Assembly: GCA_014055465.1 (NCBI GenBank)
Contig: WIAF01000003.1
Span: 1 to 64,000 of the forward strand
Reading direction: 5' to 3'
DNA from: Nitrospira sp. CR1.1
Lineage (GTDB): Bacteria > Nitrospirota > Nitrospiria > Nitrospirales > Nitrospiraceae
Length of the DNA stretch: 64,000 nucleotides
A model generated the notes under the pieces. It saw only the letters and a list, made by a program, of their open reading frames with translations. It was not told the DNA's origin and did not search any database. Positions 1-64,000 of the stretch are shown here, piece by piece; position 1 is the first letter of the stretch; each line of letters opens with the position of its first letter. Position numbers and translations under genes: made by a program.

Positions 1-1
1 T

Positions 2-718
2 TCAACCACACCGCCACCACCGTCAACGACCCCTCCACCTCCACCGCCTTCGACGACGCCGCCCCCGCCGCCGCCGGCCAGCTCGTTAACGCCGATGCTC
101 CAAGCCTTTCCATCATCGCTCTCACTCACGGCCGCGCAAGGAAACACCGTGTCCGGCATTTTCAATTTGCAAAAGTCCAGCACGCAACAGAGCAGCTATA
201 GCATCAGCGCAAACCAGTCGTGGACGACGCTGAATCCGCCTTACGGCAGCACGCAGACCATCACGACGGAAATTGATCCCATCACGGTGACGGTCAACAC
301 GTCGACCATGAACGTGGGAAACTACACGGGAGTTGTCTATATCGTGGAGAGCGGCCCGAACGGATCGCAAACCATGCGTATCCCCGTCTCACTGTCCGTC
401 CTCGCCAGTGGCAGCACGACGCCGCCCCCGCCCTCGCCGACGGCAAGCGCGACCTCGCCGCCACCACCTCCTTCTGCATCGGCAACCGGCACGGTCACGG
501 TCATGTGGAATGCCAACACTGAGGCAGACCTGCAGGGCTACCGCGTGTATGTCGGCACGAGTTCCGGTGCCCGCACGCAGGCCTTCGACGTGGGCAACGT
601 GACCTCGACGCGGCTGACTCTGCCCTTGGGTTCCACCTATTTCTTTGTCGTGACGGCCTATGACAAAAGCGGCAATGAAAGTTCTCCATCGGGAGAATTG
701 AGTCGAAGCCTATTCTAG
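2..718 (+). CDS. Proline-rich protein with BACON-like and fibronectin III-like domains (5' truncated)
   Basis: The reading frame is open from base 2, so the start lies outside the window. The visible part begins with a Pro/Thr-rich linker, then a beta-rich domain of about 95 residues with a W-x-x-L-N-P segment like BACON or bacterial Ig-type modules. A second Pro/Ala/Ser linker follows, then a C-terminal fibronectin III-like domain containing LQGYRVYVG and FFVVTAYDKSGNESSPS. This layout is typical of exported or surface proteins with beta-sandwich modules on flexible linkers. No catalytic domain is visible in the remaining piece. A strong hairpin follows the stop. Function is unknown; the domain names are motif impressions. 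Confidence 0.75.
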   Translation, partial: STTPPPPSTTPPPPPPSTTPPPPPPASSLTPMLQAFPSSLSLTAAQGNTVSGIFNLQKSSTQQSSYSISANQSWTTLNPPYGSTQTITTEIDPITVTVNTSTMNVGNYTGVVYIVESGPNGSQTMRIPVSLSVLASGSTTPPPPSPTASATSPPPPPSASATGTVTVMWNANTEADLQGYRVYVGTSSGARTQAFDVGNVTSTRLTLPLGSTYFFVVTAYDKSGNESSPSGELSRSLF

Positions 719-778
719 GAATATGTCTGTTCAACAGACTTGACCGCTCTTCCCTCAAGCCTGTATAACGGGCTGTAC

Positions 779-822
779 TTTTGAGCCCGCTCCGGAGGCA
801 CTGTCTTCGAGCGGGCTCAAAA
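779..822. terminator. Strong hairpin between the FN3 gene and tRNA-Arg
   Basis: A 14-bp perfect inverted repeat (TTTTGAGCCCGCTC with GAGCGGGCTCAAAA) surrounds a 16-nt loop. The A and T tails make it a plausible bidirectional intrinsic terminator. It ends the FN3-like gene and insulates the tRNA gene starting 9 bases later. Confidence 0.75.
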
Positions 823-831
823 GTGTGGGCA

Positions 832-907
832 GCGCCCGTAGCTCAATGGATAGAGCATCTGACTACGGATCAGAAGGTTACAGGTTCAAGTCCTGTCGGG
901 CGCACCA
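832..907 (+). tRNA. tRNA-Arg (anticodon ACG)
   Basis: Cloverleaf: acceptor GCGCCCG pairs with CGGGCGC. The D arm is GCTC/GAGC, the anticodon arm TCTGA-CTACGGA-TCAGA gives anticodon ACG, and the T arm is ACAGG-TTCAAGT-CCTGT. Discriminator A and an encoded CCA end the gene. The A at position 34 would be read as inosine for CGU/CGC/CGA codons. Confidence 0.95.
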
Positions 908-1415
908 TTTAGATAACACTCCTTCGGTTCTTCCCTGTTCAACGACAGCCCATCCTCCCTGCCTTTTCACAGTGCCGCCGGAAATACCTTGAAATCCTCG
1001 GATAGGAACCGACCTCATAGAGGCGGTTCTGCATCTCCGCCTGAATGGTTGCATAGGATCTTTGCCGACCCACGTGTCCAAGGGAGAGCCGAGCCGCTGT
1101 ACATCGGAGGCAGACCGCGTCGGTATCGATCCACAGTCATACGGAAGTGGCCGAATCCGGTTGGCTGGCCGATACCTCAGGGAGAGAGGCCCTGTCGCCG
1201 ATACGCCACTCCTCGACCCGAATCGCACAGGTGGCAAGAACGGAACGCATGCTGCGATCGTGGCAAGGCCGACATCCATGTCTCGTACCATCCTTCCCCT
1301 CCTATCACTGAGGACATCCTCCTGCGGTTAAAGGCAGGACGTCGTTCATCATGACCGCATGACATTTACCTGCTTCTCCGGCGCCGGTAGACAGGATACA
1401 GTCGTCCGCTGGTAC
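908..1415. other. Intergenic stretch, no gene recognised
   Basis: About 500 bases after the tRNA. Open frames exist on both strands, but none has a ribosome binding site, a recognisable motif or plausible composition. The minus-strand frame runs into the tRNA, a classic artefact. Confidence 0.6.
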
Positions 1416-1464
1416 TCAAACTAGGGCCATGCCTAGTTTGAGGATCGCCACATCCTGTTAGTCT
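1416..1464 (+). promoter_or_regulatory. CTAG-palindrome promoter P1 (YtxH gene)
   Basis: The clearest copy of the recurrent element: arms TCAAACTAGG and CCTAGTTTGA (10 bp each, perfect) around GCCATG. A TAGTCT -10-like hexamer lies at 1459-1464, 22 nt after CCTAG. The YtxH start is about 100 nt further on. Confidence 0.65.
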
Positions 1465-1560
1465 GATTGCACGCGCACAGCAGGTAATCAGTAGTCACGG
1501 GAAACGCGCGTAGGTTTGGAGTTCGTCACCATTCACGGACACGGTCGAAGGAGGTCACAC

Positions 1561-1887
1561 ATGCATACAGATGATTCTTCCAACTGGTCGGCATTTTTGG
1601 CGGGCGCGCTGATCGGAGCAGGGGTAGCACTACTCCTGGCTCCCCAATCAGGCAACGAACTTCGCTCGACCCTTCGTAATTATGCTTCCAGGGCCAAGGA
1701 CGAACTGGATGAGGCAACGGAACAGGGACGCGCAGCCTGGGACTCGGCCGTGGAGCGAGGCCAGGATTATGTCGAAGGTGGCAAACAAACCCTGCGAAAG
1801 GCCGGACGCGCCGCCCGCGAGTTTGTGGACGAAACCATGCAGACTGCGGAACGGGCGGCGGAAGAAGCGACATCACGGCGCGGGTAA
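1561..1887 (+). CDS. YtxH domain-containing protein
   Basis: A 108-residue protein. It has one N-terminal hydrophobic segment (roughly residues 9-28, WSAFLAGALIGAGVALLLAP) and a long charged, Ala-rich helix, which is the YtxH/gas-vesicle-like pattern of small membrane-anchored stress proteins. The start is set by GGAGG eight bases upstream of this ATG; the open frame extends further 5' but without a binding site. It probably sits in the inner membrane with a cytoplasmic coiled coil; its molecular role is unknown. It lies under promoter P1 and upstream of a BON lipoprotein, so a role in envelope or osmotic stress is inferred. Confidence 0.8.
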   Translation: MHTDDSSNWSAFLAGALIGAGVALLLAPQSGNELRSTLRNYASRAKDELDEATEQGRAAWDSAVERGQDYVEGGKQTLRKAGRAAREFVDETMQTAERAAEEATSRRG

Positions 1888-1948
1888 GTCCTCTCTGCGC
1901 GGCAGTAGGAGTGCCGGCGCACATGGCTAGAAAAGGGGTTCCATCATC

Positions 1949-2254
1949 ATGAAACATCTGACTCATTTCATGTTCGGCCTCACCATGATCATGCTGGTGG
2001 GCTGCCAATCCACGACCGGCAAAACCGCGGGGCAAACCATCGATGACGCCTCCATCACCACAGCGGTGCAAGCTAAACTGTCTTCGGACCGGCTCTCGAA
2101 CTTCTCGCGGATCGATGTCGATACCGAGCGCGGGGTGGTGACCCTGAACGGGGTTGTCAAATCTGCAGAACAAAAAATGCGGGTCGTTGAACTGACACGC
2201 GGGGTAGCCGGCGTGCGCACCGTGAATAATAACTTACAAATTCAAGCCCCATAA
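1949..2254 (+). CDS. BON domain lipoprotein
   Basis: A 101-residue protein. Residues 1-19 form a lipoprotein signal ending in LVGC, with Cys19 as the lipidated residue. The rest is a single BON domain (DDASITTAVQAKL, GVVTLNGVV, GVAGVRTVNNNL), a fold known from OsmY and other envelope stress proteins that bind phospholipid membranes. It lies 61 nt after the YtxH gene on the same strand and is probably co-transcribed from P1. Location is expected to be periplasmic, anchored in the outer or inner membrane. Confidence 0.85.
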   Translation: MKHLTHFMFGLTMIMLVGCQSTTGKTAGQTIDDASITTAVQAKLSSDRLSNFSRIDVDTERGVVTLNGVVKSAEQKMRVVELTRGVAGVRTVNNNLQIQAP

Positions 2255-2318
2255 AAAATCAAACCGATCACACATAGGCGGAGGCGATGGCAGGCAGCGA
2301 TCCATCGCCCGCTTAGGT

Positions 2319-2515
2319 CTGGCCCACATTATTCATGACGGTTCGTCGTGCAATCGCCGAGTCACGTGGGGAACGGGCACGGAGCCGGGAGGAGCCACGG
2401 CTTGTCCATTCGGTCCTCACCCAACAGGTACGTTCCGGGGATATCCGCCTGCGAGATCACCTCGGGCGGTGAACCGCTCCGCGGCATGGGGTCTATTGCA
2501 TGAATGCGGCCCGAT
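2319..2515. repeat. CTAG-type MITE-like repeat, diverged copy 1
   Basis: The left end CTGGCCCACATTATTCATGA and the following core (TTCGTCGTGCAATCGCCGAG) match the better preserved copy at 44733-44928. The right end (GCATGAATGCGGCCC) is decayed. Length, about 197 bases, equals that of the complete copy. It fills the gap between the BON gene and the next operon. Confidence 0.5.
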
Positions 2516-2625
2516 ACCAGTCTCCGGATGCACCGGCCGCCGGTTTCAAAACCTCGAGGCGTGCGTACGGGCTCGCCTACCTTATAGCCAACAGGTATGA
2601 GACGCAGGTAGCACCTCTGGGCAGA

Positions 2626-2670
2626 CTAGGGCTCTGCCCAGTTCAAAGGTCACCTTCGCACCGTTAATCT
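2626..2670 (+). promoter_or_regulatory. CTAG-palindrome promoter P2 (DUF883-DUF1469 operon)
   Basis: CTAGG-GCTCTG-CCCAG at 2626-2641, then 23 nt, then TAATCT at 2665-2670. The first gene of the operon starts at 2723. Confidence 0.6.
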
Positions 2671-2722
2671 GTGCAGTATGGTGATCGAAGGCGCACATCC
2701 CTATACTTGGTGAGGAGGATCA

Positions 2723-3073
2723 ATGGATCAGGATATGAAGAGAATGGAAGGCCGAGCGAAAGACGGCGCATCGTTAATTAAGGACACCATCGAGCAAACC
2801 GCCGCCTCTGCAGAACACCTTGCCAAACGCACCGGTGAGGCAGTCGAATCGACCGTTGACCAGATACGCGAGCAGGTATCCGACGGCAGCACAGCCGACA
2901 AGGCAATGGACGCCGCCGTACGCAAAACCAAAGAAACATCTGCGTATTTCCGAGAACAGGGGATAGCAGGGGTCGTCGAGGATCTTGAGACGTTGATCCG
3001 ACGCTATCCGCTCCAGGCACTCCTGGTCGGATTGGGATGTGGATACCTCTTATCCCGCGCCAGGACTGACTAA
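2723..3073 (+). CDS. DUF883 (ElaB/YqjD-like) membrane-anchored protein
   Basis: A 116-residue protein. A long charged helix ends in a hydrophobic C-terminal segment (RRYPLQALLVGLGCGYLLSRA), the hallmark of the ElaB/YqjD/DUF883 family. E. coli members tether to the inner membrane and bind ribosomes in stationary phase. GAGGAGG precedes the ATG. It is the first gene of a compact operon with a DUF1469 holin-like gene and a DUF3618-like gene, an arrangement resembling yqjD-yqjE-yqjK. Transcription is probably from P2. Confidence 0.85.
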   Translation: MDQDMKRMEGRAKDGASLIKDTIEQTAASAEHLAKRTGEAVESTVDQIREQVSDGSTADKAMDAAVRKTKETSAYFREQGIAGVVEDLETLIRRYPLQALLVGLGCGYLLSRARTD

Positions 3074-3092
3074 CCGGACGAGGACGAGAGCA

Positions 3093-3500
3093 ATGGAAAA
3101 TCCCCATCCGATTTCGATCGCGTCATTGGTGACAGGTCTGGTTGAGGATATCCGACGCCTCTTTGCCCAGGAAATGCAGCTGGCCCGGCATGAAATGCAG
3201 CATGAGTTAGGGAAGGTCGTCAAAGGAGCGATGCACGCCGGTATCGCGGTGATGCTGGCATTGTTGGCTTCTTTCTTTCTGCTCATGACGTTCGTGCATC
3301 TCTTGCATTCGTACAGTGGCCTCCCCTTGTGGGCCTGTTATGGAATCGTCGGGCTACTTTCCGCCGCAGGGGGCGCCGCCTTTTTCGCTCGCCTGATGAC
3401 CATCGGAACCACCCTTCGGCTCTGGCCGTTTCGCACCTTTTACTCCTTAAAGGAAGATGCCAAATGGATCAAAGAACAGCTGCTATCAACCAAGACCTAA
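3093..3500 (+). CDS. DUF1469 / phage holin superfamily III membrane protein (YqjE-like)
   Basis: A 135-residue protein. An amphipathic N-terminal region (LVEDIRRLFAQEMQLARHEM) is followed by two transmembrane helices (about residues 50-72 and 80-105), the standard YqjE/DUF1469 pattern. The ATG at 3093 is chosen because GAGGACGAGAG precedes it; the frame opens further 5' inside the DUF883 gene. It lies 19 nt after the DUF883 stop and overlaps the next gene by 37 nt, indicating translational coupling. It is an inner-membrane protein of unknown mechanism. Confidence 0.85.
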   Translation: MENPHPISIASLVTGLVEDIRRLFAQEMQLARHEMQHELGKVVKGAMHAGIAVMLALLASFFLLMTFVHLLHSYSGLPLWACYGIVGLLSAAGGAAFFARLMTIGTTLRLWPFRTFYSLKEDAKWIKEQLLSTKT

Positions 3501-4189
3501 AAGATATTGTGGACACGAGATCGGATATTGCCAGAAAGCTCGAACTGTTGGAACAACGCATCAAAGACACGGCGGAGGGAGCGACGATGAAAGTTTCGCG
3601 CTTACTCGATGAAGGATCCCAAAGCGTGACGCAGTTGGTCGATAAAACCACAGCGGCTTTGAATCCTGTTCAGAAGGTCGATGCCTACCCCTGGCTCATG
3701 CTTGGGGGCGCCATGTGCGCGGGATACGCGATCGGCCTCCTGGAGGCCCGTACGCGAGCACCAGGCCGCGGTGTCTATGCCTACTATCCGCCAGGCGCCC
3801 ACGCATCCAGGATCATGCCGGAGCCTGAGGGCAAACAAAAGAAGACTGCCCGGCGCGCCGAAGGGATCTACGATTATTATCCCGATCCGCAGAGGGCCCG
3901 CAGGACGGAAAGACAGAGCCGCCCCGGTATATGGGAAACGATGAGCCGCGAACTCGGGGCCGATACGGACCAAGCCAAAGCAGCCTTGATGCAAGCAGGC
4001 TGTTCCCTCATGGTCGAATTTGCAAGCAAGTTGATCCCTGAAATCGCGCGGTCCTTCGGCGTGATCCTTCCCTCTCAGGGGAAGCCGGGAAAGAACGCCC
4101 GGGAGCCTTACGGGAAACCTCCACACTCAGAATCCACAGCAGGCAGGGGCGCCCGCCCTTCGGGCGGCGCGGCGTCACCCTTCAGTTGA
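3464..4189 (+). CDS. DUF3618-like membrane-associated protein
   Basis: A 241-residue protein starting inside the end of the DUF1469 gene. AAAGGAAG lies upstream of the chosen ATG; the longer open frame has no binding site. The first 60 residues are a helical segment (DIVDTRSDIARKLELLEQRI) resembling DUF3618. A short hydrophobic stretch (PWLMLGGAMCAGYAIGLLE) follows near residue 80. The C-terminal half is Arg/Pro/Tyr-rich with a duplicated Y-x-Y-Y-P motif (YAYYPPG, YDYYPDP). It is the third gene of the DUF883 operon. The tail is not recognised. Confidence 0.7.
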   Translation: MDQRTAAINQDLKDIVDTRSDIARKLELLEQRIKDTAEGATMKVSRLLDEGSQSVTQLVDKTTAALNPVQKVDAYPWLMLGGAMCAGYAIGLLEARTRAPGRGVYAYYPPGAHASRIMPEPEGKQKKTARRAEGIYDYYPDPQRARRTERQSRPGIWETMSRELGADTDQAKAALMQAGCSLMVEFASKLIPEIARSFGVILPSQGKPGKNAREPYGKPPHSESTAGRGARPSGGAASPFS

Positions 4190-4208
4190 GACGACCAGAG
4201 GAGCCAGA

Positions 4209-5147
4209 GTGTCGGCGTCGCTGACCAGCGCATCACCACGATGGAATCCCTGGAAACTCGGCGGATTGGGGTGGAAAGAATTCGGACACCGTCTATGGAC
4301 CGACAGCCAGAAGGATGACATACTCGGCCGTGCGGCTCAATTGGCCTATTACTTCCTCCTGGCGCTCTTTCCTGCGTTACTCTTCCTCACCGCACTGCTA
4401 GGCCTTTTTCCGCTTGAACAGGTGTTGCCTGAATTGATGACCTACCTGCGGACGGTATTGCCGGCCGATGCCCTATCGTTATTGCAAAAATATTTGGATA
4501 GCGTGGTGACGGGAACCGGGAGCGACATCCTCTCGCTCGGTCTCCTCGGAGCCCTCTGGGCTTCTTCGAGCGGAGTCACAGCCGTCATGGAATCGCTCAA
4601 CGTCGTGTACGGCGCCCGGGAAAGCCGTCCTTTTTGGAAAGTTCGTCTCGTCGCCACTCTCCTGACGATCGGTCTTGCCGCGTTCATCATCGCCTCCATT
4701 ACGCTGATCCTCTATGGCGAGCGGATCGGTGCGTGGATTGCGGACATCGTAGGGTTGGGATGGCTGTTCCTGCTCACGTGGACCCTGTTGCAGTGGCCCG
4801 TGGCGATTGGGCTGATGTTGCTGGCGCTTGCGATCATTTACGCAGTCTGTCCCGACGTGGAACATGACTGGCGGTGGGTCACACCGGGATCCGTGGTGGC
4901 CGTCCTGCTCTGGACGGGGCTGTCAGTAGGCTTTAAAGTCTATGTCGATCATTTCGGCAACTACAACGCGGCCTACGGGTCTATTGCCGGAGTGATCGTT
5001 CTCATGTTGTGGCTCTATTTGACGGGAGTGGTGATCTTGCTCGGCGGCGAAATCAACGCGCAGATCGAGGGCGCGGCCTCAGCCTTGCGGTCAACCTCTG
5101 ATCGATCGCTCCACAAGCCTCCGCGGGCCACCTCCCGCACGGAATGA
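4209..5147 (+). CDS. YihY/virulence factor BrkB family membrane protein
   Basis: A 312-residue, six-helix inner-membrane protein. The YihY/BrkB signature is visible as LAYYFLLALFPALLFL (residues 46-61), the G-A-L-W-A-S-S-x-G motif near 117, and YNAAYGSIAGVIVLMLWLYLTGVVILLGGEINA near the end. The start is GTG with AGAGGAG 8 nt upstream. It begins 19 nt after the previous stop, so it may belong to the DUF883 operon. Family members are proposed transporters; the substrate is unknown. Confidence 0.9.
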   Translation: MSASLTSASPRWNPWKLGGLGWKEFGHRLWTDSQKDDILGRAAQLAYYFLLALFPALLFLTALLGLFPLEQVLPELMTYLRTVLPADALSLLQKYLDSVVTGTGSDILSLGLLGALWASSSGVTAVMESLNVVYGARESRPFWKVRLVATLLTIGLAAFIIASITLILYGERIGAWIADIVGLGWLFLLTWTLLQWPVAIGLMLLALAIIYAVCPDVEHDWRWVTPGSVVAVLLWTGLSVGFKVYVDHFGNYNAAYGSIAGVIVLMLWLYLTGVVILLGGEINAQIEGAASALRSTSDRSLHKPPRATSRTE

Positions 5148-5169
5148 GACAGAAGGAGACGTCAGGCGT

Positions 5170-6357
5170 ATGAAGCCAGGATCTGTCGAAACCCCAAAGG
5201 GAGAGTCCACGCGGGTGCCTCGTCTCGACGGACCAGCCGTTCCGGCGGCCAATCGTCATTTGTGGGAGATTACCCCCATCCGCGATCTCATGTGGCTGGG
5301 GGGAATCCTGTTTCTACTCTGGTTCGGCTATTACCTGCGGGGAGTGTTTACCCCTGTACTCATCGCGCTGCTCATGGCGTACCTCGTGAATCCTCTGGTC
5401 AGGCGGTCTGAAACAGCCTGGCACATCCCCAGACCCGTGACGATTTCTGTCGTGCTGTTTCTGTCCGCGCTCATGCTGGGCGGCCTCGTGACATGGCTGG
5501 GTCCATTACTCGCCGAGCAGGTGCAATCCTTCGCTGAACGGGTGCCTGGTTATCTTCAAAGTATCGCCACACAATACCATGTGACGCTGGGTGATTTTTC
5601 GGAACCGCTTTCGAGGATCGCCACCAGTCTCCGTGATGATCCCCTCTCCATTCTGACACCAATCTTCTCCGGTACCGGGCAGGCGTTTGGCGTGCTTGGG
5701 GCCGTCATCGGGACGACGGCTGACGTCACCCTGGCGCTGGTCTTGATTCCGATCTATTTCTTTTTTTTCGCCTGGCAGTTTGATAGCGCCCTCGCGCAAC
5801 TCAGACACTATATCCCGGCCGACTATCGGCCTCGAGCGCGCCACATCGTGCAGAGGATGGATCACGCGGTCAGCGGGTTTTTCCGGGGGCGTTTGACGAT
5901 CGCCCTGACCTCTGCCGTGCTCTACTCGGCGGGGTGGGCCTTAACCGGCATCCGGTATTGGTTCATCCTCGGCCTGATCACCGGCGTTCTCACCATTATT
6001 CCTTATGCCTCATTGATCGGCTGGCCTTTGGCCATTCTCTTGAAATATCTCGACGGGTTTACTTCCGGCGCCGGCGCGTTCGATCTGATGACCGTGGTCG
6101 TCTGGCCCTCCGTCGCGTACCTCGTGGTGCAATTCATCGAAAGTTGGCTGCTGACGCCCTGGGTGCAAAGCCAATCCATGGAAATGAGTGCGGTGACGGT
6201 CTTGATTGTGGTGTTCATCGGCGGGGCGTTAGGCGGCTTTTATGGCCTCTTACTGGCCATTCCGATTGCCGCGTGTATCAAGATCCTGCTGCAGGAACTC
6301 GTGCTTCCGCAGCTGAAACGGCAAGCCTCCGCTCTGCCCCTCTCTCCTGAACAGTGA
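5170..6357 (+). CDS. AI-2E family transporter (PerM-like)
   Basis: A 395-residue polytopic membrane protein. Helices occur at about residues 38-80 and 92-115, followed by a long amphipathic insert (140-215) and a C-terminal helix cluster. Family features include the P-Y-x-S/x-I-G-W-P motif near 280 and the PWVQSQSMEMSAVTVLIVVFIGGALGGFYGLLLAIPIAA segment region at 328-368. The AI-2E/PerM family includes the AI-2 exporter TqsA and Na+/H+ antiporters, so the substrate is open. It starts 22 nt after the YihY gene and its end abuts the TPP enzyme gene, suggesting one transcript. Confidence 0.9.
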   Translation: MKPGSVETPKGESTRVPRLDGPAVPAANRHLWEITPIRDLMWLGGILFLLWFGYYLRGVFTPVLIALLMAYLVNPLVRRSETAWHIPRPVTISVVLFLSALMLGGLVTWLGPLLAEQVQSFAERVPGYLQSIATQYHVTLGDFSEPLSRIATSLRDDPLSILTPIFSGTGQAFGVLGAVIGTTADVTLALVLIPIYFFFFAWQFDSALAQLRHYIPADYRPRARHIVQRMDHAVSGFFRGRLTIALTSAVLYSAGWALTGIRYWFILGLITGVLTIIPYASLIGWPLAILLKYLDGFTSGAGAFDLMTVVVWPSVAYLVVQFIESWLLTPWVQSQSMEMSAVTVLIVVFIGGALGGFYGLLLAIPIAACIKILLQELVLPQLKRQASALPLSPEQ

Positions 6358-6368
6358 AAGGACGCAAG

Positions 6369-8120
6369 ATGACGACCACCGTGGCAGATTTGTTAATCGA
6401 TCGGCTGATCAGCTGGGGGGTGGACACGATTTTCAGTCTGCCTGGTGACGGCATCAACGGCATTTATGAAGCCTTGCGGATACGCCAGGAGAAAATCAAA
6501 TTGATATTGGTCCGGCACGAAGAATCAGCCGCCTTGGCCGCCTGCGGGTATGCGAAATTTACGAGGCGACTGGGCGTGTGCCTCGCCACGTCCGGTCCGG
6601 GAGGCATCCATTTGCTGAACGGGTTGTACGATGCAAAATGTGACGGGCAGCCGGTGCTCGCCATCACGGGGCATACGTACCACGATTTAATCGGCACCCA
6701 CTATCAGCAGGATGTCGACCTGGAACGGCTGTGCGCCGACGTCGCCGCCTATAGCCAGCGGGTCATGAGCCCGGCTCACGTCGGCAACGTCCTGGACGAA
6801 GCCATCAAAACGGCTATCTCAAGGCGGACGGTGGCCCATATCACGATTCCCAAAGATATCCAGGAGTGGAGCGTGGAAGAGTACAGATCCAAGGCGAATA
6901 TTCCCGGCCATAGCGGCGATCTGTACAGCGACCCCCTGCCCCTGCCCTCCCAATCGCTGATTGAGAAGGCGGCAGCCGTCATCAACGCGGGATCGAAAAT
7001 CGCCATCCTGGCCGGACGCGGCTGTCTGGGGGCAAGAGCAGAAGTCCTTCAACTGGCCGAGTTGCTCGGCGCGCCGATCATCAAGCCGCTCCTCGGCAAG
7101 GCGGTGGTGCCTGACGACCACCCGTTGACCACCGGCGGCATCGGCCTCCTCGGCACGGCCCCTTCGCAGGATGTCCTTGAAACATGCGACACGCTGATCA
7201 TCGCCGGCACGAGCTTTCCCTACCTGGAATTTTATCCGAAACCAGGCCAGGCGCGAGCCGTTCAAATCGATTTGGATGCCGCTCGCATTGGGCTGCGCTA
7301 CCCCGTCGAAGTCGGACTGGTCGGACATTGCTGGGATGTCCTTCGCGCGTTATTGCCCCTTCTGAAACAGAAACCGGATCGCGGGTTCCTCACCACCGCG
7401 CAAGCAAGCATGCAGCAATGGCATGAACTCATGGAAGCGCGCGGCACGAGGATGGATGCGCCGCTCAAGCCTCAGGTCGTCGTGCGCGCGGTCAACGAGT
7501 TCCTCGCCGACGACGCCATCATTTGTTGCGATACCGGCAGCGTCACCACCTGGGCGGCCCGGCATCTCACGATCAAAGGAAACATGGAATTTTCGGCATC
7601 CGGCACCCTCGCCTCCATGGGAAACGGCCTTCCGTATAGTCTAGGCGCCGGGATCGCCTATCCGGGGCGGCAGATTGTCTGTCTCGCGGGAGACGGGGGG
7701 TGCACGATGTTGATGGGAGAATTGGCCACGCTGGTGAGGTATGCCCTGCCGGTGAAAATCATCGTTCTGAAAAACAATCTCCTCGGCATGATCAAGTGGG
7801 AACAGCTGGCGTTCGAAGGGAATCCGCAATATGGCGTGGATCTTCAGCCGATCGATTTTGCCCTGTTCGCGAAAGCCTGCGGCGCGGAGGGATTCACGGT
7901 TGATGATCCGCGCCAGGTTCGGGACGTGCTTCGAGAAGCCTTCTCTGTCCCAGGCCCGGCCCTGGTCCAGGCCGTGATCGATCCGTTAGAACCACCGCTG
8001 CCGGGAAAGATTACCACGGCACAAGCCTGGCGATTTGCGACGGCATTAGCGAAGGGCCAAGATGACCGTTGGAGCATCCTCAAAACATTGATCGAGAGCA
8101 AAATCCGGGAGGTGGTGTAA
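6369..8120 (+). CDS. Thiamine-pyrophosphate enzyme, pyruvate oxidase / acetolactate synthase-like
   Basis: A 583-residue protein with the three-domain TPP enzyme fold. The N-terminal pyrimidine-binding domain carries the catalytic Glu in RHEESAALAA (near residue 50) and ATSGPGG. The central domain has AGRG near 210. The C-terminal domain has the TPP/Mg motif GDGG...LKNN (about residues 435-465). Family members decarboxylate pyruvate, giving acetate (PoxB type) or acetolactate. The absence of a small regulatory subunit gene nearby and the sequence style favour a PoxB-like or stress-associated enzyme over biosynthetic IlvB; this is inference. AAAGGA six bases before this ATG fixes the start, although an in-frame GTG lies 15 nt upstream. 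Confidence 0.8.
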   Translation: MTTTVADLLIDRLISWGVDTIFSLPGDGINGIYEALRIRQEKIKLILVRHEESAALAACGYAKFTRRLGVCLATSGPGGIHLLNGLYDAKCDGQPVLAITGHTYHDLIGTHYQQDVDLERLCADVAAYSQRVMSPAHVGNVLDEAIKTAISRRTVAHITIPKDIQEWSVEEYRSKANIPGHSGDLYSDPLPLPSQSLIEKAAAVINAGSKIAILAGRGCLGARAEVLQLAELLGAPIIKPLLGKAVVPDDHPLTTGGIGLLGTAPSQDVLETCDTLIIAGTSFPYLEFYPKPGQARAVQIDLDAARIGLRYPVEVGLVGHCWDVLRALLPLLKQKPDRGFLTTAQASMQQWHELMEARGTRMDAPLKPQVVVRAVNEFLADDAIICCDTGSVTTWAARHLTIKGNMEFSASGTLASMGNGLPYSLGAGIAYPGRQIVCLAGDGGCTMLMGELATLVRYALPVKIIVLKNNLLGMIKWEQLAFEGNPQYGVDLQPIDFALFAKACGAEGFTVDDPRQVRDVLREAFSVPGPALVQAVIDPLEPPLPGKITTAQAWRFATALAKGQDDRWSILKTLIESKIREVV

Positions 8121-8388
8121 AACGATCCCCTCTCTACTATTCCCCAAATGCGGACTGTCTATGGAACCGAGCGGTCGCCGGAGGCGGGCGATTACGGAAG
8201 GGGCGATGCGAGATTGTCGTGCAACATCCCGGGCTGAATTCACGCCACACTGACAATCTCCGGTTCAGCGTCATGGCCTGTCCTGTCTGACTGGGCAGCC
8301 GCACGGATATCCGGCAGGTCGCCTGAACTCCTCACTCAGATAGGCACCGCCCTCCGCGGGCAGGAAGGGGGTATACGACCTACGCTGA

Positions 8389-8651
8389 TCAGGCCACCTG
8401 CGCAACCTCACGCTGCATCGTCACGAAATGCGCATCACGGTTCCGCAGAATGACTTCATCAATGATGTCGCCGCACTGTACGCAACGCATGGCCATGAAC
8501 CAGTATCCTCCCAAGCTCTCCCCGACATCCATACAGCGTTCATCGACCAGGAATCCCCCGCAGCGGAGACACGCGCAAGTTTCGTGCAGAACGGGAGCAA
8601 TGTTCTGTCTGGTTCTTCCGGCTAAGGAGAGGGCACTCACGGTGGCGTTCA
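8389..8651 (-). CDS. Small zinc-ribbon protein, family copy 1
   Basis: An 87-residue protein with two CxxC knuckles: CLRCGG near residue 27 and CVQCGD near 60, followed by the family signature CGDIIDEVILRNR. It shares this pattern with two other small proteins in the window (49657 and 50759, minus strand). AAAAGGAG precedes the ATG at 8651. It is monocistronic under promoter P3. The fold predicts zinc binding; whether the target is nucleic acid or protein is unknown. Confidence 0.75.
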
Positions 8652-8718
8652 TACGATTCTCCTTTTCATAGTGATCTTGATTGCCTCCGGCGGATACTTC
8701 CACCGATTGTCACGATCA

Positions 8719-8763
8719 CTGATACCAGTCCCGTACGATCCACTCTACTAGCACTCCCCCCAG
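8719..8763 (-). promoter_or_regulatory. CTAG-palindrome promoter P3 (zinc ribbon 1)
   Basis: On the minus strand the element reads CTGGG-GGGAGT-GCTAG (8763-8748). After 23 nt comes TATCAG (8724-8719). The gene starts at 8651. Nothing else is seen between 8652 and 9002. Confidence 0.55.
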
Positions 8764-9002
8764 GTCCCAGGGTAAAGCACCCTGGCGATTGTTCAGCGCC
8801 CGTCACTTGGCCAACAGGTCCTACTGTTTGTAAGCGTTGAGCAGGAGGTGTCTGACCGTTGCCATGGATCACGTGGCAGCCGATCGAATCTCACGGTGCC
8901 CGATGAGGGCGGTAGGGAGAGGCGATGGTTGATCTCGACAGTGTTCAGGTCATGCACATAGCGACAGCTTGACGTTCCGACGTGCGCCGGACCTGCAACT
9001 CG

Positions 9003-11048
9003 TCACACCCTCTCCCTCTCGGGTCGCGTCTGCCGATACGCCCGCAACACTTCGGCCACGCTCCAGGCTTGGGCAATACAGCCCCGGGGATGATAGGGAG
9101 GTTCTGCGTCAAAAATTTCGCTCACTGTCCCGATGCTGCCATCCAATAAGTGGGAACGGAACCCGTCCAACATACCCCGCGCCTTGGACCTGTCCTTGTA
9201 GACCTTGATCCAGGCGTCGATGAACGGCCCGATCAGCCAGGCCCACACGGTCCCCTGATGATAGGCCGCATCCCGCGCGCGGAGATCGCCGTGGTATCTC
9301 GGCTTGTAATCGGGATGGTCGCGGGACAAGGTTCGCAATCCCACCGGAGTCAGAAGCCGGTCTGTCGCCAGATCCACCACCCTTCGCCACCGGTCCTCCC
9401 TGAGCACCGGGTGAGGTAGGGAAATGGACAACAGCTGGTTCGGTCGAAATGCCTGATCATCCCCTCGCTCCCCGTCGATGACATCGTAAAGATATCCCCC
9501 GGCTTCAATCCAAAATCGCTCATGAAACGAGTGCCGCACCTGCTCCGCCAATTCGCTCCAGCGAGACGATGATCGACCGGTGAGTATGTCCCACTCCGCC
9601 ATACAACGGAGGGCGTTGTACCAGAGCGCCTGGATCTCAACAGGCTTGCCTCGACGAGGCGTGACCACCCAACCATCGACCAGGGCGTCCATCCAGGTCA
9701 GTTGGTATCCTTCCGCCGAGGCGCGCAACAGTCCGTCGTCCTTGTCGACGCCGATTCCGAAGCGCGTGCCCTCGAGATGATGCTCGAGCACCGACGTCAG
9801 GATGGGCAGCAAGGCGAGCAGCGTCTCGCGGTCGTTCGTCACCTGGTAATACCGATTGACCGCGTGGACGTACCACAGCGTGGCGTCGGCCGTGTGGTAC
9901 AACCCCGTCCGCTCCCCTTCCGGAAAGAGGTTCGGGATTAATCCATCTTGTACGTAATTGGCAAACGTTCTGAGAACCGATCGCGCTTCCCGGTAGCGGC
10001 CGGTACATAGGGTAAGTCCTTCCAAACTGATCATCGTGTCACGGCCCCAGTCCGTGAACCAGTGATACCCGGCGATGATGGTGCATGCCTCGTTACTGGA
10101 TGCCCGCGCCGGCGCCTGTTCTTCCAATCGAGATCCGGGGACAATCACAAATTGATCAGCCGCTAGACTGAGCCATCCTTCAATGCCTTCATCTTGTTTG
10201 TCCGGCACGTGAGACAGGAAGGTATCGAGCCGCTCCCCCTCGGCAGCAAAAATGGCTTCCGGATCACATTCAAGCCGTTCCCACGATTCGGTGCTCGCCA
10301 CGAAGGCCAGAGAACGATCCTGCGCGAGGTCCGCGGAGAAGTATCCAGGGCTGGCGAGACGTTCAACATGGTCCAACCCGCGATCCTGGTCCACACGATA
10401 GAAGATGCCGGCGCTTACTTCGTCATCCACTACGAATACCCCGCCGTGGGGCCGCAGGCACAGCTTTAAAGACGGAGCGCCTTCGCACAGATGCATTTCG
10501 TGCCGGCCGTTGACGACCGTGAGAGGAAAGGGAGGGTGCCAGGCATCGCGTAGTCCCGCATCCAACGTCCGGAATGTCACGAATGGACGAAGGCGTAGGC
10601 TGACCGGATCACCCTCCACGAGACGATACTCCACATAGACCGAATTGTGACCGTAGGACATGATCACACGCTTTTCCAAGCGGCGGCCTTTCAAACGAAA
10701 GCGCCAAACCGGTGTCTGCCGCTCCCGACTGAACCCCTCGAATACCTTGAGAAGATTGCTCTTCAGGCGACCGTCGGAAAATTCTACCCCGCTCAGCGAT
10801 ACCACCTCTCCTTCGACCAGGATGTCGTCGTCAACACGTGGAATCATGACCGTGCGTCCCCAGGGAGCCGGCAAATCCGGAACGAACAGGCCGTGGTAGG
10901 TTCTGGTCGCTGCGCAGAGCAGGCTCTGCGAGGCATAGCCGCCGAGACCATTCGTCACCAGCCATTCCCTGGCAAGAAAGGCGTTGGTATCCCGCAGCCG
11001 CTCCGGAGGGACCGTGAGCACCATGGCATCGGCCTGAGTTGGACTCAT
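9003..11048 (-). CDS. Glycogen debranching enzyme, amylo-alpha-1,6-glucosidase type (GH133-like)
   Basis: A 681-residue protein hydrolysing alpha-1,6 branch points of glycogen. The N-terminal domain begins with the conserved REWLVTNGLGGYAS, and the C-terminal (alpha/alpha)6-barrel contains GYHWFTDWGRDTMISLEGL, NLFPEG, YHTADATLWYVHA, QLTWMDA and YHQGTVWAWLIGPFIDA. Asp/Glu residues in the W-G-R-D and Y-H-x-G-x-V-W motifs form the active site in the family. The start ATG overlaps the TreZ stop as ATGA, so translation is coupled. Together with TreZ, TreY, GlgC and GH15 genes in this window it forms a glycogen/trehalose set. Confidence 0.93.
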   Translation of the reverse strand: MSPTQADAMVLTVPPERLRDTNAFLAREWLVTNGLGGYASQSLLCAATRTYHGLFVPDLPAPWGRTVMIPRVDDDILVEGEVVSLSGVEFSDGRLKSNLLKVFEGFSRERQTPVWRFRLKGRRLEKRVIMSYGHNSVYVEYRLVEGDPVSLRLRPFVTFRTLDAGLRDAWHPPFPLTVVNGRHEMHLCEGAPSLKLCLRPHGGVFVVDDEVSAGIFYRVDQDRGLDHVERLASPGYFSADLAQDRSLAFVASTESWERLECDPEAIFAAEGERLDTFLSHVPDKQDEGIEGWLSLAADQFVIVPGSRLEEQAPARASSNEACTIIAGYHWFTDWGRDTMISLEGLTLCTGRYREARSVLRTFANYVQDGLIPNLFPEGERTGLYHTADATLWYVHAVNRYYQVTNDRETLLALLPILTSVLEHHLEGTRFGIGVDKDDGLLRASAEGYQLTWMDALVDGWVVTPRRGKPVEIQALWYNALRCMAEWDILTGRSSSRWSELAEQVRHSFHERFWIEAGGYLYDVIDGERGDDQAFRPNQLLSISLPHPVLREDRWRRVVDLATDRLLTPVGLRTLSRDHPDYKPRYHGDLRARDAAYHQGTVWAWLIGPFIDAWIKVYKDRSKARGMLDGFRSHLLDGSIGTVSEIFDAEPPYHPRGCIAQAWSVAEVLRAYRQTRPERERV

Positions 11049-13006
11049 TGCCGTTGCTTTCCATGAGGACGCTCTATCGCCGTTGCCCTGCTCCCGGGAT
11101 CTTCTACTATGGACGCATAGAACACGGCGGCACAGCCCGGGAGCTTCCAACCGGTATCGGACAACGGCTCGATCACCCCAGGGCCTCCGTAGAGGGGCGC
11201 ATCACTTGACCAGCGAAACGACCAGGTACGGCCGATCGGCGGGGCCAGCAACGGCTCCGGAGCCGGACGAAAATCAAGGTCGGGGCCGAGATTCACGAGC
11301 AACAACCGGTCATCTCCGTTCTGACCGGCATACCGCAAGACAAACGCCGAGGCTCCGATGACGGCGCCGTCCACTAAATCGCGCCGTTGTTGCGCAATGA
11401 CCTCATCCTCCCGCCGGAGACGCAAGAGGTCCCGATGCAAGGCCATGCTCCAGGCATGACGGTCACGTTCCGCCCAATCCAGTTTGGAGCGTTCGAACAC
11501 GGACGGGTCGCACGGATCACCGAGAGCGGCCTGAGCCGCGCTCGAGGCGTGGCTCTGGAATTGAGCGAGAAATTGTTTCCGGCCTTGATGAATATCCTGT
11601 GCTAAGCGCCCCGGCGGAAAGTCAGTAAAAAACAAGAACGGCGTGGAGGCCGCAAATTCCTGCCCCATGAACAACAACGGAGTTTCAGGAGCCAGGAGGA
11701 GCAGGGCTGTCAAGGCGCGATAGACGGCAGGACCAACTTTGTGGTGCAAGCGGTCGCCCCACAATTGATTCGCGACTTGATCATGATTCTGAAGAAAAAA
11801 CACGAACCCTTCGGCCGGTTCGTCCGAGACCACGGTGCCCCGTGGTTTGCCCTGCCACTGAGACCGCTGGCCTTGGAAGAGGAACGCACGCTTCACGGAC
11901 GAAATGAATTCCTGAGGCGTTCCGCGATAGTCGCCGTAATAACCTTCACCGCGGCCGGTCGCAGCCATGCGCGCGCTATGGTGAAAATCTTCGCTCCAGA
12001 CTCCGTCGAGTCCCCACCCCCCCTGCGCTACCGGCTGAATGGTGTGCACCCATTGCAATTCACATTCGGCGATCAGGATGATGGAGCGGGTTCCGGCCGT
12101 TCGTCTGGCCGCTTGAGACAACTCCGCGACAACATGAACCGGACTGGCATCGTGAAAGGCGTGCACCGCATCCAATCGCAATCCATCGACGTGGAATTCA
12201 TCGATCCAATAACAGGCGTTCTGAATAAAGAACTCTCTCACGGGGCGGGAGCCGGGTCCGTCAAAATTGATCGCCTGCCCCCATTCATTCGGATAACGGT
12301 CGGTCAGGTACGCATCGCTGAAGGTTGGCAAATAGTTTCCGTCCGGACCAAGATGGTTGTAGACCACATCCAACATCACCCCGAGCCCGCGCCGGTGCGC
12401 CGCATCCACGAATCGTTTGAAGCCTCCCACATCGCCATACACATGCGCGGGAGCATATAGTCCGACGCCGTCGTATCCCCAGTTCCAACGACCGGGAAAT
12501 TCCGCCACCGGCATCACTTCGATGACTGTAATTCCAAGCTCTTTCAGGTCATCAAATCGACTGATGGCGGCGTCGAAGGTGCCTTCCGGCGTAAAGGCAC
12601 CGATGTGGAGTTCATAGATCACCTGCCCGTGCATCGTGACGCCGGGCCACCCTTCGTCGTGCCATTGATAGGCGCGCGGATCGACGATGAGTGAAGGACC
12701 ATGGGGCCCCTCAGGCTGAAAACGCGAGCAGGGGTCCGGATAAGCCTGCCCGCCGTCAAGCCGATAACGGTACCGCATGCCTGCAGAGGCTTCTCGGACG
12801 ATCCCGGTCCAATATCCATCGGCCAGTCTGGACAACTCATGAATCGTGTCGCCAGGCTCAAGGACGACATCGACACGGGCTGCACGAGGCGCCCAACAAC
12901 GAAATCGCACTCCCTCTTCTGTGACGCGAGCTCCGAGTGTCAACTCCTGACTCCGGGCACCCTGAAGCTTCGTTTTTTCCGCTCCCGCTTTGCTGCGCAC
13001 CCCCAT
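11045..13006 (-). CDS. treZ: Malto-oligosyltrehalose trehalohydrolase
   Basis: A 653-residue GH13 enzyme releasing trehalose from maltooligosyltrehalose. An N-terminal CBM48-like domain (GVRFRCWAPRAARVDVVLE) precedes the TIM barrel. The four GH13 regions are seen as LDVVYNHLGP, DGLRLDAVHAF (nucleophile Asp), LIAECE (acid/base Glu) and FFLQNHDQVAN. The open frame runs upstream to 13183, but those residues are remnants of the Ku frame and of the ribosome binding site. GGAGGGGTGAG directly before the ATG at 13006 marks the real start. Its partner TreY lies 32 kb away, so the usual treYZ cluster is split. Confidence 0.93.
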   Translation of the reverse strand: MGVRSKAGAEKTKLQGARSQELTLGARVTEEGVRFRCWAPRAARVDVVLEPGDTIHELSRLADGYWTGIVREASAGMRYRYRLDGGQAYPDPCSRFQPEGPHGPSLIVDPRAYQWHDEGWPGVTMHGQVIYELHIGAFTPEGTFDAAISRFDDLKELGITVIEVMPVAEFPGRWNWGYDGVGLYAPAHVYGDVGGFKRFVDAAHRRGLGVMLDVVYNHLGPDGNYLPTFSDAYLTDRYPNEWGQAINFDGPGSRPVREFFIQNACYWIDEFHVDGLRLDAVHAFHDASPVHVVAELSQAARRTAGTRSIILIAECELQWVHTIQPVAQGGWGLDGVWSEDFHHSARMAATGRGEGYYGDYRGTPQEFISSVKRAFLFQGQRSQWQGKPRGTVVSDEPAEGFVFFLQNHDQVANQLWGDRLHHKVGPAVYRALTALLLLAPETPLLFMGQEFAASTPFLFFTDFPPGRLAQDIHQGRKQFLAQFQSHASSAAQAALGDPCDPSVFERSKLDWAERDRHAWSMALHRDLLRLRREDEVIAQQRRDLVDGAVIGASAFVLRYAGQNGDDRLLLVNLGPDLDFRPAPEPLLAPPIGRTWSFRWSSDAPLYGGPGVIEPLSDTGWKLPGCAAVFYASIVEDPGSRATAIERPHGKQRQ

Positions 13007-13082
13007 CTCACCCCTCCCCTGCCTGTGACTCATGTGAATGCCTTTATGCACTCTTGCGCCGAGGCGACCATTCCGTTTGCTG

Positions 13083-13341
13083 TCACGCCTCACGCAACAG
13101 CGCAGAACCCTTCTCCCTATGCGTATCCGAAGCCGAATAAAAGGCAGCTCAATGGACGTCACGGCGATTTTTTCCGCCTGCACGAACCTGGCGATGTCGA
13201 TGATTTGTGCCGCTTCCAGATTAGCGCGTTTGAGACGCGTTTGAAATCCTCGTCCGTCAACACGATGTACCGGCTTTTGTCGTATTCATATCCTGTGACG
13301 ATCCGCTCCCGGGCGACTTCTCTGCCGCGCTCCTTGTTGTC
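13083..13341 (-). pseudogene. Decayed Ku (NHEJ DNA-end-binding) gene fragment
   Basis: Read on the minus strand, the first frame gives GREVARERIVTGYEYDKSRY followed by IVLTDEDFKR, the classic Ku core. A shifted frame then gives ANLEAAQIIDIARFVQAEKI, and a third gives FYSASDTHREKGSALLREA before a stop. The first frame break coincides with an 11-bp tandem duplication (GCGTTT repeated at 13226 and 13237, plus strand). Removing it restores DEDFKRANLEAAQ. The N-terminal half is absent. The gene cannot make Ku; it is a relic between treZ and promoter P4. Confidence 0.75.
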
Positions 13342-13518
13342 GCGTTGAAATCAGATTTGCGGTGAACCCCGGACAGACGAGACGCACGGATGCGCACCAT
13401 TGAGACAGATCACCGCTTCGCCGCACCCGCCACAGACGAACAGAGAGACTTCCCACTCTTGTCTATCCTGCAGCGCTCAAGAAGGTGGAATCATCCCCCG
13501 ACTCTCGTCCGCCCACAA
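13342..13518. other. Intergenic, possible zinc-knuckle fragment
   Basis: On the minus strand a short start-less frame encodes FVCGGCGEAVICLNGAHPC, which looks like a metal-binding scrap. No usable start codon or binding site accompanies it, so it is not called a gene. Confidence 0.3.
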
Positions 13519-13563
13519 CTAGGCCCCTCCCTAGCTCCCATGTCCGCCATGTCCCGTTAGGGT
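13519..13563 (+). promoter_or_regulatory. CTAG-palindrome promoter P4 (FAD/Rieske oxidoreductase)
   Basis: CTAGG-CCCCTC-CCTAG at 13519-13534, 23 nt, then TAGGGT at 13558-13563. The gene starts at 13626. Confidence 0.6.
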
Positions 13564-13625
13564 TGGCACACATCCATTCCCTACAGGCCTGCGCTGTGTC
13601 TGCGCGCAATCGTAAGGAGTTCACC

Positions 13626-15179
13626 ATGAACGATGAACCAGGACGAACGGTTTCTCTCTGGATGTCGGAAGGCGTCCCGCATCTGCCACCCATGTCGAGC
13701 GGCGCTCATGCCGATGTGTGCGTGATCGGCGCTGGTATGGCCGGCGTCACGACGGCCTATTGTTTGATGAAGGAGGGGCGGTCCGTGATCCTGTTGGATG
13801 ACCATCAACCGGGCAGCGGCATGACCGGACGAACGACCGCGCATCTCTCGAATGCGATCGATTCCGGATATGTGGAGATTGAACGTTTACATGGTCGATC
13901 CGGCGCGAGTCTGGCTGCGCACAGTCATACGGCAGCCATCGACTGGATTGAAAAGACCGGCAACGATGCCGGAATAGCCTGTGACTTCATGCGGGTTGAC
14001 GGATATCTGTGCGCCGCTTCTCCCGACGATTCGCAGCGGATCAAAGACGAATGGATGGCCGCCCTGCGCGCAGGTCTGACCGAGGTCGAGCATATCACCA
14101 AACTTCCCGGCCCCTTGTCCCGAGACGGTCCCTGCCTGCGGTTTCCCCGCCAGGCTCAATTTCATCCTCTGAAATACCTCGCCGGCCTGGTCGAGGCCAT
14201 CCGACAGGGAGGATGCCGCGCCTTCGGCGGCGCGCATGTGACACAAGTAGACAGCGGGAAACAGGCCCGGGTGGAAACGAGTCACGGATGCATCGTCACC
14301 GCGGATGCCGTCGTCGTCGCCACCAATACGCCCGTCAATAACATGGTGACCATTCACACCAAACAGGCGGCGTATCTCACCTATGTGATCGGAGCGACGA
14401 TCCCGGCCGGGGCGGTTGAGGAAGCCTTGTGGTGGGACACGCACGATCCCTATCACTATGTCCGCACTCGGCGCCGTTCGTTACCGGGAGGCGGCGAGGA
14501 ACTGTTCCTCCTCGTCGGCGGCGAAGACCACAAGGCCGGGCAAGCAGACGATGCTGAAATGCGCTACGGCCGGCTGGAGGCCTGGACCCGCAGGCATTTC
14601 CCTGCCATGGGGGCGGTAACCTATCGATGGTCGGGGCAAGTCATGGAATCGGTCGACGGCTTGGCATTTATCGGCAGAAATCCAGGCGACGCCGACAATA
14701 TTTACATTGCGACAGGCGACTGCGGCATGGGAATGACCCATGGAACCATTGCCGGCCTGCTCCTCACGGATCTCATCATGGGTCGGGACTCTGCCTGGTC
14801 TTCTCTTTACGATCCATCCCGCCAGCCCATGGGGGCAATGGGGAAGTTCGTGCGGGAGTCGCTCAACGTGGCGGCTCAATATGCCGATTGGGTCACCAAG
14901 GGCGATGTTGAAAGCGAGGAAGATATTCCCAACGAGCAGGGCGCGGTGCTGAGAGAGGGCCTCAGCAAGATCGCCGCCTATCGCGACGCCAATGGATCCC
15001 TGCACACCTGTTCAGCGGTGTGTCCGCACCTGAACTGTATTGTGGCCTGGAACCATTCCGAACATACGTGGGATTGCCCTTGTCATGGCTCGCGCTTCGA
15101 TTGTTTCGGCAAGGTTTTGAATGGACCTGCCATCAGCGATTTGACTCCCGTGAAGCGGAAGGAGGGCATGCCCCGATAG
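13626..15179 (+). CDS. FAD-dependent oxidoreductase with C-terminal Rieske [2Fe-2S] domain
   Basis: A 517-residue fusion. The N-terminal DAO/DadA-type domain starts with VCVIGAGMAGVTTAYCLMKEG (GxGxxG dinucleotide site, residues 27-47), followed by GMTGRTTAHL. The last 100 residues form a Rieske domain: CPHLNC and CPCHGSRF supply the Cys-His pairs that hold a [2Fe-2S] cluster. This architecture is known from YhfW-like proteins; the substrate is unknown. AAGGAG lies before the ATG; the frame is open upstream through promoter P4. No twin-arginine signal is visible, so it is likely cytoplasmic. Confidence 0.9.
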   Translation: MNDEPGRTVSLWMSEGVPHLPPMSSGAHADVCVIGAGMAGVTTAYCLMKEGRSVILLDDHQPGSGMTGRTTAHLSNAIDSGYVEIERLHGRSGASLAAHSHTAAIDWIEKTGNDAGIACDFMRVDGYLCAASPDDSQRIKDEWMAALRAGLTEVEHITKLPGPLSRDGPCLRFPRQAQFHPLKYLAGLVEAIRQGGCRAFGGAHVTQVDSGKQARVETSHGCIVTADAVVVATNTPVNNMVTIHTKQAAYLTYVIGATIPAGAVEEALWWDTHDPYHYVRTRRRSLPGGGEELFLLVGGEDHKAGQADDAEMRYGRLEAWTRRHFPAMGAVTYRWSGQVMESVDGLAFIGRNPGDADNIYIATGDCGMGMTHGTIAGLLLTDLIMGRDSAWSSLYDPSRQPMGAMGKFVRESLNVAAQYADWVTKGDVESEEDIPNEQGAVLREGLSKIAAYRDANGSLHTCSAVCPHLNCIVAWNHSEHTWDCPCHGSRFDCFGKVLNGPAISDLTPVKRKEGMPR

Positions 15180-15240
15180 CCTGGTCTTACGCCCTGCGTC
15201 GAGTCGCTGCGGAAGGGCATCCGTCGGACAAATGCGCGTC

Positions 15241-15286
15241 GCCGTGAATCGGCGATAGCACCAACGCTCATGATAGGGCGGGCCAG
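15241..15286. repeat. Solo right end of the CTAG-type MITE
   Basis: GTGAATCGGCGATAG and GCTCATGATAGGGCGGGC match the right end of the complete element at 44733-44928. No left end is recognisable here. Confidence 0.4.
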
Positions 15287-15444
15287 CGGCGCATCTCATC
15301 ATTCCGTTGCATAGTGAGACGTGCGGCACACACTTCCTCCGTCCCGGAATATCCGCCTATCGGACGGCGGGAGACATCGAACGTACATTCGGCGTCTTTC
15401 TCGTCCAATCATTCCAACCGCATCCTCTACAGGAAGGAGAACAC

Positions 15445-15525
15445 CTGCCCATTTTATTGTGGCTGCTTGCCGTGCCGTTGAGTCTAATCCTGGTGCTGTG
15501 GCTGTTCGGAATGGTCCATTTCTGA
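15445..15525 (+). CDS. Possible 26-residue single-helix membrane peptide
   Basis: AGGAAGGAG lies five bases before a CTG codon opening a frame that encodes PILLWLLAVPLSLILVLWLF and ends GMVHF. It is one hydrophobic helix, like very small membrane proteins common in stress loci. No ATG or GTG exists at this position, so initiation at CTG is an inference from the binding site. It ends one base before the stop of the convergent DUF6279 gene. Confidence 0.4.
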   Translation: MPILLWLLAVPLSLILVLWLFGMVHF

Positions 15526-16392
15526 TCACGGGTCTCGCCTGAGTGCGTGCAACTCGTCAATGACCTTCTGGATCGAGAGTAAGGCATGGCGTCGCTGAAG
15601 CGGTGTCAGCATGCGATCGACTTCCAGAACCAGGCCGGTGAGGGCCGCGCGCATGTCTGCCATCATCTTCAAATACCCGGGCGAGGCCGTCGGGTCAGGA
15701 TACACGAACATGTTTCGTAATGTTCCCGTAATCTCCTCATCCGACGCCGGAGTGCGAAGCAGGGCCACCAACTCCTCATGGCGCTGTTTTCGATAGCGCC
15801 ACCAGACCGGCTGACTGTCCGGCAACGCCGCGATCATCGTACGAAGGCTGGCGGTTTGTTCGCGGGTGAGAGGCCCCAGCCATTCTTCAGCCATCGCCAC
15901 TCCCCTGCGGGTCCGTTCGTCGAGACGAACGGCGGTTGCCCCTTGCGTCAGATGCTCCGCTTGAGCGTCCTCCTTTCGGAACACTCGTTCGAGGTAGTGG
16001 ATTTGCTTCTCCTTCAGCAGCGCCGCCAACGGCCCCCCTTCCGGAATCGCCCGCTCGAAAAGATCCGCTCGAAATCGATCGTATGCGGCAAAGGTCCAGT
16101 CCAGGTCCTCAGACTTCAATCCACGGCTGATACGTCCATGGAGATCTGTCAAAAACTGCTCGTATTGCGGCAACGCCTCTTTCTGATGCCGCAAAAGCAG
16201 CGGGTGCAGCCGGTGTTTGACAATCCGCAACTGGCTCGACGTTAAGTCCAGATAGTGATCCAGTTGCCGGCTGATCAGCCAGTCCGCATGCCGATAGCCG
16301 AAGGATAGCGCGCAGCCGCTCGTGAGCAGGATCAGCGCTAGCGCCACCCCTATGAGCCAAACGAAATTCGATCTGTGGAACGCCTTCGCCAT
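15526..16392 (-). CDS. DUF6279-type lipoprotein
   Basis: A 288-residue protein. A lipoprotein signal ends in LTSGC with Cys27 as the lipidation site. The mature part is all-helical and contains the family signature YRHADWLISRQLDHYLDLTSSQ right after the signal, then PLTREQTASLR and RHEELVALLRTP. It is predicted to be anchored in the outer membrane facing the periplasm. Function of the family is unknown. It is transcribed alone, convergent with the small peptide frame. Confidence 0.8.
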   Translation of the reverse strand: MAKAFHRSNFVWLIGVALALILLTSGCALSFGYRHADWLISRQLDHYLDLTSSQLRIVKHRLHPLLLRHQKEALPQYEQFLTDLHGRISRGLKSEDLDWTFAAYDRFRADLFERAIPEGGPLAALLKEKQIHYLERVFRKEDAQAEHLTQGATAVRLDERTRRGVAMAEEWLGPLTREQTASLRTMIAALPDSQPVWWRYRKQRHEELVALLRTPASDEEITGTLRNMFVYPDPTASPGYLKMMADMRAALTGLVLEVDRMLTPLQRRHALLSIQKVIDELHALRRDP

Positions 16393-16628
16393 TCAGAATC
16401 CGTCCTGCTCGATGACCATCAGTTCCATGTTCATCAGTAACCAGCCATTCGGCATATGTATACTGGGGTTTTTCCGAGTACGGAGACCTCACGCGCCTCG
16501 GTACTGTTGGCATGACAGGCAGTGATCATCCACAGAGAAAGAGCCACGAGCGAAAGAACCGCGCCACATTTCGCTGGATGACAACACTCGAGTCAATCTC
16601 ACATTCATTCTACCAAGGAGGACACCTC

Positions 16629-17066
16629 ATGAAAGCATTGATGCACTCACTACTGGCTCTGGCGCTGATCTCGGCGGCGGCCTGTTCGAGTTCACCGACC
16701 GCGCCGAAGACCCGGTCAGAAGTGGAGGTAGGAACCAAGACGGGCATGGTCAAGAATATCGTCATCAAGGACACCATCACTCCCGATGCGTTGACCGTAC
16801 GGGCAGGCGACGAGGTTCGGTGGATCAATCAGCGGCAGGATTCCGTGACCGTGACGATTGACGGGCCTCTGGAACACACGGTGTCCTGCCGGAATGGGTT
16901 CTCTAAGGCTTTGGGAATGAGCGTGGACAATTCCACGACTCTGGCAAGTAATGAAACCGCCGGCCTGTGTTTCAGCCGTGTCGGCACCGTAAAGTACTCG
17001 GTCAGGCCGTCAAGCGATGCGAAAACCACGATGGTAGACTCTCATGGCTCCATCACCGTTCAATAA
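16629..17066 (+). CDS. Cupredoxin-like lipoprotein with missing copper ligands
   Basis: A 145-residue protein with a lipobox ending SAAAC (Cys19). The mature domain has the cupredoxin strand pattern: TPDALTVRAGDEVRWINQR, then LCFSRVGTVKYSVR. In true plastocyanin-like proteins the first segment carries a His and the second reads C-x-x-H-x-x-M/x-G. Here the first His is replaced (QDSVTVTI) and no His or Met follows the Cys. The fold is therefore likely kept and the type-1 copper site lost. AAGGAGG precedes the ATG. The location should be periplasmic, membrane-anchored. Confidence 0.7.
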   Translation: MKALMHSLLALALISAAACSSSPTAPKTRSEVEVGTKTGMVKNIVIKDTITPDALTVRAGDEVRWINQRQDSVTVTIDGPLEHTVSCRNGFSKALGMSVDNSTTLASNETAGLCFSRVGTVKYSVRPSSDAKTTMVDSHGSITVQ

Positions 17067-17084
17067 AATCGGAATATGACGCGA

Positions 17085-17130
17085 GTGGTGTGCGATGTCC
17101 ATCGACGCTGTAACGGAGATCGCACACCAC
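17085..17130 (+). terminator. Hairpin after the cupredoxin-like gene
   Basis: A perfect 12-bp inverted repeat, GTGGTGTGCGAT and ATCGCACACCAC, with a 22-nt loop begins 18 nt after the stop. There is no T run, so it may be an RNA-stability stem or a Rho-assisted end. Confidence 0.5.
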
Positions 17131-17488
17131 GAAGTGACCAGTCTCTCCAAACCTCGCACTCCCTTTCTCGCTGATGCAATCTTGCGCCACTCTCTCCTTC
17201 GCGAGCCGACACATTCTTCTTCCGATCGTCAGCAGGCTCAAAGACGCCATGCTCTCGCGTCGGCAGTAAGATTGGCTTCCAGGGTTTCTGCCCACTAGTG
17301 GAATTGCCCCTGGCGTTGCGGAGAAGAGCCGTCGGCGAAAGAACCTGCCTCGACCAGGGGCATACCCAGTAGCCGAATCAATCGACCCATCTTAGAATTC
17401 ACACGCAAGGCGGCTCAGGAGACCTCACAGGATATCAGGAGACTCTGTCGGTCTCTCCATTGCTCTCTCCCAGTCGAGGCACAGAATC
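17131..17488. other. Intergenic stretch, nothing recognised
   Basis: Some 350 bases without a supported gene. A CTAGT at 17295 is not followed by a correctly spaced half-site. Confidence 0.5.
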
Positions 17489-19129
17489 GTGAGCGTCCGG
17501 ACCGAACATCGACAAACGGCATATTCCCAGGAGAAGGTGTACGGCGGTTCATCCTCGAAGAAGCCGTCTCGCGGAGTATGGCGATGGGTCGTCGCCGCGT
17601 GTGCGGCCGTCATTCTTGTAGGTGGAATCGCTCTGCGCTTCATCGATGAACCGTTGCGTGCGTACGCCGAACGCGAACTGAACAGTCATATTGCCGGATA
17701 CACGTTTCGTATCGGCACGCTTGTATTCCATCCCCTCAGCCTTTCCCTTGACCTGGAGCACGTCACTGTCCTGCAGGATGCGCATCCGGACCCGCCCTTG
17801 GCGGACGTCGCGGAATGGCATACCGGCATTCACTGGCACGCGCTACTATCCGGTCGTCTGGTCAGTGATCACACCATTGTCCGGCCTGTCATCCACTTCA
17901 CCCGCCCGCAAGCGGCGCAAGAAATACAAGACGCTGCGGCGCGCCAGGAAACCTGGCAGGAATCCTTGTTCGCTGTGTATCCGTTGCACATTAACGAACT
18001 CAGCCTCAAAGACGGCGAGGTGACCTATCGGGAGACTGCCGCTTCGAAACCCGTGCGGCTGACCCATATTCAGATTAGCGCGGAGAATATCCGTAATGTG
18101 CGGTCAAAACCTCTGCAATACCCATCACGAGTGCAGTTCGAAGCCGTCGTCTTCGGTGGCGGCCGCATCCACGTCGACGGGCATGCGGATTTCTTTGCCG
18201 AACCGTCGATGGGCATCGATGCCGACATTGCGCTCCTGGACATTAACCTGGCCGACTTCCTGCCGCTCACCGCTCAGCGCCAAATCCACCTCACCCAGGG
18301 TTCATTAACGACGACAGGTCATGTGGAATTTTCCCCCGCGGCGCAAGAGGTGCGGCTCACCGCGCTGAATCTCCATGATGTGAAAGCGGACTTTGTTCAC
18401 GCGCTTCGCACAGCACAAAAAGAACAACGCACCGCTCAGCTGGTGAGCCGAACGGCGGCCAAGGCCGCCAACCATCCCACGCTTCTGCTCCGCATTGATC
18501 AAGGACACATTGAACGGAGTGAATTCGGGTTCGTGAACCAGGCCACACATCCTTCCTATCGCATGTTCATCAGCGGAACCGCGTTGGAGCTCGAGAATTG
18601 GAGCAACCAACTTACCGAAGGCACCGCACGGGTGACACTCAATGGCCTGTTCATGGGGACTGGAGCTACGACGATCACCGGGGCGTTTCGGCCGGAACTC
18701 GAGTCGCCGGACTTTGACCTCTCTGTGAAAATTGTCAAGACGAAGGTCACGACGCTGAATCAATTGCTGCGCGCATATGGGGGAATCGATGCCGCAGGCG
18801 GCCTCTTTTCTCTCTTCAGCGAGGTCAGCGTCAAACACGGGAAGGTGAAGGGATACTTAAAGCCTCTATTTAAGGATGTCACGGCGTACGATCCGCAACA
18901 GGACCGGGATAAGGGACTCCTCAACCAGATTTATGAGAAGGCTATCAATGCCTTGGCGGGGATATTGAAAAATACTCCTCGGGATGAGATCGCAACGAAA
19001 ACCGACCTGACAGGCACCGTGGGTAACCCACAAGCCAGCACCTGGGAGCTGCTGCTGACCCTCCTACAAAACGCGTTCTTCGACGCGGTTCTCCCCGGGC
19101 TTGAAGGTAAAGTACACCATGAAGATTAA
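17489..19129 (+). CDS. DUF748 (AsmA-like) protein
   Basis: A 546-residue protein. One N-terminal transmembrane helix (about residues 32-52, VVAACAAVILVGGIALRFI) precedes a long periplasmic beta-rich repeat region with AsmA/DUF748 features such as GTLVFHPLSLSLDLEHVTV, LHINELSLKDGEVTYRE and SVKHGKVKGYLKPLFKDV. AsmA-like proteins bridge the inner and outer membranes and are linked to lipid transport; this role is by family analogy. Start is GTG with a weak GAGGCA upstream, so the 5' end is less certain. The stop TAA is followed by a small zinc/winged-helix gene with its own promoter. Confidence 0.85.
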   Translation: MSVRTEHRQTAYSQEKVYGGSSSKKPSRGVWRWVVAACAAVILVGGIALRFIDEPLRAYAERELNSHIAGYTFRIGTLVFHPLSLSLDLEHVTVLQDAHPDPPLADVAEWHTGIHWHALLSGRLVSDHTIVRPVIHFTRPQAAQEIQDAAARQETWQESLFAVYPLHINELSLKDGEVTYRETAASKPVRLTHIQISAENIRNVRSKPLQYPSRVQFEAVVFGGGRIHVDGHADFFAEPSMGIDADIALLDINLADFLPLTAQRQIHLTQGSLTTTGHVEFSPAAQEVRLTALNLHDVKADFVHALRTAQKEQRTAQLVSRTAAKAANHPTLLLRIDQGHIERSEFGFVNQATHPSYRMFISGTALELENWSNQLTEGTARVTLNGLFMGTGATTITGAFRPELESPDFDLSVKIVKTKVTTLNQLLRAYGGIDAAGGLFSLFSEVSVKHGKVKGYLKPLFKDVTAYDPQQDRDKGLLNQIYEKAINALAGILKNTPRDEIATKTDLTGTVGNPQASTWELLLTLLQNAFFDAVLPGLEGKVHHED

Positions 19130-19174
19130 TGCGGGATTACCGCTTTGCTCTGCCGGCGACTCTCGGAAAATACC

Positions 19175-19219
19175 CTAGGGGAGCGCCTAGTGGCCCTCAA
19201 GGAGAATGTTTTCTATCAT
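19175..19219 (+). promoter_or_regulatory. CTAG-palindrome promoter P5 (zinc/winged-helix protein)
   Basis: CTAGG-GGAGCG-CCTAG at 19175-19190, 23 nt, TATCAT at 19214-19219. The start at 19271 follows. Confidence 0.65.
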
Positions 19220-19270
19220 ATCGATTTAGTCGACCGCCTGCAGTTCATTCCGAAAGACAGGGGGTGGGTT

Positions 19271-19729
19271 ATGAAGCCGGAGATGAAGAGATTGATCCCC
19301 ATCTGCTGCGTATGTGAAAACGTTCGAGGTGAAAACTTGTCTCCGGGTGCGGAGCCCGAATGGGGACCTCTAAAGTTGTATCTCGATACGCATCGCCTCG
19401 CGATTGGAGCCTATCGCCTCATCCACGCCTATTGCCCCGCTTGCGCTGTGCAGTTCGCCAAACTGGGAAGAACGGTCTGCCCGGCCGTCACTGAGGAATA
19501 TCATGAGACCGACAACAGTGTGACACTGACCATTCTCGATGCCTTCGACCATATGCAGCAGTGCGACCTCGATATGCTCGTGGAAGCCTGCCCGACCCTC
19601 ACCTGGAATCAGGTATTTTCAGAGGTCGACCGTCTCAGCCGTATGGGACACCTGCGCTTGAGCCATCTCGGACAGGGCCGCTACACCATCGAACGGCCGC
19701 AACCTGTTGCGGCAGGCGTCGGTTCGTAA
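19271..19729 (+). CDS. Zinc-finger protein with C-terminal winged-helix-like domain
   Basis: A 152-residue protein. The N-terminal part has CCVCENVRGE, a W-G-P-L motif and HAYCPACAVQF, the C-x-x-C...C-P-x-C tail pattern seen at the ends of many sensor kinases and diguanylate cyclases. The C-terminal 50 residues (LDMLVEACPTLTWNQVFSEV, DRLSRMGHLRLSHLG) look like a winged helix. The open frame extends upstream through promoter P5 and its -10 hexamer, so an upstream start is unlikely; the ATG at 19271 has a G-rich leader. It could be a free-standing regulator derived from a sensor output tail. Identity beyond that is not recognised. Confidence 0.6.
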   Translation: MKPEMKRLIPICCVCENVRGENLSPGAEPEWGPLKLYLDTHRLAIGAYRLIHAYCPACAVQFAKLGRTVCPAVTEEYHETDNSVTLTILDAFDHMQQCDLDMLVEACPTLTWNQVFSEVDRLSRMGHLRLSHLGQGRYTIERPQPVAAGVGS

Positions 19730-19732
19730 CCT

Positions 19733-20452
19733 TTACGCGGTTCCGGAGCGCGCATGGTTCACCGCCTGAAAACACACCTCCGCCTTCACCGGCAGGTGGT
19801 CGGAGGCGGCGAGGCTCTCGCCAGAATGATGGGCATGGATACTACGTAACGACTGAGGGGGCGACACCCAGATCCGGTCCAACGCCAAAATGGGACAGAC
19901 GGTGGGAAACGTAGGCGGAGCAGCAGGCGAACCGAACACCCTCCGCAGGACCCGAAGCGACTTTCCCCACCCTTGCCATTCGTTCAGGTCGCCCATGAGA
20001 ATCGTCAGTTCTTCCTCTGGCACCTGCAAGAACTCCAGCAACCGGGTCGCCTGCAACGGACGCTCTTTCGGCCACAGCCCTAAATGCGTCGTGACCACGT
20101 GGATGATCGCGCCCTGACACAGCATATCTGCGGCCAGGGCGCCCCGCGGCTCATGTGTCCCGACGGAAAGATCCCACCGCCTAACGTTTCTCACAGGGTA
20201 CCGTGTCAGCAAGGCATTGCCGTATGTCCCGGCCTCGGATGTCCGAACCGGTCCCCCTACCGCAATCATGCCTAATCTGACGGCAAGCCAGGTCAAAATC
20301 TGATCGGGGTCCGGGCCCGGAAACTCCACTTCCTGCAGCGCCACTATGTCCGCGTCCATCTCCTGCAGCACCCGCAGAATACGGTTCGGATCATACCGTC
20401 CGTCCCTCCCGAATCCGCGATGAATGTTGTACGAGGCGACCCGCATACGCAT
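19733..20452 (-). CDS. Endonuclease/exonuclease/phosphatase (EEP) family protein
   Basis: A 239-residue metal-dependent phosphoesterase. Motifs in order: SYNIHRG (metal-binding Asn), ALQEVE (Glu), TTHLGLWPKERPLQ (His), ILMGDLNEW (Asp/Asn), LDRIWVS, and SDHLPVKAEV (final Asp-His). These match the EEP superfamily (PF03372). The start ATG at 20452 is chosen because GGAAAGG lies nine bases upstream; TTG at 20473 is the longer alternative. It directly follows the PLD-VTT gene (stop at 20474), so the two are one unit. The pairing suggests membrane lipid or nucleic-acid turnover. Substrate unknown. Confidence 0.88.
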   Translation of the reverse strand: MRMRVASYNIHRGFGRDGRYDPNRILRVLQEMDADIVALQEVEFPGPDPDQILTWLAVRLGMIAVGGPVRTSEAGTYGNALLTRYPVRNVRRWDLSVGTHEPRGALAADMLCQGAIIHVVTTHLGLWPKERPLQATRLLEFLQVPEEELTILMGDLNEWQGWGKSLRVLRRVFGSPAAPPTFPTVCPILALDRIWVSPPQSLRSIHAHHSGESLAASDHLPVKAEVCFQAVNHARSGTA

Positions 20453-20473
20453 CCACTGCATCCTTTCCGGCAA

Positions 20474-22726
20474 TCAGGTCACGGAAATCGAGGATCGATC
20501 GGCGACCGGCGCCGCCGCGGGCCGTCCGGCCTGCATCCTTCCCGACAGGTACCACACGCCCGCCCAGGCCGCGGTCACAACCAGTCCCACCATCGCGAAG
20601 GCCTGCCAACTTGGTTCACGGACAGCATCCTCGAGACCGCCCACAAACGTCGCCATGATGGCAATCCCAGGCATCATCCCGAGCACTGTCCCCAACACAA
20701 AATTCCTCAGGGACACAGGCGAGGCTCCGGCAACCAGATTGATCACGGAGAAGGGCGCAATCGGAAGGACCCTCACCAGGAACACCGCCCAGAAACCTCG
20801 TTCGGCAATGCGCCGGCTCAGATGTTCGACGCGAGCGCCGGCCAGCCGCCGGATTCGGTAGGATCCCAACGTCCGGCCGACGGCAAACAGCGTCATCGCG
20901 CTCAGGAGTGATCCTGCCATCGCGGACATCGCGCCAAGCCATGGCCCAAACGCGAGGATCGTCAGCGCGAGGAGCGCCGTGACCGGCACCGCGAACAGGC
21001 CGCCCAGAACATACCCGCCCATGACGGTCAGCAGTCCCTGCGGGCTCCGTCCAAGCGCCTGCGCATGATGCACCAAGGCGTCAAGGTCCAGCAATTGAGC
21101 CAGTGCCGTCCACCGCCAGGCAGCCGCGAGCACGCCCATCCCTGCCAGAAGCGACAACCCCAATAACGCGCGACGCACAATCTGCATCCGTTCGCGTCTG
21201 AATCCCACGTCGGCCAGAAGGTGATCCGCAGCCATAGGGCGTTCCGGATCGATCAGCGCCTGCTCGGGGGGCATGGCCTCAGAAGAAGACGCCGTCTCAA
21301 AGCAGCCAGCGACCAGCGTACGCTCGCCCCCGCGTAAAGCATCAATGGCGCCGGCGAGAGAACCGGATTGCAGGATCTGCTGCCCGATCCTATCCGGCGC
21401 GACACCGAGATGTTCGGCAAGCAGGCCGTTGCGAAACGCCGCAATCACGGCCTGCACCGGCGCTTGGCCGCGGGCTTCGATCGCCACGTTGCATTCCGTG
21501 TCGAATCCCATGGAACGGTTCGAAACATTGGCGGAGCCAATGCAGACGAATTCATCATCAACAACGATGAGCTTGCTGTGCACAGCGACCGGAACGCCTC
21601 CCTCGTCTCCCGGGACGACCGGTGCATAGACGCGCAACCGGCCATAGTGATCGGCCAGTTCCACGTCGTGCAGGAGACGGGCGCGCAAACTGTCCATCGT
21701 CTGGCGCTCCAGCCAACCGTCGCAATGCTGACGGAGCACCAGGACGACGTCGGGACCGCCATGCTCGGACAACCGTTGTGCTAACGCGCGACCAATGGCC
21801 TGCGCGGTAAAGTATTGCGATTCGATATAAATGGACCGGCGTGCCCGTTTAATCGCACTCAGATAGGCCTGTTCAATCTCGCGTCTCTCGTTCAATTCCT
21901 CATATTGGGGCTGGGTACGCAGGAGGGCGACCGGGCACTCCAGCAAGTCGGGGCTCAGATTCGGCGGCCACAGCTCCTCGACGGAACACCTCGGCGGTGC
22001 AGAAAGGCGCCGTCTGGTCGCACGCAACCACCGGTCGCGCACGAGATCTCCCAGGGCGGCGGCGGCGTTGCCTGTGACCATCATCTGCACGTCATGAAAT
22101 GGGGCATACCCCTCACCATCGGCATCGACTCGACGGGGATTCAGCGGGAGATGAGCCCTGGTGTCCCAGCGGGATTTGCTCAAATCCAGCCCGCCGACGA
22201 AAGCAACCGCATCGTCGATCACCACCAGCTTCTGATGATGAGACGCGCCGACCGGATGATAATCATCAGTCTGATACGAAAGGCGGCGATGGCTGCGCCA
22301 CCCCGGTTCGGCAGTCGGCATCCATTGCCGCTCCAACGCGTAGATCAGGGCATAATCCCAATTGAGGACATAGACTCGGAGCCCGCGTCTGCGGCGTAGC
22401 AGCGCCACCAAAAACTCACCAAGTTTGGAGGGCAGACCCAAGGAGGGAGAGTCTTCTCGCACCAACTCGACCTGGGTATCGATGTCCCAGCCGAGGATCA
22501 TGATGGAATGCTTCGCGCGCGACGCCGTATCGCGAAACGCCCTGAAGTACGCCTCGCCGTCCACCAGAAACGCCGTTCGCTCCGCTGACTCTATCCGCCA
22601 GCAGGTTTGCCCCGGCACCAGGATCGGCGAGGGGGATACTGGTTTCTCCGGCGAAGTGCCCCCTCCTCCCTCCACGGCCGCTTCTACACTGACATGTGTC
22701 ATTGGCGTCTTCCCCGACTTCTCCAT
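20474..22726 (-). CDS. Phospholipase D-like protein fused to VTT/DedA-type membrane domain
   Basis: A 750-residue two-part protein. The N-terminal two-thirds carries two HKD motifs: HHQKLVVIDD followed by GGLDLSKSRWD, and HSKLIVVDD followed by GSANVSNRSMGFD, as in cardiolipin synthase/PLD enzymes. The C-terminal third holds five or six hydrophobic helices and the SNARE-associated VTT domain (FLVRVLPIAPFSVINLVAG). The fusion predicts membrane phospholipid remodelling. ATG at 22726 is used; an in-frame ATG at 22702 is possible because promoter P6a lies only about 15 nt from the first ATG. It is co-transcribed with the EEP gene. Confidence 0.9.
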   Translation of the reverse strand: MEKSGKTPMTHVSVEAAVEGGGGTSPEKPVSPSPILVPGQTCWRIESAERTAFLVDGEAYFRAFRDTASRAKHSIMILGWDIDTQVELVREDSPSLGLPSKLGEFLVALLRRRRGLRVYVLNWDYALIYALERQWMPTAEPGWRSHRRLSYQTDDYHPVGASHHQKLVVIDDAVAFVGGLDLSKSRWDTRAHLPLNPRRVDADGEGYAPFHDVQMMVTGNAAAALGDLVRDRWLRATRRRLSAPPRCSVEELWPPNLSPDLLECPVALLRTQPQYEELNERREIEQAYLSAIKRARRSIYIESQYFTAQAIGRALAQRLSEHGGPDVVLVLRQHCDGWLERQTMDSLRARLLHDVELADHYGRLRVYAPVVPGDEGGVPVAVHSKLIVVDDEFVCIGSANVSNRSMGFDTECNVAIEARGQAPVQAVIAAFRNGLLAEHLGVAPDRIGQQILQSGSLAGAIDALRGGERTLVAGCFETASSSEAMPPEQALIDPERPMAADHLLADVGFRRERMQIVRRALLGLSLLAGMGVLAAAWRWTALAQLLDLDALVHHAQALGRSPQGLLTVMGGYVLGGLFAVPVTALLALTILAFGPWLGAMSAMAGSLLSAMTLFAVGRTLGSYRIRRLAGARVEHLSRRIAERGFWAVFLVRVLPIAPFSVINLVAGASPVSLRNFVLGTVLGMMPGIAIMATFVGGLEDAVREPSWQAFAMVGLVVTAAWAGVWYLSGRMQAGRPAAAPVADRSSISVT

Positions 22727-22740
22727 TGCTGGTGCTGCAC

Positions 22741-22786
22741 AGCCTATCCAGTTTTTGCCGCGATACCCAGCTAGTCAGACCCCTAG
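22741..22786 (-). promoter_or_regulatory. CTAG-palindrome promoter P6a (PLD-VTT gene)
   Basis: CTAGG-GGTCTG-ACTAG on the minus strand (22786-22771), 24 nt, TAGGCT (22746-22741). It is back to back with P6b. Confidence 0.5.
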
Positions 22787-22821
22787 TCCGCTCCTGTCAT
22801 GCAACCTCTTCGAGAGGTTTC

Positions 22822-22855
22822 CCTAGTACAGGACCCATGCCGGGTACGATAGTGT
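22822..22855 (+). promoter_or_regulatory. Half-site CTAG promoter P6b (Csp-type copper gene)
   Basis: Only the right half CCTAG (22822-22826) is clear; the left arm is degenerate. After 23 nt comes TAGTGT (22850-22855), 26 nt before the start at 22881. Confidence 0.4.
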
Positions 22856-22880
22856 AATCACAAGACAGTGGGAGGGGGCA

Positions 22881-23297
22881 ATGTTAACGAGGATGGCCGC
22901 ATCGGTTCACTCAGTGGACGGGCACCGGCTCGAGTGCATTCAGGCCTGTTTGGACTGCGCGCGCATTTGCAATACGTGTGGCGACGAGATAACCGGCTTG
23001 GAAATGCCGGAGGAGGAAGTGGAGCGGCACCTGAGGATTCGCTGCATCAGGCTCTGCCGCGATTGCGCGGACATCTGCATCCTTGCGGCACAATGGATGG
23101 GACGGACCTCGGCTTGTGACGTCCGCCTCTGTGCGTTCTGCATCGAGATGCGTGAACTCTGTGCCGGAGTCTGTGAACAGCGTGCGCCGCACCAGGCCAT
23201 GTGCGGCGAGTGCGCCAAAGAATGCCGGCGCTGCGCCGAACTCTGCCACAAGATGGTGCTGGAATCCGTGCCGAGTTCGACCGGCGGAACGGCCTAA
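22881..23297 (+). CDS. Four-helix-bundle copper-storage protein (Csp/DUF326-like)
   Basis: A 138-residue cytosolic-type Csp with about 18 cysteines, mostly in C-x2-3-C spacing along predicted helices: CIQACLDCARICNTCGDE, CIRLCRDCADICILA, CDVRLCAFCIEMRELCAGVC, CGECAKECRRCAELCHKM. In Csp proteins these Cys line the core of a four-helix bundle and bind many Cu(I) ions. No signal peptide is seen, so it should act in the cytosol. GGGAGGGGG lies before the ATG. It is divergent from the PLD-VTT gene; a small secreted Pro-rich gene follows. Confidence 0.88.
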   Translation: MLTRMAASVHSVDGHRLECIQACLDCARICNTCGDEITGLEMPEEEVERHLRIRCIRLCRDCADICILAAQWMGRTSACDVRLCAFCIEMRELCAGVCEQRAPHQAMCGECAKECRRCAELCHKMVLESVPSSTGGTA

Positions 23298-23325
23298 CTG
23301 CTCCGACGGACGAGGAGGAGGGATG

Positions 23326-23631
23326 ATGAAGATCACCACTATGATAGGAGCCGGGGTGCTGGCAGTCGTCTTCATGACAGGGTGGAGCCCATTTCATCAG
23401 GAGGTTCCGGCGCCCGCCCCGAATCCGGGACCCGGCCCGACGGTGCCTCCCAAACCCAGCGATCCTATACCTACGCCTCCGACGATGCCAAAACTGTTCT
23501 CATCCACCCGGGCGGCGAACGAGAGCGTCTCCCCTACCCTGACGACGGACTTGGCTACGCACCGGCAGGAAGCCGTGTCCGGACAACTGCTGCAACTCGA
23601 GCTGAAAAAGAAGGAACCTTTGGACGGGTAA
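23326..23631 (+). CDS. Small secreted proline-rich protein
   Basis: About 101 residues. An N-terminal signal-like helix (MKITTMIGAGVLAVVFMTGW) is followed by a Pro/Gly-rich spacer (PAPAPNPGPGPTVPPKP) and a short charged tail. GAGGAGGAGG precedes two adjacent ATGs (23323, 23326). It lies 28 nt after the Csp stop and is probably co-transcribed. Exported but otherwise unrecognised; compare the Pro-rich protein at 41752. Confidence 0.6.
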   Translation: MKITTMIGAGVLAVVFMTGWSPFHQEVPAPAPNPGPGPTVPPKPSDPIPTPPTMPKLFSSTRAANESVSPTLTTDLATHRQEAVSGQLLQLELKKKEPLDG

Positions 23632-23719
23632 TGAAGACGGCCAGTGTGTTGAGCCGGCTGACCGGCAGCGAGATGGGTGGTTGTATCCGGGCGTTCGGCT
23701 GGAGCCGGTCGCCACAATC

Positions 23720-23928
23720 CTAGCAGGCTGCGGAAAAACTCGTTTTTTTGCACGCTACGCCTCGATCAGCTCACGTGGCGTGTTGGTATCAGGATAGTAC
23801 GCAGGATGCGCAACAAGGCTATCCAGCAAGGCCGCAGCGAGTGAAGCGGCGAATCGTACTCGTGTCGTACGTTGAGCCGCTGAACGAGGCGAGAACGCCG
23901 CTGGTGGACTTTTTCCGCATCCTGCTAG
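23720..23928. mobile_element. MITE-like element with CTAGCAGG termini
   Basis: A 209-bp non-coding element bounded by 22-bp terminal inverted repeats that match at 20 positions (left begins CTAGCAGGCTGCGGAAAAA, right reads CTAGCAGGATGCGGAAAAA inwards). CTAG at both tips would fit a four-base target duplication of the YTAR type used by IS5-like elements. It codes for nothing recognisable and is presumably mobilised in trans. Confidence 0.75.
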
Positions 23929-23940
23929 ATGATTCACACT

Positions 23941-24045
23941 AGTTCGTCGTGCAATCGCCGGGTCACGGTGCGAGACCGGCGCGCGGAGGCGGGAGGACCC
24001 GTGGCGTACCCGTGCAGGACGTTGAGGGGCCGAGGGGCGAGCCCG
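23941..24045. repeat. CTAG-type MITE-like repeat, partial copy 2
   Basis: The core TTCGTCGTGCAATCGCCGGG through GGGGCCGAGGGGCGA matches copies at 2319 and 44733. The left terminus is missing where the preceding MITE ends at 23928, so one element seems to have landed on the other. From 24046 to about 24390 nothing is recognised. Confidence 0.5.
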
Positions 24046-24391
24046 CCGGTTCTGTATTGCCCGCTGATTGGCGAAGAATGGGATGCCCGCGGCGGAAATC
24101 ATGCCCTGCCGCGCAAATTTTACGGCGACCTGCCCGGTGCGGTTTTTCAAGAACCGGTCGAAAGTCCGCATGCACGGTCACAGTGCCATCGCGGTCGGAC
24201 ACTTCGATGACAGGTTGCTGAGCTTCCAGGCTTACACTCGATCCGGGATACGAATTCGACAGGGGCGGCCCCGCGGAATCGGGTTCCTGGATCAGGAGAT
24301 CGATGAGTTGATCATGCACGCTCCATAAGAATATATGACATCTTCCGATCGCGTCTGCCTTATGCCATACGGCATGTTTGAGGACGGGTTA

Positions 24392-24470
24392 CTAGGAACT
24401 TCCCTGGGTTTTGCATGAGGTGCGCTAGCACTTTGCCTAGTTGTGATGCAGATGGAGACAACGATAGAGT
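24392..24470 (+). promoter_or_regulatory. Double CTAG-palindrome promoter P7/P8 (hybrid kinase 1)
   Basis: Two elements: CTAGG-AACTTC-CCTGG (24392-24407) and CTAGC-ACTTTG-CCTAG (24425-24440), centres 33 bp apart, three helical turns. TAGAGT at 24465-24470 lies 24 nt after the second. This places transcription after the GTG/ATG at 24443-24446 and favours the ATG at 24524 as start. Confidence 0.6.
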
Positions 24471-24523
24471 CGCCGTTAGAAGCAGACTTTTGTGTCTCCA
24501 CGCCTGCAATCAGGAACCTATAT

Positions 24524-26512
24524 ATGCCCAACCATATGCCAGACCCTGGCGACATCACCCCGTCCATTCCCCAATCCGGGTTTCCGCTGGATTTCATGCT
24601 GGCGCACCTGGCAGCCATCGTGGAATGTTCCGACGATGCCATCATTTCCAAGGATCTCAACGGGACGATCACCAGTTGGAACAGAGGCGCCCAACACCTG
24701 TTCGGTTATGCGGCCCCTGAAATGATCGGGCAACCAGTGAAGCGCCTGATCCCGGAAGACCGATTGAACGAAGAGCCGCGCATTCTGGAACGACTTCGCA
24801 TGGGGGAGCGCATCGATCATTATGAAACCGTGCGGCGACGCAAAGACGGGACCTTGATCGAGATCTCGCTTTCCGTATCGCCGATCAAGAATCAGGAAGG
24901 GCGGATCGTCGGGGCGTCGAAAATCGCGCGGGGGATATCTGATCTGAAACAGGGTGAACGGAACCTGGCCAATCTGCTGGAGACTCTGCCGGCCGCCGTC
25001 TATACCACCGATGCCGAAGGCCGGATTACCCGGTATAACCAGGCGGCCCTCGATCTCTGGGGCCGCCAGCCGCCCCTCGGGGTCTCCCGCTGGTCCGGCT
25101 CCTGGCGCCAATACTGGACCGACGGACGACTCATGCCGGCGTCGGAATGTCCCTTGGCGCAATCGCTCGCACTCAATCGCCCGATCCGCGGCCTGGAGAC
25201 CATCATCGAACGGCCGGACGGCGCCCGCCTCCCGGTCGCCTCTCACACCGCGCTTCTTCGCAACGCGTCCGGCGCTGCGATCGGCGGAGTGGACATCCTG
25301 GTAGATCTGACCGAACAGAAACGGGCTGAACGGGAACTGCAGAATTCCGCCGCCGAACTCGAGCGGCGGATCGTCGAACGCACGGGAGAACTGCTCCTCT
25401 CGCAGGAACGCCTGCGGGCCTTGGCCTCCGACCTGACTCTGACTGAGCAACGGGAACGTCGGCATCTCGCGACTGAATTGCACGACTACCTGGCACAGCT
25501 TGTGGTGGCGAGCCGGATCCGGCTCGCGCAAGTCATTCCGACCATTCATGATGCCTCAGCCTCGGTTGCTCTGTCGAAAATCGATGAGATGCTCGATCAG
25601 GCGTTGACCTACACCCGTTCGTTGGTCGCCGAGCTGAGTCCCCATATTCTGTACCAATTCGGGCTGTCGCAGTCGCTGGTCTGGCTGGGTGAACAGATGA
25701 AGCACCATGGTCTTGACGTGGCTGTCAAAACGATGGCGCCGCCGTTCACCCTGCAGGACGATCAAGCCGTGTTGTTATTCCAGTCGGTTCGCGAACTCCT
25801 CTTTAATGTCATCAAACATGCCAAGGTCGACCGCGCCGCTGTGACCATTAATGTGGATGAAGATCGTCAAGAGTTGTGGATTTGCGTGGAAGATGAAGGA
25901 ATCGGGTTTGATGTCATGGAACCTGGCATCACGAAGAACACCAGGGCTCACTTCGGCCTACTGAGCATCAGGGAACGCATGGAGCTGCTCGGAGGCGAGT
26001 GCGATGTGTCGTCCGTCCAGGGAAGCGGCACGGCGGCCATCCTCCGGCTTCCCCTGGCATCCGTCTCCGTCCAATCTGCATTCGCGCTCACCCCGGAAGC
26101 TCCGCATGCGCCGCCGCCTTCCCCCAAAGCCTCATCGCGCAACATTTCCATACTTCTCGTGGACGATCATGCCATGGTCCGGCAGGGTCTTCGCAGCATA
26201 CTCAACGCGTACGACAATCTGACGGTGGTTGGGGAAGGAGCTGACGGCCAGGACGCCGTCATGATGGCTCGCTCGCTACATCCGGACGTCGTCATTATGG
26301 ATGTGAATCTCCCCATCATCGACGGCATCGAGGCCACGCGCATTCTCACTCAAGAACATCAATCCATCACCGTGATCGGCATTTCCGTTCGCAATGACCC
26401 GCAAGTTCAATACGCCATGACCGGGGCGGGGGCGGTCGCCTTTCTGCCCAAAGAATCCGCGGCTGATCAGCTGTACGAAGTGATCGTTCGCCATTTTCCT
26501 GTCCAAGCCTAA
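24524..26512 (+). CDS. PAS-HisKA_3 hybrid histidine kinase with C-terminal receiver (kinase 1)
   Basis: A 662-residue soluble sensor. Order: PAS1 (SDDAIISKDLNGTITSWNRG), PAS2 (residues about 140-260), coiled coil, HisKA_3 with the phosphoacceptor in ATELHDYLAQL, HATPase_c (LLFNVIKHAKV, DEGIGF), and a receiver domain with DDHAMVRQG and acceptor Asp in VVIMDVNLP. There is no DNA-binding domain, so the receiver must pass or sink phosphate. HisKA_3 kinases (NarX/DegS type) normally pair with LuxR-type regulators, of which two lie 11 kb downstream. AGGAA precedes ATG 24524; the longer frame starts at 24443, inside the promoter. Its paralogue follows directly. Confidence 0.88.
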   Translation: MPNHMPDPGDITPSIPQSGFPLDFMLAHLAAIVECSDDAIISKDLNGTITSWNRGAQHLFGYAAPEMIGQPVKRLIPEDRLNEEPRILERLRMGERIDHYETVRRRKDGTLIEISLSVSPIKNQEGRIVGASKIARGISDLKQGERNLANLLETLPAAVYTTDAEGRITRYNQAALDLWGRQPPLGVSRWSGSWRQYWTDGRLMPASECPLAQSLALNRPIRGLETIIERPDGARLPVASHTALLRNASGAAIGGVDILVDLTEQKRAERELQNSAAELERRIVERTGELLLSQERLRALASDLTLTEQRERRHLATELHDYLAQLVVASRIRLAQVIPTIHDASASVALSKIDEMLDQALTYTRSLVAELSPHILYQFGLSQSLVWLGEQMKHHGLDVAVKTMAPPFTLQDDQAVLLFQSVRELLFNVIKHAKVDRAAVTINVDEDRQELWICVEDEGIGFDVMEPGITKNTRAHFGLLSIRERMELLGGECDVSSVQGSGTAAILRLPLASVSVQSAFALTPEAPHAPPPSPKASSRNISILLVDDHAMVRQGLRSILNAYDNLTVVGEGADGQDAVMMARSLHPDVVIMDVNLPIIDGIEATRILTQEHQSITVIGISVRNDPQVQYAMTGAGAVAFLPKESAADQLYEVIVRHFPVQA

Positions 26513-26528
26513 TGAAACGAAGACCGAA

Positions 26529-26573
26529 CTAGGGGATCCCCCAGTAGCGTCTGGCTTCCGACTCGCCTATAAT
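26529..26573 (+). promoter_or_regulatory. CTAG-palindrome promoter P9 (hybrid kinase 2)
   Basis: CTAGG-GGATCC-CCCAG (26529-26544), exactly 23 nt, then a perfect TATAAT (26568-26573). It is the best -10 in the set and anchors the spacing rule. The leader to 26718 would be about 137 nt. Confidence 0.7.
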
Positions 26574-26717
26574 AGATCCTCTCAATGACATGGGCAGGTT
26601 TCGTCCATGAATGGCCACCAATCCCGCTCGCCTCTGTTCCCCCTTGAGTCACACTCGCGGAGAGGGTCAGTCGTTCCTGCTGCAAGGCGATAAGACCCGG
26701 AGGCTTGTCCTTTACGC

Positions 26718-29700
26718 ATGACTTCGGTGCTGCTGACGCTGCAACGTCTGGTCCCCTCAGCCGCCGGATTGGCCATCGGGTTCCCGGTCTTTGCCTTCCT
26801 TTGCTGGGCTTACAACCCTGCCTTGTTCTCCAACCTATTGCCCTCCACTGGAACGGTGAAGCCGATGACCATGGCAGCGGTCTTGTTTTGCGGGATATCG
26901 CTGTGGCTACAGGCCGACGAGCAGGCCGTGACGCGGACGAAGCGGCGTCTCGCACAGGGCTTCGCGGGCCTTGCCTGCCTCCTGGCGGCTCTCACGATGG
27001 TGGAATACCTGCTGTCCACCGATCTGGGTATCGATCTCTGGTTTACCACCATTCCTGATTGGGCCGTGGATTCCCATCCCGGCCGGATGGCTCCCGCCAC
27101 AGCCTTCGCGATCCTCATGTTGGGCCTGGCATTGTTCCGGATCGACTCGAACCACACCAACCACGAGAATGCCAGCCATTATCTGGCGCTCCTCGGTGGA
27201 ACCGTTGGCGCGATTGCGCTCGTCGGCTATCTCTACCGCGTGCAAACCCTCTACAAGGTCGGGACATCTAACACCATTTCCATTTTCAGCGCCGCCCTCC
27301 TACTCACGCTTGGTCTCGGTATTCTCAGCGCCCGCCCGAACCGAGGGTTCATGTCCACCCTGACAAGCGAACATCTCGGAGCCGTGATGTTGCGGCGCCT
27401 CCTCCCCTTCGCCATTGCCCTGCCGATTCTCGCCGGATGGATTCGTATCGCCGCTCAGCGGTCAGGCCGCTACGACTTCAATTTCGGAGTGGCGTTGGCG
27501 GTGGCTGGGGTCATGTTGATCATGCTGGCCTTTCTGTGGTTTCTCGCCGGCAACCTCAACCGCACCGACCGCCAAAAAAAACATATTCTGCAAATACTTC
27601 AACAACGCGAAGCCCGACATCGTCTGGCGCTGAAAGCCGGCCGCATGGGCACCTTCCACCAGGACCTTGACCGCCAGACATTGGTCTTTTCGCCCGAACT
27701 GGAGAGCATTTTCGGATTGCCCGCGATGACGTTCGGCAGCACCTTCGCCGCATTCCAGGACCTGGTTCATCCCGAGGACCGGATCCGCGTGCAGCAGACG
27801 ATCAACGGAGCCATCCAAGACCGCAGCGCATACGATGTGGAATGCCGCATCCTCCGCCAGGGCTCTCCCGGCGAGGCCTGGATCGCGATCACCGGACAGG
27901 TCCTTCCCGATTCCGCCGGCCATCCGCGGCAAATCACTGGCGTGATGTTTGATATCACGGAGCGCAAACAGTCCGACAGCGCCTTGAAAGAAAGCGAAGA
28001 GCGGTTCCGCCATCTTTTTGAACAGGCTTCAGACGGGATCGTCACGGCGGACATGAACGGGCAATACCTTGATGTAAACAGCCGCGCATGCCAGATGTTG
28101 GGGTATACGCGTGAGGAGCTGTTCGACTTACGGGTCACCGACCTCCTGGATCCGCATGACTCCCCACGCTTGAGAACGATCCAAAGAGAATTGATTCAGG
28201 GGCATCGGCATTCCGGAGAATGGAAATTACGCAGAAAAGACGGGGGAACCATTTCCGTCGAAATCAGCGCCAAATTGCAACCGGATCGGCGCTGGCATGC
28301 CATTGTGAGAGACATTACCGAACGCAAGCGGGCCGACGCGGGGTTGCGCGAAAGCGAAGCCTATTTTCGCATGTTGGCGGATGCCACTCCGGTGCTGGTC
28401 TGGAAGGCCGGAACGGATCGACTCTGTTCCTGGCTTAATCGATCCTGGTTGGAGTATACGGGACGCCGCCTTGATGATGAACTGGGGACCGGACGTACCG
28501 ATAGTGTTCATCCTGACGACCGGGCCGATTTCATCCGGATCTACACCACGCACTTCTCCCGACAGGAGCCATTCGAACTGGAATATCGGCTGCGTCGGCA
28601 GGACGGAACCTACGGATGGATCCTGGACCGCGGCGTCCCGCTGCTCAGCGCCGCCGGAGTGTTCAGCGGGTACCTTGGTGCGGCGCTCGACATCACGGAC
28701 CGGAAACTGGCCGAAGAACAACTGCAGAAGTGGACGGTGGAACTGGAACAGCGCGTGAACGAACGCACGCAAGCACTCGTACATTCCCAGGCGCGCCTCC
28801 GCGCCCTGGCGTCCGATCTCAGCGCCACGGAACAGCAGGAGCGTCGCCGGCTCGCCACGGAGCTGCACGATTACCTCGCGCAGTTGCTGGTCGTCGCCCG
28901 CATGAAACTCAGCCAGGCCAGACCGCAGGTGCGTGATCCAAAAACAGAACACCTGCTGGGCGAGGCGGATGAGATGCTGACCCAATCGCTCAACTATACG
29001 CGATTTCTTGTGGCCGAACTGAGTCCGCAGGTTCTGTATCAATTCGGCCTGCCTGCCGCACTCAAATGGCTCGCCGGGCAAATGAAATCGCACGGACTGT
29101 CCGTCGCGACCCATTGTGAGGTGGACCAGCTTCCGCTCGCTGAAGAAAGCGCCGTGATTTTGTACCAGAGTGTCCGGGAACTCTTGTTCAATGTGGCGAA
29201 ACACGCAGGCACTGACCAAGCGATGATCACACTCGCTCTGGGTTCGGGCAATCAGGTGATCATTACCGTGTCCGATAAAGGATCCGGCTTTAATCCGGCC
29301 ATTCTGCAGGACACCGACCGGCAGCATCCGGGACGATTCGGGCTCTTTAACGTTCAGGAACGCATCGAAGCGGTCGGCGGCTGCCTCAGCCTGACATCTG
29401 CAGTCGGATCAGGAACCGCCGTTACACTCAGCGCACCTCTCAATCCTCCTTCAGACTCGACTTCCGAATCGAGCATGGCCCTGCCCGAGCCTGTGCCCGA
29501 TACGCCACATCCTCCTTCGCATCGATTGCGGATCCTTCTGGTCGACGACCATGCGATGGTGCGTCAGGGATTGCGGAGTGTCTTGGAGAGTTACACTGAT
29601 CTCGAGGTCGTCGGAGAAGCGGGCGACGGGGATGCGGCGATTAGTATTGCCGCCGCGTTAAAACCGGATGTCGTGGTGATGGACATCAACATGCCGAAAA

Positions 29701-29894
29701 TCGACGGCATCGAAGCCACCCGCCATATCCTCAGCGAGCATCCGGATGTCGTGGTGATCGGCCTCTCGGTTCAGAACGAGCGGCATATCGAGGACGCCAT
29801 GCTCAAGGCCGGGGCCGCAGTCTTTGTCACCAAAGAATGCGCCGCCGGCCAGCTCTACGAAGCCATTGTCAGCACTGTGCGAACCAGGAAGTAA
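26718..29894 (+). CDS. Membrane-bound multi-PAS HisKA_3 hybrid histidine kinase (kinase 2)
   Basis: A 1058-residue protein. Residues 1-290 hold seven or eight hydrophobic helices, a MASE-like integral membrane sensor. Three PAS/PAC units follow (FGLPAMTFGSTFAAFQDLVH; FEQASDGIVTADMNGQYLDV; DATPVLVWKAG). HisKA_3 (ATELHDYLAQLLVVARMKLS), HATPase_c (LLFNVAKHAG, DKGSGF) and a C-terminal receiver (DDHAMVRQGLRSVLE, acceptor Asp in VVVMDINMP) complete it. The region from the kinase core to the end closely resembles kinase 1, so the pair arose by tandem duplication with a new sensor. No DNA-binding domain. GGAGG lies upstream of the ATG at a rather long distance. Confidence 0.88.
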   Translation: MTSVLLTLQRLVPSAAGLAIGFPVFAFLCWAYNPALFSNLLPSTGTVKPMTMAAVLFCGISLWLQADEQAVTRTKRRLAQGFAGLACLLAALTMVEYLLSTDLGIDLWFTTIPDWAVDSHPGRMAPATAFAILMLGLALFRIDSNHTNHENASHYLALLGGTVGAIALVGYLYRVQTLYKVGTSNTISIFSAALLLTLGLGILSARPNRGFMSTLTSEHLGAVMLRRLLPFAIALPILAGWIRIAAQRSGRYDFNFGVALAVAGVMLIMLAFLWFLAGNLNRTDRQKKHILQILQQREARHRLALKAGRMGTFHQDLDRQTLVFSPELESIFGLPAMTFGSTFAAFQDLVHPEDRIRVQQTINGAIQDRSAYDVECRILRQGSPGEAWIAITGQVLPDSAGHPRQITGVMFDITERKQSDSALKESEERFRHLFEQASDGIVTADMNGQYLDVNSRACQMLGYTREELFDLRVTDLLDPHDSPRLRTIQRELIQGHRHSGEWKLRRKDGGTISVEISAKLQPDRRWHAIVRDITERKRADAGLRESEAYFRMLADATPVLVWKAGTDRLCSWLNRSWLEYTGRRLDDELGTGRTDSVHPDDRADFIRIYTTHFSRQEPFELEYRLRRQDGTYGWILDRGVPLLSAAGVFSGYLGAALDITDRKLAEEQLQKWTVELEQRVNERTQALVHSQARLRALASDLSATEQQERRRLATELHDYLAQLLVVARMKLSQARPQVRDPKTEHLLGEADEMLTQSLNYTRFLVAELSPQVLYQFGLPAALKWLAGQMKSHGLSVATHCEVDQLPLAEESAVILYQSVRELLFNVAKHAGTDQAMITLALGSGNQVIITVSDKGSGFNPAILQDTDRQHPGRFGLFNVQERIEAVGGCLSLTSAVGSGTAVTLSAPLNPPSDSTSESSMALPEPVPDTPHPPSHRLRILLVDDHAMVRQGLRSVLESYTDLEVVGEAGDGDAAISIAAALKPDVVVMDINMPKIDGIEATRHILSEHPDVVVIGLSVQNERHIEDAMLKAGAAVFVTKECAAGQLYEAIVSTVRTRK

Positions 29895-29907
29895 CAGTCC
29901 TCGCCCT

Positions 29908-30075
29908 TCATACCGCCGGTGGCCGTCGGCCCATCACCATGCCAATCACCGCCAGGATCACAAATATCACAAAGAGCACATAGGCGATGTGCGTGGCAGT
30001 CCCCGCCACCCCTGTGACTCCGAGTACGCCTGCGATCAGCCCAATGACCAAAAATGTCACCGCCCAGCTCAACAT
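29908..30075 (-). CDS. DUF1328 (YtjA-like) small membrane protein
   Basis: A 55-residue protein: MLSWAVTFLVIGLIAGVLGV, a Gly/Ala turn, a second helix (AYVLFVIFVILAVIGMVMG) and a short basic tail. This is the DUF1328/YtjA family of two-helix inner-membrane proteins induced by stress in enterobacteria. GAGGTG precedes the ATG. Convergent with kinase 2; the stops are 14 nt apart. Confidence 0.85.
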   Translation of the reverse strand: MLSWAVTFLVIGLIAGVLGVTGVAGTATHIAYVLFVIFVILAVIGMVMGRRPPAV

Positions 30076-30113
30076 GATGGCACCTCATCCTTCCTATAGG
30101 TAAAGACACTCGC

Positions 30114-30299
30114 TCATCTGTCAGAAGCCCCCTTCGAATGGTACGTGTGCTGCGTACCACATGCTCTATGCCCGCAGGAACAACTCCCGGTCGGCGCCGC
30201 CGCATTACGACAGGCATCGGAACAAAACTCGCGGCCTTTTTCGGCTTCACACGCACATGAAGGATGCGCGCAGGATTTTTTTCGTATTGCCTCCGACAT
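30114..30299 (-). CDS. Metallothionein-like small protein
   Basis: A 61-residue protein with nine Cys and several His: CAHPSCACEAEKGREFCSDAC then CSCGHRACGTQH. The C-x-H-P-x-C-x-C...F/Y-C-S-x-x-C arrangement is that of bacterial metallothioneins (SmtA/BmtA), which sequester Zn, Cd or Cu in the cytosol. GAAAGGATGAAG precedes the chosen ATG; the frame extends 18 codons further up. It precedes DUF1328 on the same strand. Confidence 0.8.
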   Translation of the reverse strand: MSEAIRKKSCAHPSCACEAEKGREFCSDACRNAAAPTGSCSCGHRACGTQHTYHSKGASDR

Positions 30300-30562
30300 C
30301 GCTTCATCCTTTCCGGCGGCAGGCGCCGCCTCTTCTGCATGAGCTAGAAGCAACGGTGACTACCCATGCCGATCCACTCCACACGATGGGTGAACTATTG
30401 ACCGTCGGGACTGGGACCGGTGTAAAAATCCCTCAATACCTGCGGCTCTCTCTCGTCGATCCAGGCTTTTTCTACCTGTAGCGGGGCCAGAACCGACTGC
30501 CTCACCGATTAATTTGGTTCTCGCGTGATTCTGAACGTCCTCACAGCCTGGTCCATTTCAGC

Positions 30563-31162
30563 CTAGAAATGGAAGTTGATGCCAACCGTGACCATGTGGC
30601 CGTTATCCTGAAATTTTTTGTCGACGATGTTCTGGTCCCGGGACTCAATTTTTTCCAGCCAGATGTACCGGTAGGTGCTGTCAATGGAGACATGTTTGTT
30701 GAAGAAAAATTGGAGGCCGCCGCCCGCATGAGCACCAAACCGGTTTTGGGTGTCATCGAAACCGCCCGGCCCCTTGACGGTCGTGTAGTACCAACCACCG
30801 CCACCTAATAAAAACGGCGCCAGTCTGGTCGTCCCGAGCGGATAAATCAGAGCCGAAACCTGGACGGGGTATGTATGGACGCGGGTATCACCGATGTCGT
30901 TCCGGCGGTAGTCTACGGATCCCTCAAAGGCCAGGTAGCGCGAAGGATGCAGGCGTACTTGTCCCCCCCCGAACCATCGACTTGAACCATCTTTGGGATC
31001 GCTATAGGTAGCGCGACCACCGATCGATAACAGACCAATGTCTACCTGCTCGAAGAGCCCCTTATCTTCCGCCGCCGTAGCCTGGAACGGCGCAACCATT
31101 CCACCGACCATAAGCAAAGACGCACATAGGCATAACGCTCCCCATAGGACCCGTCGTTTCAT
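30563..31162 (-). CDS. Outer-membrane beta-barrel protein (OmpA/porin-like)
   Basis: A 199-residue protein with a signal peptide (about residues 1-30, cleaved near TAAA). Eight amphipathic beta strands follow, including GGRATYSDP, YLAFEGSVDYRRNDI, FLLGGGGWYYTTV, FGAHAGGGLQFFFN, VSIDSTYRYIWL, and the terminal HMVTVGINFHF with a C-terminal Phe typical of BAM substrates. It resembles small OmpA/OmpW-like barrels. Function unknown. No CTAG element is seen upstream. Confidence 0.85.
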   Translation of the reverse strand: MKRRVLWGALCLCASLLMVGGMVAPFQATAAEDKGLFEQVDIGLLSIGGRATYSDPKDGSSRWFGGGQVRLHPSRYLAFEGSVDYRRNDIGDTRVHTYPVQVSALIYPLGTTRLAPFLLGGGGWYYTTVKGPGGFDDTQNRFGAHAGGGLQFFFNKHVSIDSTYRYIWLEKIESRDQNIVDKKFQDNGHMVTVGINFHF

Positions 31163-31291
31163 TGTCCATCTCCTCCGTGAGTGTAGAACTGTGGCATCGT
31201 GCTCAATCGGCTAAGAGTCATTCACCATTTTTCCATCACATACATGACAGGGGCGTGCCGCCGCTTCCTCGGGCCGGGACGCCGCCACCCC

Positions 31292-31570
31292 TTAGCGATC
31301 GACCTTCGCCTGACCGCTCTGCGCATCGACATAGACCTTCTGGGTCTTATTGTTCGAGTCGATGATTTCGACTTCATAGACGGTACGTCCGTCTTCCTTG
31401 CCGATCTCGGCCTCAACGGCTCTCCCCGGCACCGCTTTCAGAGCATGCCTGACGGCATCTTCCAGGGTGACCGTCGCTGTGGCCGCCAACTCTTTATTTG
31501 TTTCGAAAAGTGCCCACGCCGGACTTGCGATAACTCCGGATAACAGGGCGATCGCGATTAGCTTCTTCAT
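31292..31570 (-). CDS. Secreted PepSY-domain protein
   Basis: A 92-residue protein: signal peptide (MKKLIAIALLSGVIASPAWA) and one PepSY module (VTLEDAVRHALKAVPGRAVE, then VYEVEIIDSNNKTQKVYVDAQSG). PepSY domains are small periplasmic folds often thought to inhibit proteases or sense envelope conditions. GAAGGAG precedes the ATG at 31570. Confidence 0.88.
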   Translation of the reverse strand: MKKLIAIALLSGVIASPAWALFETNKELAATATVTLEDAVRHALKAVPGRAVEAEIGKEDGRTVYEVEIIDSNNKTQKVYVDAQSGQAKVDR

Positions 31571-31623
31571 ACCAAGTGCTCCTTCTGTGACATGGTGAGG
31601 ATGTCTGCGTTCAAGGAGTATTT

Positions 31624-31869
31624 TCACCGCGGGGGCCGCGCCTCTCGTGGCTGAGTCCCCGGCTGCGCCTGTCCCTGCTTCGTATGCCAATCATCGGCCC
31701 AGCGCATCACTTCCTCTTTTTTGTTGCCATATCGCTCTTGAATGCGCCCGACAAATTTGTCGTAATCGCCCTCGATCTGAGTGAGATCATCATCCGTGAG
31801 TTTTCCCCACTGCTTCTTGACCTCTCCCTTGAACTGCACCCATTTCCCTTTAAATTGATCTGAATTCAT
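31624..31869 (-). CDS. CsbD family stress protein
   Basis: An 81-residue protein beginning MNSDQFKGKWVQFKGEVKKQ and continuing WGKLTDDDLTQIEGDYDKFVG, the canonical CsbD sequence. CsbD is a sigma-B general stress marker in Bacillus; the biochemical role is unknown. Its start overlaps the stop of the preceding small frame (ATGA) and GGGAGG precedes it. Expression is probably from P10. Confidence 0.93.
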   Translation of the reverse strand: MNSDQFKGKWVQFKGEVKKQWGKLTDDDLTQIEGDYDKFVGRIQERYGNKKEEVMRWADDWHTKQGQAQPGTQPREARPPR

Positions 31870-32075
31870 TGCGATCCTCCCTGTTGATGTGTCCTCGCCG
31901 CAGAAGGTATAGCGCCTCCGCGACTCCGTTGCCGGGCGGCGTCTCTCAACACCCGCTGGAACGGCGATCGAAACGCAAGACCGTTCTTTCCACCCCGGTA
32001 CAACACGACTGTGCTTCCGTCAGCGCTTTCCCTGACTATCACGACGACCTTGGCTTTGACTCCGGAGTGTTTCAT
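31866..32075 (-). CDS. Hypothetical small protein translationally coupled to CsbD
   Basis: A 69-residue basic protein (MKHSGVKAKVVVIVRESADG...). The start at 32075 has AAGGCGCAG upstream. An in-frame ATG at 32099 sits at the expected transcription start of P10 and is less likely. The stop overlaps the CsbD ATG as ATGA, which supports real translation. No family recognised. Confidence 0.45.
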   Translation of the reverse strand: MKHSGVKAKVVVIVRESADGSTVVLYRGGKNGLAFRSPFQRVLRDAARQRSRGGAIPSAARTHQQGGSQ

Positions 32076-32103
32076 CTGCGCCTTGCGATAGTTGTCCATA
32101 GCT

Positions 32104-32170
32104 CTTATATCCCCGAACAGACAAACGGAAGGCTGGACATACCCCTAGTTTTAAAAGGGACGATCCCTAG
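32104..32170 (-). promoter_or_regulatory. Double CTAG-palindrome promoter P10 (csbD operon)
   Basis: On the minus strand: CTAGG-GATCGT-CCCTT (32170-32155), then CTAGG-GGTATG-TCCAG (32148-32133), centres 22 bp apart (two turns). After exactly 23 nt comes TATAAG (32109-32104). Confidence 0.6.
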
Positions 32171-32776
32171 AACATTTTTATCTACGTAATAGTTCTCGCC
32201 TTGATCAGAGGGTATGATATTTGGCCGGAGTGACGACATGACCGCGGAGCGCACGAGAAGAGGGTCGCGGAAAGGAGTGATTGAAGCCTCTTTATGACTC
32301 TAGCCCGGCGTAGAAACGACCAGGGATGGCCTCGGATCGCGCTGAGGTCGTGTAGGGTGCCCCTGTCCTACGCGTCGAAATGTTCCGGCACATCCGGATG
32401 GCGCGCCGTGAAACCGTTACCAAGCACTTCCCATCTCATAGGATCAACCAACAGTTTGGCAGGAATGAACAGGTGAAAGGCCGCAGGCTCTTACAGCCTT
32501 TTTATGCGGGATTCATACTGGAGGCGGGGGCACCCCGCCGGCAGGCAGACATGCCGGGTTTGATTGGTCCGTTTCTCTAGCCGAATCCGCCGGGATTCCT
32601 GTGAAGCGTCCGGTCCATCAGAAGGCATCGTTCTACCAACGTGGCATTTTCAGAGGACCGGGCGGAATCCACCCCTTGCCCATCCCACATGGCTCCCGGC
32701 GGACAGGGACGGCCCGGCCATACCTTCATATCATCTTTCATCTCCAAGGATTGTGGATCGCCTCGTCATCGCGACA
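32171..32776. other. Intergenic stretch, nothing recognised
   Basis: About 600 bases. Several overlapping open frames exist without binding sites or recognisable motifs. A short AGGCT-CTTAC-AGCCT stem with a T run near 32489-32508 could be a weak terminator. Confidence 0.4.
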
Positions 32777-33316
32777 TTACTTCAAGAGACTGACCAAATC
32801 CTCGGCATGTTCCTCTTCCTTCATCAGGATAGTTTCGAGCAGCCGCCTGGTGGTAGGATCATCGCTGCCGACGAAGGCGATCATGTCGCGATAACTCTCG
32901 ATCGCAATCCGCTCCGCGATGAGATCTTCTTTGATCATCTCTTCGAGGTCATCGCCCTCCGCATATTCCGAGTGGCTGCGCGACGACAAGCCGTCTGGAG
33001 AAAGATTCGGTTCCCCGCCTAGCTGGACGATTCGCTCCGCGAGTTCATCCGCATGAGCCTGTTCCTCGACGGCATGAGCAAGGAATTCAGCTTTGACGCT
33101 TTCCGCATTCATGCCCTCCGCCATAAAATAATGCCGCCTGTACCGCAGCACACAAACAATTTCCGTCGCCAGCGCTTCATTCAACAATTTGATGACCGTC
33201 TCGCGATCCGCTTTGTAATCAAACGTCAAGGCTCCGTCTTCGATATGCTGGCGGGCACGTTTCCTAATGGTCTTCACATCCTTGATGATGGATGCTTTTG
33301 GCTTTCCTGTTTTCAT
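32777..33316 (-). CDS. Ferritin-like protein (bacterioferritin/Dps-like superfamily)
   Basis: A 179-residue four-helix bundle protein. Diiron-type ligand motifs are visible: NEALATEIVCVLRYRRHYF (Glu), HAVEEQAHADELAERI (E-x-x-H), KEDLIAERIAIESYRDM (Glu) and KEEEHAEDLVSLL (E-x-x-H). It matches bacterioferritin-like/DPS-like proteins used for iron storage and peroxide protection. AAAGGAGG precedes ATG 33316. A basic N-terminal extension of about 30 residues is unusual for bacterioferritin and could contact DNA or other subunits. Confidence 0.88.
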   Translation of the reverse strand: MKTGKPKASIIKDVKTIRKRARQHIEDGALTFDYKADRETVIKLLNEALATEIVCVLRYRRHYFMAEGMNAESVKAEFLAHAVEEQAHADELAERIVQLGGEPNLSPDGLSSRSHSEYAEGDDLEEMIKEDLIAERIAIESYRDMIAFVGSDDPTTRRLLETILMKEEEHAEDLVSLLK

Positions 33317-33436
33317 ATCGCCTCCTTTCACAACTCAACGCACGTGAGAGCACAATCCTGTGGCAGTTCAGCGCAAGAAGTCTACGCGTACGTGGGCCAG
33401 GCCGATTCGAGTCCCAATTCCGTCATCGGACTTCGG

Positions 33437-33559
33437 TCATTCCTCCTCCGCGTGACCATTCGCGCCTGCCTCCCGGATATCGTCACGCAGGCAGCGATCG
33501 AAAGAATCCATACCAAATTTCTACCGAGGTGCTCGGCGTACCACGAAAAATGGTGTCAT
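33437..33559 (-). pseudogene. Small ORF with one internal amber codon downstream of P11
   Basis: GAGGAGG lies five bases before ATG 33559. Twelve codons (MTPFFVVRRAPR) run to a TAG at 33523-33521, after which the same frame continues KFGMDSFDRCLRDDIREAG to TGA at 33437. Replacing the single TAG (one base from CAG) gives a 40-residue protein. It may be a decayed small gene or a short leader peptide. The P11 palindrome ends 65 nt upstream, the spacing seen before real genes. Between this and 33317 nothing else is seen. Confidence 0.3.
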
Positions 33560-33623
33560 CGCGACCTCCTCTCTCCGCGTCAAACTTTGCGCTCACAGTA
33601 AAAGAATAGGACAGAGAGACGTA

Positions 33624-33639
33624 CTAGGCACATCCCTGG
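33624..33639. promoter_or_regulatory. CTAG-palindrome element P11
   Basis: CTAGG-CACATC-CCTGG. On the minus strand only a weak hexamer (TTTACT, 21 nt downstream) is seen, so promoter function is uncertain. It faces the small amber-interrupted frame and, 300 nt further, the ferritin-like gene. From 33640 to 33846 nothing is recognised. Confidence 0.4.
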
Positions 33640-33846
33640 GGACCATGGGGGTTTCACCCGGACGAGGCGCCGTAAGGGTCTCTGAGGAGGACAGGACTGT
33701 AGATCGGCAAGACACCGGAATCCTGATTGATTCCGGATTCCCAATGCAGATGTGCCTGCGGCCGCATTGGCCCCGCTTCAGCAATAGCACGAAGACTCAT
33801 CACTTTTCCCCCGCACGCTCGTCATCCGCCCGGCCTCTAGCGCTCG

Positions 33847-34143
33847 TTAGACCGTTTGCGGACGATCCTCATGCACCGTGATCAGTAGCCGTCCATAGTG
33901 AACGGGCTTGTCAGGGTCTCTTGTGTAATGGCTTTTATCCTCTCCGATCGAAATCAGGCTTAGCGGAAGCGTGAGATGTTGCCTGTAATGCGGGAAGGCC
34001 GTTTCAAGCAACATGGTCACGGTTTGACCATCGCACTCGATGACCTCCGCATTGAGATCATGTTCATCCTGAAAATCTACGGTCACCCGCTCTTCAGGAT
34101 TGATCCATTGTCGAATGCTTGCCGCCTTTTCCAGAGATTCCAT
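33847..34143 (-). CDS. Hypothetical protein (98 residues)
   Basis: An acidic protein starting MESLEKAASIRQWINPEERV and containing VTMLLETAFPHYRQHLTLPL and VHYGRLLITVHEDRPQTV. The mix of short strands suggests a small beta-barrel, but no family is recognised. GGAGG seven bases before ATG 34143 supports this start. The frame is open upstream into the Pro-rich region described next, so a longer fused product cannot be excluded. It lies downstream of sodB on the same strand. Confidence 0.55.
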   Translation of the reverse strand: MESLEKAASIRQWINPEERVTVDFQDEHDLNAEVIECDGQTVTMLLETAFPHYRQHLTLPLSLISIGEDKSHYTRDPDKPVHYGRLLITVHEDRPQTV

Positions 34144-34477
34144 ACGCTGCCTCCATGTCGTGGCTTGCCGACGATCGTCTCCTGCGATCGTCTTTCGCCA
34201 TCGACAACGCTGTTCTCCCATGAACTCCGGGGCTCGCCCACTGGCACTTTCTCTAGGTCCCCCCCCGTGCCGCATTTCCATCCGGACATGCCATCCATAG
34301 GCCTTCCCAGGCGCCAGTTGCGGTACAGGAGGGTCAACCGGTTGTGGCGGAACGGGTGGAGGAAAAGGATCCGGCGGAAATGGACCCGGGCCGGGATCCT
34401 GATTAGGATTCGGCTCCTGGAGCGAAGTGGGATCGGGTCGATTCGCAGAGAAACGGCTCTGAAAAAAAGATGTTCAT
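34144..34477 (-). pseudogene. Proline-rich ORF displaced by a T7 homopolymer
   Basis: AAGGAAAGG precedes ATG 34477 (MNIFF), which lies 15 nt after the sodB stop, but the frame ends after 24 codons. A seven-T run (34468-34462) follows the third codon. With one T fewer the frame continues QSRFSANRPDPTSLQEPNPN, then DPGPGPFPPDPFPPPVPPQP and on in frame with the 98-residue protein. The Pro-rich stretch is clearly coding-like yet has no start of its own. Explanations: slippage on the run, a recent mutation, or an assembly error. Confidence 0.45.
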
Positions 34478-34491
34478 ACAGCGCCTTTCCT

Positions 34492-35127
34492 TCAGCGTGA
34501 AATGGAAATGGATGACAAGCCCGCTTGAAGCCTCTCTTCGACCATGTTCCATCCGATGTTGCTGAAAAACGATTCGATATACTGTTTGCGCTCGCCGGGT
34601 TGATAGTCCAGAAGGTAGGCGTGTTCCCATACGTCCATGACGAGAATGGGCAAAAAACCCGCCACGTTTCCCTGTTCATGCAACGACACCCAATGGTTGG
34701 AGACAAGCCCCCTCGCGGGGTCCACATTACAGACCGCCCATCCCACCCCGCGCATCATTCCCACACTGCAGAAGTCCGCCTTCCAGCGCTCGTAGCCGCC
34801 GAACGTGCGCTCCACTGCTCTATTGAAGGCCGAGCCCTCCGGGGGCCGCTTTGCTCCTCCCCGACGAAGATTCCCAAAATAATATTCATGCAGCACCATT
34901 CCGTTGAATTCAAATCCCAGCCTGCGCGTCAGATCGGAATAGGCCGGCACTTGTTCGTGATCGAGGTCCCCGCGCGCCATGAGCTCGGACAATTGATCGC
35001 GCAGTTCGTTGGCCGCTTTGACATAACCCTCATAGAGACCGAAGTGGACTCGGAGCGTTTCATCTGAGATACCGGACAAACCGAACAGATCATAACTCCT
35101 GGCTCGATACGGTTGAGTCGCGGCCAT
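34492..35127 (-). CDS. Iron/manganese superoxide dismutase
   Basis: A 211-residue SOD of the Fe/Mn family converting superoxide to peroxide and oxygen. Ligands: His in RVHFGLYEGYV, His in LHEYYFGNL, and Asp/His in VMDVWEHAYLLDYQPGERKQYIESFFSNIGW. The sequence diverges from E. coli SodB (single His in place of HHGKHH; E-Y-Y-F), resembling the distinct Fe/Mn-SOD clade of several environmental phyla. No signal peptide, so cytoplasmic. AGGAAAGGG precedes ATG 35127; the frame extends upstream through promoter P12a. Downstream come the Pro-rich and 98-residue frames. Confidence 0.88.
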   Translation of the reverse strand: MAATQPYRARSYDLFGLSGISDETLRVHFGLYEGYVKAANELRDQLSELMARGDLDHEQVPAYSDLTRRLGFEFNGMVLHEYYFGNLRRGGAKRPPEGSAFNRAVERTFGGYERWKADFCSVGMMRGVGWAVCNVDPARGLVSNHWVSLHEQGNVAGFLPILVMDVWEHAYLLDYQPGERKQYIESFFSNIGWNMVEERLQAGLSSISISR

Positions 35128-35171
35128 AACCGGTCCCTTTCCTGAAAAAATTACGCCAATGATCTCAATCA

Positions 35172-35216
35172 ACCTTACCCCCGCACGGGAAGCGTCCCAA
35201 CTAGGTGTTACCCTGG
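35172..35216 (-). promoter_or_regulatory. CTAG-palindrome promoter P12a (sodB)
   Basis: Minus strand CCAGG-GTAACA-CCTAG (35216-35201), 23 nt, TAAGGT (35177-35172). Start of sodB at 35127. It is back to back with P12b. Confidence 0.6.
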
Positions 35217-35232
35217 AAAGGCTCACTCTTGG

Positions 35233-35277
35233 CAGGGGAGGTTCCTAGGCGTACTTCTTCTGTGATTTCTGTAAGAC
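35233..35277 (+). promoter_or_regulatory. CTAG-type promoter P12b (LuxR-type response regulator)
   Basis: CAGGG-GAGGTT-CCTAG (35233-35248) with a degenerate left arm, exactly 23 nt, TAAGAC (35272-35277). The regulator gene starts at 35414, so it may control its own synthesis. Confidence 0.5.
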
Positions 35278-35413
35278 CGGTCTATGGGGAGACTTGCTTG
35301 ACGGAAAGGACCGGTGCAAATATTGGCCGGGACTGGTATGGTAAGGCGCATGTGATGGCCGTCGCCCGTATCAGATCCATTGGACCGAGTCGTCCGCGAG
35401 GGGAAGGAGCACC

Positions 35414-36070
35414 GTGGCTAGAGCGCGCATTGTCATCGCCGATGACCATAGTTTAGTGTTGGAAGCCTATCGGCAATTGCTGGAGCCGGACTATGAGGTG
35501 GTCGGCACGGCCTCGAATGGGCAGGAACTCCTGGACATCGCCCCCGCCTTACATCCGGATATCGTCATGCTCGACATTTCCATGCCGACCATGAACGGCT
35601 TGGAAGTCACGAAGCTGCTGCGAGCCGCAGTTCCTCAGGCCAGGATTATATTTGTGACGATGATGAGCGAACCCTTTTATATTTCGCAGGCCTTTCAGAT
35701 GGGCGCTTCGGCCTATGTCCTGAAACAGTCTGCCTCTACGGAATTGTTGTCTGCCCTGAAGGCCGCACTCAGGAATCAGCGGTACATTTCACCGCAACTG
35801 TCCCTCGAGGTGCAGGATGCCATCGAAACGCCCTGGGTCAAACCGGAAGGGTTTTCCTCCAAATTGACCCCTCGTCAGCAAGAGGTGCTGCAGCTGCTGA
35901 CAAAAGGCATGTCCACGAGAGAAATTGCCACGACCATGCGCGTCTCCACGAAGGCCGTTGAATTCCACAAGGGCAATATCACGCGCCGCCTCGGCATCCG
36001 CACCACCGCGGAGCTGACGCGCTTTGCCCTCTCGCAAGGCCTTACGACACTGAACGACCAACACCCCTGA
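35414..36070 (+). CDS. LuxR/NarL-type response regulator 1
   Basis: A 218-residue regulator. Receiver domain (residues 4-120): IVIADDH, acceptor Asp in DIVMLDISMPTMNG, switch Thr in IIFVTMMS, Lys in YVLKQS. C-terminal LuxR helix-turn-helix (about 145-210): LTPRQQEVLQLLTKGMSTRE, then VSTKAVEFHKGNITRRLGI. GTG start with GGGGAAGGAG upstream. Divergent from sodB and preceded by the same CTAG promoter type as the putative regulon. No kinase is adjacent; the HisKA_3 kinases at 24.5-29.9 kb are the nearest plausible partners. It is the leading candidate to bind the CTAG palindrome. Confidence 0.93.
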   Translation: MARARIVIADDHSLVLEAYRQLLEPDYEVVGTASNGQELLDIAPALHPDIVMLDISMPTMNGLEVTKLLRAAVPQARIIFVTMMSEPFYISQAFQMGASAYVLKQSASTELLSALKAALRNQRYISPQLSLEVQDAIETPWVKPEGFSSKLTPRQQEVLQLLTKGMSTREIATTMRVSTKAVEFHKGNITRRLGIRTTAELTRFALSQGLTTLNDQHP

Positions 36071-36074
36071 CTGA

Positions 36075-36758
36075 TCAGGACTGAGAGCCGGGTACCGTGG
36101 GCTGCTGCGGCATGGCAATGAGCCCGATTGCAATGGCGTGTTTGGTGAGTTCTGCGGTGCTGCGGATCCCGAGTTGCTTCATGATGCGAGTTTTGTGAAA
36201 TTCGACGGTTTTGAGAGACACGTTGAGAGTCGAGGCAATTTCCTTCATCGATTGGCCTTCGGCGATCAGCTGAAGAACTTCCCGCTGCCGGCCGCTGAGC
36301 AGGTCGTTGGATGGCGGCGAACCGGCCGGAGCCGGCGGAACCGGATTGAGCGCTTGCGCCACCAGATTTTCCGCCACGCTGGGAGACACGTACAGCCGCC
36401 CTTTCAACACTTCCATAATCGCGAACACCAGTTCCTCCGACACGGATTGCTTCAAGACATACCCGGAGACGCCGGCGCGAAAGGCCTCCGTCACAAAATA
36501 TTGCTCGCTATGCATCGTCAGCACGAGCAGTTTCACCTGCGGAACCGACTTCTTGATCTGCCGGCAGGCATCGAGTCCGTTCAGCAGAGGTAGCGCGATA
36601 TCCACCAGGGCGATATCGGGCTTCTCCTTTTCAACGGCTCGAACGAGCGCGCGCCCGTCAGCGACCCTGCCGCACAATTGAAAACCGTGTTCCAGCAGCT
36701 TTTCTATACCCTCCGCAACGAGGGTGTGGTCATCGGCGATGAGTACTCGTGGTTTCAT
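36075..36758 (-). CDS. LuxR/NarL-type response regulator 2
   Basis: A 227-residue regulator convergent with regulator 1 (stops 5 nt apart). Receiver: VLIADDHTLVAEG, acceptor Asp in DIALVDIALPLLNG, VLTMHSE, YVLKQS. The linker carries a Pro-rich stretch (NPVPPAPAGSPPS). LuxR HTH: LSGRQREVLQLIAEGQSMKE, then VSLKTVEFHKTRIMKQLGI. GGAGCG precedes ATG 36758. The recognition helix (LKTVEFHKTRIMK) differs from regulator 1 (TKAVEFHKGNITR), so the targets may differ. No CTAG element upstream. Confidence 0.93.
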   Translation of the reverse strand: MKPRVLIADDHTLVAEGIEKLLEHGFQLCGRVADGRALVRAVEKEKPDIALVDIALPLLNGLDACRQIKKSVPQVKLLVLTMHSEQYFVTEAFRAGVSGYVLKQSVSEELVFAIMEVLKGRLYVSPSVAENLVAQALNPVPPAPAGSPPSNDLLSGRQREVLQLIAEGQSMKEIASTLNVSLKTVEFHKTRIMKQLGIRSTAELTKHAIAIGLIAMPQQPTVPGSQS

Positions 36759-36846
36759 GAACACGCTCCGGGCTGGTGGAGAAGCCGCGTAGGGACGGCT
36801 GGAGAATCCTACCACTCTCTCCGCATGATTTCGAGTGGCCTGTCGG

Positions 36847-38163
36847 TCACAATTCTTTCGACCAGAAAAAAATGATGCCATGCCCGCCCTTGGTGGGCGG
36901 CGCCCCGCCCGGGTCCCGATAGATGCCAAAATTGTACGTGTAATTTAATTCCACCTGTGATTTCCATGGGGCGCCCGTCACCAATCCGCCGCCTACAGCC
37001 GGCATCGAGTCCGTGATATTTTTGACCGCATTGCTCGATGTAAAAACGGGACGCTCGACCAGCCCCCAGGTCGCCTCCACGTAGGGATACATAAAAAATA
37101 CGGCCTCGTAGCGATATTGCAGATTGGCCACGGCATAACGGGTCGGAAATAATTCGTTGAAGGCCACGCCGTGGATCATCGGGAGAGAGATGGCCTCCCA
37201 TTCATACCCGGTCGGCCGTCCCGGAAGCCGGAAGGCCGAAAATCGATCCAGGTCTTTCCCGATCCCCGCATGGACACTGCTCAACAAACGATGCTTGTCA
37301 CTGTCGATGAACGGCAATCCCGTTGCCAGCAACGCATAGGCGCTGGCTTGAATGTACGTCCGCTCCTTTTTGAAGTCCGGGGTATTGAACGGGGCGCCTC
37401 CCCATTGATCCCACTTCGCTCGGTGGCCGTGCAGCAGATCACCGCCCATGGTGAACCCTTCATGCGGAAGCTCCATCAGATTTCGTTTGAGCGCATCGGC
37501 CCGTATTCGAAAATGAATGCGGCCTTCATACGTGTCCTTCGGCACGCCATATTCCGCGGACGTGTGGCCGGTGCCCTTGAACCAACGATACCCCGCTTCG
37601 TAGGTGACTGAAATGTTCACCGCGCTGTCCTGCCGAAATGGATGGACCGGAAGCCGGTAGCCCAGCCCGGCGCCGGCAAAGGCATAGCTCCACTCCAACT
37701 CGGTGCCTCGCTGACGTTGTCCTTGAACATACTCCGACCGGCCTAATGGAAGGATGAAGTTGTCCCACGTGAACAGGAGCGACCAGTTCGGGTAGTCGCG
37801 TAGCCCGATCGTGTAGTCCACGTCGTTCACGACCCCGGAAAAAGTACCGCGAAGACGCCGGTTGTCATCATCCCAATTGCGCCAGACATAGAGGGCGCCA
37901 AACGGAAGCATTTCCTGCTGGGCCGGTCCATTAGGAATAGCCTGAATCCCGAAGCTGATCGCCGTGACGCTCCGGCGGTCCCTGGGAGGCACATAGATTT
38001 CCTCTCCGAATAAGGTGGTTCGAAAAGGCTCGCCGGCAATCGGCGTGGGTTCTTCGGCCAGCGCAACGTCTTGTTTTCCGCCGAGCATGACGCTCCCCGT
38101 TACCCAGACACTTACTATGCAGACACTCAGACGACAGAACCATTCACACGCAGCACGACGCAT
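36847..38163 (-). CDS. Outer-membrane beta-barrel protein
   Basis: A 438-residue exported protein. The N-terminal signal is unusually long (cleavage near ALAEE, residue 37). Alternating aromatic strands run throughout (GALYVWRNWDDDNRRLRGTF, WSLLFTWDNFILPLG, ELEWSYAFAGAGLGYRL, VNISVTYEAGYRWF, LQYRYEAVFFMYPYVEATWG). The last strands SQVELNYTYNFGIYRD and HGIIFFWSKEL resemble surface-antigen/BamA-type barrels, though no POTRA domains are present. Function unknown. Preceded by P13. Confidence 0.75.
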   Translation of the reverse strand: MRRAACEWFCRLSVCIVSVWVTGSVMLGGKQDVALAEEPTPIAGEPFRTTLFGEEIYVPPRDRRSVTAISFGIQAIPNGPAQQEMLPFGALYVWRNWDDDNRRLRGTFSGVVNDVDYTIGLRDYPNWSLLFTWDNFILPLGRSEYVQGQRQRGTELEWSYAFAGAGLGYRLPVHPFRQDSAVNISVTYEAGYRWFKGTGHTSAEYGVPKDTYEGRIHFRIRADALKRNLMELPHEGFTMGGDLLHGHRAKWDQWGGAPFNTPDFKKERTYIQASAYALLATGLPFIDSDKHRLLSSVHAGIGKDLDRFSAFRLPGRPTGYEWEAISLPMIHGVAFNELFPTRYAVANLQYRYEAVFFMYPYVEATWGLVERPVFTSSNAVKNITDSMPAVGGGLVTGAPWKSQVELNYTYNFGIYRDPGGAPPTKGGHGIIFFWSKEL

Positions 38164-38216
38164 CAGCTCTATTGCTCCTGACGGTGACGTTCGATTCCGT
38201 GACGGCCGGCGTCATT

Positions 38217-38262
38217 CTTATATGTCAGCCGCGGCACATCTGCGCCCTAGTGAACTCCCTAG
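38217..38262 (-). promoter_or_regulatory. CTAG-palindrome promoter P13 (outer-membrane barrel gene)
   Basis: Minus strand CTAGG-GAGTTC-ACTAG (38262-38247), then 24 nt, TATAAG (38222-38217). The gene starts at 38163. Confidence 0.6.
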
Positions 38263-38666
38263 GTTGCCTGATTCCTGAGCACTCCTGCTGCGATCGCCAA
38301 TGCATTGCGCGAACGATCAATTCAGTCGGCGAGATCCGGGTTCCCTTGAACTGCTGGTCATGTACAGAGTGGAGGGACGGCCGCATCCATTCCGCCAGCA
38401 CGAGAAGACACCCGTCACACCGCCAGATCGAGACCGAAACCACAGCGGTCCGTGACACCTTGAAACTTTGCTTGAGCCGATTCACACCGGCTCTGGCCCG
38501 GCTGCTCGGACGAACTCCGTCCGATTAGCGCTTCCAGTTAATCAAGAAAAATGTCCCAGCTTGCGTGTGTTTCAAAGGAAGTTTGTATACCGACAAGCCG
38601 AGTGGGCGAATCGACCAGTGCCCCCGCGAATCAAGCAGGCGCAGGCCGATACGCCTTAAAGATCTG
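38263..38666. other. Intergenic stretch, nothing recognised
   Basis: About 400 bases. A GTG-started minus-strand frame (38485 downwards) contains CDGC but has no binding site and would run through promoter P13, so it is not called. Confidence 0.4.
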
Positions 38667-39362
38667 TCAAGGCAGGGCTTGGAGCGAGGCGTCCAGCGGG
38701 GTGAGCGATTCTGAATTCCTGCCGATTGCCAGTGCCTCGACCGCCCGACCGAATCGATTAGTCGTTCCGTTTCCCCTGATCGTCAACCGATCCCCGATGT
38801 GGAGGGAGCGCCGGAGTTCCTGGCTGGCATCGGGAGGAAAGCGAACCTGCGTCTCATCCGACAGCAACAGGCCCTGAACATATTTTCTCACGGGGTGATA
38901 GAAGAACGCGCGAATGGTCCCCGCGGCGCTCATTTCAGTCATCGACAGTGTGTGCTGATCCGGCATGGGAAGGTCCAGGCGCAACGGTACGATGAACGTC
39001 GTTCCCGCAGTCTGATTGGTCATCACATCGGCTTGAACCAGCCGTTCTTCGGGGAAAAGCCGGCCATACACCCGCACAACATCTCCCGGCTTGAACGCGC
39101 TGACCAGGTGGTCTGCCGCGCGGGAGGTGACATACAGATGCGTGCCATCGGCGAGGAAGAGTCCCTCTACTTCTCCCCGTGGATCCAGGATAAAACGATC
39201 CACTGTACCCTCTGCGGCAAGCACTCCATAGCCCTGGTCATTGGGCGTCATGTCGGCAGAAGAAATCTGCTCGGCTGCCAGGGCGCACAAGGACGCAACC
39301 TGCCCATATTGCAACCAGCCAATCATCGCCCCGACCACCATGAGTCCTCTGCCGTTCAACAT
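38667..39362 (-). CDS. Exported protein with two OB-like repeats
   Basis: A 231-residue protein. An N-terminal hydrophobic signal is followed by two copies of a 60-residue module: GTVDRFILDPRGEVEGLFLA...PGDVVRVYG and GTIRAFFYHPVRKYVQGLLL...IGDRLTIRG. Both read as OB-fold-like strand patterns separated by a linker. AAGGAGG seven bases before ATG 39362 sets the start; a longer frame would overlap the GH15 gene. Nothing identifies the ligand. Possibly co-transcribed with GH15, which ends 38 nt upstream. Confidence 0.55.
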   Translation of the reverse strand: MLNGRGLMVVGAMIGWLQYGQVASLCALAAEQISSADMTPNDQGYGVLAAEGTVDRFILDPRGEVEGLFLADGTHLYVTSRAADHLVSAFKPGDVVRVYGRLFPEERLVQADVMTNQTAGTTFIVPLRLDLPMPDQHTLSMTEMSAAGTIRAFFYHPVRKYVQGLLLSDETQVRFPPDASQELRRSLHIGDRLTIRGNGTTNRFGRAVEALAIGRNSESLTPLDASLQALP

Positions 39363-39399
39363 CTGCCTCCTTGCCATTGCCACCACATGCCCCGGCGGC

Positions 39400-41196
39400 T
39401 CAACTCCGCTGCCGGCGCTCGGCAGGGCTTTCCATGCGGGAGAATCCATAGGCCGAGTCGATCAGGGACACGTGAGAAAACGCTTGCGGAAAATTTCCGA
39501 CCAGCCGTTGGTTCTTCAGATCATATTCTTCTGCCAGCAACCCGACATCGTTGCTCAACCCGATCAAACGTTCATACAACCGGCGGGCTTCATCCACGCG
39601 ACCGGAAAGAAGCAGATTGTCTACCAGCCAGAATGAACAGGGCAGGAACATCCCCTCATCACCGGGGAGTCCGTCCAACTGGCCGGATGGCTGATACCGC
39701 ATGACCAATCCATCCACCGTCAACTCCCGTTCAATGGCGTGCAGCGTCCCCTGCACGCGGGGATCGAATGCCGGCAGAAACCCTACGAGCGGAATCATCA
39801 ACAAACTGCCGTCCAGCGAAGTCCCGCCATAATATTGGACGAACGTCCCTCGATTCGAATCGTACCCCTCACGGCACACCTGGTCGTGAATCGTCGCGCG
39901 AAGGGCGCGCCATTGCTCCAGCGGTCCTTCGAAATGACATCGCTCGATTGCCTTCACCGCCCGGTCGACCGCAACCCAGGCCATCACCTTGGAGTGGGTG
40001 AAATGCCGGCGCGGCCCTCGGACTTCCCAGATGCCCTCATCGGGGCGATCCCAGGCCGATTCGAGAAATTCCATGATGGCATGTTGCACGCGCCAGGAAT
40101 CGTTACTGCCCGCCAGACCTGACTCCCTGGCCTGGTGCATGGTATCCATCATCTCGCCATAGACGTCCAACTGAAACTGCCGGGAGGCCGCATTGCCGAT
40201 TCTCACAGGAGTGGATCGCTCATAGCCCGGCAACCAGTCCAACTCGAACTCTGTCAGCCGCCGTTCGCCGCCAATGCCGTACATGATTTGCAAGTCGGAA
40301 GGCTTGCCCGCCACCGCGCGCAGCAGCCATTCGCGCCAGGCCTTGGCCTCACTATGGTATCCAGCCGTCAGCAAGGCATAGAGCGTAAAGGTCGCATCTC
40401 GAATCCAGCAATACCGGTAATCCCAATTGCGCACTCCCCCGAGTAATTCCGGAAGCGAGGTGGTCGGCGCGGCGACAATACCGCCAGTCGGAGCATAGGT
40501 CAGGGCTTTCAGCGTAATCAGCGAGCGAATGACGTCATTGCGCCAGGCGCCCTGGTACGTGCAGCGTTGCGACCATTTATTCCACCAGAGCTCGGTCTCC
40601 GCTAACGCTCGTTCCGTAGTCATCGGCTTGGGAGGCGTATCATGTGACGCTCGCCACGTCAGCGTGAAAGGTATTTCCTGGCCCTCCGCGACGCTGAAAT
40701 CGGCGACGGTCGAAAATCCCTCCCCCCTCATTTCGAGCTCAGTTTCCAGGTAGACCGCATCGGGCCCGGCCACCGCCTTCAAGAAAGGGCGCTGGTAACT
40801 GACCCATGGCACGATCGATCCGTAGTCGAACCGCAGGGTCAATTCCATCTTCATCCGCACCGTTCCCTTGACTCCCGTGACGATGCGCACCACATTGATG
40901 TTGCGATCACGCGGCGGCATAAAATCGATCACCCTCGCGGTCCCCGTTGGCGTGACGTAGTGCGTTTCCAGCACCAGGGTGTCTCCCCGGTACCGTCGAC
41001 GAATCGTTGTGCTATTCTCCTGGGGCGTGATGAGCCATCGGCCATGTTCTGGCGTGCCCAGGAGCGCGGCGAAGCAGGCCGGCGAATCGAAGCGCGGCAG
41101 GCACAGCCAATCGAGAGATCCCTCGCGGGAAACCAGCGCCGCCGTGTGTGTATCTCCGATCAGCGCATAGTCTTCGATTTTGGTCCCGGCATGCAT
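39400..41196 (-). CDS. GH15 glycoside hydrolase (glucoamylase/trehalase-like)
   Basis: A 598-residue protein. The N-terminal beta-sandwich begins with the conserved IEDYALIGDTHTAALVSREGSLDWLCLPRFDSPACFAALLG region (split here by family motif boundaries at residues 6-46). The (alpha/alpha)6 barrel includes NWDYRYCWIRDATFTLYAL (general acid region), GIGGERRLTEFELDWLPGY, WEVRGPRRHFTHSKVMAWVA and FLPCSFWLVDNLLLSGRVDEA. Family members hydrolyse alpha-glucans or trehalose; the local glycogen/trehalose genes fit either. ATG 41196 with GAGG upstream is preferred over the in-frame GTG at 41202. Confidence 0.92.
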   Translation of the reverse strand: MHAGTKIEDYALIGDTHTAALVSREGSLDWLCLPRFDSPACFAALLGTPEHGRWLITPQENSTTIRRRYRGDTLVLETHYVTPTGTARVIDFMPPRDRNINVVRIVTGVKGTVRMKMELTLRFDYGSIVPWVSYQRPFLKAVAGPDAVYLETELEMRGEGFSTVADFSVAEGQEIPFTLTWRASHDTPPKPMTTERALAETELWWNKWSQRCTYQGAWRNDVIRSLITLKALTYAPTGGIVAAPTTSLPELLGGVRNWDYRYCWIRDATFTLYALLTAGYHSEAKAWREWLLRAVAGKPSDLQIMYGIGGERRLTEFELDWLPGYERSTPVRIGNAASRQFQLDVYGEMMDTMHQARESGLAGSNDSWRVQHAIMEFLESAWDRPDEGIWEVRGPRRHFTHSKVMAWVAVDRAVKAIERCHFEGPLEQWRALRATIHDQVCREGYDSNRGTFVQYYGGTSLDGSLLMIPLVGFLPAFDPRVQGTLHAIERELTVDGLVMRYQPSGQLDGLPGDEGMFLPCSFWLVDNLLLSGRVDEARRLYERLIGLSNDVGLLAEEYDLKNQRLVGNFPQAFSHVSLIDSAYGFSRMESPAERRQRS

Positions 41197-41304
41197 CGAC
41201 ACCTCGCGTTAAGTGCAGTGAGATTCGTGATTGATTCATTGTAGACTGTACAGATGAGCACGAGGCGAAACAACCCTTATCATCCAGGGATCCAAGGAGG
41301 AACC

Positions 41305-41628
41305 ATGCGAAAAATCGTGGAGAAAAAATCCCAGCCCCGCAAGAAATCACCTTCCGTGAGGAAAGGCGTCCCCAAAAGGGAAATCGAGCCGGCAGCGCAT
41401 GTCATCAAGAGAAAACCGAAGAAGCGCACCTCGAAATCAACCACGACAGCCAAGGCCGCCAGGGTGAAACAGAAGACCTCGAAGCCGGCTGCGAGCCGCT
41501 CTTCCAGTTCGAGTCGCAAGGCCAAGACGGTCGGCCGTGCGGTCGGCAAGGTCTTGGGCCGAGCGATCGGAACGGTGGAGCGGGCCCTCACCCGAGTGAT
41601 GCCGAATTCGAATGCCTCGAAGAAGTAG
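41305..41628 (+). CDS. Histone H1-like, Lys/Ser-rich basic protein
   Basis: A 107-residue, strongly basic protein: MRKIVEKKSQPRKKSPSVRK, then KRKPKKRTSKSTTTAKAARV and a Ser-rich stretch (SRSSSSSRK). The C-terminal end GRAVGKVLGRAIGTVERALT forms an amphipathic helix. The composition resembles bacterial H1-like nucleoid proteins that bind DNA non-specifically. AAGGAGG precedes the ATG. Composition alone supports the call. Confidence 0.6.
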   Translation: MRKIVEKKSQPRKKSPSVRKGVPKREIEPAAHVIKRKPKKRTSKSTTTAKAARVKQKTSKPAASRSSSSSRKAKTVGRAVGKVLGRAIGTVERALTRVMPNSNASKK

Positions 41629-41655
41629 GTGGCGATCCTATCGGCGAGAGGCTCC

Positions 41656-41700
41656 CTAGGGGGACGCCTAGTAGAGATCCTCAATGGAGGCTTATAGAAT
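41656..41700 (+). promoter_or_regulatory. CTAG-palindrome promoter P14 (Pro-rich exported protein)
   Basis: CTAGG-GGGACG-CCTAG (41656-41671), exactly 23 nt, TAGAAT (41695-41700). This rules out the ATG at 41704 as start and supports 41752. Confidence 0.65.
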
Positions 41701-41751
41701 GGAATGACGCATGAGGCAACGAACGCCTCGCGATGCGCGGAGATGGACTCC

Positions 41752-42084
41752 ATGGCATTTCAGATCTATCGCATATTGAGCTTTGTCTCGCTGGTAGCCG
41801 CGGCGTCACCTGCTCCCGTACACGCCGCGGATCCTGCTCACCAGTCGGCGGAACCGGCGCCACCTCAAACTCCCCAGTCGCAACAACCACCGTCAGCTCC
41901 GCCTCCCTTCCGAATCGATCCGGGAATCCAGAAAGCCCCGGATACGCCTCCCAACCCTAAATCCTTCGTACAGCCACCGGTCGTTGATCCCAAGATGGCG
42001 ATCGATCCGGAACGACCAGGCGGGCCAGCTAATACGGCTACGCCGCCTTCGACGCCGGGTACATCACCGGTCCCCCCACGATGA
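41752..42084 (+). CDS. Exported proline-rich protein
   Basis: A 110-residue protein with a signal peptide (MAFQIYRILSFVSLVAAASP, cleavage near VHAAD). The rest is a low-complexity Pro/Gln/Ala tail (AEPAPPQTPQSQQPPSAPPP; IDPERPGGPANTATPPSTPG). GGAG lies nine bases before ATG 41752; 41743 is the alternative. It is presumably periplasmic or wall-spanning; no function is evident. Confidence 0.6.
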   Translation: MAFQIYRILSFVSLVAAASPAPVHAADPAHQSAEPAPPQTPQSQQPPSAPPPFRIDPGIQKAPDTPPNPKSFVQPPVVDPKMAIDPERPGGPANTATPPSTPGTSPVPPR

Positions 42085-42090
42085 AGTCGA

Positions 42091-42276
42091 TCACGGAAGC
42101 ATGTGCCGGCGCTGACGAGCGTATACCAGCTCATCGGTAATCCTCATGCCCCGTTCATTCCAGTAGATCAGGCGGATGGCCGCTGCGAGAATCTTGCAGC
42201 CGTAAGAAACCGGCTCTCCCTCCCGAAGGTCGATGCGGTAGGCCACGCGATCGATGGCTCGCGCTTCGTCCAGCAT
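42091..42276 (-). CDS. Hypothetical 61-residue protein
   Basis: The frame encodes a compact sequence (MLDEARAIDRVAYRIDLREG; ILAAAIRLIYWNERGMRITD). Codon third positions are GC-rich and the sequence looks globular, but the binding site is poor and no family is recognised. It overlaps nothing else and ends 7 nt from the convergent Pro-rich gene. Confidence 0.35.
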   Translation of the reverse strand: MLDEARAIDRVAYRIDLREGEPVSYGCKILAAAIRLIYWNERGMRITDELVYARQRRHMLP

Positions 42277-42359
42277 AATCCGACATTACGCCCTGCGCGA
42301 AGCAAGGTTCGCAGCGGCCAGGTTATGTCCGCCGGTGAAAGGGCCGCCGGTGCGACCAC

Positions 42360-42503
42360 CTACAGCAAGGGTTGGAAGAGGTCATGGTCCACACGATAGA
42401 AGAGGATGACCTTCCCCTCCATTCCACCAAGCGTCCTGGCTGCCGCTAATCTCCGAACCCGCCGTCTACGATCACCATAGGATTTCGCCCATGCTCTTGC
42501 AAT
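42360..42503 (-). CDS. Possible 47-residue basic protein with ATT start
   Basis: AAAGGAGG is followed five bases later by ATT, opening a frame ARAWAKSYGDRRRRVRRLAA then RTLGGMEGKVILFYRVDHDL ending FQPLL. A TTG one base upstream, in another frame, gives only 18 residues. A mutated ATG is possible. The P15 palindrome lies 84 nt upstream on this strand, the usual distance, though its better -10 faces the other way. Confidence 0.3.
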   Translation of the reverse strand: MARAWAKSYGDRRRRVRRLAAARTLGGMEGKVILFYRVDHDLFQPLL

Positions 42504-42586
42504 CCTGCCCTCCTTTAACCGCGGTCCGGAAGAACAGGTTAGGCGCCTCCCTGGCGCCTCATTTCCGGGCGCGATCAACAGGACTA

Positions 42587-42631
42587 CTAGGGGGCCGCCT
42601 AGTTCAGAATTGCAAAGACACATCGTTATGA
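42587..42631 (+). promoter_or_regulatory. CTAG-palindrome promoter P15 (glycosyltransferase)
   Basis: CTAGG-GGGCCG-CCTAG (42587-42602), 23 nt, TTATGA (42626-42631) on the plus strand, pointing at the GT4 gene 138 nt further. No good hexamer on the minus strand. Confidence 0.5.
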
Positions 42632-42768
42632 TCCAGCACCCAGGAGCGGCACCACACAACCGTCATTTCGTATATCGAAACCGATCACGACCACACCACC
42701 TTCCCCTTGCATGATATCCAGCTAGAGACCACACACAGATCTACATGTGCCGGAAAAGGAGTTCAGGT

Positions 42769-43857
42769 ATGAAGATCGCCCAGGTTGCACCGTTATGGGA
42801 GAGTGTTCCCCCCCTGCTCTATGGCGGAACAGAACGTATCGTGTCATTCATCACGGAAGAGTTGGTCCGCCAGGGCCATGAGGTGACCCTGTTTGCCAGC
42901 GGCGATTCCACGACGACAGCGCGCCTCATGCCCATGTGTGCCGAAGCGCTCCGGTCCACCAGGGTTCTCATGAATTATGAGGCCCCCCTCACGACCATGA
43001 TGGAGAAAGTATTCGGATCGGCGGCGGAGTTTGATCTCATCCATTCGCATCTTGAATTTATTCCGTTCCCGCTGGCCAAGCGTTCCCGAACGCCGATGCT
43101 TACCACGCTGCATGCCCGTCTGGACCAGCCGGAGCTCGTTCCGGTATTCAGGAAATTTGCCGACCTGCCGCTGATATCCGTTTCGGATGCGCAGCGTGAA
43201 CCGCTTCCCTGGGCCAACTGGCAGGCGACAATTCACCCTGGCTTGCCGAAATCTCTGTATACCCCGCGGCACAACCAGGGCGAGTATCTCGTATTCCTCG
43301 GCCGCGTCGCGCCTGAGAAGGGACTGGACCGGGCCATTGAGATCGCGAAACGGGTGGAGATGCCCTTGCGAATCGGCGCCAAAGTCGATTCGCAATATGC
43401 AGGCTATTACACATCGGTGATCGAGCCGTTATTGGATCATCCCCTGGTGGAGTTTCTGGGTGAAGTCACAGACATCGAAAAAGATGATTTGCTGGGACAT
43501 GCCTATGCCCTGCTGGCTCCCTATGCCTGGCCGGAGCCGTTTGGCCTGGCGTTGATTGAATCCTTGGCGTGCGGCACTCCCATTATCGGGTCCCGTTGCG
43601 GCGGCATCCCTGAAATCGTTGAGCATGGGGTGACAGGTTTCCTCTGCGACACGCTCGACGAGATGACCCAAGCAATCAGGCACGTGTCGGTGCTGGAACG
43701 CACCCGATGCCGGCAGGCTTTCGAAGAGCGGTTCTCGTCGGAACGAATGGCGCAGGAATATCTGGCGGTCTATGGGCAGCTGCTGGGCATTCGTACTAGG
43801 ACATCACTGACGTCTTCAGATCTGGCTTCCGGTCTGACTCCCTTGGGCCAGGCCTGA
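42769..43857 (+). CDS. GT4 family glycosyltransferase
   Basis: A 362-residue retaining glycosyltransferase with two Rossmann domains. N-terminal: MKIAQVAPLWESVPPLLYGG, DLIHSHLEF. C-terminal: LVFLGRVAPEKGLDRAIEIA (donor phosphate loop), then EPFGLALIESLACGTPIIGS (the E-x7-E motif) and GGIPEIVEHGVTGFLCD. Acceptor and donor are unknown. AAAAGGAG precedes ATG 42769. Monocistronic; a terminator hairpin follows. Confidence 0.92.
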   Translation: MKIAQVAPLWESVPPLLYGGTERIVSFITEELVRQGHEVTLFASGDSTTTARLMPMCAEALRSTRVLMNYEAPLTTMMEKVFGSAAEFDLIHSHLEFIPFPLAKRSRTPMLTTLHARLDQPELVPVFRKFADLPLISVSDAQREPLPWANWQATIHPGLPKSLYTPRHNQGEYLVFLGRVAPEKGLDRAIEIAKRVEMPLRIGAKVDSQYAGYYTSVIEPLLDHPLVEFLGEVTDIEKDDLLGHAYALLAPYAWPEPFGLALIESLACGTPIIGSRCGGIPEIVEHGVTGFLCDTLDEMTQAIRHVSVLERTRCRQAFEERFSSERMAQEYLAVYGQLLGIRTRTSLTSSDLASGLTPLGQA

Positions 43858-44124
43858 ACATGGTTCACACGCGCGAAGGGCAGGTACTTTTTCGAGCGCC
43901 TGCCCTTCCGACCATTCCAGATTCTTTTCCTTATCGCGTCCTGCGCGGGTCTCCACCTTCGCATCCAGGAGCCTGACCGGAAAGTAATCCGCTGGCACCG
44001 CTCGGGCCGCTTCCACCCGCGGCCTCCCGAAGCTGGCCATCTCATCCATAAGTCCCTGGAGGTCGGAAGACTTGGCTTTGCCGTCGCTTATCGGCGGACT
44101 GTGCTGAATCTCCCCTTTCTTCAC
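43816..44124 (-). CDS. Possible hypothetical protein, 102 residues
   Basis: GTG-started frame (MKKGEIQHSPPISDGKAKSS; LMDEMASFGRPRVEAARAVP; KVETRAGRDKEKNLEWSEGQ). Composition is charged and plausibly helical, but the binding site is weak. Its 3' end overlaps the GT4 stop and the hairpin, which argues against it. No family recognised. Confidence 0.3.
   Translation of the reverse strand: MKKGEIQHSPPISDGKAKSSDLQGLMDEMASFGRPRVEAARAVPADYFPVRLLDAKVETRAGRDKEKNLEWSEGQALEKVPALRACEPCSGLAQGSQTGSQI
43875..43908 (+). terminator. Intrinsic-type hairpin after the GT4 gene
   Basis: Perfect 10-bp stem GAAGGGCAGG/CCTGCCCTTC with a 14-nt loop, 18 nt after the stop. No T tail. Confidence 0.55.
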
Positions 44125-44235
44125 CGTCGATTAACAGCAAGTGGAGCGTACCGTCTTTGGTTATACATTAACTCCATCCGATAGGTTGTGGCCATTTGCA
44201 GTCGTTGGAGAGAATGACGGCATCTCAATCGCGAC

Positions 44236-44595
44236 CTACCAATAGGGCTTATACCCATAATGGGTATGCAGCCGCTCGGCCCAGGCAGAATCCGCCATGT
44301 CAGGCCACCGGTCCTTGTCGAACCCTTCCGCCTGCTCCAACCGTTCCCGGGACACATTCAGGATGAAGAAATCTCCTCCCGCGGAAATCGTCAGCGCGCC
44401 CCACGGAAGGGCGAACAGTTTATCGCCCAAGCCGAGAAACCCTCCGAAGGACAGCACGGCATACGCAATCCGTCCCTGGCCTAGATCGATCATGAGCGAA
44501 TCAATCTCTCCCAGATCCTCGCCTGCCGCGTTTTGAACCGCGGTGCCTTCGATCGTTGAAGCTGCGACTAATCGTCGACCAATATGTGTGGCCAT
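44236..44595 (-). CDS. PRC-barrel domain protein
   Basis: A 119-residue protein with one PRC-barrel: STIEGTAVQNAAGEDLGEID, LMIDLGQGRIAYAVLSFGG, and FALPWGALT. A short acidic tail (DKDRWPDMADSAWAERLHTH) follows, a common Nitrospira and proteobacterial arrangement. PRC-barrels are small beta folds involved in RNA processing or photosystem assembly; here it is free-standing and probably stress-related. GAGGAGGAG precedes ATG 44595. Promoter P16 lies about 100 nt upstream. Confidence 0.85.
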   Translation of the reverse strand: MATHIGRRLVAASTIEGTAVQNAAGEDLGEIDSLMIDLGQGRIAYAVLSFGGFLGLGDKLFALPWGALTISAGGDFFILNVSRERLEQAEGFDKDRWPDMADSAWAERLHTHYGYKPYW

Positions 44596-44691
44596 CACTC
44601 TCCTCCTCTGCTGTATAGGCATCACTCTCCAGGTGTCTGTATGGGATTCTTTCTCCGCCCTCGTCCATCGAGATCAACCCTCTTCCTTTTA

Positions 44692-44736
44692 GTAATACCC
44701 CCCGAACCTTTCAGGAGCAGCTAGGAAGGCCCCTAG
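44692..44736 (-). promoter_or_regulatory. CTAG-palindrome promoter P16 (PRC-barrel gene)
   Basis: Minus strand CTAGG-GGCCTT-CCTAG (44736-44721), exactly 23 nt, TATTAC (44697-44692). Its outer CTAG (44733-44736) is also the tip of the adjacent MITE. Confidence 0.65.
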
Positions 44737-44928
44737 CCCACCTTATTCTTGACGGTCCGTCGTGAAATCGCCGAGTCACATGGCGAGACCGGCGCGCGGA
44801 GCCGGGAGGACTCGTGGCGTCCTCGTGCAGAACGGTGAGGGGCCGAGGGGCGACGCCGACGGCCAAAGGCCCGTCGCAGCAGTGAATCGGCGAGTGCAGC
44901 AGAAGTGCTCACGAATAAGGCGGGCTAG
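44733..44928. mobile_element. MITE-like element, complete copy of the CTAG-type repeat
   Basis: A 196-bp element with 20-bp terminal inverted repeats matching at 18 positions: left CTAGCCCACCTTATTCTTGA, right (read inwards) CTAGCCCGCCTTATTCGTGA. CTAG at both tips suggests a 4-bp target duplication. It has no transposase. Partial or diverged copies lie at 2319, 15241 and 23941. The insertion abuts operator P16. Confidence 0.7.
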
Positions 44929-44990
44929 ACATGATGCAGCAGGAGAACGTGTCAGAAAGCCCCACTATCCAAGTGGAGTTCGGCTCGCGA

Positions 44991-47888
44991 TCAGGAGCAA
45001 CGTTCCAGGAGGGCAACCGGGCAATCACGTAGGACCTGATTGATCGGCAGCACCTGCCGCCCGTTTTCGGTGACCGTTTCGAGACGTTGGCCGGTGAGGA
45101 GATTGAGATAGTCCGATCCCGCCTTCCAGGACGGAACCGTCAGGCGGGTGTCCTGCCATGGATCGTCAGGCTGCGTCGAAGCCCCGGACGTTTGGATCAG
45201 CTCCGTACTGAGACGTGGAAACACGGCGACGATGGCCTGTTCGTGATGCAATCGAGCAAAGGCACAGATATTCGACTTCCGGACGCCGTCGCAATCGAGC
45301 GGCACATAATCGCCTTCGAGATAGAGTGCCGCATGTTCCCGCCTGTGACGAAGGCCGGTTTGGAGCAGATACAACTTGATCCGGCCATCTTCCCAGGATT
45401 CCATCAACCGGCGAACCAGCGCCGTCCGGCCGACATCATCCTGGCGACCATGTTGCTGACATTCTTTCAACAGGCTGGCCCGAAGATCGAAATCAACCGG
45501 CCTCCGATTGTCGGGATCGACGAGACTCAAGTCCCATAATTCCGTGCCCTGGTAACAATCGGGAATTCCCGGCGCAGTCATCTTCACCAGCAACTGCGCT
45601 AAGGCGTTGTTCATGCCGCATCGGGCCACAAACGCGTGAAACCGGAGAAACTCCTCGAGGAACGGATTGGAGGAGGATCGGTCGAGGATGGCGCGAACAA
45701 ATTTCCGCACCGCCGCTTCGTAGTCTTCCCGGGGATTGATCCATGCGGTATGCACCTTCGCCTCGCGCAGCGCTTTGACCATATACTGCTCAATACGCTG
45801 CGTGAACCCCTCAGACTGGCTCTGATCCATCGGAGTCGAGGGCCACACTCCCAGCAGCGTTTGGTACAACAGGTATTCCTCATTACGATCAGGAGCCACG
45901 ATCTCATCGACTTCGGTCCGGAAACGCCTGTTGTGTTTCGCCCAGGAGGCCAGGACAGTCCTCCAACGCTCGGGGATCTCCGACAACACGTTGATTCTCG
46001 CACGCACATCCTCGCCACGCTTGGTGTCATGCGTCGACGTGGTCAGAAGCGAGTGGGGCCAGTGCGCGCACCGTTCTCGGAGAGCCTTATGAAATGCCTC
46101 CACGGACAGTCCATATTGAGCCGGTTCGCCACCGACTTCATTGAGGGAGACCAAGCGGTTATACATATAGAAGGCCGTGTCCTCAATCCCTTTTGCGGTC
46201 ACAGGACTGGTGGTCTGTTGGAACTTGGTCACAAATCGCATCTGATCTGCTCGGGGCAATTTAATGCGATCGTCCAATCGCTTCAACAGAATGTCCCTGA
46301 CGAAATCGAAGACCTGGCCGCTCAAGGTAGGATTGCGGCGTTTCGCCCGGTTCACGGCCATCATGATGTAGGTCCGGTCCCGCTCCAACACGTCTTTCTG
46401 GTCCGCCGTGATGTAGGAGCGATACACGGGAAAGCAGGCGATTAGTTCGGTGATGGCATGGGTCAGACTATTCAGCGTGAAATCCCGGTATTGCCGGTCT
46501 TTTTCAGAGAGGAGATTCAATTGGTGCCCAAGCACATGGAGTTCGCTGGACATCGATGCCCGCATGATCAACTTTTTCGTCAGATAGACCAGATCGTCGT
46601 ACACGATCCGCTGACCGACGAAACGCTGATAGACGGCATCCATGGACCGTTCCTTCGCAGACTGCACGAAGAGCCCGTTGACCAGATTTAAAAAGTCGTA
46701 GCCGGTGGTGCCTGAGACCGGCCAGGTCGCGGGAAGCGATTCTCCTTTGCCGAGAATCTTTTCTACGACGACGAACAATGAGGCCGGTTCGCCGGATGGG
46801 GCCGGCTGGAGTTCCCTGGAAGCCCACTCCTGCAATTGCACCAGGTAATGTTCCGGGTCATACAACCCATCCACATGGTCGATGCGAAGGCCCGTCGCCA
46901 CTCCGCTCTTCAGAAGGCGAAACACCACTTGATGAGATTCGTGGAAGACACGCGATTCTTCCGTGCGTATCGCGGCCAATTCATTGATATCGAAGAAGCG
47001 CCGGTAATTGATTTCTTCGGAAGCCACTCGCCAGGAAGCCAGACGATAGCTCTGCTCGTTGAGCAACGCGTCCAGGCGGTCGAAGCTGGCCGAATCTCCT
47101 TTCACACCGTTGTACGTCTCCACACTGGCCGACAGGTGGGCTCGAATCGTCTCACTGTCGTGGAGCAAGTCCGACAGCCGGCGCCTGATGATGCGTTCTT
47201 CCCGATACCGTTCAGCGATTCGATCGGGATCCCGCTCATTCCTCGGCGGAAGATTCTTCAATGCGGTCAGAATGCTGCGTAGTTCTTGAACATGGTCATC
47301 CTGCTCTCCATCACGCCCCGTCAGATCAGCCAGGCGGAACGACAATATTCCCGCCCACGACTGAGGCGCAACGGGAAACCGGTGTTCAAAATAGGTGACG
47401 AGGAACCCGCCGTCCGCATAGGCGAGCTGGATCTCCTGATTTTCCAACACCGCCCCATACTGTTCACCCAGGATGGGCAGCAACACTTTGTCTTCGAGTT
47501 CGCGCTTTAACGGCGACCAGTCGATGTCAAAGGCCGTTGCATATCGCGAGCCGGGACCGTGCTCAAGGACATCCCACCACCAGCGGTTCTCTCTGGATCC
47601 GATCCCCATGTGATTCGGAACCACATCCAACAACAGTCCCATGTCGTACTGCCGGAGAGCCGCCGTGAAGGCGGCAAAATCCTCTTCCGTCCCCAGTTCC
47701 GGATTGAGGCATTCAGGGTCCACCAGGTCATACCCGTGCATACTGCCAGGCACGGCTTTTAAAATAGAGGACACATAACAATCTGTGATTCCGAGCGCAT
47801 GCAGGTAGGGCACGATGCGAGTGGCGTCACGAAACGTAAACGTATGGTTCAACTGAAGACGGTAGGTCGCAACGGGTATACGCGGCAT
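44991..47888 (-). CDS. treY: Malto-oligosyltrehalose synthase
   Basis: A 965-residue GH13 enzyme isomerising the terminal alpha-1,4 bond of maltooligosaccharides to alpha-1,1. Motifs: RIPVATYRLQLNHTFTFRDA at the N-terminus, LDVVPNHMGIGSRENRWWWD, GLRIDHVDGLYDP (nucleophile Asp), then VVEKILGKGESLP and LTTSTHDTKRGEDVRARINV, all diagnostic of TreY. The family-typical MPRIPVATYRLQ start at 47888 is preferred over the GTG at 47903. It lies 25 nt after glgC, so glgC-treY is an operon, while treZ is elsewhere in the window. Confidence 0.95.
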   Translation of the reverse strand: MPRIPVATYRLQLNHTFTFRDATRIVPYLHALGITDCYVSSILKAVPGSMHGYDLVDPECLNPELGTEEDFAAFTAALRQYDMGLLLDVVPNHMGIGSRENRWWWDVLEHGPGSRYATAFDIDWSPLKRELEDKVLLPILGEQYGAVLENQEIQLAYADGGFLVTYFEHRFPVAPQSWAGILSFRLADLTGRDGEQDDHVQELRSILTALKNLPPRNERDPDRIAERYREERIIRRRLSDLLHDSETIRAHLSASVETYNGVKGDSASFDRLDALLNEQSYRLASWRVASEEINYRRFFDINELAAIRTEESRVFHESHQVVFRLLKSGVATGLRIDHVDGLYDPEHYLVQLQEWASRELQPAPSGEPASLFVVVEKILGKGESLPATWPVSGTTGYDFLNLVNGLFVQSAKERSMDAVYQRFVGQRIVYDDLVYLTKKLIMRASMSSELHVLGHQLNLLSEKDRQYRDFTLNSLTHAITELIACFPVYRSYITADQKDVLERDRTYIMMAVNRAKRRNPTLSGQVFDFVRDILLKRLDDRIKLPRADQMRFVTKFQQTTSPVTAKGIEDTAFYMYNRLVSLNEVGGEPAQYGLSVEAFHKALRERCAHWPHSLLTTSTHDTKRGEDVRARINVLSEIPERWRTVLASWAKHNRRFRTEVDEIVAPDRNEEYLLYQTLLGVWPSTPMDQSQSEGFTQRIEQYMVKALREAKVHTAWINPREDYEAAVRKFVRAILDRSSSNPFLEEFLRFHAFVARCGMNNALAQLLVKMTAPGIPDCYQGTELWDLSLVDPDNRRPVDFDLRASLLKECQQHGRQDDVGRTALVRRLMESWEDGRIKLYLLQTGLRHRREHAALYLEGDYVPLDCDGVRKSNICAFARLHHEQAIVAVFPRLSTELIQTSGASTQPDDPWQDTRLTVPSWKAGSDYLNLLTGQRLETVTENGRQVLPINQVLRDCPVALLERCS

Positions 47889-47913
47889 AATGTTCACTGA
47901 CAAGCGACGCGGT

Positions 47914-49173
47914 TCAATATGACGGCAGGCGACGCTTATGCTCCTCCGTTCCCGCCGAGGGTTTCGGAATCACCAACACTCCCGACTCGGCCCAATGTGA
48001 TGGCGAATCGATCTCCTCGTCACGAGGCCCCAGATCGGCATGAGCCGGAATGGAGTTGTGACGGTCGACGACGACACGCTGCAGCCTTGCGCCCGCGCCG
48101 ATGTGGGTATGGTCGAAGATAATGGAGTCTTCGATATAGGCGCCGGGGTCAATTCGCACATGGCGGCCAATGATCGACCGTCTGATGTCGCCTTCGATTG
48201 CGCGACTGCCTTCGCCGATCAGTGCATGATCCACATAACAATTCACCAGACTTGCCGGGGGTCCATAAGACGGTTCCGTTCTGATCGGCCATTCCCGGTT
48301 GCGCAGCTCACAGGATGGAGTATCCCCAAGTAAATCCATATTCGCCTGCCAATAGGCCTGGATGGTACCGACGTCACGCCAATATCCCGGCTCTTCGTAA
48401 GCGGCCACTCCGGGGATTTCATTATCGTGGAAATTGTAGGCCATTACCTGGTCTGTCTTGAGCCGGCGCGGGAGAATATCGCGGCCGAAGTCATGCGACC
48501 CTCCGCTTTTCGCGTCTTCTTCCAAGGCCTGGACCAGCACATCGGCATTGAACAAGTAATTTCCCATTGAGGAGAGCGCACACGTCGGATCGCCCGGCAT
48601 AGGTTTAGGGATCGGCGGTTTTTCGTCGAATCCCACGACCCGACTGTTGTGATCGATCTCCACGATCCCGAATCCCTGCGCGGCGGCCACAGGAACTGGT
48701 AACGTCGCAACCGAGACATCAGCATCTCTCTCAAGGTGAAACTGTAGCATCTGCCGAATATCCATTCGGTAGATATGGTCCGCGCCGAACACCGCGACGA
48801 TATCGGGAGCAAAATCACGGATGAGGTTGATGTTCTGAAACACCGCGTCAGCGGTGCCTTCATACCATCCCGCGCCGGAATTCATTTGAGGAGGGACGAC
48901 GGTCACGAACTGCCGGTCCCCATCACCGATGCGCCAGGCCTTCCGGAGATGCTCGATCAACGACTGCGATCGATATTGTACCATTACATGCATGCCCAGA
49001 ATGCCGGAGTTGTAGAAATTGCTCAGGACGAAATCAATGATGCGATAGGCTCCGCCGAACGGGACAGCCGGCTTACTGCGCGCTCCCGTCAGCGGCATAA
49101 GGCGCGTCCCCTTCCCGCCCGCCAGAATCATGGCTAGAACGCGGGGCTGTTTGATTCGTCCGTGCTTCGGCAT
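47914..49173 (-). CDS. glgC: Glucose-1-phosphate adenylyltransferase (ADP-glucose pyrophosphorylase)
   Basis: A 419-residue enzyme forming ADP-glucose from glucose-1-phosphate and ATP, the committed step of glycogen synthesis. Signature pieces: AMILAGGKGTRLMPLTGARS, KPAVPFGGAYRIIDFVLSNF, NSGI, VVPPQM, YEGTADAVFQNINLI, FGADHIYRMD and the C-terminal left-handed beta-helix (IGRHVRIDPGAYIEDSII). GGGGAG precedes ATG 49173. Expression probably from P17, linking storage synthesis to the CTAG regulon. Confidence 0.96.
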   Translation of the reverse strand: MPKHGRIKQPRVLAMILAGGKGTRLMPLTGARSKPAVPFGGAYRIIDFVLSNFYNSGILGMHVMVQYRSQSLIEHLRKAWRIGDGDRQFVTVVPPQMNSGAGWYEGTADAVFQNINLIRDFAPDIVAVFGADHIYRMDIRQMLQFHLERDADVSVATLPVPVAAAQGFGIVEIDHNSRVVGFDEKPPIPKPMPGDPTCALSSMGNYLFNADVLVQALEEDAKSGGSHDFGRDILPRRLKTDQVMAYNFHDNEIPGVAAYEEPGYWRDVGTIQAYWQANMDLLGDTPSCELRNREWPIRTEPSYGPPASLVNCYVDHALIGEGSRAIEGDIRRSIIGRHVRIDPGAYIEDSIIFDHTHIGAGARLQRVVVDRHNSIPAHADLGPRDEEIDSPSHWAESGVLVIPKPSAGTEEHKRRLPSY

Positions 49174-49225
49174 GTTGCTCCCCAGTGAACAAGGCGCTCG
49201 AGCAGTGCGTCGAGCGAGGACTACC

Positions 49226-49270
49226 ACCCTACAAAAGATGCCGTCGATGCCGTACTGGACAAACCCCTAG
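49226..49270 (-). promoter_or_regulatory. CTAG-type promoter P17 (glgC-treY)
   Basis: Minus strand CTAGG-GGTTTG-TCCAG (49270-49255), 23 nt, TAGGGT (49231-49226). glgC starts at 49173. Confidence 0.55.
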
Positions 49271-49510
49271 CACATTCTGAGCGGCAACTCTCGATAGGGC
49301 GCAGAGCAATATCAGCGCATCGGCGCTGAAGACGTTCGTTGACGAATGTGCGTCATCAATGATCCGGGTTGCCTCCTCGCGCGCGGTATTCGCGAGCTAT
49401 TCTCCTGCACTCGCCCATTCACGGCTGCGACAGACCTTCGGCCAGCGGGCTCGCACCTCACCCCTCTATCGTCTTGCAGGAGTACGCCATAGGTCCTCCA
49501 GGGTCCTCCA

Positions 49511-49602
49511 CTAGGCGGATCCCCGGATCATCCTTGCCCGCACTGTATGTTCTTGAACCAGGGAGTCTCCTAGTGCTCTCCCGCGAATTTGCTTCTTAGG
49601 AT
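49511..49602 (+). promoter_or_regulatory. CTAG-type promoter P18/P19 (zinc ribbon 2)
   Basis: Two elements: CTAGG-CGGATC-CCCGG (49511-49526) and CCAGG-GAGTCT-CCTAG (49558-49573). After the second, exactly 23 nt, TAGGAT (49597-49602). The gene starts at 49657. Confidence 0.55.
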
Positions 49603-49656
49603 GTACTCGACACAAAAGAGAACTTCACAGACCTTCATCGGAAGGGGGCACACACT

Positions 49657-49878
49657 ATGAATTGTGATCGATGCAGTAGTTTGATGTTTCCGGTTGCGCT
49701 TCAGGATTGGGGCGGCGGGCTAGTGAGTCAGGACATAGCGGCCTGGCGGTGCTTCGCCTGCGGAGAAATCGTGGATCAGATCATCGCGGAGAATCGCACT
49801 CGCGGAGGAGAGGATGTGGAAGACTGGCGACGAGGTGGCGCTCGTCGACGGGTCAATGCCATCGGCTTGCTACGGTAA
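49657..49878 (+). CDS. Small zinc-ribbon protein, family copy 2
   Basis: A 73-residue protein opening MNCDRCSSLMFP with the second knuckle in WRCFACGEIVDQIIAENR. It shares the CG-[DE]-I-[IV]-D-x-[IV]-I-x-x-N-R signature with copies at 8389 and 50759. AAGGGGG precedes the ATG. Under P19. Zinc binding is predicted; the partner is unknown. Confidence 0.75.
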   Translation: MNCDRCSSLMFPVALQDWGGGLVSQDIAAWRCFACGEIVDQIIAENRTRGGEDVEDWRRGGARRRVNAIGLLR

Positions 49879-49907
49879 ACGTGTACAGCAATCCTATCTC
49901 TCATCCC

Positions 49908-49935
49908 GGGCGCCGCTGAGCACTCATCGGCGCCC
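49908..49935 (+). terminator. Hairpin after zinc ribbon 2
   Basis: GGGCGCCG/CGGCGCCC, perfect 8-bp stem with a 12-nt loop, 30 nt after the stop. From 49936 to 50285 no supported gene is seen. Confidence 0.5.
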
Positions 49936-50285
49936 CCATTGTGCCTGCCTCAAGCTCGTTCTATCCCCGGCCGTGCTGCCTCATGGACCGGCCGGAGGTC
50001 GGATCATACCCGTCAAACGGTTACCTCACCATTGACCGCATCACAGGAACCGGCGGAATCGTCATGGCATCACCTCCAGCTTGATTGGCGAGTTCCCGTC
50101 ATCCGGTCTTGCGCCGGCGGCTCACCGAGCGGTGATTGTCTTATGGAGTGTATCGTCCGGCGGTGCTTTGCGCAGGGTGTGTGGGAGACCTGGTTGCGCG
50201 ATGAGCGGACTCGGTATGAGTGGCGTAACCGGTCGCCAGCTGCGGCGACGGTGGGCATTGACGCGGCGCCCATGGGCGGAAGGGT

Positions 50286-50633
50286 TTACAATCGAATCGT
50301 GATGCTGCTTCGTCCGGAGACCGGGTCAAGGCTGGTGACCATTGTCCGAACCCTTCGCTCGACCACGCTCTCGATTCGCTCCATGAGCACATCCTGGCAA
50401 GAGATAAACATGGCCTCATGGAACTGCCTCAGCAGGGCCCGCCCCTCTTCGGACTGAGCCAATCGCGCTTCGGCGGGAACGGCGCCATTTCTCGTGATGG
50501 TCGCATTGATCACATCGTCGGCGAGTTGAACCTGAACGTGCGAGTAGTTCGACTTCATGAACTCCGTATGGAAGTTTAGAATCGCCAGCATGACGGCGTA
50601 CTCAAGATCGGCGGTGCTCCTGGCCTGCCCCAT
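50286..50633 (-). CDS. DUF2294 family protein
   Basis: A 115-residue protein. Features: FHTEFMKSNYSHVQVQLADDVINATI, an AEARLAQSEEGRALLRQFHEAMF helix, and a terminal strand pattern (RVRTMVTSLDPVSGRSSITI) resembling DUF2294 proteins found in many bacteria, some linked to Na+/bicarbonate-type transporters. Its position 0.3 kb before zinc ribbon 3 and near the DAB locus is suggestive only. A G-rich leader (GGGGGATAGGGG) precedes the ATG. Confidence 0.7.
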   Translation of the reverse strand: MGQARSTADLEYAVMLAILNFHTEFMKSNYSHVQVQLADDVINATITRNGAVPAEARLAQSEEGRALLRQFHEAMFISCQDVLMERIESVVERRVRTMVTSLDPVSGRSSITIRL

Positions 50634-50758
50634 ACCCTATCCCCCAATTTCCTGCGCATGGCTTGAGGAGACGGCACGAGAACAAGCTGCCTGTCCTCGC
50701 TCGCAGCCGTCACACGCCGCCCCAGGGTTATCTCCCGGTCGAAGCCCGGACAGCACTA

Positions 50759-50959
50759 TCATGACAGCGAGGTCACCACCGCAAGCCGGGCCCGATCCCC
50801 GCGAGGCTCCGCCCGTTCACGCCGGTTTTTTAGAATGACCGGATCAACAATGTCGCCGCACATCATGCAATGTAACGCCTGAAACCCTTGGCCCGCGGTT
50901 TCTAAGGCATGGTCATAGTCTTCTCGATACATGGGACTCTTGCATCGCAGGCAATTCAT
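50759..50959 (-). CDS. Small zinc-ribbon protein, family copy 3
   Basis: A 66-residue protein: MNCLRCKSPMYREDYDHALE, second knuckle CMMCGDIVDPVILKNRRERA. Closest in style to copy 2 (both begin MNC-x-x-C). GGAGG precedes ATG 50959. No CTAG palindrome with proper -10 spacing upstream, unlike copies 1 and 2. Confidence 0.75.
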   Translation of the reverse strand: MNCLRCKSPMYREDYDHALETAGQGFQALHCMMCGDIVDPVILKNRRERAEPRGDRARLAVVTSLS

Positions 50960-51226
50960 GACGCCTCCGTCCTGGCTATGTGTTGGTGCAGGAGCGCACA
51001 CACTTTGTTCCTGACCCCAAAGGAGTGCAAAGACTGGTCCAGGAGTCGCCCAGGTGAAATCGTGGCACAGCCGGTGCCGGATTCATCTGAACATCTGGAG
51101 TTATCGAGGATTGAGCGAGTGGGAGCGGCTCGTGCAACAGGATGTTTGGCGCGACCGGTGAAAAAGATGTGTGCGCGCGCACCAACGCAGCATGGACCGT
51201 GCACCGGCACTCGAAAGCCGGACGGA

Positions 51227-52633
51227 TTACGCGCGAGGTTTTCGGCGGCGATCCAACATCCAGCGCGTGACACCGAGCTGCTTTGCAGCTAACGTTTTGT
51301 TCCCGCCGGAACGGGCCAACACTTCTTCGATGATCCGGTCTTCCAGATCGGCCAGGGTCTGCGCACCAACCTGAAAACTGATGTGAACCTGTGCTTGATC
51401 AACAGGTGATGCACTGGGAGGAGGAGTCGCGGGAAATGCGCGGACCGATGTGGAGGCTGCCTGCTGAACGTCTCCGGGAAAGTTGGCAGCTTCCAGGGTC
51501 GCCCCTCCGCAGAACAAGACGGCGCGCTCTATCAAATTGCTCAGTTCCCGCACATTGCCGGGAAGCTGATACTCATACAGTAACGCCTGCGCGCTGGCTC
51601 CCAACGCCCGGACCGGTTTTGTGAGAGCCAACGCCGACCGGGTCAGGAATTGTTCCGCCAAAGGAATGATATCCTCCCGCCTCTCGCGGAGCGGCGGGAC
51701 GACCAGGGTCACGACATTCAATCGGAAGTACAGGTCCTCCCGGAACTCTCCCTTGGCTACCGCCTCCTTCAAATTACGATTGGTCGCAGCCATCACCCGG
51801 ACATCGATGGGGATGTTCGCGGCGCCGCCGACCCTGCGGATCGTGCGTTCTTCCAATACCCGGAGCAGCTTCGCCTGCAACGCCAGCGGCAAGTCCCCGA
51901 TTTCGTCAAAAAAGATGGTTCCCCCATCGGCCAACTCGAGCAGACCGCATTTTCTGCCGGCCGCTCCGGTAAAAGCCCCCTTTTCATGCCCGAACAGCTC
52001 GCTCTCGAAAAGGTCCCGAGGGATCGAGGGGCAGTCCACCTCCACACAAGGCTTTCCGGCGCGGGGGCTGTTGTAATGGATGACCCTGCCCATGTACTGC
52101 TTGCCGGTTCCCGTTTCGCCTTGCAGCAACACCGTCACCCGGTCGTTTTTAATGAGTTCCTGCAGGTGGGCCAGAAAGGTTCTGGTGACGGGACTTCGGG
52201 CAATCACACGATCGAGCGCATACCGGGCAGCATCCTGTCCGCTGTGCAACTGCACCTGACGCTGCAGCGTCAGAAACTCCGTCGCCCGCCGGAGCGTGTG
52301 AAGAAGATCGTCCATATCAATGCTCTTGGCGACGAAATCAAACGCGCCCAGCCGCATCGCCTCCACCGCATCTTTCACCGTCCCCCTCGCGGTCAACACA
52401 ATGACCGGAAGCCCCGGCACTATCTGTTTCACCCGGGCTAATACATCCAACCCGGAAAGATTCGGCATCACAAGATCAGCGACGAGCACATCGGGCTCAA
52501 AGGACCGCAGGAGTCCCAGGGCCTCCTCTCCGGAGCCGGCCGTTTGCACGACGTACCCCTGATCGCGCAGGCGCAAGGCAAACGCCTCACGAACCGACAC
52601 CTCATCTTCCAGCAACAACAGTTGCCACGCCAT
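51227..52633 (-). CDS. NtrC-family sigma-54-dependent response regulator
   Basis: A 468-residue regulator. Receiver (LLLLEDEVSVREAFALRLRD; acceptor Asp in DVLVADLVMPNLSG), AAA+ domain with Walker A GETGTGKQ, the sigma-54 contact GAFTGA, Walker B GGTIFFDEIGDLP, and R-finger region, then a Fis-type HTH (NKTLAAKQLGVTRWMLDRRR). ATG 52633 is preferred since the receiver begins four residues later; GTG 52666 is possible. It directly follows its probable kinase (52707) and lies beside the PII-like/dabA/dabB genes. No clear -24/-12 promoter was found there by eye. Confidence 0.93.
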   Translation of the reverse strand: MAWQLLLLEDEVSVREAFALRLRDQGYVVQTAGSGEEALGLLRSFEPDVLVADLVMPNLSGLDVLARVKQIVPGLPVIVLTARGTVKDAVEAMRLGAFDFVAKSIDMDDLLHTLRRATEFLTLQRQVQLHSGQDAARYALDRVIARSPVTRTFLAHLQELIKNDRVTVLLQGETGTGKQYMGRVIHYNSPRAGKPCVEVDCPSIPRDLFESELFGHEKGAFTGAAGRKCGLLELADGGTIFFDEIGDLPLALQAKLLRVLEERTIRRVGGAANIPIDVRVMAATNRNLKEAVAKGEFREDLYFRLNVVTLVVPPLRERREDIIPLAEQFLTRSALALTKPVRALGASAQALLYEYQLPGNVRELSNLIERAVLFCGGATLEAANFPGDVQQAASTSVRAFPATPPPSASPVDQAQVHISFQVGAQTLADLEDRIIEEVLARSGGNKTLAAKQLGVTRWMLDRRRKPRA

Positions 52634-52706
52634 ATCAGGACATTCCGCCTTCCAGGCGACCGCCACACATCAGGTGTTTCGTATGCATACCTATCCCGAT
52701 TCTCCG

Positions 52707-54731
52707 TTAGACTTCGCGGCGGATCGGCAACCAGACATCAACCACCGCCCCCTGACCCGGCGGGCTTTGAAGGACGAGCTGGCCATGGTGGCGCTCGACA
52801 ATGTCCCTGGTGATGGTGAGGCCGAGCCCTACTCCTTTTGCCTTTCCCTTCGTAAAAAACGGTTCGTAAATCCGCTTCAAATCCTCCGCCGCAATGCCCT
52901 TCCCCCCATCGGCGAACCGCATCAACACACCGGGCACACGCCGGAGCTCCGGCGTCAGAGAGGCGTATACATTGCCGCCGCCGGGCATCGCATCGATGGC
53001 GTTCATCACAATATTGAGGCAGACCTGAAGGATATGAGCACGAGAAGCCTCGACGGCCGGAAGGTCAGGCGCAACGGAAGTCCTGATCAGAATCTGATGC
53101 TTCACAAGGTTCGGCCGGAGCAGCGTCAACGTATCGTCTAAGACCGAAGCCAGGTCGCAGGCGGCGATATCGAAGGGCCTGGGCCGCAACTGACCCAGGT
53201 GGGACTCTAGAAGCTCATCGATTCTCGACGCTTCCCGAGCAATCAACCGGCACCGGTCACGGGCCTCCTGAGGGAGGGACGTTTGCTCGGCCAAATGCGT
53301 CGCCAAGCTGCCCAGGCCAATGAGCGGATTCCGGACCTCATGCAAAATGCCCCCGGCGAGCTGGCCTACCAGCTTGACCTGTTCAGTGTGGCGGAGGGCT
53401 TCCAACATCTGCTCGCGCTCGCTGAGATCGGTCAGAATCGCCATGAAGTATTGCGTCGTGCCGTCGGAGGCCTTCACCGGGCTGACACTTTCCCAGACCA
53501 GGAACTCCGATCCGTCCTTCCGCCGGTTGACGAACCGCTCCACAAACGGCTGCCCGGCGCGAATCGATTGCCAGAGCCGTTCGTAGAATTCTGGCGAATG
53601 TTTGCCTGATTTCAAAATCACGGGACGCTGGCCGAGGGCCTCCTTGCGCGTCCATCCCGTCATACGCTCCAGGGCCGGATTCCAATCCACGATTCTACCA
53701 GCCGTGTCGGTCATCATCACCCCGTCTTGCGCGGACAGGAACAGACGATGATAAAAATCCATCTGCGTTTCTTCGTGCCGACGGCGCTCCAGCACCGCCC
53801 CGATGGTATTCGCCATCGTGCAGAGGAATTCCTGCTCCTTCTGCGTGAACCGGCGGACACGTTTCGAGTGGGCGGTCATCACGCCATAGACACGATCCTC
53901 GACCAGCATCGGCACACACATGCCGGCGACCGCGCCATGTTCCGTCAGCAGCTTCGAAGGGGAAAACCTCGTTTCCCGCTGGAGATCCTCGACCACCACC
54001 GGAACCCGTTCCCTGATCGCATAGCCGGCCTGCGAATGCGTGCCGCCTTCGATCGTCAATTTCCCGATGAGGTCCTGCCGCAGCCCGCTCCCCGCCATGA
54101 TGTACAGCTGGCCGTCCGGTTCGCGAGGCACCAAAATTTTGCACAGCTCCACATCCAGAGCCGCCGCCGTTTCCTTCACCGCCTCGTTCATCAGCTCTTG
54201 GGCCGACATACCGCTGACGCCCAGCGTGCCGATCCGCGCCAGCACCGATTGGAACCGCGCCACCTGCGACGCGTCTTGCGCCAGCAGCACGCGTTCCGTC
54301 ACGTCCTCCAACACCATCAGGACGCCGCGCTCTCCGCGGTAGGGCACCACGTTGAACCGGCAGTCGTAATACAGGGAGCGTCCGTCATGAGCCATCAGCC
54401 GGTATTCCTTGCTCTTCCGCGAGCCGAGATCCTGCTGGTTCCAGACAATGGCATCATCCAACAGGCGTTTCCGCAGAGAAGGCTCCCCGCCCTCCGCCTG
54501 TGGCGAGGCGTTCTCCACCAATTCCGCAAATTGAGAGTTCTCGAAGATGAGAAGGCCCTTGCAGACGAAGCACAACCCGCCGTCAATACAGTCGCTCAAC
54601 CAGGCCAGGACCTCCGCGGCGGCGGGTTCGGACCGGATCGGCCGGGAGACTTTTGAACGGGTGCGGTGGGAGGAGGTCACATCAACGTCCTGCTCGTCCG
54701 GAGTCCTACGTGATCGATACGACACGTGCAT
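52707..54731 (-). CDS. PAS-GAF-PAS sensor histidine kinase (NtrB-like)
   Basis: A 674-residue soluble kinase. Order: PAS (about 45-150), GAF (about 165-320, with GYAIRERVPVVVEDLQRETR and GMCVPMLVEDRVYGVMTAHS), PAS/PAC (SAQDGVMMTDTAGRIVDWNP), HisKA with H-box GGILHEVRNPLIGLGSLATH, and HATPase_c (MNAIDAMPGGG, DGGKGI, GVGLGLTI). It belongs to the NtrB/ZraS style that pairs with NtrC regulators; its partner begins 74 nt downstream. No binding site is evident at ATG 54731. Confidence 0.9.
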   Translation of the reverse strand: MHVSYRSRRTPDEQDVDVTSSHRTRSKVSRPIRSEPAAAEVLAWLSDCIDGGLCFVCKGLLIFENSQFAELVENASPQAEGGEPSLRKRLLDDAIVWNQQDLGSRKSKEYRLMAHDGRSLYYDCRFNVVPYRGERGVLMVLEDVTERVLLAQDASQVARFQSVLARIGTLGVSGMSAQELMNEAVKETAAALDVELCKILVPREPDGQLYIMAGSGLRQDLIGKLTIEGGTHSQAGYAIRERVPVVVEDLQRETRFSPSKLLTEHGAVAGMCVPMLVEDRVYGVMTAHSKRVRRFTQKEQEFLCTMANTIGAVLERRRHEETQMDFYHRLFLSAQDGVMMTDTAGRIVDWNPALERMTGWTRKEALGQRPVILKSGKHSPEFYERLWQSIRAGQPFVERFVNRRKDGSEFLVWESVSPVKASDGTTQYFMAILTDLSEREQMLEALRHTEQVKLVGQLAGGILHEVRNPLIGLGSLATHLAEQTSLPQEARDRCRLIAREASRIDELLESHLGQLRPRPFDIAACDLASVLDDTLTLLRPNLVKHQILIRTSVAPDLPAVEASRAHILQVCLNIVMNAIDAMPGGGNVYASLTPELRRVPGVLMRFADGGKGIAAEDLKRIYEPFFTKGKAKGVGLGLTITRDIVERHHGQLVLQSPPGQGAVVDVWLPIRREV

Positions 54732-54797
54732 GCGCGCGGTGCCAGTATATCGGGCAGGCCCGACCGCGTCGAGAGGACGACGGGAGCGCCACCGTTG

Positions 54798-55121
54798 CTA
54801 GGGGACCACGAAATGATCCCGGCGGGTAACCGCGACGTCGCTCACGAACATGGCGCCCGAGTGTTTGTGGAACACCGGCCCTAGGCCGGCCAGAATCGGT
54901 TCGATGCGCTCTTCCGGCACCACGGTGAAGACGATCACCTGGCTGCTGGTGTCGTCGAACAACAGATGGCCTTCATGGAATCCATGATGGCCCTTGCCCG
55001 ACACATTGTTGATGATCGTGTACCCGGTCGCCCCCACCCGGTCCAACAGACCGGTGACGATTTTCAAATGTTCCCCTTCGACCACAATGCGAATCTCTTT
55101 CATCGGATGCAGTGTCAGCAT
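54798..55121 (-). CDS. PII-like regulatory protein of the DAB locus
   Basis: A 107-residue PII-superfamily protein: MKEIRIVVEGEHLKIVTGLL, DRVGATGYTIINNVSGKGHHG, and IVFTVVPEERIEPILAGL. It has the ferredoxin-like betaalphabeta repeat and the G-Y-T-I-x-x-x-x-G-x-G-x-H-G loop, but not the uridylylated Tyr loop of GlnB. In several autotrophs such proteins sit next to dab or sbt genes and may gate bicarbonate uptake; that role is inference. AGGAAGGGGG precedes ATG 55121; it follows dabA by 17 nt. Confidence 0.85.
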   Translation of the reverse strand: MLTLHPMKEIRIVVEGEHLKIVTGLLDRVGATGYTIINNVSGKGHHGFHEGHLLFDDTSSQVIVFTVVPEERIEPILAGLGPVFHKHSGAMFVSDVAVTRRDHFVVP

Positions 55122-55138
55122 ACTCCGCCCCCTTCCTG

Positions 55139-58100
55139 CTATTGATTCTTCCTCTCTTGCTCCAATGACGTCGCCTCCCGCCTGGTCTCTTGCGTCGTGC
55201 CGACCACGTCACCGTTTTTCTGAAACCGGGAGGGATCTGCTTCTGCAGCGAGGTCAGCGGCTTCGGCGGAATGTTGCTCCGGCGCGCCAGAAACCGGCTG
55301 CCAGCCCTGCATGATGTCGTAGTGATAACACGTCGCTTCACCCGGTTCGCAGACAACCAGCGACACCCATTCATTCTCGAACAGCCGCTCAAGGCCGGGA
55401 TGCTTCGCGATCACCGCCTCCACTCTTGCCCTGGGAGACTCAATCACGGCCAACAATCGCACGGGCTCGTGATAGGGAACCGGCCCGTCCAGCACGGTCT
55501 GCGATGGCAGACCCAACCGAAGGTCCCCGGTAGCCCCGCTCATGACCCCTACCCGCCCGACGATATTGTGGTAGACCTTGCTCCCGCTTCCGTAGACCTC
55601 ATTGTCCACGGTGGAGAAGTAGTGTTCCATGTTGATCCACTGGGCCACGATGAGCGGCGCCGTCATAATCGCTTCCAGCAGTTTCCCGGACTCGTCCTGC
55701 CGGTAATCATACGAATGCAGAAAGGACCGGCCTTCCAGATTCAACGGCCGCGTCAGTTCCCGCCGGCCGATGATGAGGAGATTGTTTTTTGACAAGCCCC
55801 ACTCCGGACGCACCTGCGCCCAATCCACACTCCGGCGGCTGGCCCTGGTCAGCGGATCCTTCCGTTTCGATGCGCTCGCGGGCCCCTCTAACGCCAGGCC
55901 GCGTTCATTCGCCGACTGCGCTCCCGCCTCCTGGAGGTCATCCAACAACCGGAGGAGATCTTTGCGGTGCGTCGCTGGAACATCTTCCAAATCCACAATC
56001 CTGACATCGTTCCGGGTCGTGTCATGCGCCGCGGCCACGAAATGCGAATCGCCGGGGATCTTGATGCCACGCCCTTCCAGCACCTTGCGCACCGCCTGAT
56101 TGTTCGCCATCGCGGCGAAGGCCCTCGCATTCGGCAGACCGCTGTTCCCGCCGCAAGCCCCGCAATCGAGTGCGGACTCATAGGGATTGTTGTCCGATGT
56201 GCTCCCGTGAGAACACATTACAACCAGACGGGCAAACCCCGCGGTGAATCCCATCAGCCGAAGCGCCGCCTCGACGGCGTAGGCCTGCTCGGAGACCGAA
56301 AAGCCATGCAAGGTGATGCGCTGGAGGCGGGACGACATGCCGCGTGGTGTGAGGTTCAGGGTGCGCCGGAATCGTTCGTACAGCGCATCCGCTTCGGAAG
56401 GCGTCAGGCCGAGGCTTTTCGCGACCTCGCGGCTCTTCTGCTCGTCCTGGCCCTCCATCGCCCCCAGGCGGATAGTTTCGATCAAGGCTGGGGTGGTGTC
56501 GGAGCCGAGCGCCGGAAATTCCCGCCGCAGCGCCGCACGGATGGCCGCGCGCTGTTCGACGGCCACCATTTCTTCTGCCTCGTCCCTGGTCAGCTTATCG
56601 ATAGTGAGGGTTGTCGCCAGGGGCGGCAGCCACAGGCCCTTCAACCAGGAACTCATGCGCTGGTACCACAGGGGAAAGAGCGTCTTGCCAAAAAACGGGA
56701 CGCTGAAGAACCAACCCAGGGCTTCGACCATGACGTACGGAGTAATGACGTTCTCTTTCAGATCGTGCAGGAGAGTGTGGCCGGCGTGGCTGAGCCGCGC
56801 AAACAGCCGATGCCGGCTGGCCGCCGCCCCATGGTAGCTGCGCGGAATCTCGCGGATATGGTTTTTGGGCTTCAGCAGAACCGGCGCATGGGTGACCGGA
56901 TGCTCCTCGCCAAACGCCTGGTACTTCACCGGAATGCCAAAAAATCCTGCCACGCCCAGCGTTTCATACCCCCCGAGCTGTTCAAGGTGCCGCCGCAAAA
57001 TCTCCGATCGAACGTCGATACAAAAAACCATCTGCGCCAACGGTCTCGAGGCCCCAGCGGGAGCGGCCTGATCGTCCGTCTCCCGCAACTGTTTCGCCAC
57101 TCCAGTGAGTTGTCCCACCACAACCCGGCGATGGCGCAATTCCAACGCTTCCAACCAGCGATGGCTGTGCTGCGCGGATGGAAATCCATCCAGCCAGGTC
57201 AACACCGTGAGCACGTCGGACGACGACGTCTGACTGATGGACTCTGAATCGGCGCCCATCGCACTCGAAAGGGCAAGCAGCCGTTTCGCATCGCGCCGCA
57301 TGATTGCTGCGGCGCGCCCTTCGGCGGTCCGGTCATACACCTGCTTTCCGGTCTCGTTCCATTCTGCCGGCTGGCTCGTCCGGTGGAGGCGACTCCATGT
57401 CCGCATCTCTCCATCAACGGAGGGAGCCAATCGGCCTGCCACCAATTGACGCCTCAGCCAATGCGCATGGGGGGCCTGGTCGATGTAGCTGCGAATCGCC
57501 TCGTAGTGCCCCGCGATCTCCAACAACTCGCGGCACCGCAACGCCACCAGTTCCCGTTCGTAGAACAACCGCACCGCGAGATATTTCACCAGATCGATCG
57601 GATACCGCGCTTGCCAGGGCTGATGCTGTTCTTCGGCTCGCCACTTGATATAGCCCGTCCAGCCTGGAAGCGCGGCGAGGTGCAAGGCGAAATAGGACTC
57701 CCAGACAGACTTGGGAATTCCCAGATCGGCCAGGCACTGTAAGACCGCTTCTTCCGGCCGCTCGCCCAAGGCGTCGATCCTGGTTGCCGCATCCCGAATC
57801 CCCAGCAGCCGCAACCCGGCATCATACCGAGCCAACCGCTTCCAGCCGCGATAAAACGTGTGCTCCCGCCCCGGCATGACCCAGGAGGCTTCGCCTTCAT
57901 CCAAAAACACCCCGCACCACTTGATCATTTGCTCGTTGATGTCCGCTTCGACTGATGTGCCCAGCGTGCGGTCGCACCAGGTCGATAGGGTTTCGTGGGA
58001 CAAGAGCTCTACAGCTTCCCACGGAACCAGCGGTTCCGCCACACCGGTACGAGCCTGGGCGATAGACGAGGTGAGCCATGCCGTGAGCCGATCCAGCACC

Positions 58101-58507
58101 TCATCTGGCGCCGCATTGGCGCCAGGCTGTTCCACCGCAAGATCGTCCAGCCCATGCACCATGGAATGCTGGAGCAACTCCAGATGGGATAACTCCCGCC
58201 CCGCAAAGATAACCCGCCGGTCGCTGGCGAGCGGAGCCAACACTTGAGCCACATCCTCCCGGCCGATACGGCCTTGTGTAAAGAACCGGCGATAGAGGGC
58301 GCCGACGAGATACCCCTTTCCGCCCAGCAGTTGTTCCCCGCGCTTGACCGCTTGATCGAAGGGAAGATGTTCCAGGCCATGCAGCGGATTGTGATGAATA
58401 AACGTGCGCATGGGCCAGTAGGCGGCAATCGCCTCGCCTGCCAGTTCCACATGGGACCGCAGTTCCATCCGCTGCGCATCTGTGAAGGCTCGTTGTTCGA
58501 GTGCCAT
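55139..58507 (-). CDS. dabA: DabA: DUF2309 carbonic-anhydrase-like subunit of DAB inorganic-carbon pump
   Basis: A 1122-residue protein of the DUF2309/UPF0753 family. The beta-CA-like zinc site is visible: Cys and Asp in FCIDVRSE, His in MCSHGSTSDNN, and Cys in ALDCGACGGNSG. With the antiporter-like DabB it forms an energised CO2-to-bicarbonate conversion system at the membrane, supporting carbon fixation. N-terminal TMs are absent, as in other DabA proteins. CGGAG precedes ATG 58507. It lies 34 nt after dabB in an operon dabB-dabA-PII. Confidence 0.93.
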   Translation of the reverse strand: MALEQRAFTDAQRMELRSHVELAGEAIAAYWPMRTFIHHNPLHGLEHLPFDQAVKRGEQLLGGKGYLVGALYRRFFTQGRIGREDVAQVLAPLASDRRVIFAGRELSHLELLQHSMVHGLDDLAVEQPGANAAPDEVLDRLTAWLTSSIAQARTGVAEPLVPWEAVELLSHETLSTWCDRTLGTSVEADINEQMIKWCGVFLDEGEASWVMPGREHTFYRGWKRLARYDAGLRLLGIRDAATRIDALGERPEEAVLQCLADLGIPKSVWESYFALHLAALPGWTGYIKWRAEEQHQPWQARYPIDLVKYLAVRLFYERELVALRCRELLEIAGHYEAIRSYIDQAPHAHWLRRQLVAGRLAPSVDGEMRTWSRLHRTSQPAEWNETGKQVYDRTAEGRAAAIMRRDAKRLLALSSAMGADSESISQTSSSDVLTVLTWLDGFPSAQHSHRWLEALELRHRRVVVGQLTGVAKQLRETDDQAAPAGASRPLAQMVFCIDVRSEILRRHLEQLGGYETLGVAGFFGIPVKYQAFGEEHPVTHAPVLLKPKNHIREIPRSYHGAAASRHRLFARLSHAGHTLLHDLKENVITPYVMVEALGWFFSVPFFGKTLFPLWYQRMSSWLKGLWLPPLATTLTIDKLTRDEAEEMVAVEQRAAIRAALRREFPALGSDTTPALIETIRLGAMEGQDEQKSREVAKSLGLTPSEADALYERFRRTLNLTPRGMSSRLQRITLHGFSVSEQAYAVEAALRLMGFTAGFARLVVMCSHGSTSDNNPYESALDCGACGGNSGLPNARAFAAMANNQAVRKVLEGRGIKIPGDSHFVAAAHDTTRNDVRIVDLEDVPATHRKDLLRLLDDLQEAGAQSANERGLALEGPASASKRKDPLTRASRRSVDWAQVRPEWGLSKNNLLIIGRRELTRPLNLEGRSFLHSYDYRQDESGKLLEAIMTAPLIVAQWINMEHYFSTVDNEVYGSGSKVYHNIVGRVGVMSGATGDLRLGLPSQTVLDGPVPYHEPVRLLAVIESPRARVEAVIAKHPGLERLFENEWVSLVVCEPGEATCYHYDIMQGWQPVSGAPEQHSAEAADLAAEADPSRFQKNGDVVGTTQETRREATSLEQERKNQ

Positions 58508-58541
58508 TCAATGACTCCGTTTCGCTGCCCGCGTGACCCGA

Positions 58542-60209
58542 CTACCGTCGAAAGGCCGTTCGACCGATCATGCGCATGAGGTCTTCGACATACAGGCCGT
58601 TGAGAAACGTCACATAGGCTCGCGTACGCAGCGTCTCGATCCAGGCCGGCATGAGCAGCTTGACCCCTTTGGCTTTGCCATAGATCATGCCCCAGGCGCC
58701 GAGGATCAGGATGACCGCGCATCCCACCACGAGATCGAAAAACGAGCGATTCCATTCCGCAGCGCGCATAAACGCCTCTGCCGTCTCATGGCCAGGATAG
58801 AGGAAATGCGTGAACGCCTCGCCTGCCCACAGATAGGTGAGACCGATGACCGCGAGCGATCCGAGCATGGTCAGTGACACGGCCCATGAGGCGCCGGTAT
58901 GGAGTCGATAGAGGGTGAACATCGCTTGCGACGTCGTGACCCAACCAAAGAAGAGAAAAATCACCGCTCCTTGTGCATCCTGCAACGGGATACTGACAAC
59001 CCCGTGCAGCACAAGCAGGATCACCAGCGGCAACACCAGGGTCGCCACCAAGCCGGTTGTCCACGTCATCGGCGAGAAGGCGCCGGCCTTATCCACGCGC
59101 GCGGCAGGGGGGAGTTTATATTCCATCCGGGCCTTATGGATGACGGACCCGGAATTGAGAAACAAGGTGGCCTTGAATAGACCATGGGCGCAGAGGTGAA
59201 ACACGGCCAGCGCAAAGGCGCCCAGCCCGCACTCCATGACCATATAGCCCATCTGACCCATCGTGGAGTAGACGAGGCGGCGCTTCACGCTGGTCTGCGT
59301 CAGCATTGCACTGGCGCCGATCAAGGCCGTCACGCCGCCGATGACAAACAACACATGCAGCGTCGCCGGGGCAAAACTGAACAGCGGCGCCAGTCGATTC
59401 ACGAGAAAGCCGCCGGCATTCACAATCCCCGCATGCATCAAGGCTGACACCGGCGTCGGGGCTTCGATCGTGCCGACCAGCCAGACATGAAAGGGAAATT
59501 GCGCAGACTTGGTCATGACCGACAGAATCAACAGCAACGTCGCGACTAACGGCACGTCCAGTCCGGCCCGCAGCCAGTTCGCATCAACCGGCGGCGCAGA
59601 AGAGCCCTGCAGTCGCGCGAAGAGATCCGTGAGATCCAATGTGCCGTAGGCCCCGTAGAGCAGCACCAACGCCACGGCGAAGGCCGCATCGCCTAGCCCT
59701 TGCGTCCAGAAGGTTTTTTGTCCCGCCTCCCTGGCCGCGCGACTCGCCGGGTTGCACACAAGGAGCGACGAAAGCAGCCAGGTCACCAAATGCCAGCACA
59801 GGAACATCCAAAGGAGGTTGCCGCTGCTGACCAGACTCAGCAGCACGGAGGTGAGGGCGCCCAGGAACGCAAAATACCGGACATATCCCGCATCACCGAC
59901 CATGTAGCGCCCGGAGTACACATGAATGATCAGGCTGACGGAACTGATGAGGACCATCATCACCGCCGCCAACCGATCGACCAGGATCGTATAGGCAAAT
60001 GGTCCGGAAGATGCGCCCAGGATCGTCAGGCGGATCGGGTCGCCATAGAACACGATCGCAAACGTGGCTACCGATGTCAGCGCCGCGCACCAGAGGGCCC
60101 CGATCCCGATGCGCGAAATGCGTTCTCCAAGCTCACGCCACAATAAGGCGATGCAGAACGTGCCCAGCAGGGGCGCAAAGATCGTCAACAGGGGAACAAT
60201 CGCTTCCAT
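58542..60209 (-). CDS. dabB: DabB: proton-conducting NuoL/MrpA-like membrane subunit
   Basis: A 555-residue protein with about 14 transmembrane helices. It belongs to the NuoL/Mrp proton-conducting family: WHLVTWLLSSLLV, KSAQFPFHVWLVGTIEAPTPVSALMHAGIVNAGGFLV region (residues about 228-265), QTSVKRRLVYSTMGQMGYMV and HGLFKATLFLNSGSVIHKAR. The conserved Lys and Glu of the channel are present. No other Nuo subunits are near, and dabA follows, so it is DabB rather than complex I. It is first in the operon; palindromic operator-like sites lie 160-190 nt upstream. Confidence 0.92.
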   Translation of the reverse strand: MEAIVPLLTIFAPLLGTFCIALLWRELGERISRIGIGALWCAALTSVATFAIVFYGDPIRLTILGASSGPFAYTILVDRLAAVMMVLISSVSLIIHVYSGRYMVGDAGYVRYFAFLGALTSVLLSLVSSGNLLWMFLCWHLVTWLLSSLLVCNPASRAAREAGQKTFWTQGLGDAAFAVALVLLYGAYGTLDLTDLFARLQGSSAPPVDANWLRAGLDVPLVATLLLILSVMTKSAQFPFHVWLVGTIEAPTPVSALMHAGIVNAGGFLVNRLAPLFSFAPATLHVLFVIGGVTALIGASAMLTQTSVKRRLVYSTMGQMGYMVMECGLGAFALAVFHLCAHGLFKATLFLNSGSVIHKARMEYKLPPAARVDKAGAFSPMTWTTGLVATLVLPLVILLVLHGVVSIPLQDAQGAVIFLFFGWVTTSQAMFTLYRLHTGASWAVSLTMLGSLAVIGLTYLWAGEAFTHFLYPGHETAEAFMRAAEWNRSFFDLVVGCAVILILGAWGMIYGKAKGVKLLMPAWIETLRTRAYVTFLNGLYVEDLMRMIGRTAFRR

Positions 60210-60365
60210 GACACGAAGATCTCCAACAGACGCATTGTTTGCGCGGGGTCATCAGCAAGAACAAGGCCCAGGGAGGAATACCCCCGAAAACCGGTGAAAT
60301 GCAAGAAATCGCAGAATCAGCCGGCTACAGCTAGCTGAAAAACAAGCTGTCGCGCTGAAAGCACG

Positions 60366-60397
60366 GTGCATCGATGCACGGCCGTGCATATGCGCAC
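60366..60397 (-). promoter_or_regulatory. Overlapping palindromes upstream of dabB
   Basis: Four alternating half-sites of GTGCAT/ATGCAC in 32 bases: GTGCATCGATGCAC (60366-60379), ATGCACGGCCGTGCAT (60374-60389, perfect 16-bp palindrome) and GTGCATATGCGCAC (60384-60397, one mismatch pair). A regulator-binding array for the DAB operon is likely; the protein is unknown. Confidence 0.5.
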
Positions 60398-60820
60398 GAC
60401 AAGCATACTAAAATCAAGGAAGGGACGGAACCTGGCGGTAGATGAACAGGCCAGAACCCATCAGTGAGAAAGGTCGCGGACAGAGCACCCGTGCCTGGTG
60501 GGTTGTGTGGCTGAACTGAGAGTATCAGGAGGGCTGTATCACCACTCACGCCGTTGTGTTGGTTTCACGAACTCAACATCGCGTGACGGTGCAGGAGTCA
60601 GTAGGCGGAAAATAGGGGTCTTTTCTCGGTAGGTAGTTGAGGCAAGCACGGCCCCTGAGATGGAGCTTGTGCTGCCTTGAATGCAGAATCGCCCAAGCGG
60701 CTGACTACCTCATAATATACAGAAGAGGTGGATCTACAATCCTGAGCTGTATGATTCGCACACATATCTGACTGGACGCATCGCACTGCAATCCCATTGC
60801 CAGTTCGTCGCCGACGCAGG
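60398..60820. other. Intergenic stretch, nothing further recognised
   Basis: About 420 bases between the palindrome array and the small membrane protein. A minus-strand frame reaching into the next gene lacks a binding site. Confidence 0.4.
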
Positions 60821-61087
60821 CTAACGTCGATAATCTCTTTCGTACCTATATAGTACGACTGCCCCAACAATCAGCACTGCTAGTGCCGCTACCCATCGAA
60901 ATAGATCCAACCACTCATTGCCAACCACAAATGCGCAAAAAAAGAGAAGGGCGAAAATCCAGGTAGCGATCTCAAATTGCATTTTCCGAAAGAACAGCTT
61001 CTCTACATGTCCAATCAGAAAGAGCACTACCGCGATGAGCAACGCAACCACCGCGCCCGGTAAATAGGTTGAAAATATCTGGGTCAT
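60821..61087 (-). CDS. Small three-helix membrane protein
   Basis: An 88-residue protein with three hydrophobic segments: YLPGAVVALLIAVVLFLIGH, WIFALLFFCAFVVGN and RWVAALAVLIVGAVVLYRY. A charged end (ERDYRR) follows. AAGGATAAAG precedes the ATG. No family recognised. Confidence 0.65.
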   Translation of the reverse strand: MTQIFSTYLPGAVVALLIAVVLFLIGHVEKLFFRKMQFEIATWIFALLFFCAFVVGNEWLDLFRWVAALAVLIVGAVVLYRYERDYRR

Positions 61088-61111
61088 GGGTCTTTATCCT
61101 TGCTGCAAAAA

Positions 61112-61140
61112 TGGGGTCAGGTCTTTCAACTAAACACTTA
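61112..61140 (+). repeat. REP-like motif GGGGTCAGGTCTT, copy 1
   Basis: TGGGGTCAGGTCTTTCAACT, the first of five same-orientation copies between 61.1 and 63.4 kb (others at 62343, 62549, 63294 and 63339). Such motifs accompany RAYT (REP-associated tyrosine transposase) genes. Confidence 0.55.
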
Positions 61141-61154
61141 TTATCCCTCCGCCC

Positions 61155-62045
61155 TTACGCACAACCTGTATGCACGTTCGCCTGGGCCAGGGTTGTCGGT
61201 TCTTGGGCGAGATACGCTTTGGCTTTCTCAAGTTGCGAGACCGCACGAGGAAAGGGCGCAATCCGAATAGCCTGCTCCCACTGCATGATCGCTTCCCGAT
61301 AGCGGCCCTTGCACATCAGAAACGCGGCGTACTCGCCATAGGCGTAGGCGTTATTCGGATTGAGGCCGATCCCCTCCTTCAACAGCTTCTCCTGTAAGGC
61401 AGCATTTCCCTCGACTTTCGCCACATTTGTCCGATGTACCATGACGAGCATCGAATGGTGTGGGAGTGCCGCCGCATGTTGCGCGCGATCGAAGGCCTGA
61501 TTGGCCTCAGCCGCCTGACCTTGCTTCTCATGCCAGATGCCTTCGAAATACCACGGATAAAAGCTGTCGGGGTCAAGTGCTTTCGCGCTTGCGATGTGAC
61601 GTGCCGCCTCCTGAAACTCTTGTTTCACGAGTAGCACCCGCGCCAATTGTGCATGGGCTGCTCCAAGGTTGGGGTCCAACGCGACTGCCTGCTGGGCATA
61701 ACCGAGCGCCTGCTGGACCGTATCCCCGGAAAACGTGCTGAGGTCATACCAGTCACCGATGGTATAGCCCCCGACCAGGGTCCCGAGGGACACTGCCACA
61801 TAAATGAACGCTTCATTGCGGTTCTGGTCGGCGGCCTGGTTGATTTTGGTATAGGCCTCTTGGAATTGTGCACGATCAAACACATGAGCTTCCATTTGAT
61901 AATAGGCCTCGCGCGCGAGATCCCGGGGAGTGGGGTTTCCCGCAGATGGCCGGTCGTGTTTCGTGACGGTATAAGCCCAGGCCCCGAGGATGACAAGACT
62001 GCACCCGAGCACCCAGGCTAACGGTTTCCTAAACATCGCCATCAT
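61155..62045 (-). CDS. Tetratricopeptide repeat protein, membrane-anchored
   Basis: A 296-residue protein. An N-terminal transmembrane segment (WVLGCSLVILGAWAYTV) is followed by a spacer and at least four TPR units: GYAQQAVALDPNLGAAHAQL, EAARHIASAKALDPDSFYPW, EKLLKEGIGLNPNNAYAYGE, REAIMQWEQAIRIAPFPRAV. TPR arrays scaffold protein complexes; the anchor suggests a periplasmic array. GAGGAGGGTGGGG precedes ATG 62045; GTG 62060 lies inside that site. Confidence 0.8.
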   Translation of the reverse strand: MMAMFRKPLAWVLGCSLVILGAWAYTVTKHDRPSAGNPTPRDLAREAYYQMEAHVFDRAQFQEAYTKINQAADQNRNEAFIYVAVSLGTLVGGYTIGDWYDLSTFSGDTVQQALGYAQQAVALDPNLGAAHAQLARVLLVKQEFQEAARHIASAKALDPDSFYPWYFEGIWHEKQGQAAEANQAFDRAQHAAALPHHSMLVMVHRTNVAKVEGNAALQEKLLKEGIGLNPNNAYAYGEYAAFLMCKGRYREAIMQWEQAIRIAPFPRAVSQLEKAKAYLAQEPTTLAQANVHTGCA

Positions 62046-62290
62046 CCCCACCCTCCTCACGCATCTTCATTGTCCACTATAGACCGCTCTTGGATCTTTC
62101 CATGAGCGTATTTCCGCAGCAAGTTTTGGATGAAAAGATGTCGTGGTGGGGTACCGATCGATGGAAGTGAACAGGGTGATCTGGTGAAGCAAATTCTTAG
62201 TGGCAGCAGGAGGCCCGGAAGTGGGTGAAGGTAGTCACATAATTCTTAGCGTCGATGACGGTCAGCGGCTTGCCGTTGTAGTTGTACTGA
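62046..62290. repeat. Duplicated segment, copy A (pairs with 62590-62830)
   Basis: About 240 bases beginning directly upstream of the TPR start recur 544 bases downstream with substitutions and small indels. Shared landmarks: GACCGCTC-TTGG/ATGG-ATCTTTCCA, GGATGAAAAGATG, CTTAGTGGCAGCAGGAGGCC. Confidence 0.6.
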
Positions 62291-62361
62291 CACGTAAAAT
62301 TGGCACCACCTGCAAGCGATCCAAACGATTCTATAAGCTCTGATGGGGTCAGGTCTGTCAT
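62197..62361 (-). CDS. Chimeric 54-residue ORF of doubtful function
   Basis: ATG 62361 overlaps the RAYT-tail stop; the frame reads MTDLTPSELIESFGSLAGGA, then NFTCQYNYNGKPLTVIDAKN and YVTTFTHFRASCCH. The 5' end is translated REP motif (TDLTP), so it is a fusion across a recombination scar. The middle looks like a piece of a secreted Cys-containing protein whose other copy (62640-62830) is frameshifted. Confidence 0.3.
   Translation of the reverse strand: MTDLTPSELIESFGSLAGGANFTCQYNYNGKPLTVIDAKNYVTTFTHFRASCCH
62343..62357 (+). repeat. REP-like motif, copy 2
   Basis: ATGGGGTCAGGTCTG, left flank of the RAYT tail. Confidence 0.5.
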
Positions 62362-62548
62362 TCAGACACGCCCCTGTTCTGCGCGCTTGAGACGTCGACT
62401 CACCGTCACCTCATGGACGCCCAGGTGCTCCGCAATCTCCCGCAAGCGATACCCATACTGCCGATAGGCCACCGCGATCCGGCGCGCCTCGTCCCCTCGT
62501 CGCTGGAACAGCTCCTTCAGGGTTGGCCGGGCGGCTTGCGTCCGTTCA
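62362..62548 (-). pseudogene. C-terminal tail of a RAYT (REP-associated tyrosine transposase)
   Basis: Minus-strand frame without start: RTQAARPTLKELFQRRGDEA, then RRIAVAYRQYGYRLREIAEH and LGVHEVTVSRRLKRAEQGRV. This is the helix-turn-helix tail typical of RAYT/TnpA_REP proteins. The catalytic HUH domain is missing. Direct copies of the GGGGTCAGGTCT motif flank it at 62343 and 62549. Confidence 0.7.
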
Positions 62549-62566
62549 ATGGGGGTTAGGTCTTGT
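62549..62566 (+). repeat. REP-like motif, copy 3
   Basis: ATGGGGGTTAGGTCTTGT, right flank of the RAYT tail. Confidence 0.5.
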
Positions 62567-62589
62567 AATCAAATTACATCATCATGGCT

Positions 62590-62830
62590 GTCCACCCCCA
62601 GCCTCACTCACATCTCTTCATTGAGTGAGAAGACCGCTACAGACCGCTCATGGATCTTTCCACAAGCGTATCTCCGCAGCGAGCGTTGGATGAAAAGATG
62701 CCGTGGTGGCGGCACCGATCGATAGAAGCGAAGAGGGTGATCCGTCTTAGTGGCAGCAGGAGGCCCGGGAGTGAAGGTGAACGTGGTCACCTGATTCTTG
62801 CGTCGGTAACGGTCAGCACTTTGCCATTCT
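62590..62830. repeat. Duplicated segment, copy B
   Basis: Diverged partner of 62046-62290. Read on the minus strand it encodes GKVLTVTDA and, after a frame change, NQVTTFTFTPGP, matching GKPLTVIDA and NYVTTFTHF of copy A. Confidence 0.6.
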
Positions 62831-62848
62831 GATCGCGGGCGATCTGCT

Positions 62849-63248
62849 TCACTTGTTTGAGGGTTCGATATCTTGATGGAGATTTGCCTGCCCTTTTCGC
62901 AAGCGGTGTGACTCATAGCAGGTTATTTCATCGACATGTCCGCTTTCATCTATGGAGATCTGAGGTGTGCTCGGCACGATTGTCGGAGCCGGATAGTTCA
63001 AGAGTTTACGGCGACCAGAAGGCTCACCGCTTTTAGCAAAATCCATCTTAGTAACATCTACCTCCCTAACATTTCATTGGCTTGCCCATCATTTCCCTCA
63101 CGGCCTGTTCGCTGTCTCCTATCTGAACCTTCTCACACGCCGTAATCAGTTTTTCATATTCCACTGATTGACCATCACAGCTGGCGTTCAGAAAAAACTG
63201 TAATACAAGCACGCCGAGACATCTCCTTCCCGACCAACTATGCTCCAT
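62849..63248 (-). pseudogene. SmpA/OmlA-like (BamE-type) gene with a 4-nt frameshift
   Basis: From ATG 63248 the frame encodes a signal-like start (MEHSWSGRRCLGVLVLQFFL) and EYEKLITACEKVQIGDSEQA, VREMMGKP, the first half of an SmpA/OmlA-type domain, then stops. The shifted frame continues NVREVDVTKMDFAKSGEPSG and YPAPTIVPSTPQISIDESGH, the expected second half. AATGAAATG at 63070-63078 (plus-strand CATTTCATT) shows a 4-base duplication; removing it restores MGKPNVREV. Confidence 0.6.
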
Positions 63249-63293
63249 GGCCTCTGCCCTCACGGATATACGCACTGACTTAAAAGGAAACAA

Positions 63294-63352
63294 ACGGGCA
63301 GGTCTCTCAATCAAACACTCCCTCACTTAAACCGATCAATGGGGGTCAGGTT
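63294..63352 (+). repeat. REP-like motifs, copies 4 and 5
   Basis: GGGCAGGTCTCTCAATCAAA at 63296-63315 parallels copy 1; TGGGGGTCAGGTT at 63340-63352 is the fifth. Confidence 0.5.
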
Positions 63353-63429
63353 GAGGCGGCCCCGGAATAACGGACACGTGAATGACGCACAAAGGAATAT
63401 GCAGGCCGGTTCCCCGCCGTTCCGAATGA

Positions 63430-64000
63430 TCATGTACCCAGTCCGAACAGTCTCTCGGCATTCCTCTCAAGGATTAATGCTGCATCGTTCCGATTGATAC
63501 TGGGATCGGAAATATAATCGATCGCCCGAACGAAAATGTCGCCGCCCTCGTAAGGAAAGTCTGTGCCCAGCACCAGGCGATCAGCGCCGAATGTCTCGAT
63601 CGCGGCGCGCAGGGCCGGAACGTGGCCGTGACCCACGGTGTCGTACCACATTCGTTTAGCGGCCAGACTTGGTTTCTCGGGTGTGTCTGGCGATTCCCAG
63701 CCATACTGATTGTCGGCACGCTGCATCAGCATCGGCATGGCCCCGCCAAGGTGGGAATTGATGATGCGGATGTTCGGATACCGGGAAGGTATCCCCTTGC
63801 TGATCAACTGCATGATCGAAATGGTGTCTTCCATCGGCGCTCCAACCTGCCACGTCAGGTGATGGTCGGCGATCAGAGGGGTGCAGCAACTATTCCCTGC
63901 CGGATGTATGTAAAGAATGGCGCCACGCCGGTCGAGTGCCTCAAAGATTGGCATGAAGGCATCATCGATAAGCGGTTTGTTCAAGATGGTCGTGTTGACA
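63430..64000 (-). CDS. Amidohydrolase 2 family protein (5' truncated by window edge)
   Basis: The frame is open to base 64000, reading VNTTILNKPLIDDAFMPIFE at the edge, so at least the N-terminal half is missing. Visible: GAILYIHPAGNSC (metal His of the barrel), HLGGAMPMLMQRADNQYGW (catalytic His), VLGTDFPYEGGDIF (Asp), and NAERLFGL at the end. This is the PF04909 metal-dependent TIM-barrel family (ACMSD, gamma-resorcylate decarboxylase, related hydrolases). The substrate is unknown. Confidence 0.88.
   Translation of the reverse strand, partial: VNTTILNKPLIDDAFMPIFEALDRRGAILYIHPAGNSCCTPLIADHHLTWQVGAPMEDTISIMQLISKGIPSRYPNIRIINSHLGGAMPMLMQRADNQYGWESPDTPEKPSLAAKRMWYDTVGHGHVPALRAAIETFGADRLVLGTDFPYEGGDIFVRAIDYISDPSINRNDAALILERNAERLFGLGT

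Follow-up and report, generated by a model that had tools for sequence, protein, structure and literature searches.

In mycobacteria, dormancy is governed by the NarL-type regulator DosR/DevR, which is served by two kinases, activates its own gene and uses one palindrome to control the genes of stress and dormancy. The general stress cargo of the RpoS type in proteobacteria comprises pyruvate oxidase, trehalose synthesis, BON/OsmY-like proteins and glycogen enzymes. NarL-type regulators are the usual partners of HisKA_3 kinases. No other nitrite oxidisers are as widespread as Nitrospira, which are difficult to bring into culture or to manipulate. In the literature on this genus we found no operator and no stress regulon. 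The nearest described promoter layout is that of the LuxR-type regulator CrbR, which receives its input from a hybrid kinase and requires an inverted repeat at -52 to -36, just ahead of an RpoD promoter (PMC5715377). In this study we analysed a stretch of 64,000 nt from Nitrospira sp. CR1.1 (contig WIAF01000003.1), here called the window, and a 16-bp palindrome that recurs in it with the consensus (a)CTAGGG-N4-CCCTAG(t), drawn from this and related genomes. We consider it likely that NarL/FixJ-type response regulators bearing a VEFHK recognition helix use this palindrome as their operator, with one or both of two such regulators, RR1 and RR2, as the main readers of an island of stress, trehalose and glycogen genes.

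The palindrome is found at a fixed distance from a promoter element. Among 176 oriented sites drawn from this genome and related genomes, 25 have TANNNT at a distance of 23 nt and six at 24 nt, compared with about one per other offset. If the -10 element is placed at -12 to -7, the palindrome extends from about -51 to -36, directly 5' of the -35 position. The initial annotation had pointed to NarL/FixJ-type regulators as activating by overlap with -35, and the palindrome does abut the -35 region. The spacing within the palindrome is equally specific: CTAG-N8-CTAG occurs in 24 exact copies in the 4.44 Mb genome, nine of them within the first 45 kb of the window, and all other spacings in the range N4-N14, ten in number, add up to 35 CTAG pairs. 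In the window, ten CTAG-N0..12-CTAG pairs were observed against 1.7 expected, a number matched by none of 100 shuffles. The strict promoter pattern has 12 matches in the genome, nine of which fall in the window (reversed control: 2). Many bacteria have few CTAG tetranucleotides, so clusters of them could have other causes, and the sites might be non-regulatory, as would be CTAG islands linked to DNA structure or restriction. However, the fixed spacing to the -10 element, the conservation peaks in intergenic DNA (see below) and the enrichment of N8 alone make this highly improbable. The palindrome is very probably an operator of the NarL/FixJ response-regulator type, and the mechanism class of these promoters is well supported by the comparison of genomes. 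In the literature on CTAGG/CCTAG inverted repeats with response regulators we found only the CrbR-type precedent, which has another sequence.

The genes for RR1 and for a superoxide dismutase (sodB) are divergently oriented, and the gap between them holds two imperfect palindromes, P12a and P12b, one facing each gene (Table 1). In an alignment of 13 orthologous intergenic regions from Nitrospira these were the top two conserved 16-mers, with a conservation of 0.947 for P12a and 0.89-0.91 for P12b against a median of 0.567. The palindrome upstream of RR1 is kept in nearly all orthologues, even in those with 49-56% identity. Both claims made earlier for this gap, that RR1 is preceded by the CTAG promoter class and that sodB diverges from it with a further copy in between, were borne out, and the palindrome before RR1 is confirmed as real and conserved.

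Table 1. Coordinates of the genes and palindrome sites in the window
Feature	Position	Strand	Basis
Palindrome CTAGGGCCATGCCTAG, -10 candidates on both sides	1421-1436		
Palindrome + N23 + TAATCT	2626-2670	+	
Palindrome + N23 + TAGGGT, 5' end of FAD oxidoreductase/Rieske ORF	13519-13563	+	
Palindrome + N23 + TAGAAT, 5' of DUF748 gene	17354-17398	+	
Palindrome + N23 + TATCAT	19175-19219	+	
Palindrome CTAGTCAGACCCCTAG facing PLD/VTT and endonuclease genes; TAGGCT at 24 nt	22771-22786	-	
Two palindromes before HK1: CTAGGAACTTCCCTGG (24392) and CTAGCACTTTGCCTAG (24425; TAGAGT 24 nt downstream)	24392-24440	+	
HK1 hybrid kinase: PAS, HisKA_3 (ELHD), HATPase_c, C-terminal receiver	24443-26512	+	
HK2 promoter CTAGGGGATCCCCCAG-N23-TATAAT	26529-26573	+	
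HK2 hybrid kinase: PAS-rich, HisKA_3 (ELHD), HATPase_c, C-terminal receiver	26718-29894	+	
Palindrome + N23 + TACTGT	33595-33639	-	
sodB, Fe/Mn superoxide dismutase	34492-35127	-	Pfam Sod_Fe_C/N
P12a, palindrome CTAGGTGTTACCCTGG facing sodB; -10 TAAGGT at 35172-35177, 23 nt downstream	35201-35216	-	
P12b, palindrome CAGGGGAGGTTCCTAG facing RR1; -10-like TAAGAC at 35272-35277, 23 nt downstream	35233-35248	+	
RR1, NarL/FixJ (LuxR-type) response regulator, 218 aa	35414-36070	+	Pfam Response_reg + GerE
RR2, second NarL/FixJ response regulator, convergent with RR1	36075-36752	-	Pfam
o36847, conserved exported protein, 438 aa, co-oriented with and 5' of RR2 in this genus	36847-38163	-	Presumed operon
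Perfect palindrome CTAGTGAACTCCCTAG before o36847-RR2 unit	38247-38262	-	
Palindrome + N23 + TAGAAT	41656-41700	+	
Palindrome, TATGAT at 24 nt, 5' of glycosyltransferase gene	42587-42602	+	
Palindrome between PRC-barrel gene (44236-44625) and TreY; no -10 at 22-24 nt	44721-44736	-	
Palindrome + N23 + TAGGAT, just past GlgC gene	49558-49602	+	

RR2 and the site at 38247 had been overlooked in the initial annotation. Both regulators have a receiver followed by a GerE/LuxR helix-turn-helix (Pfam E-values for RR1: Response_reg 4e-28, GerE/LuxR 1.5e-16). The Asp and the conserved Lys of the receiver are found in VMLDISMP and YVLKQS of RR1, with Asp54 as phospho-acceptor as read from the sequence, and in ALVDIALP and YVLKQS of RR2. 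A helix alignment gives STKAVEFHKGN as the recognition helix of RR1 and SLKTVEFHKTR as that of RR2. The convergent arrangement was present in nearly every locus examined, the exceptions being truncated by contig ends, and wherever an RR1 orthologue was present among 147 Nitrospiraceae genomes an RR2 orthologue was present as well. The exported protein o36847 shares 71-91% identity with its counterparts in relatives and 71-74% with those in other genera; it had no match in Pfam, NCBIfam or PDB, and the one AF2 model made of it was unusable (pLDDT 35). In several relatives CTAGTGAAACCCCTAG occupies the position of the palindrome before this unit, and no TANNNT was found at 22-24 nt from the site at 38247. 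Since palindromes precede RR1 as well as the o36847-RR2 unit, the regulon seems to include both regulators.

Which of the two reads the palindrome is a question on which helix and promoter data can be set against each other. It might be possible that RR1 is the sole master regulator, with RR2 only modulating it. The palindrome is almost universal in the promoter of RR1 itself, not by way of an upstream gene, and the few genomes with V[LA]FHK as the RR1 helix have G less frequently at position five of the half-site (Fisher p 0.005, a post hoc comparison), a possible covariation of helix and operator. However, RR2 always accompanies RR1 and is the better conserved of the two (58-68% identity in other genera compared with 45-57%). 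Moreover, the RR1 helix is changed to VLFHK or VAFHK in five divergent loci whose genomes retain motif copies, whereas RR2 keeps VEFH[KR] there and has VEFH[KR] or IEFH[KR] throughout. Hence a single master RR1, as had been proposed, was not supported and we regard it as unlikely: its companion is present wherever RR1 is, more conserved, equipped with the same helix and apparently part of the regulon. Because the helix of RR1 varies while VEFH[KR] in RR2 and the motif persist, RR2 is at least an equal candidate. One might then take RR2 for the principal DNA-binding activator and RR1 for an auto-amplified partner or an antagonist competing for sites. The near-invariance of the RR2 helix (K/R and V/I exchanges only) and the stronger conservation of its orthologues would fit, as would genome G075, in which 55 CTAG-N8-CTAG copies go together with VLFHK in RR1 and VEFHR in RR2 (loci L098, L121 and others). 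Fewer genomes, however, have a palindrome in the upstream region of RR2 than in that of RR1, the site in this genus lying before o36847, and to us this version seems just as doubtful as the previous one. We prefer the reading in which RR1, RR2 or both are the main readers.

Signals to these regulators might come from two hybrid kinases of the island, HK1 and HK2, in both of which the phospho-accepting-His box ELHD of the HisKA_3 domain is intact. Both genes are preceded by palindromes (24392 and 24425 for HK1, 26529 for HK2), as had been claimed; the true start of HK1 is probably 24524 or 24536, 3' of its promoter. Homologues of the core or receiver of HK1/HK2 lie in the neighbourhood examined of 14 of the 30 divergent pair loci. 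None was found in control loci other than those picked by receiver homology (L054-L080), which contain kinases by construction and were left out of the count. From gene neighbourhood and family pairing, a phosphorelay from the hybrid kinases to RR1/RR2 is plausible.

At or near palindrome promoters we found genes for superoxide dismutase, the trehalose enzymes TreY and TreZ, GlgC, a glycogen debranching enzyme, a GH15 enzyme, a pyruvate-oxidase-like enzyme, BON and PRC-barrel proteins and phospholipase D/VTT. Two similar stretches (TCGTGNAATCGCCG.GTCAC...GCGAGACCGGCGCG) at about 23940-23990 and 44740-44790 each follow a CTAG site and have the look of a dispersed repeat. At 51227-60209 on the minus strand an NtrC-type regulator, a PAS/GAF kinase, a P-II protein, DabA and an Mrp/NADH-type subunit are encoded together; this group is an inorganic-carbon uptake module adjoining the stress island. 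Elsewhere in the genome a CTAG-N8-CTAG site lies 5' of a gene for a caspase-domain protein (Peptidase_C14; locus L041, G000:C3:424991 region).

The check suggested in the initial annotation, whether motif and regulator co-occur across genomes, came out in favour of co-occurrence. In the 147 Nitrospiraceae genomes, pair presence was called from E-values and adjacency, some genomes being incomplete, and the RR1/RR2 pair was found in 52. These carry a median of 21 CTAG-N8-CTAG copies and the 95 genomes without the pair a median of six (AUC 0.966), and the background per spacing (N9-N12) is 4-5 copies in both groups alike. The difference was repeated separately within the genera g1, g2, g6 and g9; because the genomes are related by descent, such correlations are not independent samples. 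In sampled Nitrospirota outside Nitrospiraceae CTAGGN6CCTAG is essentially absent (0-2 copies). Since RR1 and RR2 are always found together, co-occurrence is unable to favour one over the other. The strict promoters also cluster around the pair: in four complete or near-complete genomes, the last from another genus, 10 of 16, 8 of 10, 8 of 11 and 9 of 12 lie within 100 kb of RR1, a radius set after seeing the data. Clustering is weaker in G001, G011 and G096, and G117 and G075 show none.

Motif and pair do not coincide in every genome. G050 has the pair and only seven motif copies (background 3.25), and excess copies without the pair occur in G063 (15 copies against a background of 2), G027 and G101 and in the less complete G143 and G140. 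According to the initial annotation, genomes with many motif copies and no orthologue would refute RR1 as the master. This was partly found, because G055 and G063 lack the pair and still have a portion of the island, namely TreY, GlgC and PRC, with promoters bearing the palindrome, which speaks against RR1 as the sole master. The copies in such genomes would be accounted for if other regulators with a VEFHK helix read them, or if the pair was lost recently.

A DNA pattern for VEFHK matches exactly five regulators in this genome: RR1, RR2 and three paralogues, RR3 (contig C20), RR4 (C12) and RR5 (C2), which share the helix. In genomes without the pair, mean motif copies rise with the number of VEFHK regulators from zero to four (2.2, 5.9, 5.8, 9.0 and 12.2), with a background of 3.2 at zero and 4.4 at four. 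The correlation (Spearman 0.60) is significant within g6 and g9 and survives correction for genome size, and the density of control spacings does not follow the number of VEFHK regulators. RR3 is preceded by a HisKA_3 kinase gene of its own, with an NtrC/HK pair nearby (L110, G000:C20:8000-19000). One strong palindrome promoter lies just past RR3, aimed in L110 at an OEP/HlyD outer-membrane efflux operon, and the palindrome at this locus is present both in genomes that have the RR1/RR2 pair and in genomes that lack it. Possibly the RR3 locus is a metal- or envelope-stress switch on the same operator; other loci of this type are L113, L114 and L117. No strong palindrome was found close to RR4 or RR5.

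Given the trend in pair-less genomes and the RR3 site, the palindrome is tied to the VEFHK subfamily and not to RR1 alone. A factor of another type, such as a Crp/Fnr-type dimer encoded elsewhere, might nevertheless read the palindrome, with RR1 and RR2 being mere targets in the island: a 16-bp dyad near -43 is compatible with Crp/Fnr spacing, motif copies persist in some genomes that lack the pair, and the status of RR1/RR2 as targets could by itself yield the co-occurrence. Such a factor would not account for motif numbers that follow the number of VEFHK regulators in pair-less genomes, with no excess at zero, and would leave unexplained the private site of RR3 beside its own kinase and efflux genes. 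We therefore regard it as improbable, less so than non-regulatory sites but more so than either single-regulator scheme. At the other extreme, the helix might define a family-wide code: all VEFHK regulators of Nitrospiraceae, the five of this genome included, would read CTAG-N8-CTAG, RR1/RR2 (possibly as a mixed dimer) would run a sigma-factor-free response for stress and carbon storage, and the paralogues would be cross-wired by way of shared sites. We offer this only tentatively and think it has clearly less than an even chance of being correct.

Our preferred reading, with RR1 and/or RR2 as the main readers, would work as follows. The HisKA_3 hybrid kinases of the island would signal, presumably on stress, to the convergent pair inside the promoter cluster. 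A phosphorylated dimer of the VEFHK type, be it RR1, RR2 or a mixed dimer, would bind the palindrome at about -51 to -36, directly 5' of a weak -35 element. We infer activation rather than repression, namely class-II activation of a sigma70-type promoter whose -10 element TANNNT lies 23 nt from the palindrome. RR1/RR2 would turn on superoxide dismutase, TreY/TreZ, GlgC, glycogen debranching, the pyruvate-oxidase-like enzyme and BON genes, and by activating their own genes and the kinase genes might set up positive feedback. With the operator defined, its promoters listed and the candidate binding proteins narrowed to a few, a stress and storage programme of Nitrospira becomes testable in vitro or with reporters. 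In addition, the link between recognition-helix residues and operator offers a natural data set on site choice by NarL-type regulators.

Several known systems resemble parts of this one. RR1 and RR2 share their two-domain architecture with MctR, SsrB, NarL and GacA, their NCBIfam neighbours. The best-scoring NCBIfam model is that of MctR (172.6 bits for RR1 and 165.1 for RR2, cut-off 300), and as named equivalogs (MctR, NarL, GacA, ErdR/CrbR, FixJ, RcsB, SsrB) both proteins stay far under the curated cut-offs and belong to none of these families, RR1 reaching 79 of 390 bits with the ErdR model. Nor did the MctR paper offer an operator that matches the palindrome. The cargo of the island is similar to that of the RpoS response, although RpoS is a sigma factor and what we see here seems to be a response-regulator operator. 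In this genome no protein passes the cut-off of the RpoS model (TIGR02394, 378.7 bits), which only one control genome passes; the best, a sigma-70 family protein (G000:C11:134189-135022, minus strand) and possibly a group-2 sigma factor, reaches 329.6 bits, so that a sigma-based stress response might still be present. DosR/DevR, one of the proteins of solved structure that RR1 matches (DevR, 3c3w), is likewise an auto-activated NarL-type regulator with two kinases and a single palindrome over stress genes, but it has another operator, non-hybrid haem kinases and a single regulator instead of a convergent pair, and belongs to an unrelated phylum. CrbS/CrbR (ErdR), the acetate switch of gamma-proteobacteria, has the same type of regulator, a hybrid kinase and the same promoter geometry, with an inverted repeat 5' of -35 and an RpoD -10. 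However, its operator is GACC/GGTC-like (the ACTU motif, which is not the one seen here) and not CTAGGG-N4-CCCTAG, its kinase has an SLC5/STAC sensor and its targets are acetate genes. In conclusion, the island appears, from the comparison of genomes, to hold a new regulon of a known mechanism class, set apart from these systems by an unusual paired hub and an apparent helix-to-operator code.
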